From: Leifsonia sp. PS1209
GTDB taxonomy: Bacteria; Actinomycetota; Actinomycetes; Actinomycetales; Microbacteriaceae
Length of the DNA stretch: 64,000 bases
Reading direction: 5' to 3'
Assembly: GCF_012317045.1 (NCBI RefSeq)
Contig: NZ_CP051154.1
Span: forward strand, 3,968,001 to 4,032,000
Positions 1 to 64,000 of this stretch are shown piece after piece. How positions within the stretch are numbered: the first letter of the stretch is position 1; each line of letters begins with the position of its first letter. Made by a program: the position numbers and the translations under genes. The notes under the pieces were generated by a model. That model searched no databases. It saw only the letters and a program-made list of their open reading frames with translations, and was not told the DNA's origin.

Positions 1-628
1 CGAAACCTGTTGCTGCTGCCACGATGGTTGCGGCCGCGATCGTCGGGCATCCGAGGAGCGTCGTCAGGGTCGTGTAGCGCAAGATCGACCACTGTGGGAA
101 TCGGGCAGCTCCCCTGGTGTACACCACCCAGCAAATCGCTCCGAGAAGCGCCAGGACCAGCCCGAGTGCGTCGTCCGCGGAGACGAGTTCCCGGTAGTTG
201 CCTTCCGTGAGCACCAGGGACACTCCGACGAACGCAATGACCACGGCCGCGAGCGTGTAGGCCGGAGGCAGCTTCCTGGTCGCTGCCGCGGCTATCACTG
301 CACCGATTGCGGGCATCATGGCCATGATGAGGCTGACGTTTGCCGCCGATGTGTAGCTCAGGGCGGTGAACGCCAGTAGCCCGAATCCAGCAAACCCGGC
401 ACTTCCGAGAAGAAAGAGGTGCCAGCCGCTGGCTCCCAGGCGGAAGGCGGCGCGCCCCTCGGCTCTGCCGAGCATTATCGCAAGGACGATCGCGACCGCA
501 ACGTATCGGATCAGCGTCATGACGAACATGTTCACGGTCGGCTCGAGACTCGCGGCCACAGGGAACATACCGCCCCAGATCAGGGGAGGGATGAGACAGA
601 GAAGGACAGCGCGGAATGAGGTGCTCAT
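1..628 (-). CDS. EamA/DMT-family transporter, 3' end beyond the window
   Basis: Translating the minus strand from the ATG at 628 gives 209 residues with no stop before the left edge, so the C-terminal part is missing. The protein opens MSTSFRAVLLCLIPPLIWGG and carries successive hydrophobic helices and a small-residue-rich pattern typical of the first EamA repeat (drug/metabolite transporter superfamily), which exports or imports small molecules across the inner membrane. It begins 15 bases after the AMP-ligase stop, as the third gene of the same operon, so export of that pathway's product is a reasonable inference. The substrate is unknown. Full members have about 10 helices and 300 residues. 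Confidence 0.85.
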   Translation of the reverse strand, partial: MSTSFRAVLLCLIPPLIWGGMFPVAASLEPTVNMFVMTLIRYVAVAIVLAIMLGRAEGRAAFRLGASGWHLFLLGSAGFAGFGLLAFTALSYTSAANVSLIMAMMPAIGAVIAAAATRKLPPAYTLAAVVIAFVGVSLVLTEGNYRELVSADDALGLVLALLGAICWVVYTRGAARFPQWSILRYTTLTTLLGCPTIAAATIVAAATGF

Positions 629-643
629 GGTTGTCTACTTTCG

Positions 644-2095
644 TCAGCTTCGAACGAGGCTCTTGGTGAGGTCGAACTTGCCTGTCCGGTTGAATTGGAG
701 AGTTGGCACTATCCGCGCCTTGATCGGCAACTGCACGCCACGCTGCTTGCCGAGGCGAATCGCCAGATACTCCATCAATGGTTCATCGATGGTCGCCTCG
801 GCCATTTCGATCGCGGCGACCGCAAATCGCTTCGAATCGACGGCGACCGCGGCATCGGTGACACCGGCAAGCAGCCTGAGGTCATTCTCAAAGCCGATGA
901 GGTCACCGCATTCGGAGGCGCTGACCTCCTCGCTGGCTCTGCCGAGAATCGTGAGGACCCCGTCCCCCGACATCACGCCTAGATCGGCAGTGAGCGTGTA
1001 GCGAATGCCTCCGAGTTCGACCGAAGGAATATCTCCGTCGTCGTAGGAGTCAGCATTCATGTAGCTGGCGATCGCAACCCTGCCTGGTGTCTCGGAGGAC
1101 ACTTCGTTGCCTTCGGCGTCGACGATCGCTATGGCCGAACCGTCCACGACCGTGCCGGAACACCGCGGGTCGATGAGCAGGTCGATGGGTTCAGCGAAGG
1201 CGTTGACCCCTGTTTCAGTCGTCCCGTAGTACGCGTGCAAGACGGGACCGATCGTCCTGGTCACCCTCCCCACAAGCCCGGGCGAGAGATGCCTACCACC
1301 GGTGAGGAGGAAACGGACCTGGCCGCATACACGCTCGTTGGGGAACCTGTCTCGAAGTACGTTGACGACCGCATCGAGCACGGGAGGGACAATCAGACTC
1401 GCCGTGATCGCGCTTCCTGCCAGGTTCGCTGCGATCTCCTTCGGCTCGGAACTCCCGATCACCACGGTTCCACCGCAGGTCAGGAACGTACGGGCCCAGC
1501 CGTGCCCCGATGCGTGAGAGAGGGGAAGACAGAGCAGAAACCTGTCACGCGTGCCGAAGCCGAAGCGCTTGATGAACAGTGCGTTTCGAGGGCCTTCGCT
1601 CGATCGGCTTCTGACGACGCATTTGGGAAGTCCGGTCGTCCCCGACGTGAAGCCGAGAGCTCGGAACCTTCGCTCGGGCATGAGCGGTCTGCGGCCAGGA
1701 CGATCCTCCGAAATGGCGTCGGCAAGCATGGTGTCCTCCCCACTCGATGCCGTCCGAAGCACCACGCGACCCTCGGCGTCCTCCGCGACGACCAGAGCGG
1801 GGGACAGCAACGAACGCTGATGATCCCGCACGGTCCTGTCTCCCTGCGGATCCAGTGCGACCCATGGGATTCTGGCAGTGGCGAGGGCACTGATGACGAC
1901 GAACGCTTCTGAGCTAGCCGGCGCCTCAACGACGGCCGTTGCATCGACAGCGGTGACATGCTCCGCCAGCCAGGCGGAGACGCGCGCCACCTGGTCGTAA
2001 TAGCGAGACCACGTCACCTTCTCCGCACCGTGTTCGAGGGCAATCGCATCTGGTTGCGCCTCAGCGTGTTCGGCGATGGCATCGAGTGGGATCAT
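644..2095 (-). CDS. AMP-dependent synthetase/ligase (ANL superfamily)
   Basis: A 483-residue acyl-adenylating enzyme. The phosphate-binding loop TSGTTGLPK lies at about 150-158, the A5 motif YYGTTETG follows mid-protein, an A7-like segment ending in GR is present, and the C-terminal RTGKFD supplies the catalytic lysine at about 473. Family enzymes activate a carboxylate with ATP and pass it to CoA, a carrier or an amine. No fused carrier or condensation domain is seen, so it is a stand-alone ligase. Its ATG overlaps the stop of the upstream PLP decarboxylase by four bases (ATGA), indicating coupled translation. The operon suggests joining an acid to the decarboxylase product, or activating a carboxylate for it; both are inference. 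Base composition is less GC-rich than the flagellar region. Confidence 0.88.
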   Translation of the reverse strand: MIPLDAIAEHAEAQPDAIALEHGAEKVTWSRYYDQVARVSAWLAEHVTAVDATAVVEAPASSEAFVVISALATARIPWVALDPQGDRTVRDHQRSLLSPALVVAEDAEGRVVLRTASSGEDTMLADAISEDRPGRRPLMPERRFRALGFTSGTTGLPKCVVRSRSSEGPRNALFIKRFGFGTRDRFLLCLPLSHASGHGWARTFLTCGGTVVIGSSEPKEIAANLAGSAITASLIVPPVLDAVVNVLRDRFPNERVCGQVRFLLTGGRHLSPGLVGRVTRTIGPVLHAYYGTTETGVNAFAEPIDLLIDPRCSGTVVDGSAIAIVDAEGNEVSSETPGRVAIASYMNADSYDDGDIPSVELGGIRYTLTADLGVMSGDGVLTILGRASEEVSASECGDLIGFENDLRLLAGVTDAAVAVDSKRFAVAAIEMAEATIDEPLMEYLAIRLGKQRGVQLPIKARIVPTLQFNRTGKFDLTKSLVRS

Positions 2096-3525
2096 CGTGA
2101 AGTCCTTTCCAGTTCAGGTGAGGGAAGCCGGAAGATCTCGGCCCCGGCTCGTATCTCGCGAGCGAGAGTTGCTTGATGGTCTGCGGTCCACACGTCACCG
2201 GGTCGTGCGATGGGGACTCCCGGCGGATATGGAACGACGAAGTGCTCGACAACGCTTCCGATCGAATACGGCTCGCGGCTCGACGGGGCAGCGCGGCCTT
2301 TCGTACGCATCAACGCACGCAGACCGCGAAGGAGCGCATCAACCGCTCGTGGCTGGGTACCGATGGTGAAATTGAGCAGCAGACCGGAATCGTTGCAACG
2401 CGAGACGTATACGCCATACTGCGCGAAGAGGAACAGCCTCACATCCTCGGCCGACCCCATCGGCTCTGCTTTGACGGAAAGCTTGAGGGGATCCTGGGCC
2501 AGGCCCGGCATCCCGCAGAAGTCGCCGCCGGTCTCCTGTGTGAGAGAGGCCAGCAGCGGGTCGCCGCGGAGCGTTGCCAAGAACTCATCCCGCATCGATG
2601 CCGCTCTCCCGAATGCGTCGTCTCCAAGGTGTTCGGCATGTTCCCTCGCGAGGTCGAGGGACGCGAGAATCGGCCAGGAAGGCGACGTCGTATGGTGGAG
2701 GAAGTTCGCTGCTTTGACTCTCTCGACGACGGCGTCACCTCCCATCACCAAAAGGTACGAGCCCTGCCTCAGCGCGCAGAGGGACTTGTGCCCCGATGTC
2801 GTGATCACGATCGGGGGCAGTTCCATGCGGGCCCGGAGGTGAGCCGCTGCGCGGCTCGGCCACATGTGCCTCATCGTCTGCGAGAACGCGTGGATTGCGG
2901 TCCAAGCCGCGTCGAGCAGTATGGACGTCGTGGGCGACGCCTGCACGAGTCGAGGGAGCAACTCATCCATGCGGACGACGTAGCCGTCGTACGAACTGGC
3001 CGTAACCGCAACCGCATCGAACGGACGTCCTGCGAGCGCGGCATCAGCCAGCAGGCGCACTAAGGTATCGAGGTCAGGCACTAACCGTCCGCCGGCGCTG
3101 ATCGGCTCGATCAACGTCACGTCCAGTCCGGCAGCCCGCGCGCCGAAGACAAGCGACTGGTGGGACGCCCCGTCGAGGAGAAGGCTGCCGCCGGACGTCG
3201 TCAAGCTCTCGAGGGCGACGCGATTCGACAGAGTCGTCCCGCATGTGCCGAAGAAGACAGCGTCGACGCCGAATGCTCGCGCAGCCAGCGCTTGTGCTGC
3301 GTCAAGCGGACCGCGGGGCGCGAAGAACGAGTCGAGGGCGTGGCCGGACAGACTGACGTCTGCATGCGACGAGACGTCGTGGAGTGCTGCGAATCGGTCG
3401 GCCCACTCAGGCGGCATCGACAGGCGTGCGCTGGCAAGAGGCAGCGCGTGAAAGCTCAATGTCGGACCCGTGCGCGCCTGATCCGCAAGCGCTGATGCCA
3501 ATGGGGCGTCTAGAGCGATAGTCAT
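2092..3525 (-). CDS. PLP-dependent Orn/Lys/Arg-type decarboxylase
   Basis: A 477-residue fold-type I PLP enzyme of the basic amino acid decarboxylase family (speA/ldc-like short forms). The Schiff-base lysine is expected at K247 in TTSGHKSL, preceded by the cofactor aspartate D205 in LLDAAWTAIHAF. The C-terminal domain holds PYPPGVPIARPGD, a hallmark of this family. Such enzymes release CO2 from lysine, ornithine or arginine to give a diamine or agmatine; exact substrate cannot be read here. It is the first gene of an operon with an AMP ligase and EamA exporter, so it probably feeds a dedicated product rather than polyamine supply. The ATG is preceded by a GAAAGGGG ribosome-binding sequence. 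Lower GC than the window's core suggests acquisition. Confidence 0.85.
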   Translation of the reverse strand: MTIALDAPLASALADQARTGPTLSFHALPLASARLSMPPEWADRFAALHDVSSHADVSLSGHALDSFFAPRGPLDAAQALAARAFGVDAVFFGTCGTTLSNRVALESLTTSGGSLLLDGASHQSLVFGARAAGLDVTLIEPISAGGRLVPDLDTLVRLLADAALAGRPFDAVAVTASSYDGYVVRMDELLPRLVQASPTTSILLDAAWTAIHAFSQTMRHMWPSRAAAHLRARMELPPIVITTSGHKSLCALRQGSYLLVMGGDAVVERVKAANFLHHTTSPSWPILASLDLAREHAEHLGDDAFGRAASMRDEFLATLRGDPLLASLTQETGGDFCGMPGLAQDPLKLSVKAEPMGSAEDVRLFLFAQYGVYVSRCNDSGLLLNFTIGTQPRAVDALLRGLRALMRTKGRAAPSSREPYSIGSVVEHFVVPYPPGVPIARPGDVWTADHQATLAREIRAGAEIFRLPSPELERTSR

Positions 3526-3547
3526 CGGCTACCCCTTTCAATATCTC

Positions 3548-3582
3548 AATATCGATGGTGATATTTCATACATATGGTGTAT
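3548..3582. promoter_or_regulatory. AT-rich promoter/operator region with two dyads upstream of the decarboxylase operon
   Basis: Two neighbouring inverted repeats sit 22-57 bases ahead of the decarboxylase ATG: AATATC/GATATT at 3548-3565 and ATACA/TGTAT at 3568-3582. The stretch is strikingly AT-rich against its surroundings and includes TATA-like boxes readable toward the operon. It probably combines the operon promoter with binding sites for an unseen regulator. Box assignments are not certain. Confidence 0.45.
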
Positions 3583-3669
3583 ACCCTACTGTCTGCCCTG
3601 TTGCACGCGCAACCTGGCGTGGGTCGTCGGCATCGGTGCAGTTCTCGCCTCGCGCCGCCCCCAAACGCC

Positions 3670-3697
3670 GAACCCCCTCGCTCTCGCAAGGGGGTTC
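3670..3697 (-). terminator. Hairpin terminator after the GH3 gene
   Basis: A nine-pair perfect stem GAACCCCCT/AGGGGGTTC encloses a ten-base loop, 25 bases beyond the GH3 stop codon and upstream of the decarboxylase promoter on the same strand. No long T tract follows, as is common for actinobacterial terminators. Confidence 0.6.
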
Positions 3698-3721
3698 AGG
3701 CCGGTCCGGCAGCGGTGTACG

Positions 3722-6025
3722 TTACGCGGACACGCTCGCCGGGGCGTTCGCTGCGGCCGCCGTCGCCGCGTTCGCGGCCGCCACCAGCTGGTGGATCTGC
3801 TCGGCCGTGACCGGGCTGCCGGGGAACGCGGCCACCCGGTTGAGCGGCATCGACTCCGCCATGCGGCGCAGGCCAGGATCGTCGAGCATCCCCGCGACGG
3901 CTCCGCCCCCGGACTGCGCGAGCGCGCCCATCAGGATCTGCCCGCCGACCGGATGCGCCAGCCACTCGCCCAGCGTCGAGTCGAAGGCCAGCAGCGGCAG
4001 CCCGGCGTCGCCCGCCAGTGCCACCGTCGCGCTGCCGCGCAGGTCGCGCGACGACGCACCGACCGTCACCTCGTACTCGCCGCCCTCGACCACCCAGCGC
4101 TCCTGCGCCGTGTCGTAGACGGCCAGATCCTCGCTCGGGATGCGCACGGTCACGCGCTCGGACGCGCCCGCCGCCACCGCCACGTTCGCGAAGCCCTTGA
4201 GCTCGCGCACCGGGCGCTGCACCGACGAGCCGGGCACGGACACGTAGACCTGCACGACCTCGCGGCCGTCCCGCTCCCCCGTGTTCGCGACGTCCAGCGA
4301 TACCTCGATGCCGTCGGCGTCGCCGGAGACGGCGAGACCCGAGAACGCGAACTCCGTGTACGAGAGGCCGTGGCCGAACGGGAAGCTGACCTCCGCATCC
4401 CGCGCGTCGAAGTCGCGGTAGCCGACGAACAGGCCCTCGCCGTACCGGACGTGCCCCTTCTCGCCGGGGAAGTTGAGGTACGAGGCCGTGTCCTCCAGCC
4501 GCAGCGGGATGCTCTCCGCCAGACGCCCGGACGGGTTGACCACGCCGAACAGCACGTCGGCGATGGCACCGCCGCCCGCCTGGCCGAGCAGCCAGCCCTC
4601 GACGATCGCCGCCGCCCTGTGCGCCCATCCGGAGACGCGGACGACGCCACCGTTGGAGAGGACCACCGTGACGCGCGCGCCGGTCGCGATGACCGCATCC
4701 AGGAGGGCGGTCTGCGCTGCCGGAAGTTCGAGGTGCTCGCGGTCGAAGCCTTCCGACTCGTCCTCGCCGGGCAGACCGAGGAAGACGAGCACGTCGTCTG
4801 CCGCCTGCGCGGCGGCGACGGCCTCGGCGGTGAGAGCGTCGGCAGCGGCGCCGGAGTCGGCGTCGGAGTCGGCGTCGCCGAGCGCGTAACCGGCTGAGAA
4901 GGTCACGGCGCTCTCGCCCGCCAGCGCGCGGATCTCGTCGAGTGCGTTGTCGAGCCTGGTGGGCACGATCTGCGACGAACCGGCGCCCTGGTAGCGCGGG
5001 GTGCGCGCGAACTCGCCGATCACGGCGATGCTGCGGCCGGATGCGGATGCGAGCGGGAGCACCCCGTCGTTCTTCAGGAGCACCACGCTGCGGGCGGCCA
5101 CCTCGCGGGCGAGCGCGTGGTGCGTATCCCGGTCGTACGTCGCGGACGCGTCGGCGTTGTCGACCGCCTTCTGCACGAGGTCGATCACGCGCTCGGCGGC
5201 GGTGTCGAGCACCGACTCCTCCAGGGAGCCGTCGCGCACGGCGGCGACGAGCTGCGCGTCTGTGACGCCGTCGCTCGACGGCATCTCCAGGTCGAGGCCT
5301 GCGACCAGCGCATCCACCCGGTTGTTGACGGCGCCCCAGTCGGAGACGACGACGCCGTCGAAGCCCCACTCGTCGCGGAGCACGCGCGTGAGCAGCCACG
5401 GGTCCTCGCTGGCGTAGACGCCGTTGATGCGGTTGTAGGAGCACATCACGGTCCACGGGGCCGCGTGCTGCACGACATGCTGGAAGCCGCGGAGGTAGAT
5501 CTCGCGCAGCGGGCGCTCGTCCACGTCGGCGCTCACGCGCAGCCGGTCGGTCTCCTGGTTGTTGGCGGCGAAGTGCTTGAGCGAGGCGCCGACGCCCTGC
5601 GACTGCAGGCCCCGGACCAGGGATGCGCCGAGCCGCCCGCTCAGGATGGGGTCTTCCGACAGGTACTCGAAGTTGCGGCCGCAGAGCGGAGACCGCTTGA
5701 TGTTGATGCCGGGTCCGAGCAGCACGCCGACACCTTCCGCCTTCGCTTCTTCGCCCAGGGCGGCGCCGACGCGTTCGAGCAGCTCGGCGTCCCACGACGA
5801 GCCGAGGGCGACGGCGGGCGGGAAGCAGGTGGCCGGGACACTGTCGCCGATGCCGAGGTGGTCCCCGCCCTGGGCCTGCTTGCGCACACCGTGCGGACCG
5901 TCGGTGAGGTAGATCGACGGGATGCCCACCCGGTCGATGCCCTCGGTCTCCCAGAAACTCGCGCCGCTCGTCACCGCAGCCTTCTCTTCGGTGTTCAACG
6001 CGGACGCGCGTGCCAGCCGACCCAT
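3722..6025 (-). CDS. Glycoside hydrolase family 3 beta-glucosidase
   Basis: A 767-residue cytoplasmic-looking GH3 enzyme (no signal peptide). It starts at the ATG behind a clear AAGGAG box. The N-terminal barrel contains TDGPHG, KHFAANNQ at 150-157 and GVVVSDWGA, whose aspartate D229 is the family nucleophile. The alpha/beta sandwich follows, then a C-terminal fibronectin type III-like domain with SFPFGHGLSYTEF. Such enzymes remove terminal beta-glucose (sometimes beta-xylose) from oligosaccharides or glucosides. It is monocistronic: a hairpin terminator follows it and a structured hairpin separates it from the upstream gene. No adjacent regulator is seen; the sugar-importer locus lies three kilobases upstream on the same strand. 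Confidence 0.93.
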   Translation of the reverse strand: MGRLARASALNTEEKAAVTSGASFWETEGIDRVGIPSIYLTDGPHGVRKQAQGGDHLGIGDSVPATCFPPAVALGSSWDAELLERVGAALGEEAKAEGVGVLLGPGINIKRSPLCGRNFEYLSEDPILSGRLGASLVRGLQSQGVGASLKHFAANNQETDRLRVSADVDERPLREIYLRGFQHVVQHAAPWTVMCSYNRINGVYASEDPWLLTRVLRDEWGFDGVVVSDWGAVNNRVDALVAGLDLEMPSSDGVTDAQLVAAVRDGSLEESVLDTAAERVIDLVQKAVDNADASATYDRDTHHALAREVAARSVVLLKNDGVLPLASASGRSIAVIGEFARTPRYQGAGSSQIVPTRLDNALDEIRALAGESAVTFSAGYALGDADSDADSGAAADALTAEAVAAAQAADDVLVFLGLPGEDESEGFDREHLELPAAQTALLDAVIATGARVTVVLSNGGVVRVSGWAHRAAAIVEGWLLGQAGGGAIADVLFGVVNPSGRLAESIPLRLEDTASYLNFPGEKGHVRYGEGLFVGYRDFDARDAEVSFPFGHGLSYTEFAFSGLAVSGDADGIEVSLDVANTGERDGREVVQVYVSVPGSSVQRPVRELKGFANVAVAAGASERVTVRIPSEDLAVYDTAQERWVVEGGEYEVTVGASSRDLRGSATVALAGDAGLPLLAFDSTLGEWLAHPVGGQILMGALAQSGGGAVAGMLDDPGLRRMAESMPLNRVAAFPGSPVTAEQIHQLVAAANAATAAAANAPASVSA

Positions 6026-6085
6026 GATTCTCCTTCGAAGTGATCTGCCTGTGTGCGAATACCATACACCGCTCGGTTTCCTGAA

Positions 6086-6149
6086 AATCGAGTCCGACGT
6101 TGTTCACGGGCGGATGCGGCGTGTCGCGTGAATAGCTTCGGACTCGATT
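6086..6149 (-). terminator. Long nested hairpin at the stop of the large membrane protein gene
   Basis: Perfect 12-base arms AATCGAGTCCGA (6086-6097) and TCGGACTCGATT (6138-6149) flank a 5/5 internal loop and a second perfect six-base stem TTCACG/CGTGAA (6103-6108, 6127-6132). On the minus strand the structure is followed by ATTTTC. The first arm includes the last bases of the upstream stop codon. It probably terminates that gene and insulates the GH3 gene. Confidence 0.55.
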
Positions 6150-8991
6150 ATTTGCGGGGGTGGGAGAGGAGGGTGATCATGCGGGTGAGGTTGGCGGTGT
6201 ACTGGGGGGTGGACTGGTAGTCGGGGTGGGTGGCGACCTTGACGAGGTAGCGCGGGGGACCGAACTCGTCCGCACCGCCGTCGACCGGGTTGGCGCGGTG
6301 GCTGAAGACCGGGAAGCCGAGGTAGTCGGTGCGCCGCCAGAGGTTGAACCAGGCGATCTCGCCGTTCGGCTGGGTGAGCAGGCCGACGAGGGTCGGGTCG
6401 GCGGTGTCGGCCGGCGGAGGCGGGACATCGGTGCCGCCGTGGTCGGCCTGCACCTGCGTGAACCAGGGGTCCGCGCGGCGCAAGGACGGCGTGAGCTGGG
6501 TCGGCGTCCCGAGCGGTCCCGGTCCGAACAGTTCGGGGAAGAAGCGGCCGAAGTACGTGCGGAGCTGCGTGCCGTATGTGAGCAGGCCGACGTTGCGGAG
6601 CTGATCCTGCTGGGAGGGCCGCAAGGTGAACAGGCAGGAGACCGCGAGCACGGCGCCGAGACTGTGCGCGCTCAGGATCACGCTGAACGGCCGCTCATGG
6701 CTGAGCGCATCCTCCTCCTGCTGCTCCTTCCACGCCAGCTGCTCCGCGATGCTCAGACCGGGCGGCGGCTTCAGGTCGTGGGTGAGCCAGTCGACGACGC
6801 GGTCGCGCAGCTCCGGCACGACCCGCTCGGCGTAGCAGGGCGGCCCGAACGGATGCCCTGCGCGCGGGAGGAAGCACATCAGATCCCACATCACCCCGAT
6901 GGGGCGCTCCTTGGTGGTGATCGCGTTCTCGGCGATGAGCACGACAGCGCTCACCGCGATCAGCCCGAGCGCCGGGGCGACGAAGCCGTCGATCCAGGCG
7001 AAGAACTGGGTCTTCGACACGGCGAGCGCCGCCACGAACCCCACAGCGAACAGCCCGGCGAGCACGCCGAGGATCGGCTCTCCGCGGTGGAAGAGGGCGG
7101 CGAACCGTCGGGCGCGCAACATCCGCATGGCGAGCCGGTCCGTCGTCCGTCCGCGCTCGATGACGCCGTCCTTGTACTCCTCCACCGGCTCGAGCAGAGG
7201 GCGGGAGCCTCCCGGGGTCGGCGGGGTGGTCAGCTTGGGCACCCACAGCATCCTGAGCACGACGATGCCGGCGACGAAGAGCAGCAGCAGCACCGCGATC
7301 AGCGGCACGACGTCGCCGAAGTTGCTGAACGCGATCGGGGCGTCGAGCGCGCGGCCGACCGGGGCGACGCAGCCGCAAGCCGGCGTGCCACTGCCGAGCC
7401 AGCTCTGCACGCCGAGGACGAGCAGCGTGGACAGCAGCATCGCCGCCCCGAGCGACAGCAGCATCCACACCCCTGGTCCCATCCCGGCCCAGCCTTCCGT
7501 GCGGTACCGCTCTCTGGTGCCGTGGATGCGCGGCCACACCCCCACGAGCACGAGCTGCGCCGCCAGGAACAGCGCGGCCACGAGGTAGTACACCCACTGG
7601 AGCGCGCCGGGCTGGCCGCCGAGCCGCGCCGGGTTCATCGACACTCCGATGAGGAAGGTGAGCCCGGAGACCGTCATCAGCGCGATGGAGAGCACGTGCG
7701 GAACGCCGCGGCGCCAGCCGAGCGCCGAGATGCAGATGGCGACCAGCGCGCCCAGGATGATCGACGGCGCGGAGACCAGGCCGAGGAACGCGAACGACGG
7801 CGACCGGTGGTACGCGCCGTTGACGAACAGCGCCACCAGGACGAGCACGTAGAGGACCACCGAGGCGGCGAGGGTGATCGCGGCCACGGTCTCGCGGCGG
7901 CGCTGCTCGTCGCGGAGGAACGCGGCGAGCCGTTCCCCGGAATGGTTGACCGTGTCGGACGAGCGGACGATGCGGACCACGATCCAGACGATGCCCGCCG
8001 CGGCGACGACGCCCGCCGCCGTGAAGTACCAGAGGTCTCCGCCCGGGCCGAGGAGGCGGGCGACGCATCCACTCGGCCCGAACGACTGCAGCTCGCCGCA
8101 GCCGGGCGCACCGGCGAAGACGCGGTCCCAGACCAGCAGCAGCGCGATCAGGCAGAACGCGCCGGACAGGTGCAGCCATTCCGTCGGCGATCCGACGCGG
8201 GACTGCTGCCAGAAGCCCTCGACGCTGAGCGGGCGCCGCTCGGTGGCGCGCTTCGGGGTGTCGGCGTTCCGCATCCGGCGCACGGTGTTGAAGATGCCGG
8301 CCTCGTAGCGGGTGCGCGCGCTGTGCGAGACGAGGTAGAGCACGATCACCCCGCCGATCGGCACCAGCGACAGCACCGCCAGCTGACGACCGCGCTCGGC
8401 CAGGAAACCGGACGTGAGGAAGTCGAGCACGCCGGAGGGCAGGGCTGGGCAGGCGGCTCCGCCGAGACACTGGGTGCCGATCAGGTCGAGACTCACCGAG
8501 CCGAGAGCGCAGACATAGAGCAGGGTCAGCCCGAGCGCGAACACCCGCAGCGAGGTCACCCCCACGCCGCCCCGCCATTCGCCGCCCGCGTTCTGATTCG
8601 GGATGCGCCTGGTCCAGTACGCGCTGTTCGTCAGGCCGAACGGCAGCAGCAGAAGCCACGCGATCTGCACGAAGAACTGCCCGATGATGACGAGGGCGCC
8701 GCCGCCGTAGCGCGCCATCGCGCCCCACGAGTACGCCTCGCGGCGCACATCCGGCGGAGGCACGGCCGGGTTCGGGGTGTCGTCGTCAGGGTCGGGCTCC
8801 GGCAGGCGCGTCGCCAGCCAGAAGCCGCCGTTCTCGTCGCCCTGGTACTGCCGCAGATCGGACTTGTCGACGCCCAGCATCTCCGCCGGCGGCGTGTTCT
8901 TGATCCCGTGGATGCGCAGCTCCAGGATGTGGTTCGGCTTCGGCTTCTCGTCGGCGCCGCCGGCCGTCGCGCTGTCCGTCATGGTGCCCAC
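6148..8991 (-). CDS. Large polytopic membrane protein with lipase-like HG and AHSLG motifs
   Basis: A 947-residue protein of unknown function. The N-terminal segment has ILELRIHGIKNTPPAEML, resembling the first strand and oxyanion HG of alpha/beta hydrolases. About thirteen hydrophobic helices follow through roughly residue 720. The C-terminal soluble part has SVILSAHSLGAVLAVSC, an AHSLG nucleophile-elbow-like motif. This reads as one hydrolase fold interrupted by a membrane domain, or a membrane-anchored esterase-like protein; no named activity is assigned. GTG at 8991 and ATG at 8982 are both possible starts, and a GGGGTGGG sequence favours the ATG. The gene lies 59 bases after the ABC permease gene on the same strand and may be cotranscribed. 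Confidence 0.75.
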   Translation of the reverse strand: MGTMTDSATAGGADEKPKPNHILELRIHGIKNTPPAEMLGVDKSDLRQYQGDENGGFWLATRLPEPDPDDDTPNPAVPPPDVRREAYSWGAMARYGGGALVIIGQFFVQIAWLLLLPFGLTNSAYWTRRIPNQNAGGEWRGGVGVTSLRVFALGLTLLYVCALGSVSLDLIGTQCLGGAACPALPSGVLDFLTSGFLAERGRQLAVLSLVPIGGVIVLYLVSHSARTRYEAGIFNTVRRMRNADTPKRATERRPLSVEGFWQQSRVGSPTEWLHLSGAFCLIALLLVWDRVFAGAPGCGELQSFGPSGCVARLLGPGGDLWYFTAAGVVAAAGIVWIVVRIVRSSDTVNHSGERLAAFLRDEQRRRETVAAITLAASVVLYVLVLVALFVNGAYHRSPSFAFLGLVSAPSIILGALVAICISALGWRRGVPHVLSIALMTVSGLTFLIGVSMNPARLGGQPGALQWVYYLVAALFLAAQLVLVGVWPRIHGTRERYRTEGWAGMGPGVWMLLSLGAAMLLSTLLVLGVQSWLGSGTPACGCVAPVGRALDAPIAFSNFGDVVPLIAVLLLLFVAGIVVLRMLWVPKLTTPPTPGGSRPLLEPVEEYKDGVIERGRTTDRLAMRMLRARRFAALFHRGEPILGVLAGLFAVGFVAALAVSKTQFFAWIDGFVAPALGLIAVSAVVLIAENAITTKERPIGVMWDLMCFLPRAGHPFGPPCYAERVVPELRDRVVDWLTHDLKPPPGLSIAEQLAWKEQQEEDALSHERPFSVILSAHSLGAVLAVSCLFTLRPSQQDQLRNVGLLTYGTQLRTYFGRFFPELFGPGPLGTPTQLTPSLRRADPWFTQVQADHGGTDVPPPPADTADPTLVGLLTQPNGEIAWFNLWRRTDYLGFPVFSHRANPVDGGADEFGPPRYLVKVATHPDYQSTPQYTANLTRMITLLSHPRK

Positions 8992-9050
8992 CCCATCGTT
9001 GGTGACGGGCGAACACTACTCCGGGTGAGGTTTTGTCGTCTATAGCGGCG

Positions 9051-9875
9051 TCATTTCGCGGAGATGCCGCCGAGCATCCCGGAGATGAAGCGCTTCTGGA
9101 GGAAGAAGTACAGGACGACGATGGGGATGGCGACGATGATGCCCGCCGCGCTCAGGAGCGAGTAGTCGGTGAGGTGCTCGCCCTTGAAGAACGCGAGGCC
9201 GAGCGGCGCCGTCCTGCGGTCCTCGCTGGTGATGAGGACGAGGGGCATCAGGAACTCGTTCCAGGTCCACATGGCGACCAGAACGCACATCGTCATGATG
9301 GGGGCGAGCGACGGCGGCACGATCACCTGCCAGAGCACGCGCAGGTCGCGGGCGCCGTCGATGCGGGCCGCCTCGATGATCTCGCCGGGGAAGGCGCGGA
9401 ACTGGTTGCGCATCCAGAAGATGCCGAACGCGAGCGACTGCGCGGTCTGCGGCAGGATGAGGCTCTGGTACGAGTCGGTGAGGCCGACGCTGCGCAGGTT
9501 GAAGTACAGCGGGATGATGAACGCCTCCGCGGGCAGCATGAGCCCGGCGAGCATCACGAAGAAGATGATGCCGGAACCGGCGAAGTCGAGGCGGGCGAAG
9601 GCGAAACCGGCGAGCACGGACAGCACGGTGGTGAGGACGATCACCCCGAGCGTGACCACGATGCTCGAGAACATGTACGTGGCGAAGTGCCCTTCGGTCC
9701 ATGCCGTGGCGAAGTTGCCGAGGTCGATCTTCGTCGGAAGGGCGAACCCGCCCTGGTTGTCCGCCGACGGCGTGACCGCGGAGAACAGCACCCCGACCAG
9801 CGGGATGACGGCGAACAGGGCGAAGAGGGAGAGGACGATGTAGTCGACGATCTTCTCGCGGCGAGTGAGCCTCAT
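9051..9875 (-). CDS. Carbohydrate ABC transporter permease (MalG/MsmG type)
   Basis: A 274-residue inner-membrane permease with six predicted helices. The EAA loop, which contacts the ATPase, is visible as EIIEAARIDGARDLRVLWQV. Binding-protein-dependent sugar importers pair two such permeases with a lipoprotein and usually a shared MsiK-like ATPase encoded elsewhere; no ATPase gene lies in this locus. The start ATG overlaps the stop of the partner permease by four bases (ATGA). Context with a PfkB-type kinase and, divergently, a GH4 phospho-glycosidase suggests import of a beta-glucoside or related oligosaccharide. Confidence 0.92.
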   Translation of the reverse strand: MRLTRREKIVDYIVLSLFALFAVIPLVGVLFSAVTPSADNQGGFALPTKIDLGNFATAWTEGHFATYMFSSIVVTLGVIVLTTVLSVLAGFAFARLDFAGSGIIFFVMLAGLMLPAEAFIIPLYFNLRSVGLTDSYQSLILPQTAQSLAFGIFWMRNQFRAFPGEIIEAARIDGARDLRVLWQVIVPPSLAPIMTMCVLVAMWTWNEFLMPLVLITSEDRRTAPLGLAFFKGEHLTDYSLLSAAGIIVAIPIVVLYFFLQKRFISGMLGGISAK

Positions 9876-10840
9876 TGCACGTCCTTCGGCTGGATCCGGC
9901 TGATCAGGGCGGTGACGACCATGATCACGAGGGTCAGGGCGATGGCCACGGCGGCGGCCGAGCCGACCTGGCCCGTGTTGAACGCCCGGTTGTACGCCTC
10001 GTACGCCGGCACGGTGGTCGAGGTGCCAGGACCGCCTCCCGTCGTCACGTAGACGAGGTCGAAGGTCTTCAGCGCCGAGACGATGGTGAGCGTGAGCGCC
10101 ACGGCGATCTGGCCGCGCAGCGAGGGGAGCGTGATGGAGAAGAACTCGCGCGCCGCCCCCGCCCCGTCGAGCCGCGCCGCCTCGAACAGCTCCGGCTGGA
10201 TGTTGCCGACGCCGGAGAGGAACAGCACGAGGCACAGGCCGATGTTGAGCCAGGTGCCGACGAACCCGATCGCGGGGAGCGCGAACGCGTAGTCGCCGAG
10301 CCAGACCCTGGCGAGCCCGTCGAGGCCGAGGAACCGCAGGGTCTCGTTGACCAGGCCGTCCTGCGAGTAGATCGAAACCCAGATCGTCGCGACGACGACC
10401 GAGGCGATCACCTGCGGGAGGAACAGGACGGTGCGGAAGGCGCTCATCCCGCGCAGGGCGTTGGCGCGGGAGATGAGGGCGGTGAGGAACAGCGCCAGCA
10501 CCACGGGGATCACGGCGTAGAACACCATCAGGATGAGCGCGTGCCCGAACGCGCCGCGCAGCGCCGTGTCGGTGAACACCGAGACGTAGTTCGCGAACCC
10601 GGCCCAGGTGGCGGGCGACAGGCCGTCCCAGTCGTAGAACGAGTACTGGACGGTCTGGATGAACGGCCAGCCGAGGAAGACCGCGAACACGAGGAACGCG
10701 GGCAGCACATAGAGGTAGGCGACCAGGCTGCGCTTCCTGCGTCGCCCCGCCCGGCCGGAGCGCGCTGCTCCGGCCGGGCGGACAGCCGGTCGGACGGCGG
10801 GGGCGACCGCCTGTCCGTCCTTGTGTGCGGTCACGGTCAT
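9872..10840 (-). CDS. Carbohydrate ABC transporter permease (MalF/UgpA type)
   Basis: A 322-residue permease. An Arg/Ala-rich cytoplasmic head of about 35 residues precedes the first helix, and six helices follow. The EAA loop reads ELFEAARLDGAGAAREFF. It forms the translocation channel together with the permease encoded immediately downstream. Both ends overlap neighbours by ATGA: with the solute-binding protein stop upstream and with the second permease start downstream. This indicates tight translational coupling of the importer genes. Confidence 0.92.
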   Translation of the reverse strand: MTVTAHKDGQAVAPAVRPAVRPAGAARSGRAGRRRKRSLVAYLYVLPAFLVFAVFLGWPFIQTVQYSFYDWDGLSPATWAGFANYVSVFTDTALRGAFGHALILMVFYAVIPVVLALFLTALISRANALRGMSAFRTVLFLPQVIASVVVATIWVSIYSQDGLVNETLRFLGLDGLARVWLGDYAFALPAIGFVGTWLNIGLCLVLFLSGVGNIQPELFEAARLDGAGAAREFFSITLPSLRGQIAVALTLTIVSALKTFDLVYVTTGGGPGTSTTVPAYEAYNRAFNTGQVGSAAAVAIALTLVIMVVTALISRIQPKDVQ

Positions 10841-12201
10841 CCGTTCTTCTTCGTGAAGGCGGCATAGTCGTCCTGCAGCGTCTGCGTGAACTGCTCGGGC
10901 GTCGCCTTCTCGGCGATCAGATCCTGAGCGGCCGCGGTGATGGTGTCGTAGAACGTCGGCGTCGCGTAGTCGAGGTACGGGGTGATGCCGTTCGACTTGG
11001 AGATGGTGATGTAGTTCGCGGTGACGTCGCCGGTGACCGTGCCGGTGGCCTGCTCAGACCCGCTCGGCACGACCGTCGGCAGGTTGCCCGTCTTCACGAG
11101 CACCTCGGACGCGTTCTTGTCCGTGACGAAGTCGATGTACGCGGCCGCCGCGTTCGCGTTCTTCGACTTGGACGTGATCGCCCAGGCCAGGCCCTCTCCG
11201 CCCATCGTGACGGGCGTGTCCGATCCGGCGGGCTTCAGGGCGGTGAAGCCGATGTCCTTAGATGCGGTTGCCTCGGCGAGCGTCGCCAGGTACCAGGTGC
11301 CGGTGATGAGGAACGCCGCGTCGCCGTTGCCGAACGAGGCGACCGCCGCATCCCGGGAGACGCCGTTGGCGCCGGGGGTGATGTACCCGGACTTCTGCCA
11401 GCCCTGCACGACATCGGCCGCCTTCACCTCGTCGGCGCCCGTCCACGATCCGCTGGAGCCGTTGACGAGGTCGTTGACCTTCTGCGATCCGGCCAGCGCC
11501 GACAGCGCGAACCCGTACAGGTGGATGCCGGGGCTCTTCTCCACGTCGCCGTACGCCAGCGGCAGCGAACCGGCGGCCTTCACCTTGGCCATGTCCGCGG
11601 TGAGCTCGTCGAGCGAGGTCGGAGCCTCGCTGATGCCCGCCTTCTGCAGCACGGCCTTGTTGTAGTACAGGCCGACGAGCTCGCCGGTCTGGGAGACGCC
11701 GTAGAGGTCGTCGCCCTGCCACTTCTTGCCGTCGGACGAGAACGAGTTGAGCTTGAGCAGGCTCGACGGGTAGTAGTCGTTCCACTTGTAGAGGTCGGCG
11801 TAGTCGTCGACGGGCCGGAGCAGCCCGGCCTTCACGAACGCGCCCATGTCCGGGTAGCCCTGGTTGGCCTGGACCACGTCCGGCGGGTTGTCGCCGGAGA
11901 GCGCGAGCTTGAGCGTGGTCTTCAGGTCGGAGAACGACCGGGAGACCCGCTTGATGGTGACGTTGGGGTACTTCTTGGTGAAGGCGGCGTTCAGCTGCTT
12001 CTGCGCGTCGTCGATGCCGCCGTCGGTGTTCTGATCCCACACGGTCAGCGTGACCTTGCTGCTGCCGAAGTCTTTGGAGACCGGTCCGAGGCTCTGCGTT
12101 CCGGATGGCGCCGAGCCGCCCGGCGCGCACGCGGTGAGTCCGAGAGCGATCGCGGTGAGGGCGCCGGCGAGCAGCGCCACCTTGCTGGTGTGTCTCTTCA
12201 T
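10837..12201 (-). CDS. Sugar ABC transporter substrate-binding lipoprotein
   Basis: A 454-residue family 1 extracellular solute-binding protein. The ATG at 12201 gives a proper lipoprotein signal (MKRHTSKVALLAGALTAIA, lipobox LTAC), so the acylated cysteine is residue 25; a longer in-frame start would bury the signal and is rejected. The mature protein captures a sugar outside the membrane and delivers it to the two permeases. It lies 38 bases after the PfkB-type kinase gene and overlaps the first permease by four bases. The ligand is not readable from sequence; neighbouring GH4 and kinase genes suggest a glucoside. Confidence 0.92.
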   Translation of the reverse strand: MKRHTSKVALLAGALTAIALGLTACAPGGSAPSGTQSLGPVSKDFGSSKVTLTVWDQNTDGGIDDAQKQLNAAFTKKYPNVTIKRVSRSFSDLKTTLKLALSGDNPPDVVQANQGYPDMGAFVKAGLLRPVDDYADLYKWNDYYPSSLLKLNSFSSDGKKWQGDDLYGVSQTGELVGLYYNKAVLQKAGISEAPTSLDELTADMAKVKAAGSLPLAYGDVEKSPGIHLYGFALSALAGSQKVNDLVNGSSGSWTGADEVKAADVVQGWQKSGYITPGANGVSRDAAVASFGNGDAAFLITGTWYLATLAEATASKDIGFTALKPAGSDTPVTMGGEGLAWAITSKSKNANAAAAYIDFVTDKNASEVLVKTGNLPTVVPSGSEQATGTVTGDVTANYITISKSNGITPYLDYATPTFYDTITAAAQDLIAEKATPEQFTQTLQDDYAAFTKKNG

Positions 12202-12239
12202 TGCAGTGTCCGTTCGGTTGGGGTGCGAGGGATCGAGGG

Positions 12240-13211
12240 TCAGTGCGAGCCGGTGGGCACGCGCATGCGGTCGAGGAACGACCAATCGCCCGCCGGGTTG
12301 CGACGGTCGACGAAGTCGATGAGGTCCTGCGGTCGCGGCGCGCTGGCCGCGCCGCCGAGACCGGTGACGGAGATGGTCGCGCTGAGCGACGCGAAGCGGA
12401 GGCGGGTGCGTAGGTCCCAGTCGTGGCCGAGTGCTGCCATGAACGTGGCGACGAAGACGTCGCCCGCTCCCGTCGGGTCGACGGCCGCGACCGGCACGGC
12501 CTCCACCTCGACGATCTCCCCCGCCGCGGAATCGATGGCGACGACGCCGCGCGGCCCCCTGGTGACGACGGCGAGCGGCACGTGCCTCGCCAGTGCTTTG
12601 GCCGCCGCCACCGCGTCGTCGGTGCGCGTGTACTGCATCGCCTCCGCGTCGTTGGGCACGAACACGTCCACCTCGGAGAGGCGGCGAAGCACATCGCCCG
12701 ACCAGTCCCCCGAGGCATCCCAGCCGACGCCGCCGACCACCGTGGTGCCCGCTGCGCGCATCCTGCCGACCCAGGCCGGCAGTTCGTGGGCGACGCCGAC
12801 GTGGGTCGCCCCGATGGGGCCGAGGTCGTCGGGGACATCCTGGTGCCCGAGCTCCACCTGGTAGGTGATGAAGGAGCGATCCTCCGGGGTGGTGAGCGAC
12901 ACGGTGACAGGGCTCTGGTGTCCGGCGATGCGTTCGAGCAGGCGGGTGTCGAGGCCGGGCTCGTCGTCGAGCATCCCGTGGATGTGCTCGCCGAGCGGGT
13001 CGTCGCCGAGGCGCGACAGCAGCAGAGTGGATGCGCCGGCCCGCGCAGCAGCGACCGCCCGGTTCGCAACGCCTCCCGCCGTGATGGTGAAGGCGTCCGC
13101 GTAGACCTCTGCTCCCACGGCGGGGACGTCCACGCCGGAGAAGACGACGTCGCAGAAGATCTCGCCGGCGAACAGGAGCTCGGCTCCCTGGTGCAGCGGT
13201 CGTTCGATCAC
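12240..13211 (-). CDS. PfkB-family carbohydrate kinase
   Basis: A 323-residue ribokinase-like enzyme that phosphorylates a sugar or nucleoside with ATP. The N-terminal GGVANRAVAAARAG motif and the C-terminal DPTGAGDVFVATF signature are present, with D251 as the expected catalytic base. The GTG start at 13211 is chosen because GAAGAGGAG precedes it at good spacing. It is the first gene of the kinase-ABC importer operon, transcribed away from the deoR-GH4 genes. Inferred role: phosphorylation of the imported sugar, either monosaccharide after cleavage or intact disaccharide ahead of the GH4 enzyme. Confidence 0.9.
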   Translation of the reverse strand: MIERPLHQGAELLFAGEIFCDVVFSGVDVPAVGAEVYADAFTITAGGVANRAVAAARAGASTLLLSRLGDDPLGEHIHGMLDDEPGLDTRLLERIAGHQSPVTVSLTTPEDRSFITYQVELGHQDVPDDLGPIGATHVGVAHELPAWVGRMRAAGTTVVGGVGWDASGDWSGDVLRRLSEVDVFVPNDAEAMQYTRTDDAVAAAKALARHVPLAVVTRGPRGVVAIDSAAGEIVEVEAVPVAAVDPTGAGDVFVATFMAALGHDWDLRTRLRFASLSATISVTGLGGAASAPRPQDLIDFVDRRNPAGDWSFLDRMRVPTGSH

Positions 13212-13354
13212 GGGCTCTCCTCTTCGTTGCGGATCCGCGGGGTTCGACACTCGATGCTCGACTTTGCGTGACTATGCGACGGAACCGCTGATATTCAGCA
13301 AGCTTGAGCAGCGAGTGTTTCGATTACATTACCTGCGTGACGCACTTTTGTTAA

Positions 13355-13418
13355 GTTTGCGTATCTGAGTATTTTCTCTGCTCGTGTTTGCGCGACTCTG
13401 CTCATCTGTGAGTAGAGT
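13355..13418. promoter_or_regulatory. Putative DeoR-family operator region between kinase and deoR
   Basis: The divergent intergenic region holds a direct repeat GTTTGCG at 13355-13361 and 13385-13391, and an imperfect dyad ACTCTGCTCA/TGAGTAGAGT at 13395-13418 just ahead of the deoR ATG. DeoR-type repressors bind repeated sites near their own promoters. The region is AT-rich relative to its flanks, as expected for the two divergent promoters. Confidence 0.45.
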
Positions 13419-13424
13419 GTCACC

Positions 13425-14201
13425 ATGATTCTTCGCGAACGGCAGAACCGCATCCTGTCTGCGCTGCGGACGGACGGCTCCGCCTCCGTGCGCGAGCTGG
13501 CCGAAGCACTGGCCGTCAGCGAGTCGACCATCCGCAGAGACCTGGAGCTGCTCGACCGCAACGGCGAGCTGACCCGCACCTACGGCGGGGCGGTCCTCAC
13601 GCCCGGCGCCACCGTGGAGGACCACGGCCGCAGCGCGGAGGAGGGCACCTTCGACGAGACGACGGACGCCGACCTCAAGCGCCGCATGGCGGAGGCGGCG
13701 GCCGCGATGGTCACCGACGGCAGCGTCATCATCCTGGACATCGGCACGACCACCCCACTGGTCGCGCGTCTCCTGCGCGGCAGGGACATCACCGTCATCA
13801 CCTCCAGCCTCGCCGTCTTCGACGAGCTGCGCGACGACGACGCCGTGCGCCTGGTGCTGCTCGGCGGCGTCGTCCGCCGCAACTACCGCACCCTGGTCGG
13901 CTCGCTCGCCGAGCTCGCCCTCAGCCAGGTGAGCGCCGACATCGTGTTCCTCTCCTGCACGGGCGTGCGGGCGAACGGGCACGTCGTGGACAACATGGCC
14001 GTCGAGGCGCCGATCAAGCAGTCGATGATCGCCGCCTCCGACCGTGTGGTGCTGCTCGCCTCCGAAGCCAAGTTCCCCGGGACAGGAGCCCTGCGGCTCT
14101 GCTCCCTCACCGAAGTGGATGCGCTGGTCACCACGACCGGCGCTCCGGAAGAAACGCTCGCACTGTGCCGGAACGCCGGCGGAGAGGTCACTGTCGTATG
14201 A
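13425..14201 (+). CDS. DeoR/GlpR-family transcriptional repressor
   Basis: A 258-residue regulator. The N-terminal winged helix-turn-helix is clear (residues about 5-55, with RQNRILSALRTDGSASVREL and SESTIRRDLELLDRNGEL), and the C-terminal DeoR sensor domain includes IILDIGTTT and the LLGGVVRRN segment typical of sugar-phosphate-sensing members. Its stop overlaps the GH4 start by four bases (ATGA), so the regulator and phospho-glycosidase are made together. It probably also controls the divergent kinase-importer operon, with a sugar phosphate as inducer; that is family-based inference. Confidence 0.93.
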   Translation: MILRERQNRILSALRTDGSASVRELAEALAVSESTIRRDLELLDRNGELTRTYGGAVLTPGATVEDHGRSAEEGTFDETTDADLKRRMAEAAAAMVTDGSVIILDIGTTTPLVARLLRGRDITVITSSLAVFDELRDDDAVRLVLLGGVVRRNYRTLVGSLAELALSQVSADIVFLSCTGVRANGHVVDNMAVEAPIKQSMIAASDRVVLLASEAKFPGTGALRLCSLTEVDALVTTTGAPEETLALCRNAGGEVTVV

Positions 14202-15556
14202 AGCTCTGCATCCTCGGAGGCGGCGGATTCCGCACGCCGTACGTCTACCAGGCCCTCCTGCGGGACACCGGTTCACCGCGCGTCGAAGAGGTGGCCCTCT
14301 ACGACGTGGACGAGAACCGCCTGCACACGATGGTCGCCATCCTCACCGAGCTGGCCGCCGGGTTCCCCGACGCGCCGCGCCTCGTGCCGACCACCGACCT
14401 GCACCGCGCCGTCGAGAGCAGCGACTTCATCTTCGCCGCCCTCCGCGTCGGCGGCCTGGAGGGACGCCGCTGCGACGAGCACGTCGCCCTCGACCTCAAC
14501 GTCCTCGGCCAGGAGACCACCGGCCCTGGCGGACTCGCATACGCCATCCGCACCGTGCCCGTGATGGTCGAGGCGGCGAAGGCGATCAAGGACCTCGCCC
14601 CCAACGCGTACGTGATGAACTTCACCAACCCGGCCGGCATCATCACCGAGGCCATGCAGTCGGTGCTCGGCGACCGCGTGCTCGGCATCTGCGACACCCC
14701 GTCCGGCCTCGGCCGTCGTGTCGCGGGCCTGCTCGGCCTCGACCACACGCGCGTGCAGATGGACTACGTCGGCCTCAACCACCTGGGCTGGATGCGCCGC
14801 CTCCTCTACGACGGCCGCGACGTGCTCCCCGAGCTGCTGGCCGACGACGCCCTGCTCGGCGCGCTCGAGGAGGGTCACGTGTTCGGGGCGGACTGGATCC
14901 GCAACCTCGGCTCCGTGCCCAACGAGTACCTGTACTACTACTACTTCAACCGCGACGCCGTGCAGACGATCCGGGAGTCCGGCAAGACCCGCGGCGACTT
15001 CCTCGCCGACTCGCAGAGCGCCTTCTACACGAAGGCGGCCGACGCCGGCCAGGGGGTCGCCGAGCTGTGGCGCACCACCGTCGAGCGTCGCAGCGCCTCG
15101 TACATGGCCGAAGCGAAGGGCGGCACCCAGGATGCGCCGACCCACGTCAAGGAGCGCGAGCAGGACCCGTCGCACCAGGGATACGCGGGCGTCGCCCTCG
15201 GCGTGATGGCCGCGATCAGCCGCAACGAGCGCCAGACGATGATCCTCAACGTGCGCAACAACGGCACCATCCACGGGCTGCCGGACGACGCGGTCGTCGA
15301 GGTGCCCACCCTGGTGGACGCGAACGGCGTGCATCCGCTGACCACCGACCAGCCCGACCTGCACCAGGTGGGCCTGATGTCGCTGGTGAAGTCGGTGGAA
15401 CGGCACACCATCGCCGCGGCGCTCACCGGCTCGAAGGAAGAGGCGGTGGCGGCGTTCGCCCTGCATCCCCTGGTCGACAGCGTGACCGTCGCCCGCTCGC
15501 TCGTCGCCGGCTACATCGAGCGCATCCCGGAGGTGGCGGCGGTCCTCACGAAGTGA
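14198..15556 (+). CDS. GH4 family 6-phospho-beta-glucosidase-like glycosidase
   Basis: A 452-residue NAD- and metal-dependent glycosidase. The Rossmann start MKLCILGGGGFRTPYV is followed by GQETTGPGG, NFTNPAGIITEAM, the metal cysteine C165 in GICDTP and the metal histidine H195 in GLNHLGW. These agree with the LicH/CelF branch, which cleaves 6-phosphorylated beta-glucosides by an oxidation-elimination mechanism. The start at 14198 (overlapping deoR by ATGA) removes an unsupported 11-residue extension. No PTS gene is nearby; an ABC importer and PfkB-type kinase are. The 3' end overlaps the convergent HAD gene by 11 bases. Substrate configuration is not certain. Confidence 0.9.
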   Translation: MKLCILGGGGFRTPYVYQALLRDTGSPRVEEVALYDVDENRLHTMVAILTELAAGFPDAPRLVPTTDLHRAVESSDFIFAALRVGGLEGRRCDEHVALDLNVLGQETTGPGGLAYAIRTVPVMVEAAKAIKDLAPNAYVMNFTNPAGIITEAMQSVLGDRVLGICDTPSGLGRRVAGLLGLDHTRVQMDYVGLNHLGWMRRLLYDGRDVLPELLADDALLGALEEGHVFGADWIRNLGSVPNEYLYYYYFNRDAVQTIRESGKTRGDFLADSQSAFYTKAADAGQGVAELWRTTVERRSASYMAEAKGGTQDAPTHVKEREQDPSHQGYAGVALGVMAAISRNERQTMILNVRNNGTIHGLPDDAVVEVPTLVDANGVHPLTTDQPDLHQVGLMSLVKSVERHTIAAALTGSKEEAVAAFALHPLVDSVTVARSLVAGYIERIPEVAAVLTK

Positions 15557-16289
15557 CGAGCAGTCCTTCGACGATGGCCGCCGTCTCCGACGGATCGGAC
15601 ACCGACCTGGTGGGGATTCCGAGCGCGATCACGGGATAGTCGTTGCCGTCCGGGTCCAGCCGGTCTCCGATGAAGAGCATGTCGGAGAAGGGGATCCCGG
15701 TCAGCGACGAGAGCTTGGTCATCCCGTACGCCTTGTCCACGCCGTGGCGGGTGATGTCGATGCTGGTCGAGCCTCCTGCGCGCACCTCCAGGCCGGGAAG
15801 CCGGGACTGGACGGCGGCGCGGAGCAGGTTCCTCCGCGTCCCGTCGCGGTCCCAGGCGGCCTTCTTGTCGATGGGCGCCAGCTGACCGAGCCCGGAGAAC
15901 GTGATCTGCGAGCCGCGATCCTCCAGCACGGGACCCCAAGTGTCCTTCTCCCAGAGCCCGAGGCGCGACGCCTCTTCCTGGACCGTCGCGAGCGTTTGCG
16001 TCCGCTCCGTGTCCGTCAGGTTCTCGGCGTACTGCAGTCTCCATCCCGCTCCGTCCCAGCGGTAGTAGCGCGTGCCGCAGGTGGGCATGAGGTGGAGCCG
16101 GTCGAGCCGTGCCGACCCTGGCAGCTGGGAGAGCAGCTGGTCGCGGAACTGCTCGAACCTCCCTCCCGAGATCACGCACACCTCGGAGACGTCGAGCAGG
16201 CTGGTGAGCAGCTCGATCATCCGGGGAGCGGCGGGCGACTTGGACGGGGCGAGGGTGTCGTCGAGATCGAAGGCGACGAGGCGGGGCAT
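15546..16289 (-). CDS. HAD-IIB hydrolase, phosphomannomutase-like
   Basis: A 247-residue HAD protein with motif I DLDDTLAPSK, motif II in CVISGGRFEQFRDQL, and motif IV GDRLDPDGND. The cap region and its order (EDRGSQITFSGLGQ, then ...PIDKKAAWDRDGTRRNLL, then GGSTSIDITRHGVDKAYGM) resemble eukaryotic-type phosphomannomutase (PMM) by eye, and the length is right for that family. PMM interconverts mannose 1- and 6-phosphate; a sugar-phosphate phosphatase is the alternative. It is the last gene of the glycan operon; its ATG shares one base with the LacI stop (TGATG). With a GH130 enzyme in the same operon, mannose 1-phosphate is a plausible substrate. Confidence 0.82.
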   Translation of the reverse strand: MPRLVAFDLDDTLAPSKSPAAPRMIELLTSLLDVSEVCVISGGRFEQFRDQLLSQLPGSARLDRLHLMPTCGTRYYRWDGAGWRLQYAENLTDTERTQTLATVQEEASRLGLWEKDTWGPVLEDRGSQITFSGLGQLAPIDKKAAWDRDGTRRNLLRAAVQSRLPGLEVRAGGSTSIDITRHGVDKAYGMTKLSSLTGIPFSDMLFIGDRLDPDGNDYPVIALGIPTRSVSDPSETAAIVEGLLVTS

Positions 16290-17392
16290 CAGCGGGACCT
16301 TTCGTGGGGGGTGGTGGATGGTGGCGCCGTGCTGGCGCGCACGACGAGTTCTGCGGGCGGGAGCTCGACCTCGGCGACGGGATCCCCGCCCAGCAGGGCG
16401 ACCAGACGGAGGCCGCATGCCCGACCCCAGGCGTATGCGTCGCGTCGCACGCTGGTGATGGCGGGCTCCGTCACGAGCGCGAACGAGCTGTCGTCGAGGC
16501 TGATGACGGAGAGACTCTCCGGCACCCGCATCCCCCGGCGCCCGATCACGCCCATCCCGGCCGAAGCCAGGAGTCCGGTGTCGTAGAGGATCCCGGTGGG
16601 CGGTGCCTTGAACCCGAGCAGCCGGTCGGTGGCCGTCCGCGCAGAGGCCGGCGACGGGTCGGTGAGGCCGATCACGCGCGCGGACAGCCCGAGCGCACGC
16701 GATTCGTCGGCGAACGCCTTCTGCCGTCGTGCCGACCGCAGCGTTCCGGTCTCGGCGACGATGGCGATGCGCTCGTGCCCGGCCCCGGCCAGGTGCCGCA
16801 CCGCCTGGGCTGTGCCCTCCCACTCGTCCGCGTGCGCCACCACGTGCTCCGCGACGAGGAACGGGAGACCGAGGGCCGTCAGAGCGGCCGGACGGTCGTC
16901 GGAGGTGCGCAGATCGACGATCAGGATGCCGTCGACCTGCGACTCGCGCACGAACCGGTCGTACGCACCCGTCTCCTCCGCGGCCGATGAGACCACCCGG
17001 ACCACGAGGGCGGTGTCCGTCGCAGCGAGCGCCGTGCCGACCCCGTCGATGAACCCGGCGAGGTCGGAGCAGGCGCCAGGGCTGACCCCGTGCCGTCCGA
17101 CCACCAGGCCGACGCTCCTCGGGCGGTCCAGGGAGAGCGCCCGCGCTCGCGCGTTCGGCTTCCAGCCGAGGTCGTCCGCCGCCCGGAGGATGCGCTCCGT
17201 CGTCGCCTCGCTGAGGCCGCGGCGTCCGTTGAAGACGAACGACACGGCGCTCTTGGAGACCCGTGCTCGCGCTGCGACGTCCGAGATGGTGACGCGGCTC
17301 CTGCCCGCCTCCTGGACGACCCGCTGGGCGGGAACCGGACCCGAACCGGTTCCCGCCTGAAGGCCGGCGCCTGCTATCCGGCGACGGCCCAT
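16289..17392 (-). CDS. LacI-family transcriptional regulator within the PL8 operon
   Basis: A 367-residue regulator. The helix-turn-helix (VTISDVAARARVSKSAVSFV) begins only at residue 33, because the nearest usable in-frame start is the ATG at 17392, inside the 3' end of the lyase gene (19-base overlap). LacI proteins normally begin a few residues before this helix, so a 30-residue leader is unusual. Hinge and periplasmic-binding-like sensor follow (GLVVGRHG, VDGILIVDLRT, AGHERIAIVAETG). It is embedded between PL8 and the PMM-like gene, so it probably autoregulates the operon in response to an oligosaccharide. Confidence 0.88.
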   Translation of the reverse strand: MGRRRIAGAGLQAGTGSGPVPAQRVVQEAGRSRVTISDVAARARVSKSAVSFVFNGRRGLSEATTERILRAADDLGWKPNARARALSLDRPRSVGLVVGRHGVSPGACSDLAGFIDGVGTALAATDTALVVRVVSSAAEETGAYDRFVRESQVDGILIVDLRTSDDRPAALTALGLPFLVAEHVVAHADEWEGTAQAVRHLAGAGHERIAIVAETGTLRSARRQKAFADESRALGLSARVIGLTDPSPASARTATDRLLGFKAPPTGILYDTGLLASAGMGVIGRRGMRVPESLSVISLDDSSFALVTEPAITSVRRDAYAWGRACGLRLVALLGGDPVAEVELPPAELVVRASTAPPSTTPHERSR

Positions 17393-20300
17393 GGGCCGTT
17401 CGCGGAGCCAGGAGCCTGGTTGCGGGAGTACCACTTGGCGACGTAGACGACGCCCTTGTAGCTCGCCTTCTCCCCGGCGTTGAAGATGCGCGACGGAGTC
17501 CACAGCGCCGTGCCGTCCGGCGCGGTGGCGATCTCCTGCCACGGGCCGGTCGCCCCACCCGGGACATCCGAGCGGCTGTACCAGGAGGCCAGGTACGTCT
17601 TGCCCTGATAGACGACCGTTTCCCCGCCGTTGAAGACCCGGGATGCCGTCCACGCCGTCGCGCCGTCCTCGGTCAGCGCGAGCTCCTGCCAGGCGCCGGT
17701 GTTGCTTGCGCCGGGCTGCTCGCCCTTGGTCGACCATCCCGCCGTGTACACCGACCCGCGATAGCTGACGATGTCCCCGGTCTTGTACGTCGTGGTCTTG
17801 CTCCAGGCGGCCGGGAGGGTGACCGTGACGACGACGGTCGTGCTGGCGCCCTCCACCGTGTCGCTGCCGGAGTACGTCGCCGTCAGCGTGTGGTCGCCTG
17901 CCGCGAGCCCAGAGGGGAGGGTGAACGTGGCGACGCCGTCACGCAGCGGCGCGACACCTCGATCCTTCGACCCCTCCGTCAGCGCCACCTGACCGCTGAC
18001 CGGGAGCGGGGACGACACCGTGACGGTGACGGTCGCGGCGGTTCCCCATTTCGCGGTGACGGCCGGCGCACTGATGCTCGCCGTGGCGCGGAGCCCGTCG
18101 ATCGCGGCCTTCAGCGCTGCGGCGCGGCCGTCGATAGAGGCCTGGGTGGCATCGGCGGCCTTGAGCGTCGCCTTCGCGGCTTCCAGGGCGGGCAGAACGG
18201 GCGCCCAGGTCGCGGCGGCGTACTGCGTGCTGTCGAGGCCGGCGGCGCGGTCGACCAATGCCTGCAGCGCACTCCGGTCGACCGCCACCGTGACGGGGCA
18301 CCGGACGAACTCGTCGCCAGCGGCGTGCACCAGCACGATGGAGGTGCTTCCCGGCGCCCCTGTCGTGAGGGCGACAGCGATGGTCCCGTCCGCAGCGGGC
18401 TGCGGCGCGGCCGAGACCGCCGCGACCGACGGGTCGAGCGAATACGCCGTGAAGGAGTCCCCCGCGTCGAGCGGGCTGATCTTCGCCGTCATCGTGGCCG
18501 TGCTCTCGCGGTCCGCCGTCACAGGAGCCTGGCAGGTCAGGCTGTAGCCGCCGTAGACCTCGAACTCCCAGATGTTGAGCCCGTACTTGGTCGCCGGCGA
18601 GCCGATCACGCGGACGTAGCGCGCCTCCGCCGTCGGGAAGTCCGTCGTGTCACGACGGTGATCCGCGGTGCCGGAGTTCTGCACGTGGGCGAGCTGGGTC
18701 CAGTCGGTACCGTTCACCGAGCCCTCGAGCTGGTAGTCGGTCGAGTTGCCCGACTCCCACTCCACCACCGCTTGAGACACCGGCCGCACAGCGCCGAGGT
18801 CCACCTGCAGCCAGTTGCGGTTGGTGTACGGAGCAGTGCCGGTCGGCCGCGCCGACGACCACTTGGTGGTCTTCGAGCCGTCGGTGGCGGCGGTGGGCTG
18901 GACGTTCGCCAGGTTGTTGTAGACGCTGTCCGCCGTGGTCGGCGTGCCCGCGGCCAGGTTCACCCGCCCGCCGGCGGTCGGCGCCGCGGCGATGGCGCCG
19001 TCCCCGAACACCTCGAACTCCCACAGCGAGACCCCGTAGGTGGTCAGCGCCCGCTTCACCGTCTGCATCCGGACGTAGCGACCGGTCGCGTTCAGCGTCA
19101 CGAGGTCCGTGCCGCCGTCGCTCCCCGCTGCCGGGGTGGCGTATGCATCGCGCCAGGTGCGGCCGTCGTCCGAGACCTGGATCTTGTACTGGCTGGCGTA
19201 CGACGCCTCCCAGAACAACCGTGCTGCACCGATCTTCCGCACGCTGCCGAGGTCGACCTGCAGCCAGGACGCATCCGGTGTGCCCGTCCTGTCGGCGATC
19301 CACCTGGTGGTCGCGTTCCCGTCCGTCGCGCTCGCCGGACTCGTTCCGTCGGACGCCGTGGTGGGGGCGCCGAGGGCGAGGTTGACGCGGGAGAGAGCGG
19401 AGAACTCCCCGACCGAGTACGACCCGCCGCCCGGCCCGTCCAGGGGCAGGATGCGGACGAAGTTCGCCGCGGTGGCTGGGAAGTCGACGTGCTGGTGTCC
19501 ACCCGTCCCGTTCTGGACGAGCTTCTGATCGGTCCAGGTCGTGCCGTCCAGCGAGGTCTGGACGAGGAACCGGGTGGCGTAGTCGCTTCCCCAGTCGACG
19601 TCGGCGCCCATGGCGTACGAGCCGGCGGTCAGCCGCTGGCGGAGCCACGGCGCTGCGCCGGACGACTGCCACGTCGTCGCGGTGTCCCCATCGCCTGCCA
19701 GCGACGGGCCGTGACCGGCCACAGACCCGCTCGCGGTGTACGGCGAGCCGGCCGAGTCGTCGGCGGCGAGCGGCTCCGTGACGGTCTTGCCCAGGTTCGC
19801 CCCTGTGCCGAGCACGAAGGATCCGTGGGACGCCGACGCTCCGCCGCTCAGGGTCACATCCACGAGGATCCCGGGCTGGCTGGGGTTCGACAGGCTCACC
19901 ACCGGGGTCCCGGAGGACTCGTCGAGCATCACGATGCTCGGCTGGCTCACCGAGAGGGTGCGGCCGTCGCCGAGGTCGAGCGAACCGGCCCGGTAGAAGG
20001 TCACCATCGTCCGCTTGAGGCCGGCGTGCTGGACCGCCTGCACCGACGAATCGTTGCGGAGGATCTTCACGGCGGGGTTCGCCGCGTACGCCTCGGTCTG
20101 CGCGGCCGACTTGGCGGGGAGCACGATGTACTCGTATCCGGCGTTGCTCGGCTTCACCCCGTGGTCGAAGTACAGCGAGAACGCGTCGTGGCTCTCCGGC
20201 TGGTCACCGTAGTAGCTGCCCGTCTGCGTCTTGTCGGAGACGGTCACCGCCTGGTCGGACGGGAACACGTAGCCGACCTTGTCGTTGTACGCCCACGACG

Positions 20301-21960
20301 GGTCGCCGACGACTCTGCCGTCCGTGCCGGATTCGACCTTCTGCCCCTCCACCGACGCGTTGCCCTTCGCGGCGACCTGGTTGACCGTGGTGTGGATGGG
20401 CGCAGCCGACGTCGACTGGATGCCGGCCCCGAGCGCCACCATCTCGTCGTCGAAGTAGTAGTAGCTCTTCTGCGCCTGGGTGCCGACCCTGTCCAGGCTC
20501 TCCACCGTCGCGCCGTACATGCCGTCCGAGACGCCGCCGGTGAACGCCCCGCCGTTGGCCGAGCGGCCGTCCTTGCCGAGGGTGGTCTCCTTCACGTACG
20601 GCACGGTGGTTCCGGGGTAGTGGAACCAGTCGAATGCCGGACCGAGGTCGGTGTACTCCTTGTTGGTCACCTGGATGGCCGTGGTGCCTGTGCGGTTCCA
20701 GACGACCTCGTTGCCGACGTCCTTGCGGATGGTGGACCGGTACTCGCTGCCCACGGTGCGGCTGGAGTTCAGACCGGTCACGATGCCGTAGTCCGCCCGC
20801 TGGTGCGACGAGAACTCCGACCGCCAGAAGTATGTGTCGCCGATCGCGCCGTTGCCGGCGGTCTTGCCCCGGATGTTGTCCGCCATCTGGCGGTACGCGG
20901 TCGCGTAGAGCGGGTCGGTGCGCGCCATCCTGTCCAGTGGATCCAGGAAGACGGCCGCGTAGCTCGTCACGCCGTCGACGGTCGTGGCCGGGCGGTAGAG
21001 GAGGTACAGCATCTCGATCTCGCCGCGGATCAGCCAGCGGGTGCCGTCGACGATGTAGAACGCGATGGTGTCCAGCTGGTCGCGGGTGAAGGCCAGGCTC
21101 GTACCGCGGGCGGAGTCCGCCCACATCGCCACCATCGTGAACAGCGCCATGCCGTAGCCCTCGCTGTAGAGCTGCGCGCCGTGCGCCCAGAACGTCGCAT
21201 CCGGCTGCACGGCCTCCTGCACGGTGCCGGAGTCGTCCACCGCCACCGTCTGCACCATCGTGGCGAAGCCCGCGGTGATCGCGGCGGCATCCCGGGTGGC
21301 GAGCGCCTTGTAGAGGTAGTCGGAGGTGCGCCAGGCGCCGTTCGCGCCTGCTGGATCGAGCTTGCCCTGGTTGTGCTTGATCGCCAGCGCCGCCGCATCC
21401 GGGCTCAGCGCGTCACCGACGAAGATGGAGATGCGGCCCATGGCGATGGACTCGCCGATCTCGGTCTCCCACCAGTTGGTGTTCCCCGGATTCACCGCGT
21501 CCCAGTACGCGAGCGCCCGCTGCTCCGCGTCGATCAGCTTCGCGTCTCCGTGGCCCGTCGCCGATGGGTCGCGGTACGCCTGAGCGATCGCGACCATCCG
21601 GTAGAGCGCCTTGTACGCATCCCAGGTCTTGCCGTTCGCCGAGCTCGTCGTGTCCTGGTAGTTCACGTCCGACCAGGAGCCGTCCGCGTTCTGCGATGCG
21701 ACGTAGTCGAGCGCGTTCGAGGTCTGCGCGAGGTAGATGCCGTTGGCGATCTGCACCTCGTCGCCCTGGCTCAGGTAGTAGTCCTGCAATCGGTTGACGA
21801 TCGTGGAGACGTCCGTCTCCAGATCCGCCGCCTGTGCGGGCGCGGCCAGGCCGGCGATGCTCAGCAGGGCGACGACGAGGGATGCGACCAGCGCCGACAG
21901 GCGCGAGCGGCGGACGAGCGAGAGACGTGGAGCGTTCGGGTCTTCAGGATGACGCATCAT
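17374..21960 (-). CDS. Secreted multidomain polysaccharide lyase family 8 (PL8)
   Basis: A 1528-residue exported lyase. A signal peptide ends near AQA-A44. The PL8 catalytic domain has NTNWWETEIGESIAMGR (160-176), N207, H260 and Y269; the H-to-Y spacing of nine equals that of pneumococcal hyaluronate lyase. The central and C-terminal PL8 sandwich domains reach about residue 730. Three discoidin-like (F5/8C) modules follow at about 740-857, 859-987 and 1000-1140, then an Ig-like region, a FIVAR-like helical piece, another Ig-like domain and three CBM5/12-type chitin-binding repeats to the end. PL8 enzymes cleave beside uronic acids (hyaluronan, chondroitin, xanthan) by beta-elimination; the exact polymer is not readable. 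The start has an AAGGAG box; ATGs at 21960 and 21957 are both possible. Confidence 0.92.
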   Translation of the reverse strand: MMRHPEDPNAPRLSLVRRSRLSALVASLVVALLSIAGLAAPAQAADLETDVSTIVNRLQDYYLSQGDEVQIANGIYLAQTSNALDYVASQNADGSWSDVNYQDTTSSANGKTWDAYKALYRMVAIAQAYRDPSATGHGDAKLIDAEQRALAYWDAVNPGNTNWWETEIGESIAMGRISIFVGDALSPDAAALAIKHNQGKLDPAGANGAWRTSDYLYKALATRDAAAITAGFATMVQTVAVDDSGTVQEAVQPDATFWAHGAQLYSEGYGMALFTMVAMWADSARGTSLAFTRDQLDTIAFYIVDGTRWLIRGEIEMLYLLYRPATTVDGVTSYAAVFLDPLDRMARTDPLYATAYRQMADNIRGKTAGNGAIGDTYFWRSEFSSHQRADYGIVTGLNSSRTVGSEYRSTIRKDVGNEVVWNRTGTTAIQVTNKEYTDLGPAFDWFHYPGTTVPYVKETTLGKDGRSANGGAFTGGVSDGMYGATVESLDRVGTQAQKSYYYFDDEMVALGAGIQSTSAAPIHTTVNQVAAKGNASVEGQKVESGTDGRVVGDPSWAYNDKVGYVFPSDQAVTVSDKTQTGSYYGDQPESHDAFSLYFDHGVKPSNAGYEYIVLPAKSAAQTEAYAANPAVKILRNDSSVQAVQHAGLKRTMVTFYRAGSLDLGDGRTLSVSQPSIVMLDESSGTPVVSLSNPSQPGILVDVTLSGGASASHGSFVLGTGANLGKTVTEPLAADDSAGSPYTASGSVAGHGPSLAGDGDTATTWQSSGAAPWLRQRLTAGSYAMGADVDWGSDYATRFLVQTSLDGTTWTDQKLVQNGTGGHQHVDFPATAANFVRILPLDGPGGGSYSVGEFSALSRVNLALGAPTTASDGTSPASATDGNATTRWIADRTGTPDASWLQVDLGSVRKIGAARLFWEASYASQYKIQVSDDGRTWRDAYATPAAGSDGGTDLVTLNATGRYVRMQTVKRALTTYGVSLWEFEVFGDGAIAAAPTAGGRVNLAAGTPTTADSVYNNLANVQPTAATDGSKTTKWSSARPTGTAPYTNRNWLQVDLGAVRPVSQAVVEWESGNSTDYQLEGSVNGTDWTQLAHVQNSGTADHRRDTTDFPTAEARYVRVIGSPATKYGLNIWEFEVYGGYSLTCQAPVTADRESTATMTAKISPLDAGDSFTAYSLDPSVAAVSAAPQPAADGTIAVALTTGAPGSTSIVLVHAAGDEFVRCPVTVAVDRSALQALVDRAAGLDSTQYAAATWAPVLPALEAAKATLKAADATQASIDGRAAALKAAIDGLRATASISAPAVTAKWGTAATVTVTVSSPLPVSGQVALTEGSKDRGVAPLRDGVATFTLPSGLAAGDHTLTATYSGSDTVEGASTTVVVTVTLPAAWSKTTTYKTGDIVSYRGSVYTAGWSTKGEQPGASNTGAWQELALTEDGATAWTASRVFNGGETVVYQGKTYLASWYSRSDVPGGATGPWQEIATAPDGTALWTPSRIFNAGEKASYKGVVYVAKWYSRNQAPGSANGPWAVAG

Positions 21961-21999
21961 TGCGCAGGACTCCTTGTTCGCTGAGGTGGGGGTTGGGGG

Positions 22000-23094
22000 T
22001 CAGGGGGTGCGGACCAGGCGTGCGACCGAGATCCGGGTGTCGGCCGCACCGTAGAAGACGAAGTGCTCCCCGCCGATCTTCTCGATCGCGGTGGGGAAGA
22101 GCACGTTCGCCACCGTGCCAGCGGTCTCGTCCGCTGTCTCGGGGGTCATCAGGGGCTCGCTGGTCCTGGCGAGGACCCGCGACGGGTCGTCGGCGTCGAG
22201 CAGCATGGCGCCGACGACGTAGCGCACGGTGAATGCCTGCGGCACGAACGAGCCGCCCGGCAGGTCGCCGGTGACGCCGTGGTGCAGCAGCAGCCAGCCC
22301 TCCGGCACGCGGAGCGGAGCGGGGCCCGCGCCGATCTTCAGCGCCTCCCAGTCGTACTCCGGGCCGGCGACGAACCGGTGGCCGGCCGGCCTGGTCAGCG
22401 CCGTCAGGTCGCGAACGGCCTCGTCGACGGGGATGTACGAGATCCAGATGCTGGCGCGCGCGTCCGTCACGCCGGCAGGCAGCGGTGGCTGCTCCTCGGG
22501 GCGCACGAAGCCGAAGTCCCACATCGGCCGGTGCAGCATCGCGAAGCTGGGGCGGCCATCCGGGTCGGAGACGATCTCGGGGAAGAAGACGACGTCTTTG
22601 TTCGGGAACAGGTTGAGGTCGGTGTCGAGCGCGTCGTCGTAAGCGAACTGGATCGGGCCGAGTCTGCGCCAGGTCACACCGTCGGTCGAGACGGCGAGCG
22701 CCGGTTTCGGGCCGAGCGGGCCGAACGCCACGTACGACATCACGTGGATGCCGAGATCCTTCAGCGGGGTGATGCGCGGGTCCTCGACGCCGCCGTGACC
22801 CGTGCCGTGCTCCCAGCCGCGGTCCGCCTCCAGCGCGACCTCCAGCCCGTCGACTGCGGTCGGCACGCCGTCGGTCACCACGACCCTGGCCCGGCCGATG
22901 CTGGACACGTTGTGCTCGGCCACCAGGCGGGGGAAGAGGTGCACGGTCCCATCCGGGTCCTGCACCGTCGCCGGGTTGAGCACGCCGTCGACCTGGCGCG
23001 GATCTGCCGGGTCCGGCTCCATGACGACGCCGGCGCGCTCGAGGACATACGGGACGGTGACAGCGGTGCTGACGGCGGGGACGGTGGTGGACAA
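22000..23094 (-). CDS. GH130 family beta-mannoside phosphorylase/hydrolase
   Basis: A 364-residue cytoplasmic five-bladed-propeller enzyme. Family motifs include LNPATVQDPDG, GHGGVEDPRITPL (conserved aspartate of the active site), NLFPNKDVVFFPE, LKIGAGPAPLRV and GWLLLHHGVTGD. GH130 members act on beta-linked mannose, most as phosphorylases yielding alpha-mannose 1-phosphate, some as hydrolases. The supported start is a TTG at 23094 behind GAGAGG; the first ATG would remove 24 residues. It lies between the importer permease and the PL8 gene. Together with the PMM-like HAD protein downstream it suggests intracellular processing of a mannose-containing oligosaccharide. Confidence 0.88.
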   Translation of the reverse strand: MSTTVPAVSTAVTVPYVLERAGVVMEPDPADPRQVDGVLNPATVQDPDGTVHLFPRLVAEHNVSSIGRARVVVTDGVPTAVDGLEVALEADRGWEHGTGHGGVEDPRITPLKDLGIHVMSYVAFGPLGPKPALAVSTDGVTWRRLGPIQFAYDDALDTDLNLFPNKDVVFFPEIVSDPDGRPSFAMLHRPMWDFGFVRPEEQPPLPAGVTDARASIWISYIPVDEAVRDLTALTRPAGHRFVAGPEYDWEALKIGAGPAPLRVPEGWLLLHHGVTGDLPGGSFVPQAFTVRYVVGAMLLDADDPSRVLARTSEPLMTPETADETAGTVANVLFPTAIEKIGGEHFVFYGAADTRISVARLVRTP

Positions 23095-23134
23095 CAGGAC
23101 CTCTCTTGCTGGGTAGGTGGTGCGGGAAACGGGG

Positions 23135-24007
23135 TCAGCCCTTGACGGCGCCGACGACGCCGTTGACCAGGTAGCGCTGGATGAAGATGTAGCCGACGAT
23201 CAACGGAGCGGCGACGATGAACGTCGCGGCCGCGAGGAGCGGCCACTGGTTGCCGTACGTGCCCTTGAACGCGTAGAGGCCGACGGTCACCGGGAACTTG
23301 GTGGGGTCGGCGAGCAGGACGGTCGCGAGGATGATCTCGTTCCAGATCCACACCGCCTGCAGGATGAACACGGTCACCAGGGCCGGGCGGGCCAGCGGCA
23401 GGATGAACGTGAAGAGGTAGCGCCAGTAGCCCACCCCATCCATCGCGGCGGCCTCGTCGAGCTCGCGCGGGATCGACTTCACGAATCCGCTCAGCAGCAG
23501 CGGGCCGACTCCGACGCCGACGCCGACCAGCAGGATGTAGCCGAGTTGGGTGTCGTACAGCCCGAGCCGCAGGAGCAGCTGGAACTGGGTGATCAGGGCG
23601 TTCGGCAGGAACAGCACGAGCACGAACACGATGGACCAGTACTTGGCGCCGCGCACGTAGCCGCGGGCGACGGGGAACGCCAGCACCAGCGTGAGCAGGG
23701 TGCCGATCGCCGATCCCGCTGCGGTGTAGATCACGCTGTTCAGGATGTACGCGCCGAAGTCGCCCTTCTCCCACGCGGTGGCGAAGTTGCTCCACTGCGG
23801 GTCGGAGACCAGGCCGACGGGGTTCGCCACGAACTCCGCCTGCGATTTCAGCGCGGTGTTGAGCAGGTAGAGCAGCGGGAACAGGAACACGATCATCAGG
23901 ATGAGCGCGCAGATGTACGCGCCGACCGGGATGCGCCGCCGACGGCGCACCGTCGTCTCGCTGGAGCGCTCCCTCGTCGCCGGCAGCGATTCGGTGGACG
24001 TGGTCAT
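23135..24007 (-). CDS. Carbohydrate ABC transporter permease (MalG type)
   Basis: A 290-residue permease with an Arg-rich N-terminal tail, six helices and the EAA loop ELDEAAAMDGVGYWRYLFTF. It is the second channel subunit of the glycan importer. The ATG at 24007 shares one base with the stop of the partner permease (TGATG), and the GH130 gene follows after 40 bases. As in the first importer locus, no ATPase gene accompanies it, so a shared MsiK-like ATPase is likely. Confidence 0.92.
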   Translation of the reverse strand: MTTSTESLPATRERSSETTVRRRRRIPVGAYICALILMIVFLFPLLYLLNTALKSQAEFVANPVGLVSDPQWSNFATAWEKGDFGAYILNSVIYTAAGSAIGTLLTLVLAFPVARGYVRGAKYWSIVFVLVLFLPNALITQFQLLLRLGLYDTQLGYILLVGVGVGVGPLLLSGFVKSIPRELDEAAAMDGVGYWRYLFTFILPLARPALVTVFILQAVWIWNEIILATVLLADPTKFPVTVGLYAFKGTYGNQWPLLAAATFIVAAPLIVGYIFIQRYLVNGVVGAVKG

Positions 24008-24918
24008 CACAGTTTCGCCTCTCGTCGGCGCAGAATCGTCAGGGCGATGATCGAGACGACGGCCACCAGCACGAACTGGACCATCGAGACCGCCGCCGCG
24101 TAGCCCTGCGACTGCGACAGCGTCGTGCCGGATGCTCCGCCGAAGCCCTGCACGTAGACCAGGAGCGAGAGCACCTGGGTGGAGCGGTTGTTCGGACCGC
24201 TGAGCACGTAGATCAGCTGGTAGCTCTGCAGGGCGTTGACGATGCCGAGGAGCACGTTCGCCGTGATCGACGGAGCGAGCAGGGGCACCGTGACGCTCCG
24301 GAAACGCTGCCAGCCGTTCGCGCCGTCGATCTCGGCCGCTTCGTTCAGCTCCTCCGGAACCGCCTGGAGCCCGGAGAGGAAGATGATGACGGAGACGCCG
24401 AGCACCATCCACACCTGCACGACGATCACGAGCGTCAGCGCGAGACGAGGGTCGCCGAAGAACGCCGACTTGCCGCCGAAGAGGTCGAGCAGCGACGCGG
24501 CGGGCCCGCCGCTCACATTGAAGATCAGGGACCAGACGAGGCCGGTCACGGTCACGCCCAGGATGGTGGGCATGAACACCACGGCACGGTAGAAGTTGCG
24601 GCCCCTGAGCCGGCGGTTCAGCAGCACAGCGATGGCCAGGGCGACCACGATCTGCACCACGGTGCTCGCGACGGCGAAGATGATGGTGTTCCTCAGCGCG
24701 TTCGCGCTGTCCGCCCATTTGGCCGGCGAGAAGAAGTCGACGTAGTTCTGCAGGCCGACGAAGTTGATCGGGAGGCCGGGCAGACCACGGAGGTCGGTGA
24801 AGGATGCGACGAGCACGCCGATCGCCGGCACGAAGCCGAAGATGCCGAGCAGCAGCATCCCGAGCCCGAAGGTGACCCGGACCGGCGTGCGGCGGGGGAA
24901 GGGGAATGATTCAGTCAT
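24007..24918 (-). CDS. Carbohydrate ABC transporter permease (MalF/UgpA type)
   Basis: A 303-residue permease with six helices and the EAA loop ELNEAAEIDGANGWQRFRSV. The ATG at 24918, behind GAGAG, is preferred to a farther in-frame start because it places the basic FPFPRRTPVRV head directly before helix 1. It follows the binding-protein gene by 61 bases and overlaps the next permease by one base. Together the three genes import an oligosaccharide, presumably a product of the secreted PL8 lyase. Confidence 0.92.
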   Translation of the reverse strand: MTESFPFPRRTPVRVTFGLGMLLLGIFGFVPAIGVLVASFTDLRGLPGLPINFVGLQNYVDFFSPAKWADSANALRNTIIFAVASTVVQIVVALAIAVLLNRRLRGRNFYRAVVFMPTILGVTVTGLVWSLIFNVSGGPAASLLDLFGGKSAFFGDPRLALTLVIVVQVWMVLGVSVIIFLSGLQAVPEELNEAAEIDGANGWQRFRSVTVPLLAPSITANVLLGIVNALQSYQLIYVLSGPNNRSTQVLSLLVYVQGFGGASGTTLSQSQGYAAAVSMVQFVLVAVVSIIALTILRRREAKL

Positions 24919-24979
24919 GGTGTCTCTCGACGCCCGGGGCGGGTGGCCGGCACTGCTGCCGGCCACCCTCCCGGCAGCG

Positions 24980-26311
24980 TCATCCGGCCGCCGACCACGC
25001 CTTCTGAGCAGCCTCGGCGGCTTGCTCAGGCGTCGCGGAACCGAGCGGGCTCAGGGCGGGGTAGTTGAACGGGAAGACCGCATCCTGACCGGCCTTGTTG
25101 TTGGCGAACCAGACCTGGTCCCACGCCGGCTCGTACGACTTCGTGTACTCGCCGATCGACTGGAGGAACGCGCTGGTGGATGCGTCCGGCTGAGCCGATG
25201 AGAAGCCCGACTTGCTGAGGAACAGCTCGTAGTTGGTCTTGTCGGAGAAGAACTTCAGCCAGGCGAGCGCCGCCGTCTTGTTCTTGGCGGAGGTCGGGAC
25301 GGCGAGCTGGAGCTCGGTCTTCCCGTTCAGCAGCGCGTTGTCCGATGCCTTGTCCGATCCGGGGAAGGGGAAGTACCCGTAGTCGAACGACTTCGCGACC
25401 GCCGCGTCGAGCGTCGGCTGATCCCAGGTTCCGTCGACCGTCATCGCGAAGTCGCCCGCCGCGAACCCGGCAGGGATGGAGGCGTAGTCGGCTCCCGCCG
25501 CGCCCTGCTGCGAGTTCTGCAGCACGAATTCGGTCTGCTGCAGCACCTTGACCTCTGTCGGGTCGGTGAGCTTGGCCTTGTTCGTCCAGAGTTCCTTCGC
25601 CAGCTGCTGCTTGTCGGCGACCGTCGGGTAGAGCGACGCGACCGAGGCGAGCATCGGGAGACCGGCCGGCCAGCTGTCCTTGCCGCCCATCCCGAACGGG
25701 GTGACGCCCTTGGCCTTGAGCGCGTCGACGACGGCCGTGAACTCGCTCCAGGTGGTGGGGACCTTCAGCCCGTTGTCCGCGAAGATCTTCTTGTTGTAGA
25801 AGACGCCCGTGTAGTAGCTGACGCCGGTCGGCACCGCGTACTGCTTGCCGCCGATGGCCTGCGCGTCGAGCAGGCTCGGCGTGTACTTCTTCAGGAACGC
25901 CTCGTCGGTGAGGTCGACGAGGGCGCCGGCCTTGGCCAGTCGCGCGTCGTCCGTCGCGGCGTCCTTGGCGTACGAGGGCGTCTCCATGAGGCCCTTCACC
26001 ACGAACAGGTCGAGGTTGCCCGCGGTGAGGCGGGAGGACTTGGTGGCCGGATAGTTGTCGTTGGAGACAGTGGAGAAGACCACGTCCACCTTCGGGTACT
26101 TCTTCTCGAATGCGTCGTTGACCGCGCGGAATCCGGCGTCGGTGGCGTCGCTGCTCGAGACGAGGAGCTGGAGCTTGCCGCTCGGCTCACCGCCGTTCGT
26201 GTCTCCGGTGCCGCTGGAGCAGGCCGCCAGCCCGCCGATCGTGGCCGCCGCAACGACGCCGGCGATGATCCGCCGGCCGAGTGTCGTGCTGCGCAACCTC
26301 TTCGTCGCCAT
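24980..26311 (-). CDS. Sugar ABC transporter substrate-binding lipoprotein of the PL8 operon
   Basis: A 443-residue extracellular solute-binding protein. The ATG at 26311 sits behind GAGGAGA and gives a lipoprotein signal with lipobox LAAC; the acylated cysteine is residue 31. The mature part is a family 1 sugar-binding fold, with a segment NGGEPSGKLQLLVSSSDAT at the start. It is the first gene of the seven-gene glycan operon. Two LacI-type palindromes lie 60-110 bases upstream, so it should be induced by the operon's oligosaccharide. Ligand unknown. Confidence 0.92.
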   Translation of the reverse strand: MATKRLRSTTLGRRIIAGVVAAATIGGLAACSSGTGDTNGGEPSGKLQLLVSSSDATDAGFRAVNDAFEKKYPKVDVVFSTVSNDNYPATKSSRLTAGNLDLFVVKGLMETPSYAKDAATDDARLAKAGALVDLTDEAFLKKYTPSLLDAQAIGGKQYAVPTGVSYYTGVFYNKKIFADNGLKVPTTWSEFTAVVDALKAKGVTPFGMGGKDSWPAGLPMLASVASLYPTVADKQQLAKELWTNKAKLTDPTEVKVLQQTEFVLQNSQQGAAGADYASIPAGFAAGDFAMTVDGTWDQPTLDAAVAKSFDYGYFPFPGSDKASDNALLNGKTELQLAVPTSAKNKTAALAWLKFFSDKTNYELFLSKSGFSSAQPDASTSAFLQSIGEYTKSYEPAWDQVWFANNKAGQDAVFPFNYPALSPLGSATPEQAAEAAQKAWSAAG

Positions 26312-26371
26312 GTGATGTCTCCTCATCGAGTTCGGGTCGGTGCAGGTGCAGGTGCAGTGCTTCGGGTGGGT

Positions 26372-26420
26372 CCAAAACGTTTCGGATCGCACACCGTGCG
26401 TTTACCGAAACGTTTCGGTA
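26372..26420. promoter_or_regulatory. Two LacI-type operators upstream of the glycan operon
   Basis: TACCGAAACGTTTCGGTA at 26403-26420 is a perfect 18-base palindrome; CCAAAACGTTTCGG at 26372-26385 is a second near-perfect copy. Centre-to-centre distance is about 33 bases, or three helical turns. The AAACGTTT core is characteristic of LacI/GalR-family operators. The sites lie between the lacI-type gene and the binding-protein gene, so one or both of the locus's LacI proteins probably repress from here. Confidence 0.8.
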
Positions 26421-26453
26421 GCTCATGCTGTCATGCTTGAGTGCGCGAAGACA

Positions 26454-26469
26454 ACCCCCATTCGGGGGT
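26454..26469 (-). terminator. Short hairpin after the upstream lacI gene
   Basis: A six-pair stem ACCCCC/GGGGGT with loop ATTC lies 27 bases beyond the LacI stop on the minus strand and is followed there by TGTCTT. It would separate the lacI transcript from the operon it precedes. The stem is short, so readthrough is possible. Confidence 0.4.
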
Positions 26470-26495
26470 CATGCGGATGGAGCCCTGCCGAGGGG

Positions 26496-27521
26496 TCAGC
26501 GTCCGGCGGGAGCCGGCCCGGTGGAGTCCCTGGCGATGAAGGCCGCATCCGAGATGCGCACGTCGTCGACCGCGCCGTCGGCGATCAGGTCGATGAGCAT
26601 CCTGCCGGACTCCCTGCCGAGCTCCCGCGGGCTGGTGTGCACGGTCGTCAGCGACGGCCGCACGTATGTGCCGAGGCGGATGTCGTCGAATCCGGCGACC
26701 GACAGCTCCCCCGGAACGTCGACGCCCAGGTGCTGCGCCTGGGCGATGAGCCCGATGGCGGACAGGTCGTTTGCGCACACCACGGCCGTCGGTGGCTCAG
26801 CGAGTTCGAGAAGTGCGGACGCGGCGGAGGCGCCGGCGAGGTAGGTGAAGTCGCCGGGGACGACGGGGCCGGGCGTCAGCCCGAACTCGCGCATCGCGGT
26901 CAGCCACGCGCCCTCGCGCTGAGCGGAGTGGATCATGTCCTGCCGGCCGCCGACGTACGCGACACGGCGATGACCACGCTCCACGAGGTGCTCCACCGTG
27001 GCCCGGATGCCCGCATCCGGATCCTGCCTGACCGCCGGGATGGGGAAGTCGGCTCCCGGATTGATCGCGACCGCCGGCAGGCCGAGCTTTTCGATGAGCG
27101 CGATGCGCGGGTCGTCGATTTCCAGGTCGTTGACCAGGACGCCGTCGACCCGGCGGTCGGCCGCGAACTTCTCGTAGCGCTGCAGCACCTGGTCGGACTC
27201 CGCGGTGATCTGCAGCACCAGCGCGTATCCGCGGGGGTCGATGGCGTCTTCGATCCCGCCGATGAAGCCGCCGAAGAACGGGTCGAGCTCCAGCACATCC
27301 GGATCCCGGTGCAGCACGAGGCCGACGGTGTACGCGCGGCGGCCGGACAGGCTCTTGCCGCGGAGCGACGGCACGAATCCGAGCTCGGCGGCGATCCGGA
27401 CGATGCGGTCGCGGGTGACGTCCGACACCCCGGGACGTCCGTTGAGCGCGCTCGAGACGGAGCTGATCGCCACGCCGGCCTTGTTCGCCACGTCGACGAT
27501 GGTCACACGCTCATCTGCCAC
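26496..27521 (-). CDS. LacI-family transcriptional regulator upstream of the glycan operon
   Basis: A 341-residue regulator from the GTG at 27521; an ATG at 27560 would add 13 residues. The helix-turn-helix is VTIVDVANKAGVAISSVSSA and the hinge segment is SLRGKSLSGRRAYTVGLVLH. The sensor domain contains FFGGFIGGIEDAIDPRGYAL, RRVDGVLVNDLEIDDPR and GHRRVAYVGGRQDMIHSAQR. It is encoded directly upstream of the binding-protein gene on the same strand, with the two AAACGTTT operators between them. It is the best candidate repressor of the locus. A second LacI protein inside the operon makes double control possible. Confidence 0.92.
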   Translation of the reverse strand: MADERVTIVDVANKAGVAISSVSSALNGRPGVSDVTRDRIVRIAAELGFVPSLRGKSLSGRRAYTVGLVLHRDPDVLELDPFFGGFIGGIEDAIDPRGYALVLQITAESDQVLQRYEKFAADRRVDGVLVNDLEIDDPRIALIEKLGLPAVAINPGADFPIPAVRQDPDAGIRATVEHLVERGHRRVAYVGGRQDMIHSAQREGAWLTAMREFGLTPGPVVPGDFTYLAGASAASALLELAEPPTAVVCANDLSAIGLIAQAQHLGVDVPGELSVAGFDDIRLGTYVRPSLTTVHTSPRELGRESGRMLIDLIADGAVDDVRISDAAFIARDSTGPAPAGR

Positions 27522-27593
27522 CAGTGCACCCCATTTCCGCGCTCGCCGAGCGACGGACATCCTATGCCGAAACCGGCACGCCAGGATTGCGTG

Positions 27594-28487
27594 TCAGCCG
27601 GGGCCGTCGCTCGTCGCGGCCAGAAGCGGGACCAGCACGTCGCTGATCGGGGTGTCGATTCCGAGGGCACGGCCGCGCCGCTGGACGATGCCGTTCCTGA
27701 CGTCCCATTCGAGCGGCTGATGCGCTTCGCGGTCGGCGAGGATCGACGTACCGAGGTCGGCGGGGAACGCCCGGAACTTGTCGAGCAGGCGTTGCGGTTC
27801 GTCGTCGTCGAGCCTCGCTCCCTCGGCCTGAGCGACCGCGAGACACTCCCGGAGGTAGGCGATCGACAGCGCGGCGATGTCGTCGCGGGCGAACATCCCG
27901 GCGCGGCGTCCCGTCAGGGCCATCAGACCGGCGACGGCGTTCTGCAGCAGCTTCCTCCAGGCGAGCGTCGTGAAGTCGCCGGAGACCTCGACTGCGCACA
28001 TCGTGCCGTCGAACAGGCGCTGCACGGTGTCCGCTCCCGCGCTGTCCGGAAGGGTGAGCCTGGCCTCTCCGCGAAGCTCGACCGAGCCGTCGGGGTGGCG
28101 TTGAGCGGGGAACCAGACGATGGCAGGCAGCACGACGCTCTCCGGAGCGAGGGGTGCGACCGTCTCCACCTGCTCGACGCCGTTCTGCAGCACGCACACG
28201 ATCGTCCGCGGACCGCACAGGACGTCGAGCCAGGGTGCAGCAGCGGCGATCTGGGTGGCCTTGACGGCCAGGAACACGACATCCACGGGGCCAGGCACAC
28301 GGGCGGGATCGGTGAGGACCGGTCCGGGCACGACCACGGTGCCACGGTCGGTGCGGAGCCTCACCTCCGCGCGCGGAGAGCGGCCGACGATCGTGAGCTG
28401 CTGTCCGCGTTCGTGGAGCGCCGCGGCGACGGTCGTGCCGATCGCGCCGGGTCCGATGACCGCCACCGTCCGCCCATCCGGATCCAT
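27594..28487 (-). CDS. Ketopantoate reductase-family oxidoreductase (PanE/ApbA)
   Basis: A 297-residue NADPH-dependent reductase. The dinucleotide-binding start VAVIGPGAIGTTVAAAL, the VVFLAVKATQ and VCVLQNGVEQVE segments, and the catalytic lysine in TTLAWRKLLQNAVAG fit 2-dehydropantoate 2-reductase. The family reduces ketopantoate to pantoate in vitamin B5 synthesis, but many paralogues act on other keto acids. Its ATG shares one base with the AraC stop (TGATG); a GTG three bases earlier is an alternative start. No other pantothenate genes are near, so a catabolic or paralogous role is possible. Confidence 0.85.
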   Translation of the reverse strand: MDPDGRTVAVIGPGAIGTTVAAALHERGQQLTIVGRSPRAEVRLRTDRGTVVVPGPVLTDPARVPGPVDVVFLAVKATQIAAAAPWLDVLCGPRTIVCVLQNGVEQVETVAPLAPESVVLPAIVWFPAQRHPDGSVELRGEARLTLPDSAGADTVQRLFDGTMCAVEVSGDFTTLAWRKLLQNAVAGLMALTGRRAGMFARDDIAALSIAYLRECLAVAQAEGARLDDDEPQRLLDKFRAFPADLGTSILADREAHQPLEWDVRNGIVQRRGRALGIDTPISDVLVPLLAATSDGPG

Positions 28488-29311
28488 CACGCAGACAATC
28501 TACCTCCCGTGGATGGCGTGGCGGGTCGGAGCGAACTGCGGTACTGGCCGGGGGTCATCCCGACCAGCGGCGAGAACTGCGCGATGAATTGGCTCGTGCT
28601 CGCCCACCCGCAGGCCGCCGCCGCGTCGGTGACCGTTGCGCCGCCGGCGAGGAGCACGAGGGCGCGATGCACCCGGAGCTGGAGGCGCCACTGCCGGTAT
28701 CCCATGCCCGTCTCTTCGCGGAAGAGCCTGCTGAGCGTGCGCGCGCCCACTCCGGTGTGCTCCGCGATGCTCACCAGCGAATGCGGAGACGCGAGATCCC
28801 GTTCGACCTCGCGCGCGACGGCGCGCAATCGTTGATCCCGCGGTTCCGGGAGGTGGAGGGGCTGCTCGGGGGTGGTCGCCGCCTCATCGACGATCACGCT
28901 CCTGAGCCGGGCGAGCGCGGACTCCGATCGCGGCAGGCCCGAGGTGATCGCCAGCGCGGCCTCCCGCGCCAGGGCGGACGCCACGAGCACGGCGGGCCGG
29001 TGAGGCAGGGATTCCGCGGCCGCGTCATCGAGATAGACGACCCGCATGTCCGTCCGCCCGTGGGCGCGGTGCGAATGTTCGATGCCCGCCGGCACCCAGG
29101 CGAATCGATTGGACGGGGCGATCCACGTGCCGTCGTCCGTCACGAGCGACAGCACGCCGGAGGCCGCGTGAACCAGGTGCCCGAGAGGGTGCGAATGGCG
29201 CGGCGAGGTGTCTGCGTGGGCGACGAGGTACGCGCCCTCCGTCGTGAGATCGCCGCCCGCGGTCTCGAGGCGGAGATCATCCAGAGCCACTGCTTGGCGA
29301 GAAACCGACAC
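28487..29311 (-). CDS. AraC-family regulator, NimR-like
   Basis: A 274-residue regulator with an N-terminal cupin-like domain (HADTSPRHSHPLGHLVHAAS, WIAPSNRFAWVPAGIEH) and a C-terminal AraC double helix-turn-helix (LVSIAEHTGVGARTLSRLF, TVTDAAAACGWASTSQFIAQ). It starts at GTG 29311, the first usable codon; GTG 29290 is an alternative. It is divergent from a CynX/NimT-type transporter 54 bases away. That arrangement and both lengths match Escherichia coli nimR-nimT, where the regulator controls the exporter. It is coupled by TGATG to the panE-like gene. Confidence 0.88.
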   Translation of the reverse strand: MSVSRQAVALDDLRLETAGGDLTTEGAYLVAHADTSPRHSHPLGHLVHAASGVLSLVTDDGTWIAPSNRFAWVPAGIEHSHRAHGRTDMRVVYLDDAAAESLPHRPAVLVASALAREAALAITSGLPRSESALARLRSVIVDEAATTPEQPLHLPEPRDQRLRAVAREVERDLASPHSLVSIAEHTGVGARTLSRLFREETGMGYRQWRLQLRVHRALVLLAGGATVTDAAAACGWASTSQFIAQFSPLVGMTPGQYRSSLRPATPSTGGRLSA

Positions 29312-29365
29312 AATCTGGAAGTTTAGGTGTTTCGCGTGCCGGGTGACAGCTGCTGGACTGCCGGA

Positions 29366-30649
29366 ATGACAACGATCAGTGAGCCACCGGACACCGCTTC
29401 GACCCCCGCCATCTCCCGGCGTCCCGCTCGCGGAGCGGCATTCTTCAGCGCCTATGTGGCTGCCGGGCTGTTGCTCATCGCGTTCAATCTGCGCATCGGC
29501 GTCGCGTCGGTCGGCCCCGTGCTCTCCTCCATCGAGAGCGGTCTGGGCGTGTCGCCTGCGACCGCGAGCCTGCTCACGACCATCCCGGTCTTCGCCTTCG
29601 GGGCGTTCGCGTTCCTCACCCCCGCCCTCACCCGTCGCGTCGGCCTGCATCGACTCCTCGGGATCACGATGGCCGCCGTCGCGATCGGCATCGGCGTCCG
29701 GTTGATCCCGTCGCCGATCGCCCTCTTCGGCGGCACGGTGCTCGTGGGCGCCGCCATCGCCGTCGCGAACGTGTGCATGCCCGCCGCCGTCAAGCAGGAT
29801 TTCGGGCACCGTGTCGGACTCATGATGGGGCTCTACTCGACGTCCCTGTTCATCGGCGCCGCCGTCGCCGCAGGCCTCACGGTGCCGCTCATGTCTGCGT
29901 TCGGCGGGTCGTGGAGGGAGGCGCTCGGGTTCTGGGTCGTCCCCGCCGTCCTGGCGCTCGTCGTCTGGATTCCGCGCGCGCTCAGGAGGCCGGGTCGGCC
30001 GCCGGTCGCGGACGCGCCGGTCGCCGACGCCATCACCGAGCCGCTCGACGAGCCGCGTTTCGCGCGCCTGTTCCGCGATCCCGTCGCCTGGGCGGTCACC
30101 GCGTTCATGGGCCTGCAGAGCCTGAGCTACTACGCGGCCCTGACCTGGATCCCTTCCATCCTGCACGACGCGGGAACCACCCAGCACGACGCGGGACTCC
30201 TGCTGGCGTACTCGAGCATCCCGGGTATCCTCGCCGCGCTGACCGTGCCGGCGGCGATCGGCAGGCTTCGGCCGGCCTGGCTTCCGGTCGCGGGTTCCGC
30301 GGTGCTCTGCGCCATCGCCTTCGCCGGGCTGCTCCTCGCGCCCTCCGGTGCGTTGCCGTGGGTCTGGATGACGGCACTCGGCCTCGGGCAGGGCGCCGCC
30401 ATCGCGCTGTCGCTGACCTACATCGTCCTGCGTTCGCCCGACGCCAGGCACACCGCGCACGTCTCGACGATGGCGCAGGGGATCGGGTACCTGCTGGCCG
30501 GATTCGGGCCGCTCGCGCTGGGCGCCCTCCACTCCGTCACGGGCGGCTGGGCGGTGCCGATCATCGCCCTGATCGTGCTGCTCATCCCGCAGCTCCTGAC
30601 CGGCGCGGCGGCGAGCCGCGAGCGTCATGTGCTGAGCGCCGGTCACTGA
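29366..30649 (+). CDS. CynX/NimT-family MFS transporter
   Basis: A 427-residue major facilitator of the cyanate/nitroimidazole branch with about twelve helices. The first helix carries AAGLLLIAFNLRIGVASVGPV, a pattern typical of this branch (N-L-R-x-x...S-V-G-P). The ATG at 29366 is preferred since the upstream 13 residues run into the divergent promoter region. The divergent AraC gene suggests specific induction by its substrate. The substrate itself is unknown. Confidence 0.9.
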   Translation: MTTISEPPDTASTPAISRRPARGAAFFSAYVAAGLLLIAFNLRIGVASVGPVLSSIESGLGVSPATASLLTTIPVFAFGAFAFLTPALTRRVGLHRLLGITMAAVAIGIGVRLIPSPIALFGGTVLVGAAIAVANVCMPAAVKQDFGHRVGLMMGLYSTSLFIGAAVAAGLTVPLMSAFGGSWREALGFWVVPAVLALVVWIPRALRRPGRPPVADAPVADAITEPLDEPRFARLFRDPVAWAVTAFMGLQSLSYYAALTWIPSILHDAGTTQHDAGLLLAYSSIPGILAALTVPAAIGRLRPAWLPVAGSAVLCAIAFAGLLLAPSGALPWVWMTALGLGQGAAIALSLTYIVLRSPDARHTAHVSTMAQGIGYLLAGFGPLALGALHSVTGGWAVPIIALIVLLIPQLLTGAAASRERHVLSAGH

Positions 30650-30787
30650 TCGCCGAGCCTCGTGGATGCTGCACGAACGTGCGCCGCGCATCTCTAGCCG
30701 CGCCCCTGCCGCGGGCGTAGGCTCACCTCACGACAGCGTGCCGACGGCGAGCGAGGTCTGCTCAGCCTGTCGGCGGAAGGAGCCAGG

Positions 30788-31018
30788 ATGAGCACGAACG
30801 AGCCAGACCGCGAGCCGGTGGACCGCGACGACCTCGAAGGCAGCTACACCGAGGTGGACGGCGAGGCCCCGATGGAGCGCACCGTGCACGGCCAGTACAC
30901 CGAGGAAGAGGGCGTCGGCCCCGACCCTGCGGTCAAGGGCAGCTACACCGACACCGATGAGGCCGCCGAGGTCCCCGCGGAGGAGGAGCAGGGCGACTAC
31001 ACCGAGCGCGACCGGTAA
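30788..31018 (+). CDS. Small acidic protein with four YT repeats
   Basis: A 76-residue, very acidic, proline/glycine-containing protein, likely disordered, with no signal or membrane helix. It has four spaced copies of a short repeat: GSYTEVDGE, GQYTEEEGV, GSYTDTDEA and GDYTERDR. The repeats are separated by about 20 residues. The start is clear: AAGGAG seven bases ahead of the ATG. It is monocistronic between the CynX-type transporter and the convergent histidine kinase gene. No known family is recognised; the tyrosine-threonine repeats could be binding or phosphorylation sites, which is speculation. Confidence 0.82.
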   Translation: MSTNEPDREPVDRDDLEGSYTEVDGEAPMERTVHGQYTEEEGVGPDPAVKGSYTDTDEAAEVPAEEEQGDYTERDR

Positions 31019-31044
31019 GCCTCAGCGCTCAGCGATCTCAGGCG

Positions 31045-32214
31045 TCACGACGGGACCGTCGCCGGTCCGGCTTGGCCGACGCGGCTGAACCGCGGAAGCG
31101 AGACGTCGAAGCGGCAGCCGCGTGCGGTGTTCTCGACAGAGACGTCTCCGTCGTGCGCGGCGACGATGCCGTGCACGATCGCGAGGCCGAGACCTGCTCC
31201 GCCCGAGCCGACGCCGGCGCGCGGCGTTCGCGCCGTCGTGCCGCGCCACCCGGCGTCGAAGACCTTGCCCAGATGCTCCTCCGGGATGCCCCCACCCTCG
31301 TCGATGACGCTCAGCACGACCGTCGACGCTGACGCCTCACGGACGGCGACGTGGATGCTCGTGCCCGCCGGTGAGTGCTCGATCGCGTTCACGAGCAGGT
31401 TGTGGACCACGCGGGAGAGCTCGCGCGCGTCGCCGAGCACCGTCAGGTCGCCGTCCTGCGACTCGTTGAGCGTCACGGAGTGCAGTGCGGCGAGCGGGGA
31501 GAGGTCGGCGACGGCGTCGCTGACGAGGTCGTAGAGCGAGAGCGGGCCGAGTTCGAGCTGGAGCGACGACGACTGGATCTTGGACAGCTCGAACAGGTCG
31601 TCCACCAGGTGGCTGAGCGTGTCGCATTGGCTGCGCAGCTGGCGGTAGTAGCGCTGCGGGTCCTCCGCGATGCCGTCTTCGAGCGCCTCGGCCATCGCGC
31701 GGAGGGCGGCGAGCGGCGTCCGGAGGTCGTGTGAGATCCAGGCGACCAGCTCGCGGCGGGACTCGTCGAGCATCCTCACCTCCTCCCGGGATTCGGCCAG
31801 GCGTCGCGAGATGTCGGCGAGTTCCTGTCCGAGCGCGCTGAACTCTCCGCTGTCCTGCGGGGTCGCGGCGACCACGTGCCCGTCGCCGACGGCGCGCGTC
31901 GCGTTCCGCAGGGTGCGGCTCGTGCGCACCAACCCCATCCCGAGCACAGCGGCGACGCCGAGGCTGACCACGGCTGCCACCCCGATCACCCAGGCCAGCA
32001 CCACGAAGTCGTGACCGGAGATGTACATCGCCTGCGCAATGGCGATGGTGCCGCCGACGATGGATGCGATCGCCGCAGCGACCACGATCCCCAGCCTCAG
32101 CAGAATGGATGCGCGCCGCAGCGCCTGGAGTACGAGCACCGCGACGCCGGAGATGACGGCGGCCACCACCAGCGTGGTCCCGACGATGGCGGCGAGGTCT
32201 GCTGGAGCGATCAC
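31045..32214 (-). CDS. Sensor histidine kinase
   Basis: A 389-residue membrane kinase starting at GTG 32214 behind GGAGG. Three N-terminal hydrophobic helices with very short loops lead to a HAMP-like linker. The dimerisation/phosphoacceptor box is AWISHDLRTPLAAL (H162); the ATPase domain has NAIEHS, DEGGGIPEEH and GGAGLGLAIVHGIVAA. With almost no extracytoplasmic domain, it probably senses within or near the membrane. It lies 13 bases after the response regulator gene and forms a two-component pair. The adjoining sugar-modification genes are likely targets, judged from position and a shared DNA motif. Confidence 0.95.
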   Translation of the reverse strand: MIAPADLAAIVGTTLVVAAVISGVAVLVLQALRRASILLRLGIVVAAAIASIVGGTIAIAQAMYISGHDFVVLAWVIGVAAVVSLGVAAVLGMGLVRTSRTLRNATRAVGDGHVVAATPQDSGEFSALGQELADISRRLAESREEVRMLDESRRELVAWISHDLRTPLAALRAMAEALEDGIAEDPQRYYRQLRSQCDTLSHLVDDLFELSKIQSSSLQLELGPLSLYDLVSDAVADLSPLAALHSVTLNESQDGDLTVLGDARELSRVVHNLLVNAIEHSPAGTSIHVAVREASASTVVLSVIDEGGGIPEEHLGKVFDAGWRGTTARTPRAGVGSGGAGLGLAIVHGIVAAHDGDVSVENTARGCRFDVSLPRFSRVGQAGPATVPS

Positions 32215-32227
32215 CTGCCCCCCTCCT

Positions 32228-32944
32228 TCACGCGTTCATCCGGTAGCCGACGGCCCAGACCGTGGTCAGGAACTTCGGTTTGGTCGGGTCGTCCTCGATC
32301 TTCTCCCGCACCCGCCGCACGTGCACCGTCACCGTGGAGAGGTCGCCGAAGTCCCATTGCCACACCTCTTTGAGGAGCTGCTCGCGACTGAAGACCTGGT
32401 CGGGATGCTTGAGGAAGAACGCGAGCAGGTCGAACTCGCGGGCGGCGAGCGTCAGCGGGCGCCCGCCTCTCGACACCGTGCGGTTGGACGGGTCGATGGA
32501 GAACTCGCCCAGGTCGAACGGCGCCTCCCTGGTCAGCTCCGTGACGCTGCGGCGGAGGATCGACTGCACCCGCAGCACAAGCTCGCGCGGCGAGAACGGC
32601 TTGGCGAGGTAGTCGTCCGCGCCCGCTTCGAGACCTTCGATGCGATCGTCCGTCGAGCCGAGAGCGGTGAGCATGATGATGGGCGCGGCGTTCAGCCGCC
32701 GCAGCCGACGGGCCACTTCGATGCCGTCGATGCCGGGCAGCATCCGGTCGAGGACGACGAGGTCCGGTGGCGTGCGTTCGGCCAGCGCGAGCGCCGCGAA
32801 GCCGTCGACCGCCTCGTCGACGATGAGCCCGACGGAACGGAGGTAGCCGCTGGCCACCTCGCGCACGGTCGGATCGTCCTCGACGACCATCACGCGACGG
32901 TCGCGGATGTCGCGGACCGGTCGCGCAGGGAGCGGTGACGTCAT
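32228..32944 (-). CDS. OmpR/PhoB-family response regulator
   Basis: A 238-residue regulator. The receiver domain has the acidic pair in VMVVEDDPTV, the phospho-acceptor aspartate D66 in LVVLDRMLPGIDG, threonine in IIMLTALG and lysine in YLAKPFSPREL. The C-terminal winged helix includes LTLAAREFDLLAFFLKHPDQ and VTVHVRRVREKIEDDP. It heads the two-gene operon with the histidine kinase and is divergent from the GT2 gene. A TCGTAAGATT sequence in this divergent region recurs ahead of two other cluster genes, making it a candidate binding site. Confidence 0.95.
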   Translation of the reverse strand: MTSPLPARPVRDIRDRRVMVVEDDPTVREVASGYLRSVGLIVDEAVDGFAALALAERTPPDLVVLDRMLPGIDGIEVARRLRRLNAAPIIMLTALGSTDDRIEGLEAGADDYLAKPFSPRELVLRVQSILRRSVTELTREAPFDLGEFSIDPSNRTVSRGGRPLTLAAREFDLLAFFLKHPDQVFSREQLLKEVWQWDFGDLSTVTVHVRRVREKIEDDPTKPKFLTTVWAVGYRMNA

Positions 32945-33003
32945 TGACTCAGGATAGGTCGGTCGACCAGCACTCGCGACGGCGGGATCCGACCGTCCGC
33001 GTT

Positions 33004-33013
33004 TCGTAAGATT
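33004..33013 (+). promoter_or_regulatory. TCGTAAGATT motif upstream of the GT2 gene
   Basis: This 10-base sequence lies 45 bases ahead of the GT2 ATG, in the region divergent from the response regulator gene. The identical sequence on the opposite strand occurs at 36637-36646, between the cytochrome b and GT-C genes. The repetition in just these two control regions suggests a shared regulator, most simply the adjacent OmpR-type protein. Confidence 0.45.
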
Positions 33014-33058
33014 CTGGCTGCCCGGCGGCCGGGGGCGCTGCGTAGCGTCGGGTCCGTG

Positions 33059-33721
33059 ATGGATCGAATCGACGTCGTGTTCCCCTGCCTCGACGAGGCG
33101 GAGGCCCTCCCCGCGCTGCTCGCCGCGCTCCCTCCCGGGTACGGCGCCATCGTCGTGGACAACGGATCCACCGACGGCAGCGCGGCGGTCGCCCTGGCCG
33201 CCGGTGCGCAGGTCGTCAGCGAACCGCGCCGCGGCTACGGTGCAGCCGTTCATGCCGGACTGCTGGCCTCGACCGCCGACATCGTGATCGTGAGCGATGC
33301 AGACGGCACGATCAGCCCCGCGCAGTTCCCCGCGCTCGTCGCCCCCGTCGCCACCGGGACGGCGGACTTGACCATCGGGCGGAGACGACCGGCATCGCCG
33401 CGAGCCTGGCCTCTCGTCTCCCGCGCGGCCAACGGGGTGCTCGCCCGGATGCTCAGCGCCAAGACCGCTGCGCGCATCCGGGATCTCGGTCCCGTGCGGG
33501 CCGCGCGCCGTGCCCCGCTGCTCGCCCTCGGCGTGGAGGATCGCCGCAGCGGCTACCCGGTGGAGCTGGTGCTGCGCGCCGACCGGGCCGGCTGGCGGGT
33601 GCGGCAGGTGGACGTCGACTATCTGCCCCGCATCGGGAGGTCCAAGGTGACCGGCACGGTCGGCGGTGCGTTCACGGCCGTCGTCGACATGCGCCGCAGG
33701 CTCGCGGCGAGCGCACGATGA
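33059..33721 (+). CDS. Family 2 glycosyltransferase (dolichyl-phosphate mannose synthase-like)
   Basis: A 220-residue GT-A fold transferase. It shows the N-terminal DVVFPCLDEAEALPALL, the nucleotide-binding VVDNGSTDGSAA and the metal-binding DAD in VIVSDADGTIS. No membrane helices are obvious, so it is cytosolic or membrane-associated and would transfer a sugar from a nucleotide donor to a lipid or protein acceptor. ATG 33059 is used; GTG 33056 is adjacent. Its stop overlaps the DUF2064 gene by ATGA. It is the first gene of a three-gene unit with the DUF2064 protein and a methyltransferase. Confidence 0.9.
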   Translation: MDRIDVVFPCLDEAEALPALLAALPPGYGAIVVDNGSTDGSAAVALAAGAQVVSEPRRGYGAAVHAGLLASTADIVIVSDADGTISPAQFPALVAPVATGTADLTIGRRRPASPRAWPLVSRAANGVLARMLSAKTAARIRDLGPVRAARRAPLLALGVEDRRSGYPVELVLRADRAGWRVRQVDVDYLPRIGRSKVTGTVGGAFTAVVDMRRRLAASAR

Positions 33722-34353
33722 CCGCACTGGCCGTGATCGCCAAGGAGTGCATCCCCGGCCGCGTGAAGACGCGATTGCAGCCGGAGTTCAGCGCCGAGGA
33801 GGCCGCCTGGATCGCCGCCGCGGCGCTCGCGGACACGCTAGGGACGGTGGGGGCGCTCCCCTCGACCAGGCGCATCCTCTACTTCGACGGCGTCGCCGCC
33901 CCGGAGGGCGCGGCCGGCTGGGAGCTCCTGCCCCAGGTCGGCGGCTCCCTCGACGAGCGGATCGCCTGGCTGTTCGACGCGGTCGACGAGCCGCTCCTGC
34001 TGCTCGGGATGGACACACCGCACGTCGACGTCCGCTGGTTCGACCCGGTGTTCTCCGGGTGGAGCGAGCGGAACGGCGACGCGGACGCCTGGTTCGGCCC
34101 GGCCACCGACGGCGGCTTCTGGGCACTCGGGATGCGCGAACCGGCCGGCGCTCTCGTGCGCGGTGTTCCGATGTCCACCGACCGTACCGGCGCCAGGCAG
34201 CTGGAACGCCTGACCGGGGCCGGGATGCGCGTGCGGCTGCTCCCGCCGCTGACCGACATCGACACGGCGGCGGACGTTCCCGCCGCTGCCCGGCGCTCGC
34301 CCGCGCTGGCAGAGCTGCTCCGGTCACTCGGCACCCGAGAGTTCGCGTCGTGA
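33718..34353 (+). CDS. DUF2064 / TIGR04282-type glycosyltransferase-like protein
   Basis: A 211-residue GT-A-like protein. The opening LAVIAKECIPGRVKTRLQPE, the central LLLLGMDTPHVD and GPATDGGFWALGM are diagnostic of the DUF2064/TIGR04282 family, which resembles nucleotidyl-sugar transferases and has members associated with arsenosugar biosynthesis genes. Its own activity is not established by sequence. ATGA overlap with the GT2 gene and GTGA overlap with the methyltransferase mark a tightly coupled operon. The companion MTAP-family phosphorylase 4 kb downstream fits a nucleoside-derived sugar pathway, as inference. Confidence 0.87.
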   Translation: MTALAVIAKECIPGRVKTRLQPEFSAEEAAWIAAAALADTLGTVGALPSTRRILYFDGVAAPEGAAGWELLPQVGGSLDERIAWLFDAVDEPLLLLGMDTPHVDVRWFDPVFSGWSERNGDADAWFGPATDGGFWALGMREPAGALVRGVPMSTDRTGARQLERLTGAGMRVRLLPPLTDIDTAADVPAAARRSPALAELLRSLGTREFAS

Positions 34354-35024
34354 GCACCGTCGGGTCGCTCACCAGGGACAGGACGGCCGCGTTCGGCCGC
34401 GGTGGAGCGGAGCCGTACGACCTCGCGCTCCGCGGTGGAGGCGGTCGGCTGGACGTCGTCGTGGACGGCAGGGCCGCGACGCCGCTCGACGTCTCGCTCT
34501 TCCTCTCCGACGCGACGGAGCGCGAGCGGCAGCTGCTCGGCCTGACCTCCGGACCGGTGCTCGACATCGGCTGCGGACCCGGCAGGATCGTGCGCGCGGC
34601 CATCGAGGCCGGGCGGCTCGCCCTCGGCATCGACATCTCCTCGGCGGCCGTCTCGCACGCCAGGGCGCTCGGGCTGCCTGTGCTGCGGCGCTCGGTCTTC
34701 GACCGGCTTCCCGCCGAGGGCGCGTGGGGCGCCGCTGTGCTGCTCGACGGCAACATCGGGATCGGCGGCGACCCGCGGCTCCTGCTCGCGCGCGCGTCCG
34801 CCATGCTCGGCCCCGGCGGCCGGATGCTCGTGGAGACGCACGCCGAACCGTCCAGGTTCGCCAGTTTCGACGCTCAGCTCGTGCATCCCTCCGGCGGGCG
34901 GAGCGCCTGGTTCCCGTGGGCGGAGGTCGGTGCGGACGCTGCCGGCGCGTTCGCCGCCGACCTCGGGATGAACGTCAGGACCGTCGAGACCGGCGGGCGG
35001 ACCTTCGTGCTCGCCAGCCGATGA
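34350..35024 (+). CDS. Class I SAM-dependent methyltransferase
   Basis: A 224-residue Rossmann methyltransferase. Motif I is VLDIGCGPGRIVRAA; the acidic GIDISSAAV follows, and the later beta strand GGRMLVETHAEPS is typical of the fold. The GTG start at 34350 overlaps the DUF2064 stop by GTGA. The N-terminal 60 residues are less conserved and rich in Asp/Gly. The acceptor is unknown. The 3' end runs 50 bases past the stop of a convergent small membrane protein gene, so the two mRNAs are complementary there. Confidence 0.88.
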   Translation: MSTVGSLTRDRTAAFGRGGAEPYDLALRGGGGRLDVVVDGRAATPLDVSLFLSDATERERQLLGLTSGPVLDIGCGPGRIVRAAIEAGRLALGIDISSAAVSHARALGLPVLRRSVFDRLPAEGAWGAAVLLDGNIGIGGDPRLLLARASAMLGPGGRMLVETHAEPSRFASFDAQLVHPSGGRSAWFPWAEVGADAAGAFAADLGMNVRTVETGGRTFVLASR

Positions 35025-35418
35025 CCGCAGAGGCGAGCGCGACCAGCACGACGATCGCCACCCAGAGCACGGCGAGCCTCTGGCCGTAGTCGCCGGGGAC
35101 GACCGTCGGGTTTCTCGGCCGTCGCGCCTGCGCGATCAACTCAGGAACGACCATCGCCGTCAGCAGGGCGCCGACCGCGAGCCCGAGCTCGACGACCGTC
35201 ACGACGGCGGACGGCAGCCGCCGTCCGGCACGGCGCAAGACAGCATCCACGACCGTCACCACGGGCACCAGCACAGCGTCGTGGACGATCACCGCGCCGG
35301 CGAGCCAAACGACCACTCCGGCGATCTCGCCGACGGTCAGGTCGATGGCGAAGAAAACGACCCCGCATCCGATCAGCGCGATGCCGACCGCCGCCACGAG
35401 GCGTCGCGCCCCGATCAC
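34975..35418 (-). CDS. Small hypothetical membrane protein downstream of the molybdopterin oxidoreductase
   Basis: A 147-residue protein with about four hydrophobic helices (VAAVGIALIGCGVVFFAID, IAGVVVWLAGAVIVHDAVL, VVTVVELGLAVGALLTAMVV, LAVLWVAIVVLVALASAVI) and a basic C-terminus. The start GTG overlaps the stop of the molybdopterin gene (GTGA), so it belongs to that operon as third gene. It may anchor or stabilise the oxidoreductase/cytochrome b pair. No family is recognised. The last 50 bases overlap the convergent methyltransferase gene. Confidence 0.75.
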   Translation of the reverse strand: MIGARRLVAAVGIALIGCGVVFFAIDLTVGEIAGVVVWLAGAVIVHDAVLVPVVTVVDAVLRRAGRRLPSAVVTVVELGLAVGALLTAMVVPELIAQARRPRNPTVVPGDYGQRLAVLWVAIVVLVALASAVIGWRARRSARRSRRS

Positions 35419-36026
35419 GCCAACACCTCGATGGAACTCAGCCACTTGGTCTGCAGCACGCCCGGCCTGCCCGGCGCGATCACTCTGGCCGGATAGCCGT
35501 GGTCGAGGTCGAGCGGCTCGCCGTTGAGGCGGAGGGCGACCAGAGTCGTGGGGTCCTGGGCGAACTCGGGTCCCATCGTCGTCACCCGGTACGGGCCGCG
35601 CTGCTGCAGGCTGGCGATCCGGATGCTCGCGTCCGTGGGCGCGCCGACCAGGCGCAGGAGGTCGCTCATCCGCACGCCGCCCCAGTCGGCCGTGGTGCTC
35701 CACCCCTCCACGCACGCGATCGGCAGCGTGCCAGCAGCGGCGGGAATGCCGTGCAGGTCGGCGAGCGTGAGGCGCCGGATGCTGGCGCCGTTCGCGACGG
35801 TCAGCCGCCAGTCGTCCGCTCCCGCCGCCATGACCACCCCTGCGGCCTTCGCCGTCACGTTCACGGGGAGCGCCTGCGGACCGAGGCGCTGGACGCGCGG
35901 GGCGAAGAGGTTGAGCGGTGCGAGCCAGCCGAACGACTGTCCGGCGGTGAGCGCCACCGCGGTCACGGCGGACGCTGCGATGGTGCCGAGCACCGCGCGG
36001 CGGGTGATGCCGTCGTCAGCCGCCAT
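35415..36026 (-). CDS. Molybdopterin-dependent oxidoreductase (sulfite oxidase fold)
   Basis: A 203-residue, signal-bearing protein of the oxidoreductase molybdopterin-binding family. An RR pair in GITRRAVLGTIAAS resembles a Tat signal. The molybdenum-ligating cysteine is C105 in LPIACVEGWS. The fold ends with LDHGYPARVIAPGRPG and QTKWLSSIEVLA, both typical. Substrate is unknown; related proteins reduce methionine sulfoxide (MsrP) or oxidise sulfite. It overlaps the cytochrome b gene upstream by 11 bases, which should feed it electrons. Confidence 0.9.
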   Translation of the reverse strand: MAADDGITRRAVLGTIAASAVTAVALTAGQSFGWLAPLNLFAPRVQRLGPQALPVNVTAKAAGVVMAAGADDWRLTVANGASIRRLTLADLHGIPAAAGTLPIACVEGWSTTADWGGVRMSDLLRLVGAPTDASIRIASLQQRGPYRVTTMGPEFAQDPTTLVALRLNGEPLDLDHGYPARVIAPGRPGVLQTKWLSSIEVLA

Positions 36027-36594
36027 CGGTGACGCTCCGATCCTCTGCTCGGCTCCTGCGGCGCCAGTACCGCGCGATCGTCGGGAGCTTGACGGCGATG
36101 TGCACGGCGATCGAGCCGACGAGCACCCACGCCAGCGCGTAGTGCGTCTGGCGGAAGGGGAACGGGAAGGGATACCACTGGTACGTGTTGATCAGCCCGA
36201 TCACCGGCTCCACCAACGCGCTCGACACGAGGAGCGCGATCGAGCCCCGCTCGACGGCCTCGCGAAGCGACCGGATGGGCGGCCAGACGAACAGCCGGGG
36301 GTAGACCGTCCACAGCTTGCCGAGCAGCAGCGGGAAGATCGCGACGCCCACGGTGATGTGCAGCCCCTGCGTGAAGGCGTAGAAGTCCGGCCAGGTGGGG
36401 AACCGCATCCCGGGCAGCGGCTCTTGCAGCAGGTGGCTGTAGACGCCGGTGACGAAGCAGGTCAGGAAGGCGATGGCGAGCAGCCGGCCGATCACCACGG
36501 TGGCTCGTGCCGTGCGAGCGGGCGCGGCGAGCACCGCCTGGGCGCGCGTCATCCGCTGGGCGATGACGCCGGAGAGCCGCTCGGTGACCGACAT
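36016..36594 (-). CDS. Cytochrome b-type membrane subunit
   Basis: A 192-residue membrane protein with about four helices. Histidines in helices (GLHITVGVAIF, QTHYALAWVLVG, IAVHIAVKLP) suit haem b ligands, as in cytochrome b561/YedZ-like partners. Its 3' end overlaps the molybdopterin oxidoreductase by 11 bases, suggesting that it moves electrons between the quinone pool and that enzyme. It is the first gene of the three-gene unit and is divergent from the GT-C gene. The upstream region has the TCGTAAGATT motif. Confidence 0.82.
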   Translation of the reverse strand: MSVTERLSGVIAQRMTRAQAVLAAPARTARATVVIGRLLAIAFLTCFVTGVYSHLLQEPLPGMRFPTWPDFYAFTQGLHITVGVAIFPLLLGKLWTVYPRLFVWPPIRSLREAVERGSIALLVSSALVEPVIGLINTYQWYPFPFPFRQTHYALAWVLVGSIAVHIAVKLPTIARYWRRRSRAEDRSVTDGG

Positions 36595-36636
36595 GCTCTC
36601 GATTGTGATCCGGACCGGCTGCTCGCGGCGGCGGCA

Positions 36637-36646
36637 AATCTTACGA
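36637..36646 (-). promoter_or_regulatory. Second TCGTAAGATT motif, between the cytochrome b and GT-C genes
   Basis: The minus-strand sequence TCGTAAGATT is identical to that at 33004-33013. It lies 43 bases ahead of the cytochrome b ATG and 61 bases ahead of the GT-C start, so it could serve both divergent genes. Confidence 0.45.
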
Positions 36647-36706
36647 TCCCCGAACGAGGTGCCCGAGCGGCGGTCCGCGGCAGCGCGGAGCGGTGAGACT
36701 TTCGGT

Positions 36707-38152
36707 GTGAAGGTCACCGTCCTGCCCGTGCTGGCCGTCTCCGTGCTGCTCGCGGCGCTGGTGACGGTCACCGCTGTGTCGACGGCGACCGTCGACGGCT
36801 TCGCGCCGGGCGGCGGAGCGACGCTCGGCGTCACGACCGGTGTGGCCTGGGCGCTCGCGGTGGCCGCCTTCCTCCTCCTGCTGCTGGTCCGCGGTCGCGC
36901 AGTGCTCATCCTGGTGCTCGCCGGCTCGGCAGCGCTCGGCGTCGCCGCCCTGGCCGGTCCGCCCAACCTCAGCACGGACTCCGCGCGCTACGCCTGGGAC
37001 GGCATCGTGCAGAACCACGGCGTCTCCCCGTACGCGCACGTGCCGGCGTCCGACGCACTGGATCAATACCGGGTGCCGTGGCTGTTCCCCGCCCCGGCCG
37101 ACGGCGCCGACGGCGCGGAGCACTGCACCGGCTCGCGGATCGAGCAGACCACGAGCATCCCAAGCGGTGGGACGCTCTGCACCGCTCTGAACCGCCCCCA
37201 TGTGCCGACCATCTACCCGCCGGTCGCCGAGGGCTTCTTCGCCGCGGTGCGTTCGGTAGTCCCCGACGACGCCGAGTATCTTCCGCTGCAGGTCGCCGGT
37301 CTGCTGCTGAGTTCCGCCACCACCGTGCTGCTCGTACTCGGGATGCGCAGACGCGGCCTCGACGTCCGCTGGGCCGCCGTCTGGGGCTGGTCGCCGTTCG
37401 TCGCGGCCGAGGCGGTGACCAACTCCCACGTGGATGCGCTCGGTGTCTTCCTCATCGTGGCCGCCACGTTCGCGGCGGTGCCGGTCTCCGTCGGCGCGCG
37501 CGACGGTCTGAGCCGGCGGCGCGCCCTGCTGGTCGGCGTGGGGATCGGGCTGGCGATGGCGACCAAGTTCGTGCCGGTCATCGCGGCCCCACCCCTCGCG
37601 AGGCGACGCCCGGTCGGCGTCGGCGCCTCGGCCGTGCTCACGTTCGCGCTCACCTACGTGCCATACGTCGCGATCACAGGCTGGTCGGTCCTCGGCTATC
37701 TCCCCGGGTACCTGAGCGAGGAGGGCTACGACAGCGGCTCCCGCTTCGCGCTGCTGTCCGGCGTACTGCCCGGTGCCGCGGCGACGGTCGTGGCCGCCGC
37801 GCTCATCCTGGCCGCACTGATCGCCTCGTGGTGGTTCGCCGACCCGGCGCAGCCGTGGGTCGCGCAGGTCGTCTCCATCGGTGCCGTCCTGCTCATCGCG
37901 AGCCCGGCCTACCCCTGGTACGCGCTGGTCCTCGTGCCGTTCATCGCCCTCAGCCGCCGCTGGGAATGGCTCGTGGTGCCGTTGGCGCTCAGCGTGCGGA
38001 CGCTCGTGCCCGGCGGCGTGGGGGCGACGCTCGTCATCCTCGCCGCCGCCGTCTTCGCGGGCGGCGCCACGGTCGTGCGGTGGCGGCGGCGACCCACCAG
38101 ACCCGCGGCGGCGACGCTGGAGCCCGCATCCCTGACGAAGGAGACACCATGA
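36707..38152 (+). CDS. GT-C family membrane glycosyltransferase (GT87-like)
   Basis: A 481-residue polytopic protein with about eleven helices. The segment TDSARYAWDGIVQNHGVSPY is characteristic of actinobacterial GT87/GT-C mannosyltransferases, which use polyprenyl-phosphate sugars on the outer face of the membrane. NSHVDALGVFLI and ATKFVPVIAAPPL are further matching segments. The GTG at 36707 starts directly before the first helix. Its stop overlaps the MTAP gene by ATGA. It should act with the nearby GT2 transferase, which resembles enzymes that make polyprenyl-phosphate sugar donors. Acceptor unknown. Confidence 0.82.
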   Translation: MKVTVLPVLAVSVLLAALVTVTAVSTATVDGFAPGGGATLGVTTGVAWALAVAAFLLLLLVRGRAVLILVLAGSAALGVAALAGPPNLSTDSARYAWDGIVQNHGVSPYAHVPASDALDQYRVPWLFPAPADGADGAEHCTGSRIEQTTSIPSGGTLCTALNRPHVPTIYPPVAEGFFAAVRSVVPDDAEYLPLQVAGLLLSSATTVLLVLGMRRRGLDVRWAAVWGWSPFVAAEAVTNSHVDALGVFLIVAATFAAVPVSVGARDGLSRRRALLVGVGIGLAMATKFVPVIAAPPLARRRPVGVGASAVLTFALTYVPYVAITGWSVLGYLPGYLSEEGYDSGSRFALLSGVLPGAAATVVAAALILAALIASWWFADPAQPWVAQVVSIGAVLLIASPAYPWYALVLVPFIALSRRWEWLVVPLALSVRTLVPGGVGATLVILAAAVFAGGATVVRWRRRPTRPAAATLEPASLTKETP

Positions 38153-38997
38153 CAACAGCAGCGATCGGAGTGATCGGCGGCTCCGGCCTGTACCGGCTGT
38201 TCGACCGCGGAGGCGCCGAGAGCATCGCCGTCGATACGCCGTACGGCCCACCGGCGGGTCTGGTGACCATCGGTGAGCTCGGCGGTCGCCGGGTGGCGTT
38301 CATCGCCCGCCACGGCGAGCGCCACTCGCTGCCGCCGCACCGGGTGCCGTACCGTGCGAACGTCTGGGCGCTCGCCTCGCTCGGCGTGCGCGCCATCGTG
38401 ACGTCGTCCGCCGTCGGCGGCATCTCGGCGCGCGCGACGCCCGGCGCCTTCCTCGTTCCCGACCAGCTCATCGATCGCACCCACGGCAGGCCGGACACGT
38501 TCTTCGACGGGACGGATGTGCAGCATCTGCCCGCCGCCGATCCGTTCGACCCCGCCATGCACGAGATCGCGGTCGGAGCCCTGCGCGCGCTCGGCGAGCG
38601 GGTGATCCCGGACGGGACGAGCGTGGTCATCCAGGGGCCGCGATTCTCGACCAGGGCGGAATCCGCCTGGTTCCGTGCGGCCGGGGCCGACATCGTCAAC
38701 ATGACCCAGTATCCGGAGGCCGTGCTCGCCGCGGAACTGAACATCGGCCTGGCGACCATCTCGTTCATTACCGACACGGATGCGGGCACCGCAGACGGCG
38801 ACACGGCGGAGTCGGCGGACGCCGCCCTGGTGCTCGAGCGGATGGCGAACGCCGGGCCGCGCATCCGGGCCGCCATCGCGGCGACCGTGGCGGCCGTGCC
38901 GGACGGGTACCGCGCCCGGCGGCTGATCCCGGAGGCGGCGGTCGAGCGGGTGCTCTCCGCGCCTGTGCGACGGGATGCGCTGGAGGACGCCCGATGA
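38149..38997 (+). CDS. MTAP/PNP-family nucleoside phosphorylase
   Basis: A 282-residue family 2 nucleoside phosphorylase. The phosphate/base site motifs GVIGGSGLY, DTPYGPPAG, RHGERHSLPPHRVPYRANVW, MTQYPEAVLAAE and FITDTDAG are all present. The TDxD aspartates match those that bind the 6-aminopurine ring in human MTAP, so 5'-methylthioadenosine or a related adenosine is likely substrate, giving adenine and a 5-modified ribose 1-phosphate. It is coupled by ATGA to the GT-C gene upstream and to the epimerase downstream. That is an unusual setting for methionine salvage; no other salvage genes are near. Confidence 0.92.
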   Translation: MTTAAIGVIGGSGLYRLFDRGGAESIAVDTPYGPPAGLVTIGELGGRRVAFIARHGERHSLPPHRVPYRANVWALASLGVRAIVTSSAVGGISARATPGAFLVPDQLIDRTHGRPDTFFDGTDVQHLPAADPFDPAMHEIAVGALRALGERVIPDGTSVVIQGPRFSTRAESAWFRAAGADIVNMTQYPEAVLAAELNIGLATISFITDTDAGTADGDTAESADAALVLERMANAGPRIRAAIAATVAAVPDGYRARRLIPEAAVERVLSAPVRRDALEDAR

Positions 38998-40070
38998 CGC
39001 ACCTGCTCGTCACCGGCGGGCTCGGCTTCATCGGCTCGCACATCGTCGAACGCGCCGTCGACCGCGGCTGGCGGGTGACGGTCATCGACTCCCTGCGGCC
39101 GGATGTGCACGCCGATGCCGCCGTTCCGGAGTGGTTCGACGGGTTGCGCGGCGACGTCGACCTGGTCGTCGGAGACGCGGGCGACACCTCCGTCGGGTTA
39201 CTGCGCTCCGTGGATGCCGTCTGCCATCAGGCCGCGAAGGTCGGGCTGGGCGTCGACTTCTCCGACGCGCCGGACTACGTCGCGTCGAACGTCGGTGTCA
39301 CCGCGAGGCTGCTCGCGGCGATGGCGGGCGCCGGGCTGCGCCGCCTCGTGCTCGCCTCGTCGATGGTCGTCTACGGCGAGGGCCTCTACCGCGACGGCGG
39401 AGTCGTGCGACAGCCCCCGGAACGGTCGGTCGCCGATCTCGATGCGGGCCGTTTCGACCCCCTGGACGCGGACGGCCGGCCTCTGGAGCCCCTGCTCATC
39501 GCGGAGGACGACCCCGCCGATCCGCGCAACGTGTACGCCGCCAGCAAGCTGGCGCAGGAACACCTCGCCCGCTCGTGGGCCCGGTCGACGGATGGTCGCG
39601 TCGTGGCCTTGCGCTACCACAACGTCTTCGGCACCCGGATGCCCATCGGCACGCCGTATGCGGGGGTCGCCTCGATCTTCCGCACGAGTCTCGCGGCCGG
39701 ACGTCCGCCGCGCGTGTTCGAGGATGGCGGCCAGCGCAGAGACTTCGTGGACGTGCGCGATGTCGCCGATGCCAATCTGGGTGCGGTCGAGCGGCTGGGA
39801 GACCGGCCGGACGGCACCGCCCGCGCGTACAACGTCGGCAGCGGCGTTGTACGCACGATCGGAGACTTCGCCCGCGCGCTCTCCGAGGCGACGGGAGGCC
39901 CGGCGCCGATCGTCACCGGCGAGTACCGGCTCGGGGATGTGCGTCACATCACCGCATCGTCCGAGCGCATAGCGACCGAACTCTCCTGGCGGGCCGAGCG
40001 TCCGTGGCCCGAATCGATCGAGGCGTTCGCCGCCGGTCCCACCCGGCAGCGCGCCGCGGTCGTCGGCTGA
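38994..40070 (+). CDS. NAD-dependent sugar epimerase/dehydratase
   Basis: A 358-residue extended short-chain dehydrogenase. The cofactor loop is VTGGLGFIGSH, a serine-rich strand follows (RRLVLASSMVVYGEG), and the catalytic pair sits in NVYAASKLAQEHLA. It resembles UDP-glucose 4-epimerase and GDP-mannose dehydratase relatives; the precise sugar is not readable. Its ATG overlaps the MTAP stop by ATGA. It is the last gene of the GT-C/MTAP/epimerase unit and probably supplies a nucleotide sugar to the transferases of the cluster. Confidence 0.9.
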   Translation: MTHLLVTGGLGFIGSHIVERAVDRGWRVTVIDSLRPDVHADAAVPEWFDGLRGDVDLVVGDAGDTSVGLLRSVDAVCHQAAKVGLGVDFSDAPDYVASNVGVTARLLAAMAGAGLRRLVLASSMVVYGEGLYRDGGVVRQPPERSVADLDAGRFDPLDADGRPLEPLLIAEDDPADPRNVYAASKLAQEHLARSWARSTDGRVVALRYHNVFGTRMPIGTPYAGVASIFRTSLAAGRPPRVFEDGGQRRDFVDVRDVADANLGAVERLGDRPDGTARAYNVGSGVVRTIGDFARALSEATGGPAPIVTGEYRLGDVRHITASSERIATELSWRAERPWPESIEAFAAGPTRQRAAVVG

Positions 40071-40074
40071 GCGC

Positions 40075-40275
40075 CTAGCGGAGCTTCTTGGCGGCCAGCT
40101 TGCGCGCCTTCTCGGCGTTCTTCTTGGCCTCCGAGCGCGCCTTCTTCACGTTGGGGTCGTTCCAGAACGACGTGGCCGCCGAGGTGATCTGGTCGTAGCG
40201 CTCACGTCCGGCGCGCGCGCCGAGGACGTAGGCGATGCCCGCGATCACGAGGATGAGCAAAAACTTGGGACGCAT
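40075..40275 (-). CDS. Small YtxH-like membrane-anchored basic protein
   Basis: A 66-residue protein: one N-terminal helix (FLLILVIAGIAYVLGARAG) followed by RERYDQITSAATSFWND and a lysine/alanine-rich helical tail (KKARSEAKKNAEKARKLAAK). This layout is that of YtxH-type proteins common in Actinobacteria, with no established function. It ends five bases from the convergent epimerase stop. An AGGAG-containing ribosome-binding region precedes the ATG. Confidence 0.75.
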   Translation of the reverse strand: MRPKFLLILVIAGIAYVLGARAGRERYDQITSAATSFWNDPNVKKARSEAKKNAEKARKLAAKKLR

Positions 40276-40310
40276 CGGTTCTCCTGACTGTGTCGCCCCG
40301 ACGGTAGCCC

Positions 40311-40943
40311 TCAGGCCGTTCCCTGTGAACCCCGTCGCCGGAACAGCAGCTGCAGGAGCAGGTGCAGCGGCCTGCCGAGGAACAGGACGAGCAGCCAGAA
40401 CAGGCCGACCGTGGGGAAGAGCACCGCGAGCACCAGGGCGACAGCCAGCAGGATGGTCGGGGACAGGCTGCGCAGCAGGTCGATGCTCTCGAGCGCGCCC
40501 TCCCTCAGCAGGTCAGGATGCCGCACCAGGTGCAGCTCGATGAACCACGTGGCGAGGCTCGCGACCACCATGTTGCCGATGTAGACCGCATCCACGTCGC
40601 CGCGGTCGCCCCCGATGGCAGAGACGAGGTTGGTGGCGAACGGGATGAAGACGATCGAGGCCAGCCAGAGGAAATTGAGCCAGATCATCGTGATCGAGTA
40701 GTCGCGGACCCGTTCGAAGACCTGGTGGTGGATGATCCAGAACCGGCCGATCACCACGAACGAGATGCCGAAGCCGAGCAGTTCGCCCTGGTGGTCGCCG
40801 ATGAACGCGCCGACCGACTGGTGCTCGATGTCCGCCGCCACGTCGACGAGCGGCAGGATCAGCAGGGTGATCGCGATGGCGACCGCCGCGTCGGAGAAGT
40901 TGACGAGCCTGTCGAGGCCGCGCTCGGTCCTGAGGACTGTCAT
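40311..40943 (-). CDS. TMEM175-family (DUF1211) membrane protein, putative K+ channel
   Basis: A 210-residue protein with about six helices. The first helix contains [20 protein letters not shown], the F-S-D signature of the TMEM175 selectivity filter region. Bacterial members form potassium-permeable channels with a single repeat of six helices. The ATG at 40943 follows the -10-like AGAATACT at a spacing suggesting a leaderless mRNA. It is divergent from mraY, with 38 bases between the starts. No operon partner is seen. Confidence 0.88.
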
Positions 40944-40981
40944 GCCAGTATTCTGCCGGGTCGACTGCCAGACTTGCAGCC

Positions 40982-42088
40982 GTGGGGACTCTTCTTCTGG
41001 CCGGCGCGCTCGCGCTCGCCTTCTCGCTCTTTCTGACACCGCTCTTCGTCCGGCTGTTCACGCGGCTCGAACTCGGCCAGTTCATCCGGGACGACGGCCC
41101 GCAATCGCACCACTCCAAACGGGGCACGCCGACGATGGGCGGCATCGTCATCCTGCTGGCGACGCTGTTCGGGTTCTTCGTCGCCGCACTCGTCAACGGT
41201 GGAGACGGCATCTCGCCGTCGTCGCTCCTGGTGCTTCTCATGTTCGTCGGGATGGCGGCGGTCGGGTTCGTCGACGACTTCCTCAAGGTGCACAACCAGC
41301 GCAGCCTGGGGCTCGGCGGCTGGGCCAAGATCGGCGGCCAGGCGGTGGTCGCGACCGTGTTCGGCGTGCTCGCCCTGCAGTTCCCTGATGCCTCAGGACA
41401 CACCCCGGCGTCCACGGCGATCTCCGCCGTGCGTGACATCCCCGCACTCGACCTCGCGCGCATCGCGACGGCGGTGCCGGTGGTCGGGATCGTGCTCTAC
41501 CTGATCTGGGTGAACGTCCTCGCCTCGGCGACCACGAACGGCGTGAACCTCGCCGACGGGCTCGACGGCCTCGCGACCGGCGCATCCATCCTCGCCATCG
41601 GCTCGTATGTGCTCATCGGTTTCTGGCAGTTCAACCAGTCCTGCTCCAACGCGAACATCCGGCCGGAGAACCTGGCCAGGTGCTACCCGACGAGCGATCC
41701 GCTCTCCCTCGCCGTGGTGGCCGCAGCCATCTGCGGCGCACTCATCGGCTTCCTGTGGTGGAACACCAACCCGGCGAAGATCATCATGGGCGACACGGGA
41801 TCCCTCGGCCTCGGCGGTGCGCTGTGCGCCCTGGCGATCGAGTCGCACACCGAGCTCCTCCTCATCCTGATCGGCGGCCTGTTCGTCATCGAGGCGGGAT
41901 CGGTCATCGTCCAGCGGGCGTACTTCAAGGCGACGCACGGCAGGCGCCTGTTCCCGATGACCCCGATCCACCACAGCTTCGAGCTGATGGGATGGGCAGA
42001 GGTGACCATCGTGGTCCGGTTCTGGATCATCGCCGGCGTGCTCATCGCGGTCGGCGTCGGGACGTTCTACTTCGAGTGGCTGAGCTAG
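40982..42088 (+). CDS. mraY: Phospho-N-acetylmuramoyl-pentapeptide transferase
   Basis: A 368-residue integral membrane enzyme that transfers phospho-MurNAc-pentapeptide to undecaprenyl phosphate to give lipid I. Signatures: [53 protein letters not shown] and [12 protein letters not shown]; ten helices fit the family. The start is GTG at 40982. It stands alone, next to a channel gene and a csrA-flhA locus, not in a murein/division cluster. It may therefore be a second copy; the dcw cluster is outside the window. Confidence 0.93.
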
Positions 42089-42112
42089 CGCCCACGCCGA
42101 AACGACAGCCGG

Positions 42113-42352
42113 TCAGTCGAGGCCGAGCGACTTCTTGATGACGGCCTCCGGGTCGACCGTGGTCGCCGCGGATTCTGTCGCCTGCTGGTTGGCCTCGGTG
42201 ATCGCGCGGATGACCTCGTCGCGCTGGATGCGGACCCCGCGCGGTGCGTCGATGCCGATCCGGATGCCGTCGCCGCGCGCATCCAGGATCGTCACGACGA
42301 TGTCGTCGCCGATGAGCACCCGCTCCCCGACCTTGCGCGTCAATACCAGCAT
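42113..42352 (-). CDS. csrA: Carbon storage regulator CsrA
   Basis: A 79-residue RNA-binding dimer that blocks ribosome binding on target mRNAs. The sequence MLVLTRKVGERVLIGDDIVV and the RGVRIQRDEV stretch match CsrA; about 18 extra residues extend the C-terminus (ESAATTVDPEAVIKKSLGLD). It is the last gene of the flagellar export operon, 9 bases after the FlhF-position gene. In Bacillus and Actinobacteria CsrA restrains flagellin translation and is opposed by FliW; no fliW gene is in the window. Confidence 0.95.
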   Translation of the reverse strand: MLVLTRKVGERVLIGDDIVVTILDARGDGIRIGIDAPRGVRIQRDEVIRAITEANQQATESAATTVDPEAVIKKSLGLD

Positions 42353-42361
42353 TGCTTCAGC

Positions 42362-43126
42362 CTAGCGGGGCGCGTCGTCCAGCCACAGGACGGGAAAGCC
42401 CAGCGCATCCACCGACTCCGGCGTGCTGGTGAAGGCGGCACCGGATGCGGCGATCCCGTCGACCGCGAGCACCGCATCCACTGCGGCCACCCAGGCGGCG
42501 GTGTCCTCGGCTTTGCGGGACGCGTCGACGGCCACCCAGACCTGATCGGGCGCGATCCCGGCGAGCGATTCGGCGAGCGCGGGCAGGTCGTCCGCGCCGT
42601 GCTCCAGGCCGTATGCGGCGATCACCGAGCGCTCCCTGCGCACCCCGTCCGCCCTGGCACGCAGTGCACCGCGGCGGTCGTCGACGCGCGGGGCGGCGGC
42701 GCGGGAGCAGCCGCCCGGCCGCACCTCTGCGTCCTCGACCGAGGCGGAGAAGACACGGGATGCGGAGACAGCGTCCGCGCCAAGTCCGACGACGAGCGTG
42801 AGGTCGCCGCGTCCGCGCAGGCGGGCAGGCGGTGCGGACGCGTGCGAGGGCGAGTCGGGCGGTGCGGGTGCGGGTGCGGGCGGTGAGACCGGAACGGCCT
42901 CCGCGGCCTCCTGCCGGGCTACGAGCGCGGCCTGCAGCCGCTCATCCAGCTCCGGCGGCTCGGGCATCTCCGGCGACTCCTGCGTCTCCGGCGCCAGCGC
43001 GCCGGACTCCGTCTCCCCCACCACGCGCACGAGATCGTCGAGGATCGCCGCGAACGCCGCCGACGAGGTGGACACCGCGGGCAGCACCTCCTCCTCGGCG
43101 TCGCCGCCGTACTCCGCAGCGTCCAC
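42362..43126 (-). CDS. Hypothetical protein in the FlhF position
   Basis: A 254-residue protein following flhA by 4 bases. Residues 1-80 are acidic, a Pro/Ala-rich linker follows to about 105, and a C-terminal domain has DLTLVVGLGADAVSASRVFS, DQVWVAVDASRKAEDTAAWV and ALGFPVLWLDDAPR. The gene order flhA-orf matches flhA-flhF elsewhere, and the last two segments resemble the SRP-GTPase motifs by eye, but no Walker A (GxxxxGKT) is present where one would be expected. It may be a degenerate FlhF-like protein that cannot bind GTP. The GTG start 43126 is chosen from position. Confidence 0.7.
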   Translation of the reverse strand: MDAAEYGGDAEEEVLPAVSTSSAAFAAILDDLVRVVGETESGALAPETQESPEMPEPPELDERLQAALVARQEAAEAVPVSPPAPAPAPPDSPSHASAPPARLRGRGDLTLVVGLGADAVSASRVFSASVEDAEVRPGGCSRAAAPRVDDRRGALRARADGVRRERSVIAAYGLEHGADDLPALAESLAGIAPDQVWVAVDASRKAEDTAAWVAAVDAVLAVDGIAASGAAFTSTPESVDALGFPVLWLDDAPR

Positions 43127-43130
43127 CCAC

Positions 43131-45179
43131 TCAGGCCGCGATCGGCTCCACAACGCGCACCACCCCCACCGTCTCGATCTGCGCAGGCACGGACGTGACC
43201 TCCTGGTACGACAGCACCGCAAGGCCGCTCAGCTGCCCGGCCACCAGCCGCCGGATCGCCGGTCGCAGAGCGGGGGCGCAGACCAGGATCGCGGAGACGC
43301 CTTGGTCGTCGAGCTGCGCGGCCGTCTGCCGCAGCGAGCTGAGCACCGCTTCGAGTCGCACCGGGTCGAGCACGATCTGTGTGCCGAACTCCGAGGGCCG
43401 CAGACCTTCGAGCATGGCCTGTTCGAGGCCGGGGTCGATCATGATGACCCGCAGCGTCGACCCGTCCAGGTGCGGTGCGACGACCGCAGGGCCGAGGGCG
43501 GACCGCGCGGCCTCCACCAGCCCCTCCGGGTCGTTCGAAGTCTTCGCCCGCAGCGCGAGGGCCTCCAGGATGCGCGGCAGGTCGTTGATCGCGACCTGCT
43601 CGATCAGCAGCCCCTGAAGCACCCGCTGCACCTCGGCGAGGGTCAGCAGGTTCGGGATCAGCTCGTCCACAGCAGACGGGCTCACCTGCTTCACGCCCTC
43701 GGTGAGCTGGCGCACGTCCTCGCGGGTGAGCAGCCTGGCCGCGTTCGCGGTGATGATCGACGACAGGTGCGTGATGAGCACGGAGACGCGGTCGATCACG
43801 GTCGCACCGCCGAGCTCGGCGCTGTGCCGCATCTCGCTCGGGATCCACTTCGCGCCCAGCCCGAAGACCGGCTCGACCGTCGGGGTGCCCGGCAGCGCAT
43901 CCAGTGCGTCGCCGAGTGCGAGCACCCGCCCGCTCGGCGCCTGACCGCGCCCGGCCTCCACGCCGGCGATCTTGATCACGTAGGTGGAGGGCGGCAGGTC
44001 CGCGCTGTCCCTGGTGCGCACGGGCGGCACGATGATGCCCAGTTCGAGCGCGATCTTGCGGCGCAGGGCGCGCACCCGGGCGAGCAGGTCGTCCGACGCT
44101 CCGCTGACGATGTCGACCAGGTCGGGCGCGAGAGTGATCTCCAGGGCGTGCACGCGCATCTGCTCCAGCAGATCGTCCGTGGTCTCCCCCTTGCCGGCGT
44201 TCGCGACGGCGGCCTGCGCCGCCTGCGCCTTCTTCGCAGCGGCCTGCGAGTTCTTGAGCCGCTGCGCCGCGAGGATCAGGAACGCGCCGACCAGCACGAA
44301 CGGGATGGGCGGCATCCCGGGGATGAGCGCCATCACGATGGCCGCGCATCCGGCGATGGTCAGGGCGTTGCGCGACTGGCTGAGCTGTCCGCTCGCCGTC
44401 GTGCCGATGTCGGCCTCCGCGTTGGAGCGCGTGACGATCATGCCGGTGGAGACCGCCATCAGCAGCGCGGGGATCTGCGTGACCAGTCCGTCTCCGATGG
44501 TCAGCAGCGTGTACGAGTTGACCGCGTCGCCGATCTCCATGCCGCGCTGGATCATGCCGATGGCGATACCGCCGACCACGTTGATGACGATGATCAGGAT
44601 GCCCGCGATGGCGTCGCCCTTGACGAACTTGGATGCGCCGTCCATCGCCCCGTAGAAGTCCGCCTCCGCCGACACCTCTGCACGGCGGGTGCGGGCCTGC
44701 TCCTCGGTGATGAGCCCGGCGTTGAGGTCGGCGTCGATCGCCATCTGCTTGCCGGGCATGGCGTCGAGGGTGAAGCGGGCGCCCACCTCGGCGACGCGCT
44801 CGGCACCCTTGGTGACCACGATGAACTGGATGACGATCAGGATGAGGAACACCACGGCGCCGATGATGATGGAGCCGCCCACCGCCACATGCCCGAACGC
44901 CTGGATGACCTGGCCGGCGTATCCGTCGCCGAGCACCAGGCGGGTGGATGCGACGTTGAGGCCCAGCCGGAACAGGGTCGCCACCAGCAGCAGCGACGGG
45001 AAGACCGAGAAGTCGAGCGGCTTCTTGACGAACATCGTGGTGAGCAGGATGACCAGCGCCAGCATGATGTTGACGATGATGAGCGTGTCCAGCAGCCAGG
45101 CGGGCACAGGGACCACGAGCAGCATGATGATGCCGACGACCCCGATGGGCACGGCGACTTTGGTGGTGGTCGATCTCAT
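43131..45179 (-). CDS. flhA: Flagellar export gate protein FlhA
   Basis: A 682-residue core subunit of the flagellar type III export gate. About eight N-terminal helices include the FHIPEP-region-like sequence KPLDFSVFPSLLLVATLFRL, and the cytoplasmic domain (from about residue 330) docks chaperone-substrate complexes. Its ATG shares one base with the flhB stop (TGATG). The position-conserved RLGLNVASTRLVL is present. Length is typical. Downstream lies the FlhF-position gene. Confidence 0.96.
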   Translation of the reverse strand: MRSTTTKVAVPIGVVGIIMLLVVPVPAWLLDTLIIVNIMLALVILLTTMFVKKPLDFSVFPSLLLVATLFRLGLNVASTRLVLGDGYAGQVIQAFGHVAVGGSIIIGAVVFLILIVIQFIVVTKGAERVAEVGARFTLDAMPGKQMAIDADLNAGLITEEQARTRRAEVSAEADFYGAMDGASKFVKGDAIAGILIIVINVVGGIAIGMIQRGMEIGDAVNSYTLLTIGDGLVTQIPALLMAVSTGMIVTRSNAEADIGTTASGQLSQSRNALTIAGCAAIVMALIPGMPPIPFVLVGAFLILAAQRLKNSQAAAKKAQAAQAAVANAGKGETTDDLLEQMRVHALEITLAPDLVDIVSGASDDLLARVRALRRKIALELGIIVPPVRTRDSADLPPSTYVIKIAGVEAGRGQAPSGRVLALGDALDALPGTPTVEPVFGLGAKWIPSEMRHSAELGGATVIDRVSVLITHLSSIITANAARLLTREDVRQLTEGVKQVSPSAVDELIPNLLTLAEVQRVLQGLLIEQVAINDLPRILEALALRAKTSNDPEGLVEAARSALGPAVVAPHLDGSTLRVIMIDPGLEQAMLEGLRPSEFGTQIVLDPVRLEAVLSSLRQTAAQLDDQGVSAILVCAPALRPAIRRLVAGQLSGLAVLSYQEVTSVPAQIETVGVVRVVEPIAA

Positions 45180-46267
45180 CAGATGCCTCCCAGGATCGGG
45201 GTCATGGTGTGGGTTCCGTATGCGGAGCCGCGGGCCTTCAGCGACATGACGAACGCGAGCACCCTCGCCACCTGGTTGTAGAGGTCGACGGGGATCTCGT
45301 CGCCCAGCTGGCATCCGGCGTGCAGCGCGCGGGCGAGCGGGATGTCCTTCACGATCGGCACGCGCTCCTCCTCCGCCTTCTCGCGGATGCGCTGCGCGAT
45401 CGTGCCGGAGCCCTTCGCGACCACGCGCGGGGCCGACTTGCCGGGCTCGTACTTGATGGCGATGGCGATGTGCGTCGGGTTGACGAGCACCACATCCGAC
45501 ATCGCGATGGCGGCGATCATCCTGTTGCGGCTCATCGCGAGCTGGCGGGAGCGGCGCTGCGACCGGATCAGCGGGTCGCCGTCGCTGTTCTTCTGCTCGT
45601 CGCGCACCTCGCGCTTGGTCATGCGGGTCTGCTTGCGGTTGCGGCGCATCACGACGAGCACGTCGAGCCCTGCGAGCACCAGGCCGGCGCCGACCGCGGC
45701 CTGCAGCAGGCCGGTCGCGCCGCTGGTCGCGGCGGCGAGCAGGGAGTTCAGGGACAGGCTGCCCGCGGTCAGCAGCACGGGCATGAGCCCCTGCACCACG
45801 AGGTAGAGGCCGACGGCGACGACCGCGGACTTGAGCAGGGTCTTCGCGCCCTCCCAGAGCGCGCGCATCCCGAACACCCTGGCGACGCCCTTGACGATGT
45901 TGAACTGCTCGTACTTGCCCTCGAGCTTCTTGAGGTGCACGCCGCCCTGGGCGGCCGCCGCGCCGATGATCGCGATGGCGGCGACAGCCAGCAGCGGGCC
46001 GATGGTGCCCAGGATGCTGCCGAGCCCGTCCCCGAGGGCCTTCAGCGCTGCCGCAGGGTCAGGGTTCTCGATGATGGAGCGCACGGTGAACAGCTGGTCG
46101 ACCCCTGCGCTGCTGCCGAGGCCGATGGTGAACGGCAGCATCACGGCCGCCGCCCCGACGCCCACCCACGCGGTGAGGTCCATCGACTTGCCGAGGCGGC
46201 CCTTCTCGCGGGCCTCCTTCATCCGCTTGTCGGTCGCCTGTTCTGTGCGTTCCTGCGCGTCGCTCAT
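45179..46267 (-). CDS. flhB: Flagellar export switch protein FlhB
   Basis: A 362-residue membrane subunit that sets the order of export, rod/hook first and filament later. The autocleavage site is NPTH at 263-266; cutting between N and P is the family switch step. Four helices precede it, and the N-terminal cytoplasmic head MSDAQERTEQATDKRMKEAR is typical. Its ATG overlaps the fliR stop by ATGA and the stop overlaps flhA by TGATG. The C-terminal 80 residues contain the expected interaction surface (IAIKYEPGKSAPRVVAKG). Confidence 0.96.
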   Translation of the reverse strand: MSDAQERTEQATDKRMKEAREKGRLGKSMDLTAWVGVGAAAVMLPFTIGLGSSAGVDQLFTVRSIIENPDPAAALKALGDGLGSILGTIGPLLAVAAIAIIGAAAAQGGVHLKKLEGKYEQFNIVKGVARVFGMRALWEGAKTLLKSAVVAVGLYLVVQGLMPVLLTAGSLSLNSLLAAATSGATGLLQAAVGAGLVLAGLDVLVVMRRNRKQTRMTKREVRDEQKNSDGDPLIRSQRRSRQLAMSRNRMIAAIAMSDVVLVNPTHIAIAIKYEPGKSAPRVVAKGSGTIAQRIREKAEEERVPIVKDIPLARALHAGCQLGDEIPVDLYNQVARVLAFVMSLKARGSAYGTHTMTPILGGI

Positions 46268-47025
46268 CGGCCCACCCCCAGCATCGTCTTGACAGCGGTA
46301 CCGGTCAGGCCCTCGACGACCCCCGGTAACGCAACGAACAGCACCGCGGAGAGCACGACGGTGAGCATGATCTTCAGCGGGAAACCGAGCGAGAACGCGT
46401 TGAGCGCCGGCGCCACACGCGTGAGCAGGCCGAGGCCGACGTCGGCCAGGAACAGCACCACGATGAGCGGCCCGGCGATCTGCACAGCGGCCACGAACAT
46501 CTGCGTCACCCCGGTGACCATCTGCTTGGCGGGGTCGGAGAGGTCGATGCCCGCCGCCAGCGGGATGGCGTCGTACGAGCGGATCAGGCCGCCGATGATG
46601 AGCTGGTACGCACCGGATGCGAACAGCAGCGCCAGCGCCGTCATCTGGAACAGCCGGGTGAACTGGGCGCCGTTGATCATCGACTGCGGGTCGAACGCCT
46701 GCGCCAGCTGGAAGCCGCCGAACAGGTCCACCAGGCTGCCGGCCGACTGCACGGCGGCGAACACCAGGTAGACGAGGAAGCCGAGCGTCGCGCCGACCGC
46801 GAGCTCCCGCAGCAGATCGACGAGGAACATCCCGATGTCTGCGGAGTGGTACCCCGCAGCGACCCGCGGGGCGACGGCCACGGCGAGGCCGATGGCGAGC
46901 ATCCCTTTGATCTGGGCGGGGATGCCGTTGTAGGAGAACGGCGGCGCGATCACCAGGAACGCGACCATGCGCAGCGACGCCAGCGCGATGGCCTCGATGG
47001 TGGACAGGTCGATGGGGATGTACAT
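46264..47025 (-). CDS. fliR: Flagellar export gate protein FliR
   Basis: A 253-residue polytopic protein with about six helices, part of the FliPQR entry complex. Characteristic are FGGFQLAQAFDPQSM and VGLGLLTRVAPALNAFSLGF. The ATG at 47025 overlaps the fliQ stop by one base (TGATG) and its stop overlaps the flhB start by ATGA. The length is normal for the family. Assembly with FliP and FliQ is expected at the base of the export apparatus. Confidence 0.95.
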   Translation of the reverse strand: MYIPIDLSTIEAIALASLRMVAFLVIAPPFSYNGIPAQIKGMLAIGLAVAVAPRVAAGYHSADIGMFLVDLLRELAVGATLGFLVYLVFAAVQSAGSLVDLFGGFQLAQAFDPQSMINGAQFTRLFQMTALALLFASGAYQLIIGGLIRSYDAIPLAAGIDLSDPAKQMVTGVTQMFVAAVQIAGPLIVVLFLADVGLGLLTRVAPALNAFSLGFPLKIMLTVVLSAVLFVALPGVVEGLTGTAVKTMLGVGR

Positions 47026-47300
47026 CAGCCGCCGCCCAGCAGCGACGGGATCTTCTCGAACAGCACGTTCGTGAACGTGATCAGCTCGGAGATCATCCAG
47101 TGTCCGCAGACGATGAGCGCCACGCCGACAGCCGCAGCCTTCGGCACGAACGAGAGCGTCACCTCCTGGATCTGGGTGATCGACTGCACCAGGGAGATGG
47201 CGAAGCCGACCACGAGCGCCGTGACCACGATCGGGGCGGCCAGCTTGGCGGTGATCATCAGGCCCTGCATGGCGATGTCGAGGACCGCGTTCGCGTTCAT
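47025..47300 (-). CDS. fliQ: Flagellar export gate protein FliQ
   Basis: A 91-residue protein with two helices: LMITAKLAAPIVVTALVVGF and AVGVALIVCGHWMISELITF. The linker ISLVQSITQIQEVTLSFVPK is the FliQ signature. It forms the helical export channel with FliP and FliR. It is translationally coupled: its ATG overlaps the fliP stop by ATGA and its stop overlaps the fliR start by TGATG. Confidence 0.96.
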   Translation of the reverse strand: MNANAVLDIAMQGLMITAKLAAPIVVTALVVGFAISLVQSITQIQEVTLSFVPKAAAVGVALIVCGHWMISELITFTNVLFEKIPSLLGGG

Positions 47301-48151
47301 CCGCCACCCCGATAGCTCGTGATGAGGCTCGTGATGACGAGGCCCCAGCCATCCACCAGCACGAACAGCAGGATCTTGAACGGCAGCGAGATCATCACCG
47401 GCGGGAGCATCATCATGCCCATCGACATCAGCGCGGCGGAGACGACCATGTCGATCACCAGGAACGGCACGAAGATCACGAAGCCGATGATGAACGCGGC
47501 CCGCAGCTCCGAGATCATGAACGCCGGGATGAGGGTGAGCATCGGGACGGCGGACGGGCTCGCCGGGTTCGGGCGCCCGGCCGCACGCGTCATCAGCGCG
47601 ATGTCCTCCTCGCGGACGTGCGCCAGCATGAAGCCCCGCAACGGCCCCTCGGCCAGATGCACCGCCGCGGTGAAGTCGATGTGGCCGTTCAGGTACGGCT
47701 GCACGGCCGTGTTGTTGATGTCGATCAGCACCGGGCTCATGATGAACAGGCTGAGGAACAGGGCGAGGCCGGCGAGCACCTGGTTCGGCGGGATCGACGG
47801 CAGCGCGAGGGCGTTCCTGGTGAGAGCCAGGACGACGAAGATCTTGGTGAACGACGACATCATCAGCAGCAGCGCGGGCGCGACGGACAGCAGGGTGATG
47901 CCCAGCAGGGTCAGGATGGCCGCGGACGGTGTGCCGTTCGGTCCGTTGATGTCGATGGTGACGCCGCCGGTGCCTCCGCCGGGACCGGCCGGACCGGTCG
48001 GGGTGGGGACGGGCTCAGGCACCATCGGCAGCGGGGCTGCGTGCGCGACGTTCGCCGTGAGCAGCACCATGGCGACCGCCGAGATGATGGCGAGCACGAT
48101 CGCGATCACGAACCGTGGGGAGCGGATCAGCCGCCCGGCCGCGGCGATCAC
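47297..48151 (-). CDS. fliP: Flagellar export gate protein FliP
   Basis: A 284-residue membrane protein with a cleavable-looking signal (FVIAIVLAIISAVAMVLLTA, then HAAPLP) and a Pro/Gly-rich stretch ahead of the family core ILTLLGITLLSVAPALLLMM. Further signatures are SSFTKIFVVLALTRNAL, DIALMTRAAG and LIPAFMISELRAAFIIGFVI. The GTG at 48151 overlaps the FliO stop by GTGA, which matches the coupling seen through this operon; GTG 48187 is an alternative. FliP nucleates the FliPQR export gate. Confidence 0.92.
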   Translation of the reverse strand: MIAAAGRLIRSPRFVIAIVLAIISAVAMVLLTANVAHAAPLPMVPEPVPTPTGPAGPGGGTGGVTIDINGPNGTPSAAILTLLGITLLSVAPALLLMMSSFTKIFVVLALTRNALALPSIPPNQVLAGLALFLSLFIMSPVLIDINNTAVQPYLNGHIDFTAAVHLAEGPLRGFMLAHVREEDIALMTRAAGRPNPASPSAVPMLTLIPAFMISELRAAFIIGFVIFVPFLVIDMVVSAALMSMGMMMLPPVMISLPFKILLFVLVDGWGLVITSLITSYRGGG

Positions 48152-48738
48152 TTCTTGGGCCGCACCGCCGAGCTCGCCTGCCTCCACGTTGCCGGTGACA
48201 GGATCGAGCCCTTGAGGGCCTCGTCGAATACGGAGGCGCGTCCCTGCGCCGTCAGGTAATCGGCATCCTGCCTGGAGTTCTTCGCGGGCTTCACGGCGCC
48301 CACCTGCCGTCCTGCTGCTGCGGACGGGAGCGCATCCTGCGCGTCGTCCTGGGCGGTCATGGGGTGGTCTTCGATGGGGGTCCGGTGGTCGAGCTGGCTC
48401 TGCTGGCTGACCGGGCTCTGCGGGTTAAGGGGCTTGGCGAACGTTTGCCGCACGCGGGCGATCGGGGTGACCTCCGCCTCCAGGTCGACCGGGCGGTCAC
48501 CGGAGGCGAGCACGTTGACGTTCCGCTCCGTGACGCCGAGCACGAACCGGGTGCCGTCCACATCCACCACGACGACCGACGCCTTCGAGCCGACGCCCTG
48601 GCGGCCGACCACGGTCACGGCGTTGCCGCGGCGCACGCCGCGCTTGCCCTTGGTGACGCGCCGTTGCACGTACCAGAGCAGAGCGACGATCACGCCGAGA
48701 ACGACGAGAACGCGCAAGGCGACGAACAGGGTGTCCAC
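48148..48738 (-). CDS. fliO: Flagellar biosynthesis protein FliO
   Basis: A 196-residue protein: one N-terminal helix (LFVALRVLVVLGVIVALLWY), a basic loop, and the conserved VVGRQGVGSKASVVVVDV followed by FVLGVTERNVNVL of FliO. The C-terminal half is low-complexity and ends in GSILSPATWRQA. FliO stabilises FliP during gate assembly. GTG start at 48738. Position between fliN and fliP, overlapping fliP by GTGA, supports the call. Confidence 0.88.
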   Translation of the reverse strand: MDTLFVALRVLVVLGVIVALLWYVQRRVTKGKRGVRRGNAVTVVGRQGVGSKASVVVVDVDGTRFVLGVTERNVNVLASGDRPVDLEAEVTPIARVRQTFAKPLNPQSPVSQQSQLDHRTPIEDHPMTAQDDAQDALPSAAAGRQVGAVKPAKNSRQDADYLTAQGRASVFDEALKGSILSPATWRQASSAVRPKK

Positions 48739-48744
48739 GAAAAG

Positions 48745-49467
48745 TCAGTCCAGGTCTTCCGAAGCGTCGAGGATCTTGGTGATGCGCACCGCGTAGTCCT
48801 GGTCGACGACCACGATCTCGCCGTGCGCGATCAGACGGCCGTTGAGCAGCACGTCCGCGGGCGACCCGGCGGAGCGGTCCAGTTCGATGACCGCGCCGGG
48901 CTCCATCGCGAGCACGTCGCGCACGGGCATCCTGGTGCGGCCGATCTCCACCGTCAACGCCATCTCGACGTTGCTGATGCGGCCCAGCTTCCCCGCGATC
49001 GACCCCGAGCCGAGGTCGCGCTCGTTCGCGCTCGCACGTCCCCGGATGGCGAACCAGCCGACGATCCCGGATGCACCGGCCAGCTCGAACACGACGGTTC
49101 CCGCGTCCTCGAACAGCTGGGTCGCGTCCTCGACCCGCGCGTCGTCGAGCACCCCGGCGCCGAGCGTGTCGCTGGCCGCCTCGATGGCGGGCTGCAGCAC
49201 ATCCTGGATGGCGACGACGGGCGAACCGTCCGCCGCGTCGTCGACGATGCTCGGCGCATCCAGCAGCACGACGGCCAGATCGGCGGACACAGCGCCGACG
49301 AAGCTGGCGACCACGGCGCTGCCGGTCGCCCCGGCGAACGCGCCGAGCGTGTGCAGGCGCGGGGTCAGCGGCGTGCCCGTCGGCAGGACGCCGACGAGGG
49401 CGTTCGCCGCGGCGAGCGCATCGGATGCGCTCAGGGCGGACGCCGTACCGGTGGTGGTCATGCTCAT
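48745..49467 (-). CDS. fliN: Flagellar motor switch protein FliN (FliY-like, two-domain)
   Basis: A 240-residue switch protein, longer than classic FliN (about 130). The C-terminal 90 residues are a SpoA/FliN domain (ISNVEMALTVEIGRTRMPVR, ADVLLNGRLIAHGEIVVVD). The N-terminal 130 residues look like the CheC/FliY-type part (GAVSADLAVVLLD, DVLQPAIEAASDTLG). It forms the C-ring with FliM and FliG and controls rotation sense. It starts at ATG 49467, six bases after fliM, and fliO follows after six bases. Confidence 0.92.
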   Translation of the reverse strand: MSMTTTGTASALSASDALAAANALVGVLPTGTPLTPRLHTLGAFAGATGSAVVASFVGAVSADLAVVLLDAPSIVDDAADGSPVVAIQDVLQPAIEAASDTLGAGVLDDARVEDATQLFEDAGTVVFELAGASGIVGWFAIRGRASANERDLGSGSIAGKLGRISNVEMALTVEIGRTRMPVRDVLAMEPGAVIELDRSAGSPADVLLNGRLIAHGEIVVVDQDYAVRITKILDASEDLD

Positions 49468-49473
49468 GGTCTG

Positions 49474-50355
49474 TCAGTCCTCTGTGTTCACGATCACGCA
49501 CGCCAGGCGCGAGCCGCTGGAGCCCAGCGCTGCACCGGCGACGGGGTGGCCCCCGACGGCGAGATCGAACGGTCGGTGTTGCGGATGCGGGATCGGGAGC
49601 AGGTCGCCGACGGCGAGCCCGAGCACGACGCTCGGCTTGACCCGTGCGGGGGTGAGCCGCAGGGAGACGTCGACGGGCACGTGGGCGAGCTGCGCATCCA
49701 GGAGCTCGCGTGCGTCGTCGGCACTGCTGGTCGGGTTGGTCTCCCCCAGCTGAGGGAGCAGGACGATGGCGGGAAGGGCCAGCGTCGCCGGTGCGACGTT
49801 CTCCCCCACCCGCAGCTCGAAGGTGGCGACGATCATCAGCTCCGCGGTGGCCGCCGCCTGCGCGAACTGCGAGTTGTACTGGATGGCGTCGACGCCGATC
49901 GGCGTGACCAGCAGGGCGCCCAGCGAATACCGCAGGTCTTCGAGCGCGTCGTCCATCAGCCGCCGCACGAGCGCGTGCTCGATCTGCGTGAAGGTGCGCT
50001 CGGCATCCACTGGGTTGCCCGTTCCGCCCAGCATCGCGTTCACCCAGGACAGGGCGGCGACGGTCGGGAACTGGATGACGCCCTTCGGCGCGATGCCGTC
50101 GAGCTCGCAGAGCACCATCGCGGTGGTCGCGGGCAGCGATGCGGCGTACTCGTCGTACGTCTGCATGGCGACGGACTCGCACTCCACCTGGCTGAGCACC
50201 CGCACCTTGGCGGTCAACTGCGTCGCCCACTGCCGCGCGAACGTCTCGAACGCGAGCTCGAGCACCCGCGAGTGCTCGCGCGCCAGCGTCGTCGGACGCC
50301 GGAAGTCGTACACCGGCGCCTCTGGCGCAGTCTCAGGAGCGTGCAGGGTGGTCAC
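49474..50355 (-). CDS. fliM: Flagellar motor switch protein FliM, lacking an obvious N-terminal CheY-binding motif
   Basis: A 293-residue C-ring protein. The middle CheC-like domain begins with YDFRRPTTLAREHSRVLELA, and the SpoA domain is at the end (HVPVDVSLRLTPARVKPSVV, LGLAVGDLLPIPHPQHRPFD). The usual N-terminal CheY-P-binding peptide (LSQxEIDxLL-like) is not visible: the protein begins MTTLHAPETAPEAPV, and no ATG, GTG or TTG lies between the upstream in-frame stop and the GTG at 50355. A sigma-28-like promoter ends about eight bases ahead of that codon, implying a leaderless transcript. Confidence 0.92.
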   Translation of the reverse strand: MTTLHAPETAPEAPVYDFRRPTTLAREHSRVLELAFETFARQWATQLTAKVRVLSQVECESVAMQTYDEYAASLPATTAMVLCELDGIAPKGVIQFPTVAALSWVNAMLGGTGNPVDAERTFTQIEHALVRRLMDDALEDLRYSLGALLVTPIGVDAIQYNSQFAQAAATAELMIVATFELRVGENVAPATLALPAIVLLPQLGETNPTSSADDARELLDAQLAHVPVDVSLRLTPARVKPSVVLGLAVGDLLPIPHPQHRPFDLAVGGHPVAGAALGSSGSRLACVIVNTED

Positions 50356-50362
50356 GGTGCCG

Positions 50363-50393
50363 ACTATCGGCGGGGAGGGGGGATGCGTTAGGG
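50363..50393 (-). promoter_or_regulatory. Sigma-28 (FliA)-type promoter for fliM
   Basis: On the minus strand a CCCTAACGC box (-35, TAAC core) is followed after 14 bases by GCCGATAGT (-10). Sigma-28 consensus is TAAA, about 15 bases, GCCGATAA. The element ahead of flbD (51816-51846) has the same two boxes at the same spacing. The -10 lies about eight bases before the fliM start codon. Confidence 0.7.
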
Positions 50394-50414
50394 ACTATTC
50401 TCTCTTTGCCACTT

Positions 50415-50433
50415 GTTTGTATAGAATGCGAAC
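50415..50433. promoter_or_regulatory. Dyad upstream of the GntR gene
   Basis: GTTTGTA (50415-50421) and TGCGAAC (50427-50433) form an imperfect inverted repeat, pairing with two G-U wobbles, directly before the GntR ATG. GntR/YtrA regulators typically bind such dyads at their own promoters. TATAGAAT at 50420-50427 inside it resembles a -10 box. Confidence 0.35.
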
Positions 50434-50784
50434 ATGTTGATCCGTCTGGAGGCCGAGTCCGCCGCGTCGTTCGCCGAGCAGATCGTCGCGCAGGTGCGGC
50501 TCGGCGTGGCCGGCGGCGAGATCCGCGTCGGAGAACGTCTGCCGTCCGCGCGGGAGCTGGCGGGGTCGCTCGGAGTGAACATGCACACGGTGCTGCGCGC
50601 GTACGACACCCTGCGCGAGGCCGGGGTGATCGACCTGCGGCGCGGGCGAGGCGCTGTCGTCGTGGCCGGTGACACCGCCTCCGTGCGCACCGTCTTCGAG
50701 GCGGCGGCGTCCCTCGTCGCCGAGGCCGCGAAGGCCGGGATCAGCTCGACAGAGCTCTCCGTGATCATCAAGGGGATCGCATGA
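50434..50784 (+). CDS. GntR-family transcriptional regulator (YtrA type)
   Basis: A 116-residue regulator with an N-terminal GntR winged helix (AEQIVAQVRLGVAGGEIRVG, LPSARELAGSLGVNMHTVLR) and only a short helical tail, as in the YtrA subfamily. It starts at ATG 50434. The downstream DUF1648 membrane protein overlaps it by ATGA, a pairing common for YtrA-type regulators. It sits between fliM (divergent) and flbD but has no flagellar character. Confidence 0.9.
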   Translation: MLIRLEAESAASFAEQIVAQVRLGVAGGEIRVGERLPSARELAGSLGVNMHTVLRAYDTLREAGVIDLRRGRGAVVVAGDTASVRTVFEAAASLVAEAAKAGISSTELSVIIKGIA

Positions 50785-51773
50785 GCCGCCGCGGAGCTGT
50801 CCGCCGCAGCATCGCGGTCGCCCTCGCTCTGGTGCCGCCGGCCTGGCTGATCATCACGGCCGTGACCGTCGGCCCGAAGCTCGGCTCCCGGATGGCGTCC
50901 CACTGGTCCGGAACGGGCACCCCTGACGGTTTCGCGGACACCTGGCCCACGTTCTGGATGTTCGCAGCGATCGTCACCGGTCTGACGGCCGGTGCGATCG
51001 CCCTCGTCGTCGCCGCGCGGACCACACCCCAGGCCCGGATGTGGGTGGGCATCGTCGTGGGCCTGGCCGGGCTGACCGCCCTCGCCTGGACGGCATCGGC
51101 GGAGGCCACAGCTGCGGCCGCGACACCCGAGGAGGCCGTGCTCGGCGCCCGGCTCCTTCTGCTCATCCCCGTCGTGGGGCTCGGGGCGCTGGCGTTCCTT
51201 TTCGTTCCTCCCACAGAGGGGCAGACGGACAGCGATGGCGACAGCGACGACGACCGGCGCGAGCGCCCGACCCCTCCGCTGCGCTCGGGCGATCGGCTGG
51301 TCTGGTCCGGCACCACCGGCAGCGCGTGGTTCGGCGCGCCGGCCGCCGCACTGATCGCTGGCGGGATCCTGTGCCTGGTCGCCGCCATCGCGACACCGGC
51401 GCTGATCGCCGCCGCGACCTTCCTGCTCCTGCTGGGATGCACGCTCCTTCTGCTCGCGAGCGTGCGGCTCGTCGTCGACGCCCGGGGCATCCGGCTCGTC
51501 TCCACGGTCTTCCGCATCCCGCTCATCCGGGTGAAGCTGGACGACATCGACGCGGTGTCGGCCGAGCAGATCAGCCCACTCCGCTGGGGCGGCTGGGGCT
51601 TCCGGATCTCGACGAGGGGCATCGCGTACGTCACGCGCAAGAGCGAAGGCATCGTGATCACCCGGCGTCGCGGCGCGGATGTCGCGATCACCATCGGCGC
51701 CGCCGAGCAGGCCCGCGCGGCGGCCGAGCTCCTGGTCGACCAGCACCGGGCAGGGATGCGCCGAGCCGACTGA
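50781..51773 (+). CDS. DUF1648-domain membrane protein
   Basis: A 330-residue protein with about six helices. The first periplasmic loop has GSRMASHWSGTGTPDGFAD, typical of the DUF1648 (SdpI-related) family, where a region MPxHWNxxGxPDG is conserved. A polar acidic/Arg stretch (TDSDGDSDDDRRER) splits the membrane regions, and the C-terminal part is soluble beta-rich. The ATG overlaps the GntR stop by ATGA. Function is unknown; SdpI relatives confer immunity or sense membrane toxins, so a stress role is possible. Confidence 0.83.
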   Translation: MSRRGAVRRSIAVALALVPPAWLIITAVTVGPKLGSRMASHWSGTGTPDGFADTWPTFWMFAAIVTGLTAGAIALVVAARTTPQARMWVGIVVGLAGLTALAWTASAEATAAAATPEEAVLGARLLLLIPVVGLGALAFLFVPPTEGQTDSDGDSDDDRRERPTPPLRSGDRLVWSGTTGSAWFGAPAAALIAGGILCLVAAIATPALIAAATFLLLLGCTLLLLASVRLVVDARGIRLVSTVFRIPLIRVKLDDIDAVSAEQISPLRWGGWGFRISTRGIAYVTRKSEGIVITRRRGADVAITIGAAEQARAAAELLVDQHRAGMRRAD

Positions 51774-51815
51774 CCTCGGCGGCCGGAGCGGTTGCCCGCA
51801 TCCATCGGCCACGCG

Positions 51816-51846
51816 CCCTTACGCCTGGCCCCCTCCGGCCGATAGT
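51816..51846 (+). promoter_or_regulatory. Sigma-28 (FliA)-type promoter for flbD-motA-motB
   Basis: CCCTTACGC and GCCGATAGT are separated by 14 bases, as in the fliM promoter on the other strand. The -10 matches the sigma-28 consensus GCCGATAA at seven of eight positions. It lies about 46 bases ahead of the flbD ATG. Confidence 0.7.
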
Positions 51847-51891
51847 GCCCCTGTGACGGCTCACCCGGAGCCGAGACCAGGATTCGCCCTC

Positions 51892-52230
51892 ATGATCGTC
51901 GTCACCCGACTGAACGACAGCCAGTTCGCGGTCAACCCCGACCTCATCGAGCGCATCCACGCGAGCCCGGACACCACGCTCGTGATGGTCGACGGCGCGA
52001 AGTTCATCGTGACGGAGAGCATGTCCGAGGTCATCGAGAAGATCGCCGCATACCGGGCACGGGTCATCGCGCTCGCCCACGATCTGCCCACCGCGAACAC
52101 GCGCCCCTCCGGCGCCCCGCAGCTCGGCCTGGTTCCCCCCGCGGACACCGGCCGTGACGACGAGGCCCCGGATGCGCACCGCGAGCATCCCGAAGCTCGG
52201 ACCGTTCCCCTCCGCGCAAGGAAGAAGTAA
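51892..52230 (+). CDS. FlbD-family flagellar protein
   Basis: A 112-residue protein. The first 65 residues (MIVVTRLNDSQFAVNPDLIE, PDTTLVMVDGAKFIVTES, MSEVIEKIAAYRARVIAL) match the small FlbD family found in front of motAB in Firmicutes and Actinobacteria. The remaining 45 residues are a polar, low-complexity extension. Function of the family is not well known. The stop TAA shares its last A with the motA ATG (TAATG). A sigma-28-like promoter precedes it. Confidence 0.87.
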   Translation: MIVVTRLNDSQFAVNPDLIERIHASPDTTLVMVDGAKFIVTESMSEVIEKIAAYRARVIALAHDLPTANTRPSGAPQLGLVPPADTGRDDEAPDAHREHPEARTVPLRARKK

Positions 52231-53033
52231 TGGATCCCGCAACCATAATCGGCATCGTCCTGGCGTTCGGCGCCGTCGTCGCCATGGTGACGATGGAGGG
52301 CGCGCACCTCAGCGCCCTCGTGCTTCCCGCTCCGATGGTGCTCGTCTTCGGCGCCACGTTCGCCGTCGGCATCGCCAGTGGGACGCTCAAAGACTTCATG
52401 GTGGCCATGAAGTCCATCCCGCGTGCGCTGCGGGGCAAGATCGAGCCGCCGCAGCAGGTCATCGACCAGGTGGTCGACCTCGCGGAGAAGGCCCGCGCCA
52501 ACGGACTGCTCGCAATGGAGCAGGAGGCGGACACCATCGACGACCCGTTCCTCAAGCGCGCCCTGCAGAACATCGCGGACGGCACGGACGGCGACGAGCT
52601 TCGCGTGCTGCTGGAGGACGAGATCGCCACCAAGTCGAAGAAGGACAGGGTCGCGGCCAAGTTCTTCAGCGGCATGGGCGGCTACGCGCCGACGATCGGC
52701 ATCATCGGAACGGTCGTCTCGCTCACCCACGTGCTCGAGAACCTGGCGGAGCCCGGCGAACTCGGGCCGATGATCGCGAGCGCGTTCGTGGCGACCCTGT
52801 GGGGTCTGCTGTCCGCCAACTTCCTCTGGCTGCCGCTCGGCGCCCGCCTCCGCAGGCTGTCCGAACTGGATGTGGAGCGCATGACCCTGCTGATGGAGGG
52901 CGTGCTCGCCGTGCAGTCCGGCAGCCAGCCGCGCCTCCTCGGTGAGCGCCTGCGCGCGATGGTCCCGGATGCCGGCAGCAGCAAGAAGGACGCCAAAGAG
53001 CCCAAGGCCGAGAAGCTCAAGGAAGCTGCGTAG
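52230..53033 (+). CDS. motA: Flagellar stator protein MotA
   Basis: A 267-residue protein with four helices: two near the N-terminus (IIGIVLAFGAVVAMVTMEGA, LVLPAPMVLVFGATFAVGIA) and two after a cytoplasmic domain (GGYAPTIGIIGTVVSLTHVL, FVATLWGLLSANFLWLPLGA). The cytoplasmic loop contains the charged segment DEIATKSKKDRVAAKFF that interacts with FliG. Five MotA subunits and two MotB form the ion-driven stator. It starts at the shared A of TAATG. The C-terminus ends in a lysine-rich tail. Confidence 0.95.
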   Translation: MDPATIIGIVLAFGAVVAMVTMEGAHLSALVLPAPMVLVFGATFAVGIASGTLKDFMVAMKSIPRALRGKIEPPQQVIDQVVDLAEKARANGLLAMEQEADTIDDPFLKRALQNIADGTDGDELRVLLEDEIATKSKKDRVAAKFFSGMGGYAPTIGIIGTVVSLTHVLENLAEPGELGPMIASAFVATLWGLLSANFLWLPLGARLRRLSELDVERMTLLMEGVLAVQSGSQPRLLGERLRAMVPDAGSSKKDAKEPKAEKLKEAA

Positions 53034-53035
53034 CG

Positions 53036-53848
53036 ATGTCCGCACGCCGCCGTCGCAAGCACGAGCCAGAGGAGGAGCACGAGAACGAGGAGCGCTGGAT
53101 GGCCTCCTACATGGACATGGTCACCGTGCTCATGTGCATGTTCATCGTGCTGTTCGCGATGTCGACGGTGGACCAGAAGAAGTTCGCCGAGCTGAAAGAC
53201 TCGCTGGCGACCGGGTTCGGGCAGGTGAAGTCGCAGAAGATCGACACGGCCACCGGCGTGATCGTGCCGCCGTCCCAGGTGGACGACAAGGGCAAGAACA
53301 CCGACCTGGCCCTCGCCCAGCAGGAGGCGCAGAACCTCAAAGACCTGAAGGACCGCATCCTGGCCGCGCTGACCAAGGACGGGCTGCAGGATGCCGTCCA
53401 GCTGCGCATCGACGCACGCGGGCTCACGATCGGGCTGGTGGGGAACGAGACGTTCTTCGCCTCCAACCGCGCGGAGCTGAGCGTGCAGGCGACGCAGGTG
53501 CTCAACGACATCGGCCCCGTGCTCGCGCCGACGCCGTACCAGGTGTCCGTGGAGGGCCACGCCGACCTGCGGCAGCCTGGCGCCCCGTACCCGACCAACT
53601 GGGAGCTCTCCGCCGGGCGCGCGACGAGCGTGCTGCGTCACCTGGTGGAGACGGACGGCTTCCCCCAGGAACGCATCGTCGCCCTCAGCTACGGCTCGGC
53701 CCGGCCGTTGGCCAGCGCCACCGGAACGACCGACGCCGATCTCGCCCTCAACCGCCGAGTGGATGTGGTGGTCCTGTCGAACCAAGAGGACGCCATCCGG
53801 AAACTCATCCCGCAGGTGCTCGGTTCGACGACCACGGCGTCCGGGTAG
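53036..53848 (+). CDS. motB: Flagellar stator protein MotB
   Basis: A 270-residue protein. An Arg/Lys/Glu-rich N-terminus leads to the single helix with the ion-binding aspartate D27 (MASYMDMVTVLMCMFIVLFA). The C-terminal OmpA-like peptidoglycan-binding domain has VEGHADLRQPG, LSAGRATSVLRHLVE and NRRVDVVVL. It anchors the stator to the cell wall. The gene is two bases after motA. In related clusters fliL follows motB; here the next gene is a convergent transporter and no fliL is present. Confidence 0.95.
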   Translation: MSARRRRKHEPEEEHENEERWMASYMDMVTVLMCMFIVLFAMSTVDQKKFAELKDSLATGFGQVKSQKIDTATGVIVPPSQVDDKGKNTDLALAQQEAQNLKDLKDRILAALTKDGLQDAVQLRIDARGLTIGLVGNETFFASNRAELSVQATQVLNDIGPVLAPTPYQVSVEGHADLRQPGAPYPTNWELSAGRATSVLRHLVETDGFPQERIVALSYGSARPLASATGTTDADLALNRRVDVVVLSNQEDAIRKLIPQVLGSTTTASG

Positions 53849-53857
53849 CTTCCGCGC

Positions 53858-54607
53858 TCAGTCCAGCACGACGGGCCGCGTCCGCACCGGCGCCAGCCAC
53901 GCGGAGACGATGACCGCCGTGATCGACCCCGCCGCCATGATCGCCGCGAGGACCACCACCTGGAACCGTCCGGCTTCGAGCGGTGACACCCCGCCGAAGA
54001 TCGCGCCGACGAACGCGCCGGGCAACGTGACGAGGCCCGTCGTCTTGGTCTGGTCGACCGACGGGATGAGCGCGGAGTAGACGGCGCCGCGCGCCAGGTC
54101 GAGGGTGGACCGTCTGGGGGTGGCGCCGAGCGCGAGCCAGCCTTCGACCTCATCCCAGTGGTCGATGGTCGCCTCGGTGAAGCGGCGTCCGGTGAGTGTC
54201 GCGATGCTCATGGCGTTCCCGATCACGATGCCGCCGATCGCGAGCGCGTACCGGGCGGAGAACTCGATGGCCCCGGTGAGGAACACGACGGCGAGCGTCA
54301 CGACGATGCCGGTCGCCATCGCGACGCCCATCATGGTCGCGTGGTCGACCGACCAGCCGACCCGTCTCGTCGCGGTCGCGGCGGCCACGGAGAACATGAC
54401 GAGCAGGGCGAGCGCCACCCACACCGGACTGGTGATGACTCCCGCCAGGATCAGGCTGATGACCGCCAGCTGCAGCGCACCGCGGAGGATCGCCAGCAGC
54501 GGAGCCCACCGGCGGGGCACCCGGTACACCGTGAGCACGGCGGTGGCCAGCGCGGCGAGCAGCAGCACGCCCAGGATGGTCGGGCCGAGCTCGCGGATGA
54601 TGGGCAC
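53858..54607 (-). CDS. FetB-like (UPF0014) membrane permease
   Basis: A 249-residue polytopic protein with about seven helices. ILRGALQLAVISLILAGVIT, GGIVIGNAMSIATLTGRRF and LVTLPGAFVGAIFGGVSPLE are typical of the UPF0014/FetB family, the membrane part of a putative iron exporter with the ATPase FetA. No fetA is adjacent, so a distant ATPase or a stand-alone role must be assumed. GTG start at 54607. It is convergent with motB, nine bases apart. Confidence 0.85.
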   Translation of the reverse strand: MPIIRELGPTILGVLLLAALATAVLTVYRVPRRWAPLLAILRGALQLAVISLILAGVITSPVWVALALLVMFSVAAATATRRVGWSVDHATMMGVAMATGIVVTLAVVFLTGAIEFSARYALAIGGIVIGNAMSIATLTGRRFTEATIDHWDEVEGWLALGATPRRSTLDLARGAVYSALIPSVDQTKTTGLVTLPGAFVGAIFGGVSPLEAGRFQVVVLAAIMAAGSITAVIVSAWLAPVRTRPVVLD

Positions 54608-54688
54608 GGGACGAGCATACGGTCGGCGGTCGGCCGTCGACGCCTTCGACGCCTTCTCGCCGGGCTGCGGAGGCCATACCCTCTACTC

Positions 54689-55120
54689 ATGACCGCGCGC
54701 ATCGCCAACGTCACCATCCACGCGGAGGACCCTGCGGCCCTCGCCCGCTTCTGGAGCGCGGCGATGGGCTATCCGGAGCCGACAGGATGGTCGGACGACG
54801 AGCTCGCCACGCTGAAGGCCAACGGGCTGGACGACGACGCGATCGCCTCCCGCGCCGTCGCCTGGGACGGGGACCGCAGCCACCAGCGCTTCTACTTCAC
54901 CCGCTACCGCCACGAGCGCAGGCAACGCAACCGGATGCACATCGACATCACGCCGTTCGACGACCGTCGGGCATCCCGCGACGAGCTGGAAGCCGAACGC
55001 GACCGCCTCGTCTCCCTCGGGGCAACGGTCGAGAAGCCGCTCATCGGTTCGTGGGGGCCATTCGAGGAGTTCGCGATCATGATGCGCGACCCCGAGGGCA
55101 ACGAGTTCTGCCTGCAGTGA
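54689..55120 (+). CDS. VOC-family (glyoxalase/bleomycin resistance-like) protein
   Basis: A 143-residue vicinal-oxygen-chelate protein: ARIANVTIHAEDPAALARFW, the strand RNRMHIDITPFDDRR, the ERDRLVSLGATV segment and the closing MMRDPEGNEFCLQ are characteristic. The family comprises metal-dependent enzymes and resistance proteins; substrate unknown. No Shine-Dalgarno sequence is evident before the ATG, so it may be translated from a leaderless mRNA. It is followed after 9 bases by an unknown gene. Confidence 0.88.
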   Translation: MTARIANVTIHAEDPAALARFWSAAMGYPEPTGWSDDELATLKANGLDDDAIASRAVAWDGDRSHQRFYFTRYRHERRQRNRMHIDITPFDDRRASRDELEAERDRLVSLGATVEKPLIGSWGPFEEFAIMMRDPEGNEFCLQ

Positions 55121-55129
55121 GGAGAGACG

Positions 55130-55558
55130 ATGTTCGGTTCCCGCAAGTTCAATGATGTGATGTCGCAGCTCAGGCCCGACCTCAGCACAGAATCCCTCGG
55201 CGTCGGCCCCGATTTCCCCGGCATCGCCCCGAACCCGTCGCTCAGCAGCGAAGCACGGAAGCGCAATGCGGACCTGCGCGCCGGAGCTCTCGCGCTCGGC
55301 GTGCTCGTCGACTGGCGGGAGATCAATAACAACCCCCGCGTCGTCCTGATCTTCGACGTGGACACGCCCGGCGGCGTCTCGTTCCGCGGCATCGCGGACG
55401 AAACCCTCACGATCACGGAACTGACCAGGCTCGCCCCCGGACAGACCTGGCCCGTGCGCTACCGCCCCGCCGTGATGGACCATTACGTCGCCCTCGCCCG
55501 GGATGCCGATCCCATCGAGGTGCAGCGGGTCACTGAGGAGATCGCGCGGCGGAAGTAG
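55130..55558 (+). CDS. Hypothetical protein
   Basis: A 142-residue soluble protein behind a clear GAGGAG ribosome-binding site, nine bases after the VOC gene. The first 50 residues are polar and proline-rich; a central beta-type segment (LGVLVDWREINNNPRVVLIF, TLTITELTRLAPGQTWPVRY) suggests a compact domain. No catalytic motif or family is recognised. The DNA is transcribed with the VOC and winged-helix genes, within the block that interrupts the flagellar cluster. Confidence 0.75.
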   Translation: MFGSRKFNDVMSQLRPDLSTESLGVGPDFPGIAPNPSLSSEARKRNADLRAGALALGVLVDWREINNNPRVVLIFDVDTPGGVSFRGIADETLTITELTRLAPGQTWPVRYRPAVMDHYVALARDADPIEVQRVTEEIARRK

Positions 55559-55571
55559 ACGAGGCTCCGTG

Positions 55572-56645
55572 ATGCACCGGCTCACTCGAGACCAGGTCCG
55601 CCGCATCGCCGTTCGGGCGCAGCTGCTCGACGCAGACCGGCCCGACGATGTCGTCGGGATCGCCGAGCAGCTCGGTGCCATCAAGATCGACCCGACGGCC
55701 ACCATCGCGCCGGCGGAGCACACCATCCTCTGGTCGCGGATCGGCTCCGCGTACGACGGAGGCCAGCTCGCGAAGGCCGTCGAATCGGATCGGCTGCTGT
55801 TCGAGTTCGACGGAGCCTTCCGTCCGGTGAGTCTGCTTCCGCTGATGCTGCCGGCCATGCGGCGCTGGCCGCGCAGGGAGAGCAGCCGCCAGTGGCTGGA
55901 GGCCAACGACCGTTTCCGGACCGACGTGCTCGCGCGACTGCGGGCCGAAGGTCCGCTGCTGGCCAGCGAGATCCCGGACACCGCCGACGTCGCCCGCCCG
56001 CCCGACGGCTGGTCGGGATCGAACCAGGTCGTGCACATGCTCGACTTCCTTCAGCGGCAGGGCGAGGTCGCCGTCGCGGGACGGAACGGACGCCATCGAC
56101 GCTGGGATCTGGCCGAACGCGTCTACCCGTCCGATCTGCCGGAGTTCGACGACGACGAGGCCGAACGGCTACTGAACGAGCGCAGGCTCCAGGCGGCCGG
56201 CATCGCCAAGCAGCGATCGCCCTGGACCCCGGTGGGGGAAGCAGGCGAGCCCGCCACGATCGACGGGATGCGGCAGAAATGGCGCGTCGACCCCGAGGCA
56301 CTCGCAGCGCTCGAGAAGGACGAAGGCGGCCGCGCCGCGTTCCTCAGCCCGTACGACGGCATGCTCTTCGATCGCCCCCGGCTGCGCGAGATTTTCGAGT
56401 TCGACTACGTCCTCGAACAGTTCAAGCCGAAGCCGCAGCGAAAGTACGGGTACTTCGCCCATCCGATCCTGTTGGGCGACCGGTTCGTGGGAATGCTCGA
56501 CGCCGAAATCGACCCCGAGCACGACGAACTGAGGGTCACCGCCGTTCACGAGTTCGAGCCATTCGACGAAGACGAACACGAGGCGGTCCACGCGGAGATC
56601 GCCGACCTGGGGAGGTGGCTGGGCGTCGACGTGCCGGAATGGTGA
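55572..56645 (+). CDS. Winged-helix protein of the YcaQ/AlkZ DNA glycosylase family
   Basis: A 357-residue HTH_42-type protein. LGAIKIDPTATIAPAEHTIL and FLSPYDGMLFDRPRLREIFE, EQFKPKPQRKYGYFAHPILL and DRFVGMLDAEIDPE follow the layout of YcaQ-like glycosylases, which remove interstrand crosslinks and alkylated bases. The active-site QxD/QxQ position reads K38-I39-D40, so glutamine is replaced by lysine here. This may be a non-glycosylase or altered-specificity member. The ATG at 55572 is chosen over a longer frame. A bidirectional terminator follows. Confidence 0.85.
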   Translation: MHRLTRDQVRRIAVRAQLLDADRPDDVVGIAEQLGAIKIDPTATIAPAEHTILWSRIGSAYDGGQLAKAVESDRLLFEFDGAFRPVSLLPLMLPAMRRWPRRESSRQWLEANDRFRTDVLARLRAEGPLLASEIPDTADVARPPDGWSGSNQVVHMLDFLQRQGEVAVAGRNGRHRRWDLAERVYPSDLPEFDDDEAERLLNERRLQAAGIAKQRSPWTPVGEAGEPATIDGMRQKWRVDPEALAALEKDEGGRAAFLSPYDGMLFDRPRLREIFEFDYVLEQFKPKPQRKYGYFAHPILLGDRFVGMLDAEIDPEHDELRVTAVHEFEPFDEDEHEAVHAEIADLGRWLGVDVPEW

Positions 56646-56666
56646 CGCCGACTGCCCGGACAAGCC

Positions 56667-56700
56667 AGAGGGGCCCCCGGCGTGCGCCGGAGGCCCCTCT
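56667..56700. terminator. Strong bidirectional hairpin between the YcaQ-like gene and flgE
   Basis: A perfect nine-pair stem AGAGGGGCC (56667-56675) with GGCCCCTCT (56692-56700) encloses a second stem CCGGC/GCCGG with loop GTGC. It lies 22 bases after one stop and 32 bases from the convergent flgE stop. Confidence 0.82.
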
Positions 56701-56731
56701 GCCGTGAGACGCCGCGCGTCCCGACGCGCTG

Positions 56732-57901
56732 CTACCGCTTCAGGTTGGTCAGCTCCTGGAGCACCTCGTCCGAGGTGGTGATGATGCGGGCGTTCGCCTG
56801 GAAGCCGCGCTGGGCGACGATCAGGTTGGTGAACTCCTGGGAGAGGTCGACGTTGGACATTTCGAGGGAGCCGCCCTGGATGGAGCCGAGGCCGGCGTCG
56901 CCGGGGCCGCCGAGCTGCGGGTTGCCGGAGTTGACGGAGGCGCGGTAGCCGGAGCCGCCCGCCTTCTCGAGGCCGCCCGGGTTGACGAAGGTGGCGAGGG
57001 CGATGCGGCCGACCGCCTGCTTGTCGCCGTTGGAGAACAGGCCGATGAGGGTGCCGTCCTGGGAGAGGCTGAACGATTCGAGCGTTCCGGCCTGGCGGCC
57101 GTTCTGCTCCTTGAACGCCACCGTGGTGAGGTCGGCGTATCCGGTGACAGCACTGAGGTCGACCGCGACGCCGCCGACCGTGATGCTGCCCGGGCCGGTG
57201 AGCACGCCGTTGTTGAAGGCGAGCGTGCTGGTGCCGGTGGCCGTGCCGTCGGTGCCCGCCACGTTCCAGCCCGCGCCGGTCTTGGTGAAGGTGAGCGACA
57301 GGGTGCGGGCGACGCCGGTGGAGTCGTAGACCTTCACGTCGCGCACGAGCTGGTCGCCGAGCGCTGCGCCGGACGGCAGGTTGCCGGTGACGGTGCCCGT
57401 CGTGGTGGCGGAAGCGGGGGCGACGGCCTTCAGGGGGATGGTCACGTCGCCGAGCGCCCCGCCCTGCTGGATGACGCCGTTGACCGCGTTCCAGCCCTGC
57501 AGGATCGCGCCGCCCGGGCCGACCAGGCGACCCTGCGCATCCGGGTCGAACGAGCCGGCGCGGGTGTAGAGGGTCTCGCCGCCGACCTTGGTGACGAAGA
57601 AGCCGTCGCCGTTGATCATCATGTCGGTGGCGCGGCCGGTCGCCTGCGCTGCGCCCTGGGTGAAGTTGGTGGAGATTCCCGCGACCAGCACACCGAGGCC
57701 GATCTGGGCCGGGTTGGTGCCGCCGGCCGCGCCCTGGCCGCCGCCGGCGCCGCGCACCAGCTGCGAGAGGGTGTCCTCGAACTGCACGGCGGACGCCTTG
57801 AAGCCCGTGGTGTTGACGTTTGCGATGTTGTTGCCGGTCACATCCAGCATGGTCTGGTGCGAACGGAGGCCGGAGATTCCGGAGTAGAGGGAACGGAGCA
57901 C
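56732..57901 (-). CDS. flgE: Flagellar hook protein FlgE
   Basis: A 389-residue hook protein. The N-terminal MLRSLYSGISGLRSHQTMLD, VTGNNIANVNTTGFKAS and the C-terminal QGGSLEMSNVDLSQEFTNLI, VAQRGFQANARIITTSDEVL form the conserved coiled-coil ends of axial proteins. The variable middle includes the D1/D2-type domains (TTTGTVTGNLPSGAALGDQ). It starts at GTG 57901 and is exported unsigned through the flagellar gate. It lies 30 bases after flgD. Ancestral order elsewhere continues flbD-motAB-fliM; here flgE is followed by a terminator and foreign genes. Confidence 0.94.
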   Translation of the reverse strand: MLRSLYSGISGLRSHQTMLDVTGNNIANVNTTGFKASAVQFEDTLSQLVRGAGGGQGAAGGTNPAQIGLGVLVAGISTNFTQGAAQATGRATDMMINGDGFFVTKVGGETLYTRAGSFDPDAQGRLVGPGGAILQGWNAVNGVIQQGGALGDVTIPLKAVAPASATTTGTVTGNLPSGAALGDQLVRDVKVYDSTGVARTLSLTFTKTGAGWNVAGTDGTATGTSTLAFNNGVLTGPGSITVGGVAVDLSAVTGYADLTTVAFKEQNGRQAGTLESFSLSQDGTLIGLFSNGDKQAVGRIALATFVNPGGLEKAGGSGYRASVNSGNPQLGGPGDAGLGSIQGGSLEMSNVDLSQEFTNLIVAQRGFQANARIITTSDEVLQELTNLKR

Positions 57902-57931
57902 GATGCTGCCTTTCTGTGAGGTTCGGTGATG

Positions 57932-58384
57932 TCAGGCGGTCGGCGCGGGGTCAGGGGTGGGGGTGACCACACCGGAGATCGCGTCGAGGTTGATCTTCTG
58001 GTCGCCGACCGTGACGACGGGGACGGACCCCGCGTACGAGACGGACGAGGCGACGCCGGTCTTGGTGGCGCCGTCCTTGTCGAGGTAGCTGACGGTGTGC
58101 CCGACGAGGGCGGCCGCCGCTGTGCGCATCTGCAGGGCGAAGCCCTCCTGGCTGGTGGTGTCCAGGTTGGTGAGCTTCTCCATCGTCGCGAGCTGCGTGG
58201 TCTGGGAGATCATCTGGTTGGTGTCCATCGGCGAGCTCGGGTCCTGGTTGCGCAACTGGGTGACCAGCAGCTGCATGAACGCCTCACTGTCGAGAGACTG
58301 CTTGGGCTGCCTGGTGGGCAGCGTGGAGTAGATGCCGCCTGTGGCGGCGGTGTCGTTCGCTCCGGTGACGGGGTCGACGGCCAC
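57932..58384 (-). CDS. flgD: Flagellar hook-capping protein FlgD
   Basis: A 150-residue cap that allows hook subunits to polymerise. The conserved N-terminal LDSEAFMQLLVTQLRNQDPS, PMDTNQMISQTTQLATMEKL is diagnostic. The remainder forms a short Ig-like section (GHTVSYLDKDGATKTGVASS) ending early, so this is a small FlgD without the full C-terminal domain. GTG start at 58384. It lies between fliK and flgE, as in other clusters. Confidence 0.93.
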   Translation of the reverse strand: MAVDPVTGANDTAATGGIYSTLPTRQPKQSLDSEAFMQLLVTQLRNQDPSSPMDTNQMISQTTQLATMEKLTNLDTTSQEGFALQMRTAAAALVGHTVSYLDKDGATKTGVASSVSYAGSVPVVTVGDQKINLDAISGVVTPTPDPAPTA

Positions 58385-58434
58385 GGTGGCTCCCTTCTGT
58401 TGTGAGGCTGGTTGGGTCGGTCGGTCGGTGGGTG

Positions 58435-59988
58435 TCAGACGACGAGGTCGATGGTGTGACCTGCGCCGCCGTAGCGTGCAGTCCGCTGCTGTTCGGGGGT
58501 CCTGTCTGCGGCGGTGCCGGCTTGCTCCGCCCGGGATGCGGTGGGGGCGTTCCCCTGCCGGTCCGCCGTTCCGCCGCGCTGGTCGTCGGTCTGTGGCTGG
58601 TTCTGGCTGGACAGGTCGAGGCTGCCGGAGAGTCCCGCGCCGCTGAGGTCGCGCCGCAGGTCGGGCAGGATGGCGCGCAGTGCGTCACGGCCGCCGTCGG
58701 TCGGGGCGAACAACTCGACGCGCACACCCTCCGCACCGACGTGGGCGCGGACCGTGACCGGCCCGAGCGTGTCCGGCGTGACGTGCACGGTCATCACGTG
58801 GTCACCCCTGCCCGCCGACGCGAGGGTGAAGATCGGACGCGCGAGCTGCTGCGGGAGCGCAGGGGGTGCTGCGGGTGCCGGGGTGGGGCTGGAGGTGGGT
58901 GCTGGGGCGGAGGTCGCGGTGGTGGGGGTGGTGGGGGTGGTGGCGGCGGGCGCTGCCAGTGCTGCGGGGGCGGCGGTGGATGCGGTCGGTGCGGCGGGCG
59001 CGGATGGTGCGTCGTCGGCGGTGCGGGGTGAGGGGGTCGCGGTGGCCGCGGTGAGGGTAGCGGCCGTTGCGGTGACCGCTGTGGTTGCGGAGGCCGTGGT
59101 TGCGGCCGCCGTGGAGGCCGCGGAGGTGGCCGTCGCGGCGGAGGCGGCGGTCGCGGTCGCGGCCACAGGGGTGGCGGGGACGGCTGGCGCGGGCGACGTC
59201 GCGGCAGTGCCCGCGGCATCGGCGGAAGCAGCGGACGCTGCCGAAGCAGTGCCGGAGGCTGCTGTGCCCGAACCTGCGTCAGCGGAAGCCGCACCGAGAG
59301 CTGCAACGGCCGCTGTCGACGCCGAGCTCGTGGCGGTGGCAGCGCCAGCCGCCGGAGCAGCCGGGGCGGAAACCGTGCCCGCCGCGACTCCTGTTGCCGA
59401 CGAAGGCACGCCAGCAGCGGCGCCGGTGACATTCGGCGTTGTCGGAATGCGGGAGTCGGTGGTGTTCTTGCCCTTCCCGCCAGCGTTCCCCGACGCCGCG
59501 GCGGAGGCAAGCGCCTCCGGTGTCCCGGCTGTCGCCGTCGCAGCAGTAGCGTCGGCTGCGGCGACGAGCGCATCGGCGACGGCATCGCCTGCAACGCTCG
59601 CTCCGGCGGTTGCAGCAGACTCCTGAGAACCGGCACCGCCAGCGGCAGCGGTGGCTCCGGCAGCACCGGCCGCGGAACCGGCGGCACTGGAAACGCCCAC
59701 ATCCCCACGCGTCACGGGAGCTGCCGCGTCCACCGGCTTCGCAGAAGCACCCGCATCCGCACCCGCGGCCTTCTCTGCGCCGCTCTTGACCGCCTTGCGG
59801 GGCCGCGCGTCGGACGACGACGGCTCGTCGCGCGATGCCGGGCGTGCATCCCGTGCATCCCGTGGGTTGGTGTTCGTGGGAGCAGCACCGGCGAGGAACT
59901 GCTGGAACGCGTCTCCACCCGTGCCGGGCTTGCGCGCGGCGGCCGGGGCGGACGGCGCCGCGGTCACCGGAGCGATGGTCGGGCTCAT
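58435..59988 (-). CDS. fliK: Flagellar hook-length control protein FliK
   Basis: A 517-residue protein. The middle 350 residues are almost entirely Ala, Thr, Ser, Gly and Pro, consistent with a disordered ruler. The C-terminal domain FTLASAGRGDHVMTVHVTPD, TLGPVTVRAHVGAEGVRVEL, GRDALRAILPDLRRDL is the conserved hook-length/substrate-switching domain. The ATG at 59988 overlaps the NlpC/P60 stop by ATGA. FliK measures hook length and signals FlhB to switch substrates. Confidence 0.9.
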   Translation of the reverse strand: MSPTIAPVTAAPSAPAAARKPGTGGDAFQQFLAGAAPTNTNPRDARDARPASRDEPSSSDARPRKAVKSGAEKAAGADAGASAKPVDAAAPVTRGDVGVSSAAGSAAGAAGATAAAGGAGSQESAATAGASVAGDAVADALVAAADATAATATAGTPEALASAAASGNAGGKGKNTTDSRIPTTPNVTGAAAGVPSSATGVAAGTVSAPAAPAAGAATATSSASTAAVAALGAASADAGSGTAASGTASAASAASADAAGTAATSPAPAVPATPVAATATAASAATATSAASTAAATTASATTAVTATAATLTAATATPSPRTADDAPSAPAAPTASTAAPAALAAPAATTPTTPTTATSAPAPTSSPTPAPAAPPALPQQLARPIFTLASAGRGDHVMTVHVTPDTLGPVTVRAHVGAEGVRVELFAPTDGGRDALRAILPDLRRDLSGAGLSGSLDLSSQNQPQTDDQRGGTADRQGNAPTASRAEQAGTAADRTPEQQRTARYGGAGHTIDLVV

Positions 59989-60779
59989 TCTGCGCCTCCG
60001 CCGAGCATCGAGGAGATGAGCGCCTGCAGCTGGGCCGCCTGCGCCGCGGCAGACGGAACGGAGGAGGACTGCCCGGCCAGCCCGGAGACGCCGGAAAGGG
60101 CGGAGAGCCCGGAAGGTCCAGAAAGACCAGAAAGACCAGAAAGACCAGAAAGACCAGCAGCGACCCCGCCGACCCCGCCCATCCCGCTCGCGCTGAACAT
60201 CGCGGGCGCGCTCGCCAGCGCCGTGCTCGCCTCGGGCACCACGCGGCGGATGGTCACGATGTCGGAGTCGTCCATCCAGTTGTCGACCAGGCTCACGTTG
60301 CGGCCTTCGCTCGGCGCGTGGATGACTTTGCCGTCTCCCGCGTAGATGACGATGTGGTCGCCGCCGTTGGTCACGATCAGGTCGCCCGGCTTGGCCTGGG
60401 CGAGCGACGGCACCTCGGTGCCGAGCGTCGACTGGCCGGAGACCAGGCGGGGGACGTCGATGCCGAGGTCTTTGAACACGCGCTGCACCAGGCCGGAGCA
60501 GTCGAGGCCGCTCGACGTCGTCCCGCCGAAGACGTACGGGACGCCGAGGTACTTCTTGGCGTCGGCCACTACGTCGGCGCCTGTCACGGACCCGCCGCCG
60601 GCCGTCCCGCCCACGGCGGACGTCTCGCCCACCGCTCCGGCGAGCGCGTTGGCGAAGTCGGTCGCCGATGCTGCGGAGGCTGCGGACGCCTTGCCCGTCG
60701 AGGTCGCCGTCGGCTGGTCGATCTGCACCAGGGTCGCCTGGATCTGGGCGATCCTCGCGAGTGCGTCGGTGACTGTCAT
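59985..60779 (-). CDS. NlpC/P60-family peptidoglycan hydrolase in the flagellar operon
   Basis: A 264-residue protein. The NlpC/P60 domain (about 70-185) has the catalytic cysteine in SSGLDCSGLVQRVF and histidine in GGDHIVIYAGDG. The C-terminus holds a GLSGLSGLSGLSGPSGL tandem repeat, then an Ala-rich helix. There is no signal peptide, so it may leave through the flagellar export route and open the wall for the rod, as FlgJ does elsewhere; no flgJ is seen. The ATG at 60779 overlaps the fliJ stop by ATGA. Confidence 0.9.
   Translation of the reverse strand: MTVTDALARIAQIQATLVQIDQPTATSTGKASAASAASATDFANALAGAVGETSAVGGTAGGGSVTGADVVADAKKYLGVPYVFGGTTSSGLDCSGLVQRVFKDLGIDVPRLVSGQSTLGTEVPSLAQAKPGDLIVTNGGDHIVIYAGDGKVIHAPSEGRNVSLVDNWMDDSDIVTIRRVVPEASTALASAPAMFSASGMGGVGGVAAGLSGLSGLSGLSGPSGLSALSGVSGLAGQSSSVPSAAAQAAQLQALISSMLGGGAE
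60121..60156 (-). repeat. Nine-base tandem repeat coding for GLS units
   Basis: Four perfect copies of GAAAGACCA run from 60121 to 60156. On the minus strand this reads GGT CTT TCT, encoding Gly-Leu-Ser, with A/T-rich third positions unlike the surrounding GC-rich code. It is an in-frame microsatellite inside the NlpC/P60 gene. Confidence 0.9.
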
Positions 60780-61210
60780 GCGTCGTTCCCTTCCCGTTCG
60801 CGCACCCAGGCGCCGGTGGCGATCTCGTCGATGGCTGCCTGTTCTGCGCTGAGTTCTCCGGCGAGCACGCTCGCGTTGTGCCGTGCTTCGAGCTTTTCCA
60901 GGCCGACCGCGCGTGCTTTCGCCTCGCCGAACGCCGTCTGCGCCTCCGCGACCTCTGCGTCGGCCTGGTCGGCGAGCGCTGCGAGGTCGGCGAGCATGCT
61001 GCGACTGGATGCGCGGGCGGCGGCCATCGCGAACAGCGTGCTCGCATCCGTCGCCTCGACGGGCACGGCGTGAAGGGCGGCGATGGCTCGGGCCTGCCGC
61101 TCCCCCGCATCCCGCCGGAAGGCGTTGGCCGCTGCGAGGTCGCTCGCCGCGTGGTCTTTCTCGATCTGCCGCAGCCGCAGCAGTCCGGCCAGTTGGAACG
61201 CCCGTGCCAT
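60776..61210 (-). CDS. fliJ: Flagellar export chaperone FliJ-like
   Basis: A 144-residue protein predicted to be one long helical hairpin (AGLLRLRQIEKDHAASDLAA, ALADQADAEVAEAQTAFGEA, LEKLEARHNASVLAGELSAE). This matches FliJ, which works with FliI at the export gate, although sequence is weakly conserved. It is placed by position: its ATG shares one base with the fliI stop (TGATG) and its stop overlaps the NlpC/P60 gene by ATGA. Confidence 0.8.
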   Translation of the reverse strand: MARAFQLAGLLRLRQIEKDHAASDLAAANAFRRDAGERQARAIAALHAVPVEATDASTLFAMAAARASSRSMLADLAALADQADAEVAEAQTAFGEAKARAVGLEKLEARHNASVLAGELSAEQAAIDEIATGAWVREREGNDA

Positions 61211-62538
61211 CAGACACCTCCGAGCTGGTTCACCAGGATGCCGAGGCGCTGCCAGGCTTCGGCGGGGTCGGCGCTCTCGCCGAGGTTCTGGCGCAGGAAG
61301 GCGTTGATGGCGTCTTCGTGCGCGACGGCCGCATCCACTCGGGGGTTGGTGCCCGTCTTGTACGCGCCGACGTCGAGGAGGTCCTGGGCCGCGACCTTGG
61401 CGGCGAGGATGCTGCGCAGGGCGACGGCGGCTGCGCGCTGCTCCGGCGTCGTGACGCGGGAGGCGAGGCGAGAGATGGAGCCGAGCACGTCGACGGAGGG
61501 GAAGTGGCCGACGACGGCGAGGCGGCGGTCCATCACGACGTGTCCGTCGAGGATCGAGCGGGCGGCGTCCGCGATGGGCTCGTTGTGGTCGTCTCCGTCG
61601 ACGAGCACGGTGTACAGCCCGGTGATCGAGCCGACCTCGCCGGTGCCTGCGCGTTCGAGCAGCTGGGCCAGCAGGGAGAACGTCGACGGCGGGTATCCGC
61701 GGGTGGCGGGCGGTTCGCCCACCGAGAGGCCGATCTCGCGCTGCGCCATCGCGACACGGGTCAGCGAGTCCATCATCAGCACCACGTGTGCGCCTGCGTC
61801 GCGGAACGACTCGGCGATGCGGGTCGCGGTGAAGGCCGCGCGGAGGCGCATCACGGCGGGCTCGTCGGAGGTCGCGACCACGACGATCGAGCGGGCGAGC
61901 CCCTCCGGCCCGAGGTCGTCTTCGAGGAACTCGCGCACCTCGCGGCCGCGCTCCCCCACCAGCGCGATCACCGAGATCTCCGCCTCTGTGCCGCGCGCGA
62001 TCATCGACAGCAGCGACGACTTCCCCACACCGGATCCGGCGAACAGGCCGAGCCGCTGCCCGCGCCCGACCGTGACGAGCGTGTCCAGCACGCGCACCCC
62101 CAGGCCGAGCGGGCTCTGGATGCGCGCCCTGCGCATGGCCTCCGGCGCACGGTTGTCGATGGGGACGAACCCGTCCGGCTCGATCGGGCCCTTGCCGTCC
62201 ACAGGGCGGCCGAGGGAGTCGATGACGCGGCCGAGCATCCCGCGCCCGGTCGGCACGAGCAGCGGAGCACCGAGCGCACGGACGGGAGCACCAGCGCCGA
62301 TGCCGGTCAGCCTGCCGAACGGCATCACCCGGATGCGTTCGGCCGAGGTCGCGACGACCTCCGCGTGAACGCCGGGCCGCTCCCCCACCACGACGACGTC
62401 GCCGATCGCGGCGGGAACGCCTTCCACCTCTGCGCCGAGGCCGACGATGCCGACGACGCGGCCCACCTTCTCCACGCGCGCGGCGCGCACGGCGTCGGCG
62501 ATGCGCGGAAGGGTCGCGGTGTCCAGGGCTGCACTCAT
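61210..62538 (-). CDS. fliI: Flagellum-specific ATPase FliI
   Basis: A 442-residue F1-beta-like ATPase. The Walker A is GLFAGSGVGKSSLLSM (about 164-179), with ALVGERGREVREFLED and HVVLMMDSLTRVAMAQREIG (Walker B) further on, and GYPPSTFSLLAQLLERAG typical of FliI. It energises export with FliH and FliJ. The stop overlaps fliJ by TGATG; the ATG overlaps the fliH stop by ATGA. Confidence 0.96.
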   Translation of the reverse strand: MSAALDTATLPRIADAVRAARVEKVGRVVGIVGLGAEVEGVPAAIGDVVVVGERPGVHAEVVATSAERIRVMPFGRLTGIGAGAPVRALGAPLLVPTGRGMLGRVIDSLGRPVDGKGPIEPDGFVPIDNRAPEAMRRARIQSPLGLGVRVLDTLVTVGRGQRLGLFAGSGVGKSSLLSMIARGTEAEISVIALVGERGREVREFLEDDLGPEGLARSIVVVATSDEPAVMRLRAAFTATRIAESFRDAGAHVVLMMDSLTRVAMAQREIGLSVGEPPATRGYPPSTFSLLAQLLERAGTGEVGSITGLYTVLVDGDDHNEPIADAARSILDGHVVMDRRLAVVGHFPSVDVLGSISRLASRVTTPEQRAAAVALRSILAAKVAAQDLLDVGAYKTGTNPRVDAAVAHEDAINAFLRQNLGESADPAEAWQRLGILVNQLGGV

Positions 62539-63131
62539 CCCAGCGCCTCCCGTGCACGGTCGAGCGCCGAGTGGATGCGCGCATCCAGCCAGCCGTCGGG
62601 CAGCTCACCGACCGCATCCCCCGGCGCCAGTGCCGGATCGGCCACGAGCCGCACGGCGTCTCCGGCGGCCCCTGCGCCGATGGCGGCCAGGTCGTCCGGG
62701 TTCAGCCGGACGACGGCGACCGCCCCTGCGACGTCTCCGCCGAGCACGCGCGCCACGGCGGCGCGCGCGGCGGCCGTGCGGTCGGTCAACGCATCCCCCA
62801 CCACGGCCTCAGCCAGGTGGAAAGCCGCGTTGACCAGGGATTCCTCTACTTCGGTGAGCACGGGAACCGTCGCCTCGCGCAGCTCGATCGCCGCATTCCG
62901 CAGTGCTGTGGCGAGCACCGCGAGCCGTTCCGCAGCCGCCGCGTCGTCCGCCGCACGCTCGGCGTCGGCCGCCGCGCGCCATGCCCGCTGTTCTTCCGCC
63001 GCCGCCCGCAGGCCGTCCGCGTACCCGGCGGCATACCCGCGCGAGCGGGCGACGCCGGCCTGTGCGACGGCTTCGGCGGTCTCCGCGATCACCGGGATGG
63101 CGACGGGGGCGAACACGGCGTCATTCGACAT
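62535..63131 (-). CDS. fliH: Flagellar assembly protein FliH
   Basis: A 198-residue protein that regulates FliI. A coiled, Ala-rich N-terminal part (SRGYAAGYADGLRAAAEEQR) leads to a C-terminal domain with LTEVEESLVNAAFHLAEAVV, VRLNPDDLAAIGAGAAGD and LVADPALAPGDAVGELPDG, as in FliH/V-ATPase E-like proteins. It overlaps fliG by 11 bases and fliI by ATGA. Position supports the assignment. Confidence 0.88.
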   Translation of the reverse strand: MSNDAVFAPVAIPVIAETAEAVAQAGVARSRGYAAGYADGLRAAAEEQRAWRAAADAERAADDAAAAERLAVLATALRNAAIELREATVPVLTEVEESLVNAAFHLAEAVVGDALTDRTAAARAAVARVLGGDVAGAVAVVRLNPDDLAAIGAGAAGDAVRLVADPALAPGDAVGELPDGWLDARIHSALDRAREALG

Positions 63132-64000
63132 ACGCGTCCTCGTCGTTCCGCTGCACGGTGATCGCGCCCGTGGCCTCCAGGTCGCGGATCGCGCGCACGA
63201 TCTCGGCGCGGGCGTCCTCCACCTGCGAGAGGCGCACAGGGCCGAGCACGCGGATCTCGTCCGCGAGGATCTCCCTGTTGCGCTCGGACAGGTTGGTCGT
63301 GATGGTCTCGATGACCTGCTCGGTCGCGCCCTTCATCGCCACGGCCAGCATGGCCGCGTCGATGCCGCGCAGCACCTGCTGCACGTCGCGGTCCTCCAGC
63401 TTGACGATGTCGGCGAAGGTGAGCATCCGGGAGCGAACCTCTTCCGCCAGCTCGGGGTTGCGGCGTTCGAGGGCTTCGAGCAGAGCCTTCTCCGTGCTCG
63501 CGTCCGCGCGGTTGATGATGTCGACGAGCGGCTGCACTCCCCCGACCACGTCGGACGAATCGCGCGAGCCGACGACGGCCCCCGCGCGCTGCTTGAGCGT
63601 GTCTGCGACGACGCGGACCGCATCCGGGCTGGCGCTGCCCATCGTGGCGATGGCGTGCGCGACATCCGCGCGAGCCGTCTCGTCGAGTCCCGCGAGGATG
63701 CGGGATGCGTGGTCGGGGCGCAGGTGGGCCAGCACCAGCGCGCAGGTCTGCGGGAGTTCGCCGGTGAGCAGCATCTGCACCTGGCCGGGCTCGACGGCAT
63801 CCAGGAACTCGAACTGCTTGCCGGCCATGCTCGACGCGACGCGGTTGAGCACACCGGTGGCCTTCTCGGCGCCGAACGACGCTTCGAGGAGCCCGACCGC
63901 GATGTCCCTGCCGCCGCGGGTGCTCATCCCGCCGCGCACGGTGAGGTCGTGGAACTCGCTGATCGCCTTCTCGGCGATGGCGGGGTCGACCCTGCGCAGG
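63121..64000 (-). CDS. fliG: Flagellar motor switch protein FliG, 5' end beyond the window
   Basis: About 292 C-terminal residues are present; the frame stays open to the right edge (LRRVDPAIAEKAISEFHDLT), so the N-terminus is outside. Middle and C-terminal domains include EFLDAVEPGQVQMLLTGELP, QTCALVLAHLRPDHASRILA, MLTFADIVKLEDRDVQQVLR, GIDAAMLAVAMKGATEQVIE and LSERNREILADEIRVLGPVR. The last two carry the charged helix that meets MotA. FliG transmits torque in the C-ring. It is followed by fliH with an 11-base overlap. Confidence 0.95.
   Translation of the reverse strand, partial: LRRVDPAIAEKAISEFHDLTVRGGMSTRGGRDIAVGLLEASFGAEKATGVLNRVASSMAGKQFEFLDAVEPGQVQMLLTGELPQTCALVLAHLRPDHASRILAGLDETARADVAHAIATMGSASPDAVRVVADTLKQRAGAVVGSRDSSDVVGGVQPLVDIINRADASTEKALLEALERRNPELAEEVRSRMLTFADIVKLEDRDVQQVLRGIDAAMLAVAMKGATEQVIETITTNLSERNREILADEIRVLGPVRLSQVEDARAEIVRAIRDLEATGAITVQRNDEDAYVE

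Follow-up and report, generated by a model that had tools for sequence, protein, structure and literature searches.

A putative LacI-controlled operon of Leifsonia sp. PS1209 linking a secreted PL8 lyase to GH130-type mannoside phosphorolysis

The window analysed here, 64,000 nucleotides from the soil-type actinobacterium Leifsonia sp. PS1209, carries what is probably (probability of about 0.6) a LacI-controlled catabolic operon for a polysaccharide containing both uronate and β-mannose, in which a GH130 enzyme would generate mannose 1-phosphate for a HAD protein. Gene order, a common operator-like site and a conserved linkage are established at the level of sequence. The parts of the operon are of known kinds; the polymer and the lyase itself are uncharacterised.

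All seven genes, in the order binding protein, two permeases, GH130, PL8, LacI and HAD-IIB, are located on the minus strand between positions 15546 and 26311 (Table 1). Gene calls and family matches bore out this order, which had been proposed in an earlier sequence-only reading; that reading had, however, missed an upstream LacI gene and two palindromes that are also part of the operon. The substrate-binding protein was judged by eye to be lipoprotein-like, and the transporter genes of the operon do not include one for an ATPase. The promoter scan returned no promoters and five terminator-like sites, each on the opposite strand, and an Rfam search of positions 13000-30000 gave no matches. A neighbouring GH4 gene (14165-15556), considered as a remover of unsaturated uronate, was rejected and not taken as linked, because gene calls after HAD in the Leifsonia loci L005 and L006 showed no counterpart of like size and place.

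Table 1. Features of the operon region, with positions in the window.
Feature	Position	Strand	Evidence or detail
LacI-family regulator LacI_up, likely operon repressor	26496..27560	-	PF00356 and PF13377 over cut-off
Two operator-like palindromes	26372..26418		CCGAAACGTTTCGG at 26405-26418; one-mismatch copy at 26372-26385
ABC transporter substrate-binding protein	24980..26311	-	PF01547, 106.8 bits; ATG at 26311
ABC permease 1	24007..24918	-	PF00528
ABC permease 2	23135..24007	-	PF00528
GH130 mannoside phosphorylase (predicted), TTG start	22000..23094	-	PF04041, 97.9 bits (curated cut-off 26)
Secreted PL8 lyase, 1528 aa	17374..21960	-	PF08124, PF02278 and PF02884 over cut-off
Second LacI-family regulator LacI_dn	16289..17293	-	PF00356 and PF13377
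HAD-IIB sugar-phosphate mutase-like protein (α-PGM/PMM type)	15546..16289	-	PF03332, 29 bits (cut-off 22.4)

Both palindromes, the exact one and its one-mismatch copy, stand before the binding-protein gene, and LacI_up is the likely repressor of the operon. With up to two mismatches, the whole window holds three matches against 0.19 expected, the third (496-509) being unrelated to the operon, and the 4.09 Mb genome has no second copy of the exact site's 16-mer form outside this location, again with up to two mismatches. Among GH130 loci, the 14-mer CCGAAACGTTTCGG with at most one mismatch was present in all 21 whose binding protein is of the operon's own type (SBP1) and in 0 of the 59 others, which include two (L010 and L012) that have the window's permease type and whose locus DNA stops short of the operator region. 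As a control, 20 permuted palindromes were drawn, 17 of them distinct, and none had more than one match. In L047, an operator-like palindrome sits between divergent genes for HAD and phosphomannose isomerase (PMI), and a weaker site is found in front of PMI in L015. A LacI homolog is present in 73 of the 80 GH130 loci, by matches that do not tell LacI_up from LacI_dn, and a LacI gene also adjoins HAD in three Microbacterium loci (L031, L063 and L074).

Presence in other loci was counted by tblastn, since the greedy ORF caller misses or merges some genes. PL8 was found near GH130 in 13 of the 80 GH130 loci, which span six genera and have their genes arranged in several ways; the examined locus DNA of the other 67 was without PL8. 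A survey of 394 genomes of the class, in which the PL8 and GH130 searches were taken as one draw from identical handles, detected the PL8 clade in 2 genomes (E ≤ 1e-60) and the GH130 clade in 24 (E ≤ 1e-80), the former both belonging to the latter. The other PL8-positive genome (G270) has the order SBP-permease-permease-GH130-phosphomannomutase-PL8, with PL8 1.7 kb from GH130. Elsewhere, the neighbours of GH130 are PGM/PMM then PMI (L059, L062, L073 and L079), PMI (L039 and L082) or HAD (L007 and L008). The place next to GH130 that HAD takes in some relatives is occupied in others by a classical phosphomannomutase, a phosphomannose isomerase or both. HAD itself lies within the GH130 cluster in seven loci, with L047, through its operator and divergent HAD/PMI pair, as an eighth, and no PGM/PMM match was found in these eight. 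HAD, PMM and PMI were all absent from the examined locus DNA of 4 of the 13 PL8 loci (L052, L055, L066 and L080). This linkage supports a single co-regulated glycan route; PL8 linkage, PMM/PMI neighbours and palindrome lend independent support to the earlier idea that a mutase receives its mannose 1-phosphate from phosphorolysis by GH130.

The PL8 protein has the N-terminal, super-sandwich and C-terminal Lyase_8 domains (PF08124, PF02278 and PF02884; 56.5, 160.7 and 60.6 bits, respectively), as well as three F5/8 (discoidin) stretches, an Ig-like and a CBM5/12 module, and a signal peptide, judged by eye. Residues N207, H260, Y269, R312 and E406, which we take to be the catalytic Asn, His, Tyr, Arg and Glu of PL8, align with those of chondroitinase AC. 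Among the 14 clade members, including that of the window, His, Tyr, Arg and Glu are conserved in 14 and Asn in 12, the other two being without that part. The protein is a member of an uncharacterised clade whose nearest relative is chondroitinase AC. It shares its domains and the five aligned residues with the solved chondroitinase AC 1cb8 from Pedobacter, but is distant from it in sequence and differs in its discoidin and CBM5/12 modules and its mannose gene context. Of the 67 Pfam families counted in 61 selected ORFs beside PL8 loci, the 25 that occur most often include no partner enzyme for the lyase.

In the GH130 protein, N40, D105 and D352 align with the mannose-binding Asn28, catalytic Asp98 and distal Asp287 of Teth514_1789, numbered with a PDB-chain offset of 11 that we worked out. 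Where hydrolases of the family have two glutamates, phosphorylases have basic residues that bind phosphate. K253 (KIGAGP) falls in the alignments on the lysine of the phosphorylase KIG motif, and H188-R189 is a candidate for such residues by its motif. K166, considered for β-1,2 specificity as the equivalent of Lys199 of BT3780, lies in an NKD motif as in Teth514_1788, two columns that HMMER left unaligned. With the structure model (pLDDT 86), VIA-align favoured β-1,2 over β-1,4 enzymes by 3 to 4.5 Z units, and Foldseek returned both kinds mixed from rank 7. The profile search ranked 7fip first, and the single-sequence search the β-1,4 enzyme TM1225 (86 bits versus 74 for Teth514_1789). NF052550, the NCBIfam model for β-1,2-mannobiose phosphorylase, was the best of three listed GH130 models at 105.6 bits, below its cut-off of 450. 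Overall, the protein looks like a GH130_NC-type enzyme with phosphorylase features, its model appears nearest to β-1,2-mannoside phosphorylases, and the target linkage is probably β-1,2 or related. These features and the linkage to mannose-phosphate genes are consistent with the mannose-1-phosphate-releasing phosphorylase that had been predicted.

The HAD protein, described earlier as PMM-like, does contain the motifs FEQF, ITF...GG and GDRLDPDGND, together with a DxDxT motif (D8-L-D10-D-T), and matches PF03332. However, its closest PDB relative is the α-phosphoglucomutase PgmH of Lactococcus lactis (4bnd), matched over the full length with 160 bits versus 46 for the best PMM, and it has Gln where PMMs carry the cap-domain Arg of the SPIGR motif, which we read as PMM2 Arg141. 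Gln is also found in 4bnd and in all 28 rows compared. PgmH is named for glucose phosphate, whereas the role of the HAD protein is suggested by its mannose-phosphate neighbours. Genome searches, for which the query lacked its first Met, gave a single match in its own genome (E ≤ 0.001) and relatives in 59 of 120 Microbacteriaceae genomes. The 29 loci of HAD relatives that were retrieved, with some 1.5 kb of flanking DNA either way (L118 has less), contained no GH130 match. GH130-linked and unlinked HADs have the same residues at the compared positions, and the linked ones therefore bear no mark of a mannose enzyme. The idea of a dedicated route stands in part: a mutase-like gene travels with GH130, but HAD relatives are common away from GH130 loci.

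In the proposed route, the discoidin and CBM5/12 modules would hold the secreted PL8 on its target, which it would cut by elimination at (1→4)-linked uronate. Fragments would enter through the ABC system, with an ATPase presumably encoded elsewhere, and an enzyme would have to strip the unsaturated uronate before GH130 could act from the non-reducing end, a step that the earlier reading had overlooked. GH130 would then phosphorolyse the β-mannoside to α-mannose 1-phosphate, HAD would convert this to mannose 6-phosphate, and a type I isomerase, for which the genome has one match remote from the operon, would yield fructose 6-phosphate.

Two other substrates were considered for the lyase and rejected as the main reading. 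If PL8 were a xanthan lyase removing terminal β-mannose, the rest of the operon would use the side-chain mannose. The xanthan region of Paenarthrobacter ilicis likewise has PL8, LacI, ABC genes and manA and is without GH88 (PMC12772297), and the GH130 family includes a β-1,4-mannosyl-glucuronate phosphorylase (PMC8950772). However, a xanthan lyase would release mannose itself, so that GH130 would be idle, and PL8 scored 221-224 bits with chondroitinase AC, whereas its scores with xanthan lyases did not exceed about 95. Described xanthan clusters have GH9, whereas genome searches gave no matches for PF00759 (GH9) or PF07470 (GH88), which makes xanthan very unlikely. The missing GH88 match, which leaves the PL8 product without a known next enzyme, also speaks against PL8 as a chondroitin or hyaluronan lyase beside a GH130 unrelated in role. 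Although 1cb8 is the nearest solved PL8 and those sources that give a function for the clade (136 proteins) often call it 'chondroitin AC lyase', the NCBIfam chondroitinase-AC model (NF043001) gave 274.3 bits against a cut-off of 1000 and the linked genes are mannose-phosphate genes; a glycosaminoglycan substrate is just as improbable as xanthan.

The later steps of the route can also be read differently. The HAD protein could be a general α-phosphoglucomutase for glucose 1-phosphate that sits in the operon by chance, as suggested by its best match and by relatives whose neighbours in other genomes include recR, mqo, glycosyltransferases and an aspartokinase-like gene (10 neighbour proteins scanned). 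Its position inside seven GH130 clusters, the operator and PMI pair of L047 and the lack of an additional PGM/PMM match in the eight HAD loci make this unlikely. We consider it more doubtful still that GH130 is a β-mannosidase, in which case no mannose 1-phosphate would be formed: it retains the KIGAGP lysine of phosphorylases, in a place where the alignment shows LLTECGP for the hydrolase-type 4onz; the same Glu also occurs in some phosphorylases; and the gene travels with mutase and isomerase genes.

Among known systems, the Thermoanaerobacter Teth514_1788/1789 β-1,2-mannoside phosphorylase cluster was proposed to feed GDP-mannose synthesis, with no lyase named (PMC4264767); unlike it, the Leifsonia operon has lyase, HAD mutase and LacI genes. 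The xanthan regions of Microbacterium XT11 and P. ilicis 6C resemble the operon in having PL8 and an ABC transporter without GH88, with LacI and manA as further common features in P. ilicis. They have GH9, GH38 and GH3, of which GH9 gave no match in the Leifsonia genome, and the main text of PMC12772297 does not mention GH130.

Other loci pair the GH130 core with secreted proteins outside known Pfam enzyme families (C8, C26 and C55), and several polymer-cutting enzyme families may therefore feed one pathway. A PDB profile search gave no match for C26 up to E = 1, and its predicted fold (mean pLDDT 53.9) was too poor for use; the sole match of C8 was 7tem, a putative exported protein. It is possible, at somewhat less than even odds, that these loci represent a new actinobacterial glycan pathway spread over several families, in which the PL8 clade opens a polymer with β-mannose beside uronate, a GH130_NC clade yields mannose 1-phosphate by phosphorolysis, which saves energy, and HAD or a classical PMM with an isomerase finishes the route. 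If so, PL8 lyases would be able to cooperate with mannose phosphorolysis, and the operon would offer a substrate-discovery handle on a PL8 clade often called chondroitin AC lyases in databases, as well as a pointer to unnamed secreted enzyme families. Given the regulator and operator-like site, the glycan releasing the repressor would be a product of the polymer.

As the sequence-only reading had described, the binding protein, two permeases, GH130, secreted PL8, LacI and HAD-IIB genes form a seven-gene operon. At the junctions checked, start and stop codons overlapped or gaps were short (permease 1/permease 2 at 24007; LacI/HAD at 16289). The chromosome carrying the window is a single contig of 4.09 Mb.

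Features of the window and of related GH130 loci (L, loci from GH130 relatives; C, clusters of similar proteins encoded around GH130)
Feature	Coordinates	Strand or direction	Observation
Operon	window 26311 down to 15546	minus	seven genes
LacI gene	window 26496-27560	same as operon	upstream of binding-protein gene
Palindrome ACCGAAACGTTTCGGT, plus one weaker copy			between upstream LacI and binding-protein gene
DeoR regulator and GH4-family glycosidase	window 13425-15556	plus	convergent with HAD gene, sharing about 11 bases with its 3' end
Second GH130 of the same clade, window's genome (L131)	G000:C1:1663732-1664787		58% identity; neighbours: LacI, C8-like protein, transporter of the other type
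C8 protein (example)	L036:11327-13546		14 loci; secreted-looking, adjoins GH130, without Pfam family
C26 protein (example)	L007:1550-5365		large, secreted-looking; also in L008, L013, L059 and L073
GH38 and GH92 alpha-mannosidases	L014:3206-9513		Galbitalea; between permeases and GH130
GH13 alpha-amylase-family gene (C9)	L061:11154-12827		downstream of GH130 in several Streptomyces loci

Gene linkage was determined in a single scan of the best 80 of 339 GH130 relatives. PL8 was found in 13 of these 80 loci and the HAD gene in 8, with both present in 5. The 13 PL8 loci span six genera (Leifsonia, 2; Microbacterium, 3; Streptomyces, 3; Cellulosimicrobium, 3; Mangrovihabitans, 1; Cellulomonas, 1); in the flanking DNA examined, five had HAD, four had phosphomannomutase (PMM) and/or phosphomannose isomerase (PMI), and four had none of these. 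GH130 was directly followed by a phosphoglucomutase (PGM)/PMM gene and then PMI in L059, L062, L073 and L079, by PMI in L039 and L082, and by HAD in L007 and L008; the gene order in L073 was GH130, PMM, PMI, PL8. None of the eight HAD loci had a PGM/PMM match. The ten PGM/PMM matches include six Streptomyces loci, not counted as linked, in which the gene lies at least 1.6 kb downstream, and the ten PMI matches include L011, L015 and L021, where PMI stands further away. Two transporter types were observed: type 1, that of the window, in 21 of the 80 loci as judged from the binding protein; most others had a different one. The window's gene set did not turn up among the papers listed in searches of the open-access literature, with subscription journals mostly outside its scope.

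When one mismatch was allowed, the 14-mer CCGAAACGTTTCGG was located at 26 sites, present in 21 out of 21 type 1 loci and 0 out of 59 others; type 1 loci were defined by a binding-protein match above 200 bits, in a list compiled once the operator matches were already known, and the 59 include L010 and L012, which have type 1 permeases but whose DNA stops short of the operator region. When permuted palindromes were searched instead, each of 20 draws, 17 of them distinct, matched at most once. Most sites (22 out of 26) stand ahead of the binding-protein gene. Sites were also located between C26 and LacI (L007), ahead of a gene resembling cluster C55 (L008), about 0.4 kb ahead of GH130 (L014) and between the divergent HAD and PMI genes (L047), with a weaker site ahead of PMI in L015. 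The putative operator ties GH130, HAD and PMI together; it ties in PL8 only in the Leifsonia loci, because the palindrome was absent from those PL8 loci whose transporter is of the other type.

Among the secreted-looking proteins of these loci, the C8 profile matched only PDB 7tem, a putative exported protein. The sole enzyme match among the C26 members scanned was a GH78-type six-hairpin domain in L008, below the cut-off (22.3 versus 24.5 bits); C26 is a candidate new glycoside hydrolase family.

In the window PL8, three out of three PL8 domains scored above the cut-off, and the catalytic residues align with those of chondroitinase AC. Its clade comprises 136 proteins at E <= 1e-50, 120 of them listed; the named members among the matches listed belong to Actinobacteria and one Clostridiaceae metagenome genome. 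Discoidin domains were present in all 120 listed proteins (of the 136), in a search restricted to 0.55-1.75 times the query length, which excludes shorter members. The Streptomyces PL8 proteins in L052, L055 and L080 (729-771 aa) lack the discoidin tail, for which no match was found in L052 or L055 and a short one was found elsewhere in the L080 locus. The clade is rare: among 394 genomes from the class, 2 carried it (E <= 1e-60). In the other positive genome, which lies outside the 80 loci, GH130 and PL8 are 1.7 kb apart, separated by PMM. At 1e-20, any PL8 match was found in 3 of 150 Microbacteriaceae genomes, namely the window's own, where it is the sole match, and two distant ones (35-37% identity).

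The HAD protein, previously read as PMM-like, appears phosphohexomutase-like; its closest solved relative is the Lactococcus lactis alpha-phosphoglucomutase (4bnd; 160 bits, full length), followed by phosphomannomutases at 46 bits and lower. It has Gln at the Arg position of the PMM SPIGR motif, and Ser-x-Asp as in PMM, which 4bnd lacks there. Both features were common, where covered, to linked HADs (10 from the window operon and GH130 loci) and unlinked ones (18 of 29 relatives). Since linked and unlinked proteins share the same compared residues, with mixed PMM and 4bnd features, the sugar is not readable from sequence alone. No second HAD protein of this kind was matched in the genome, which also has four classical PGM/PMM matches and one type I isomerase at another place.

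Family knowledge, together with the observed linkage, suggests a chain in which the lyase would act first, followed by import, phosphorolysis, a mutase and an isomerase. Any PL8 lyase leaves an unsaturated uronate, and this product is the gap in the proposed chain. No GH88-family (PF07470) match was found in the genome. GH88 is likewise missing from the described actinobacterial xanthan regions (PMC12772297); therefore, an unrecognised enzyme may remove the unsaturated uronate.
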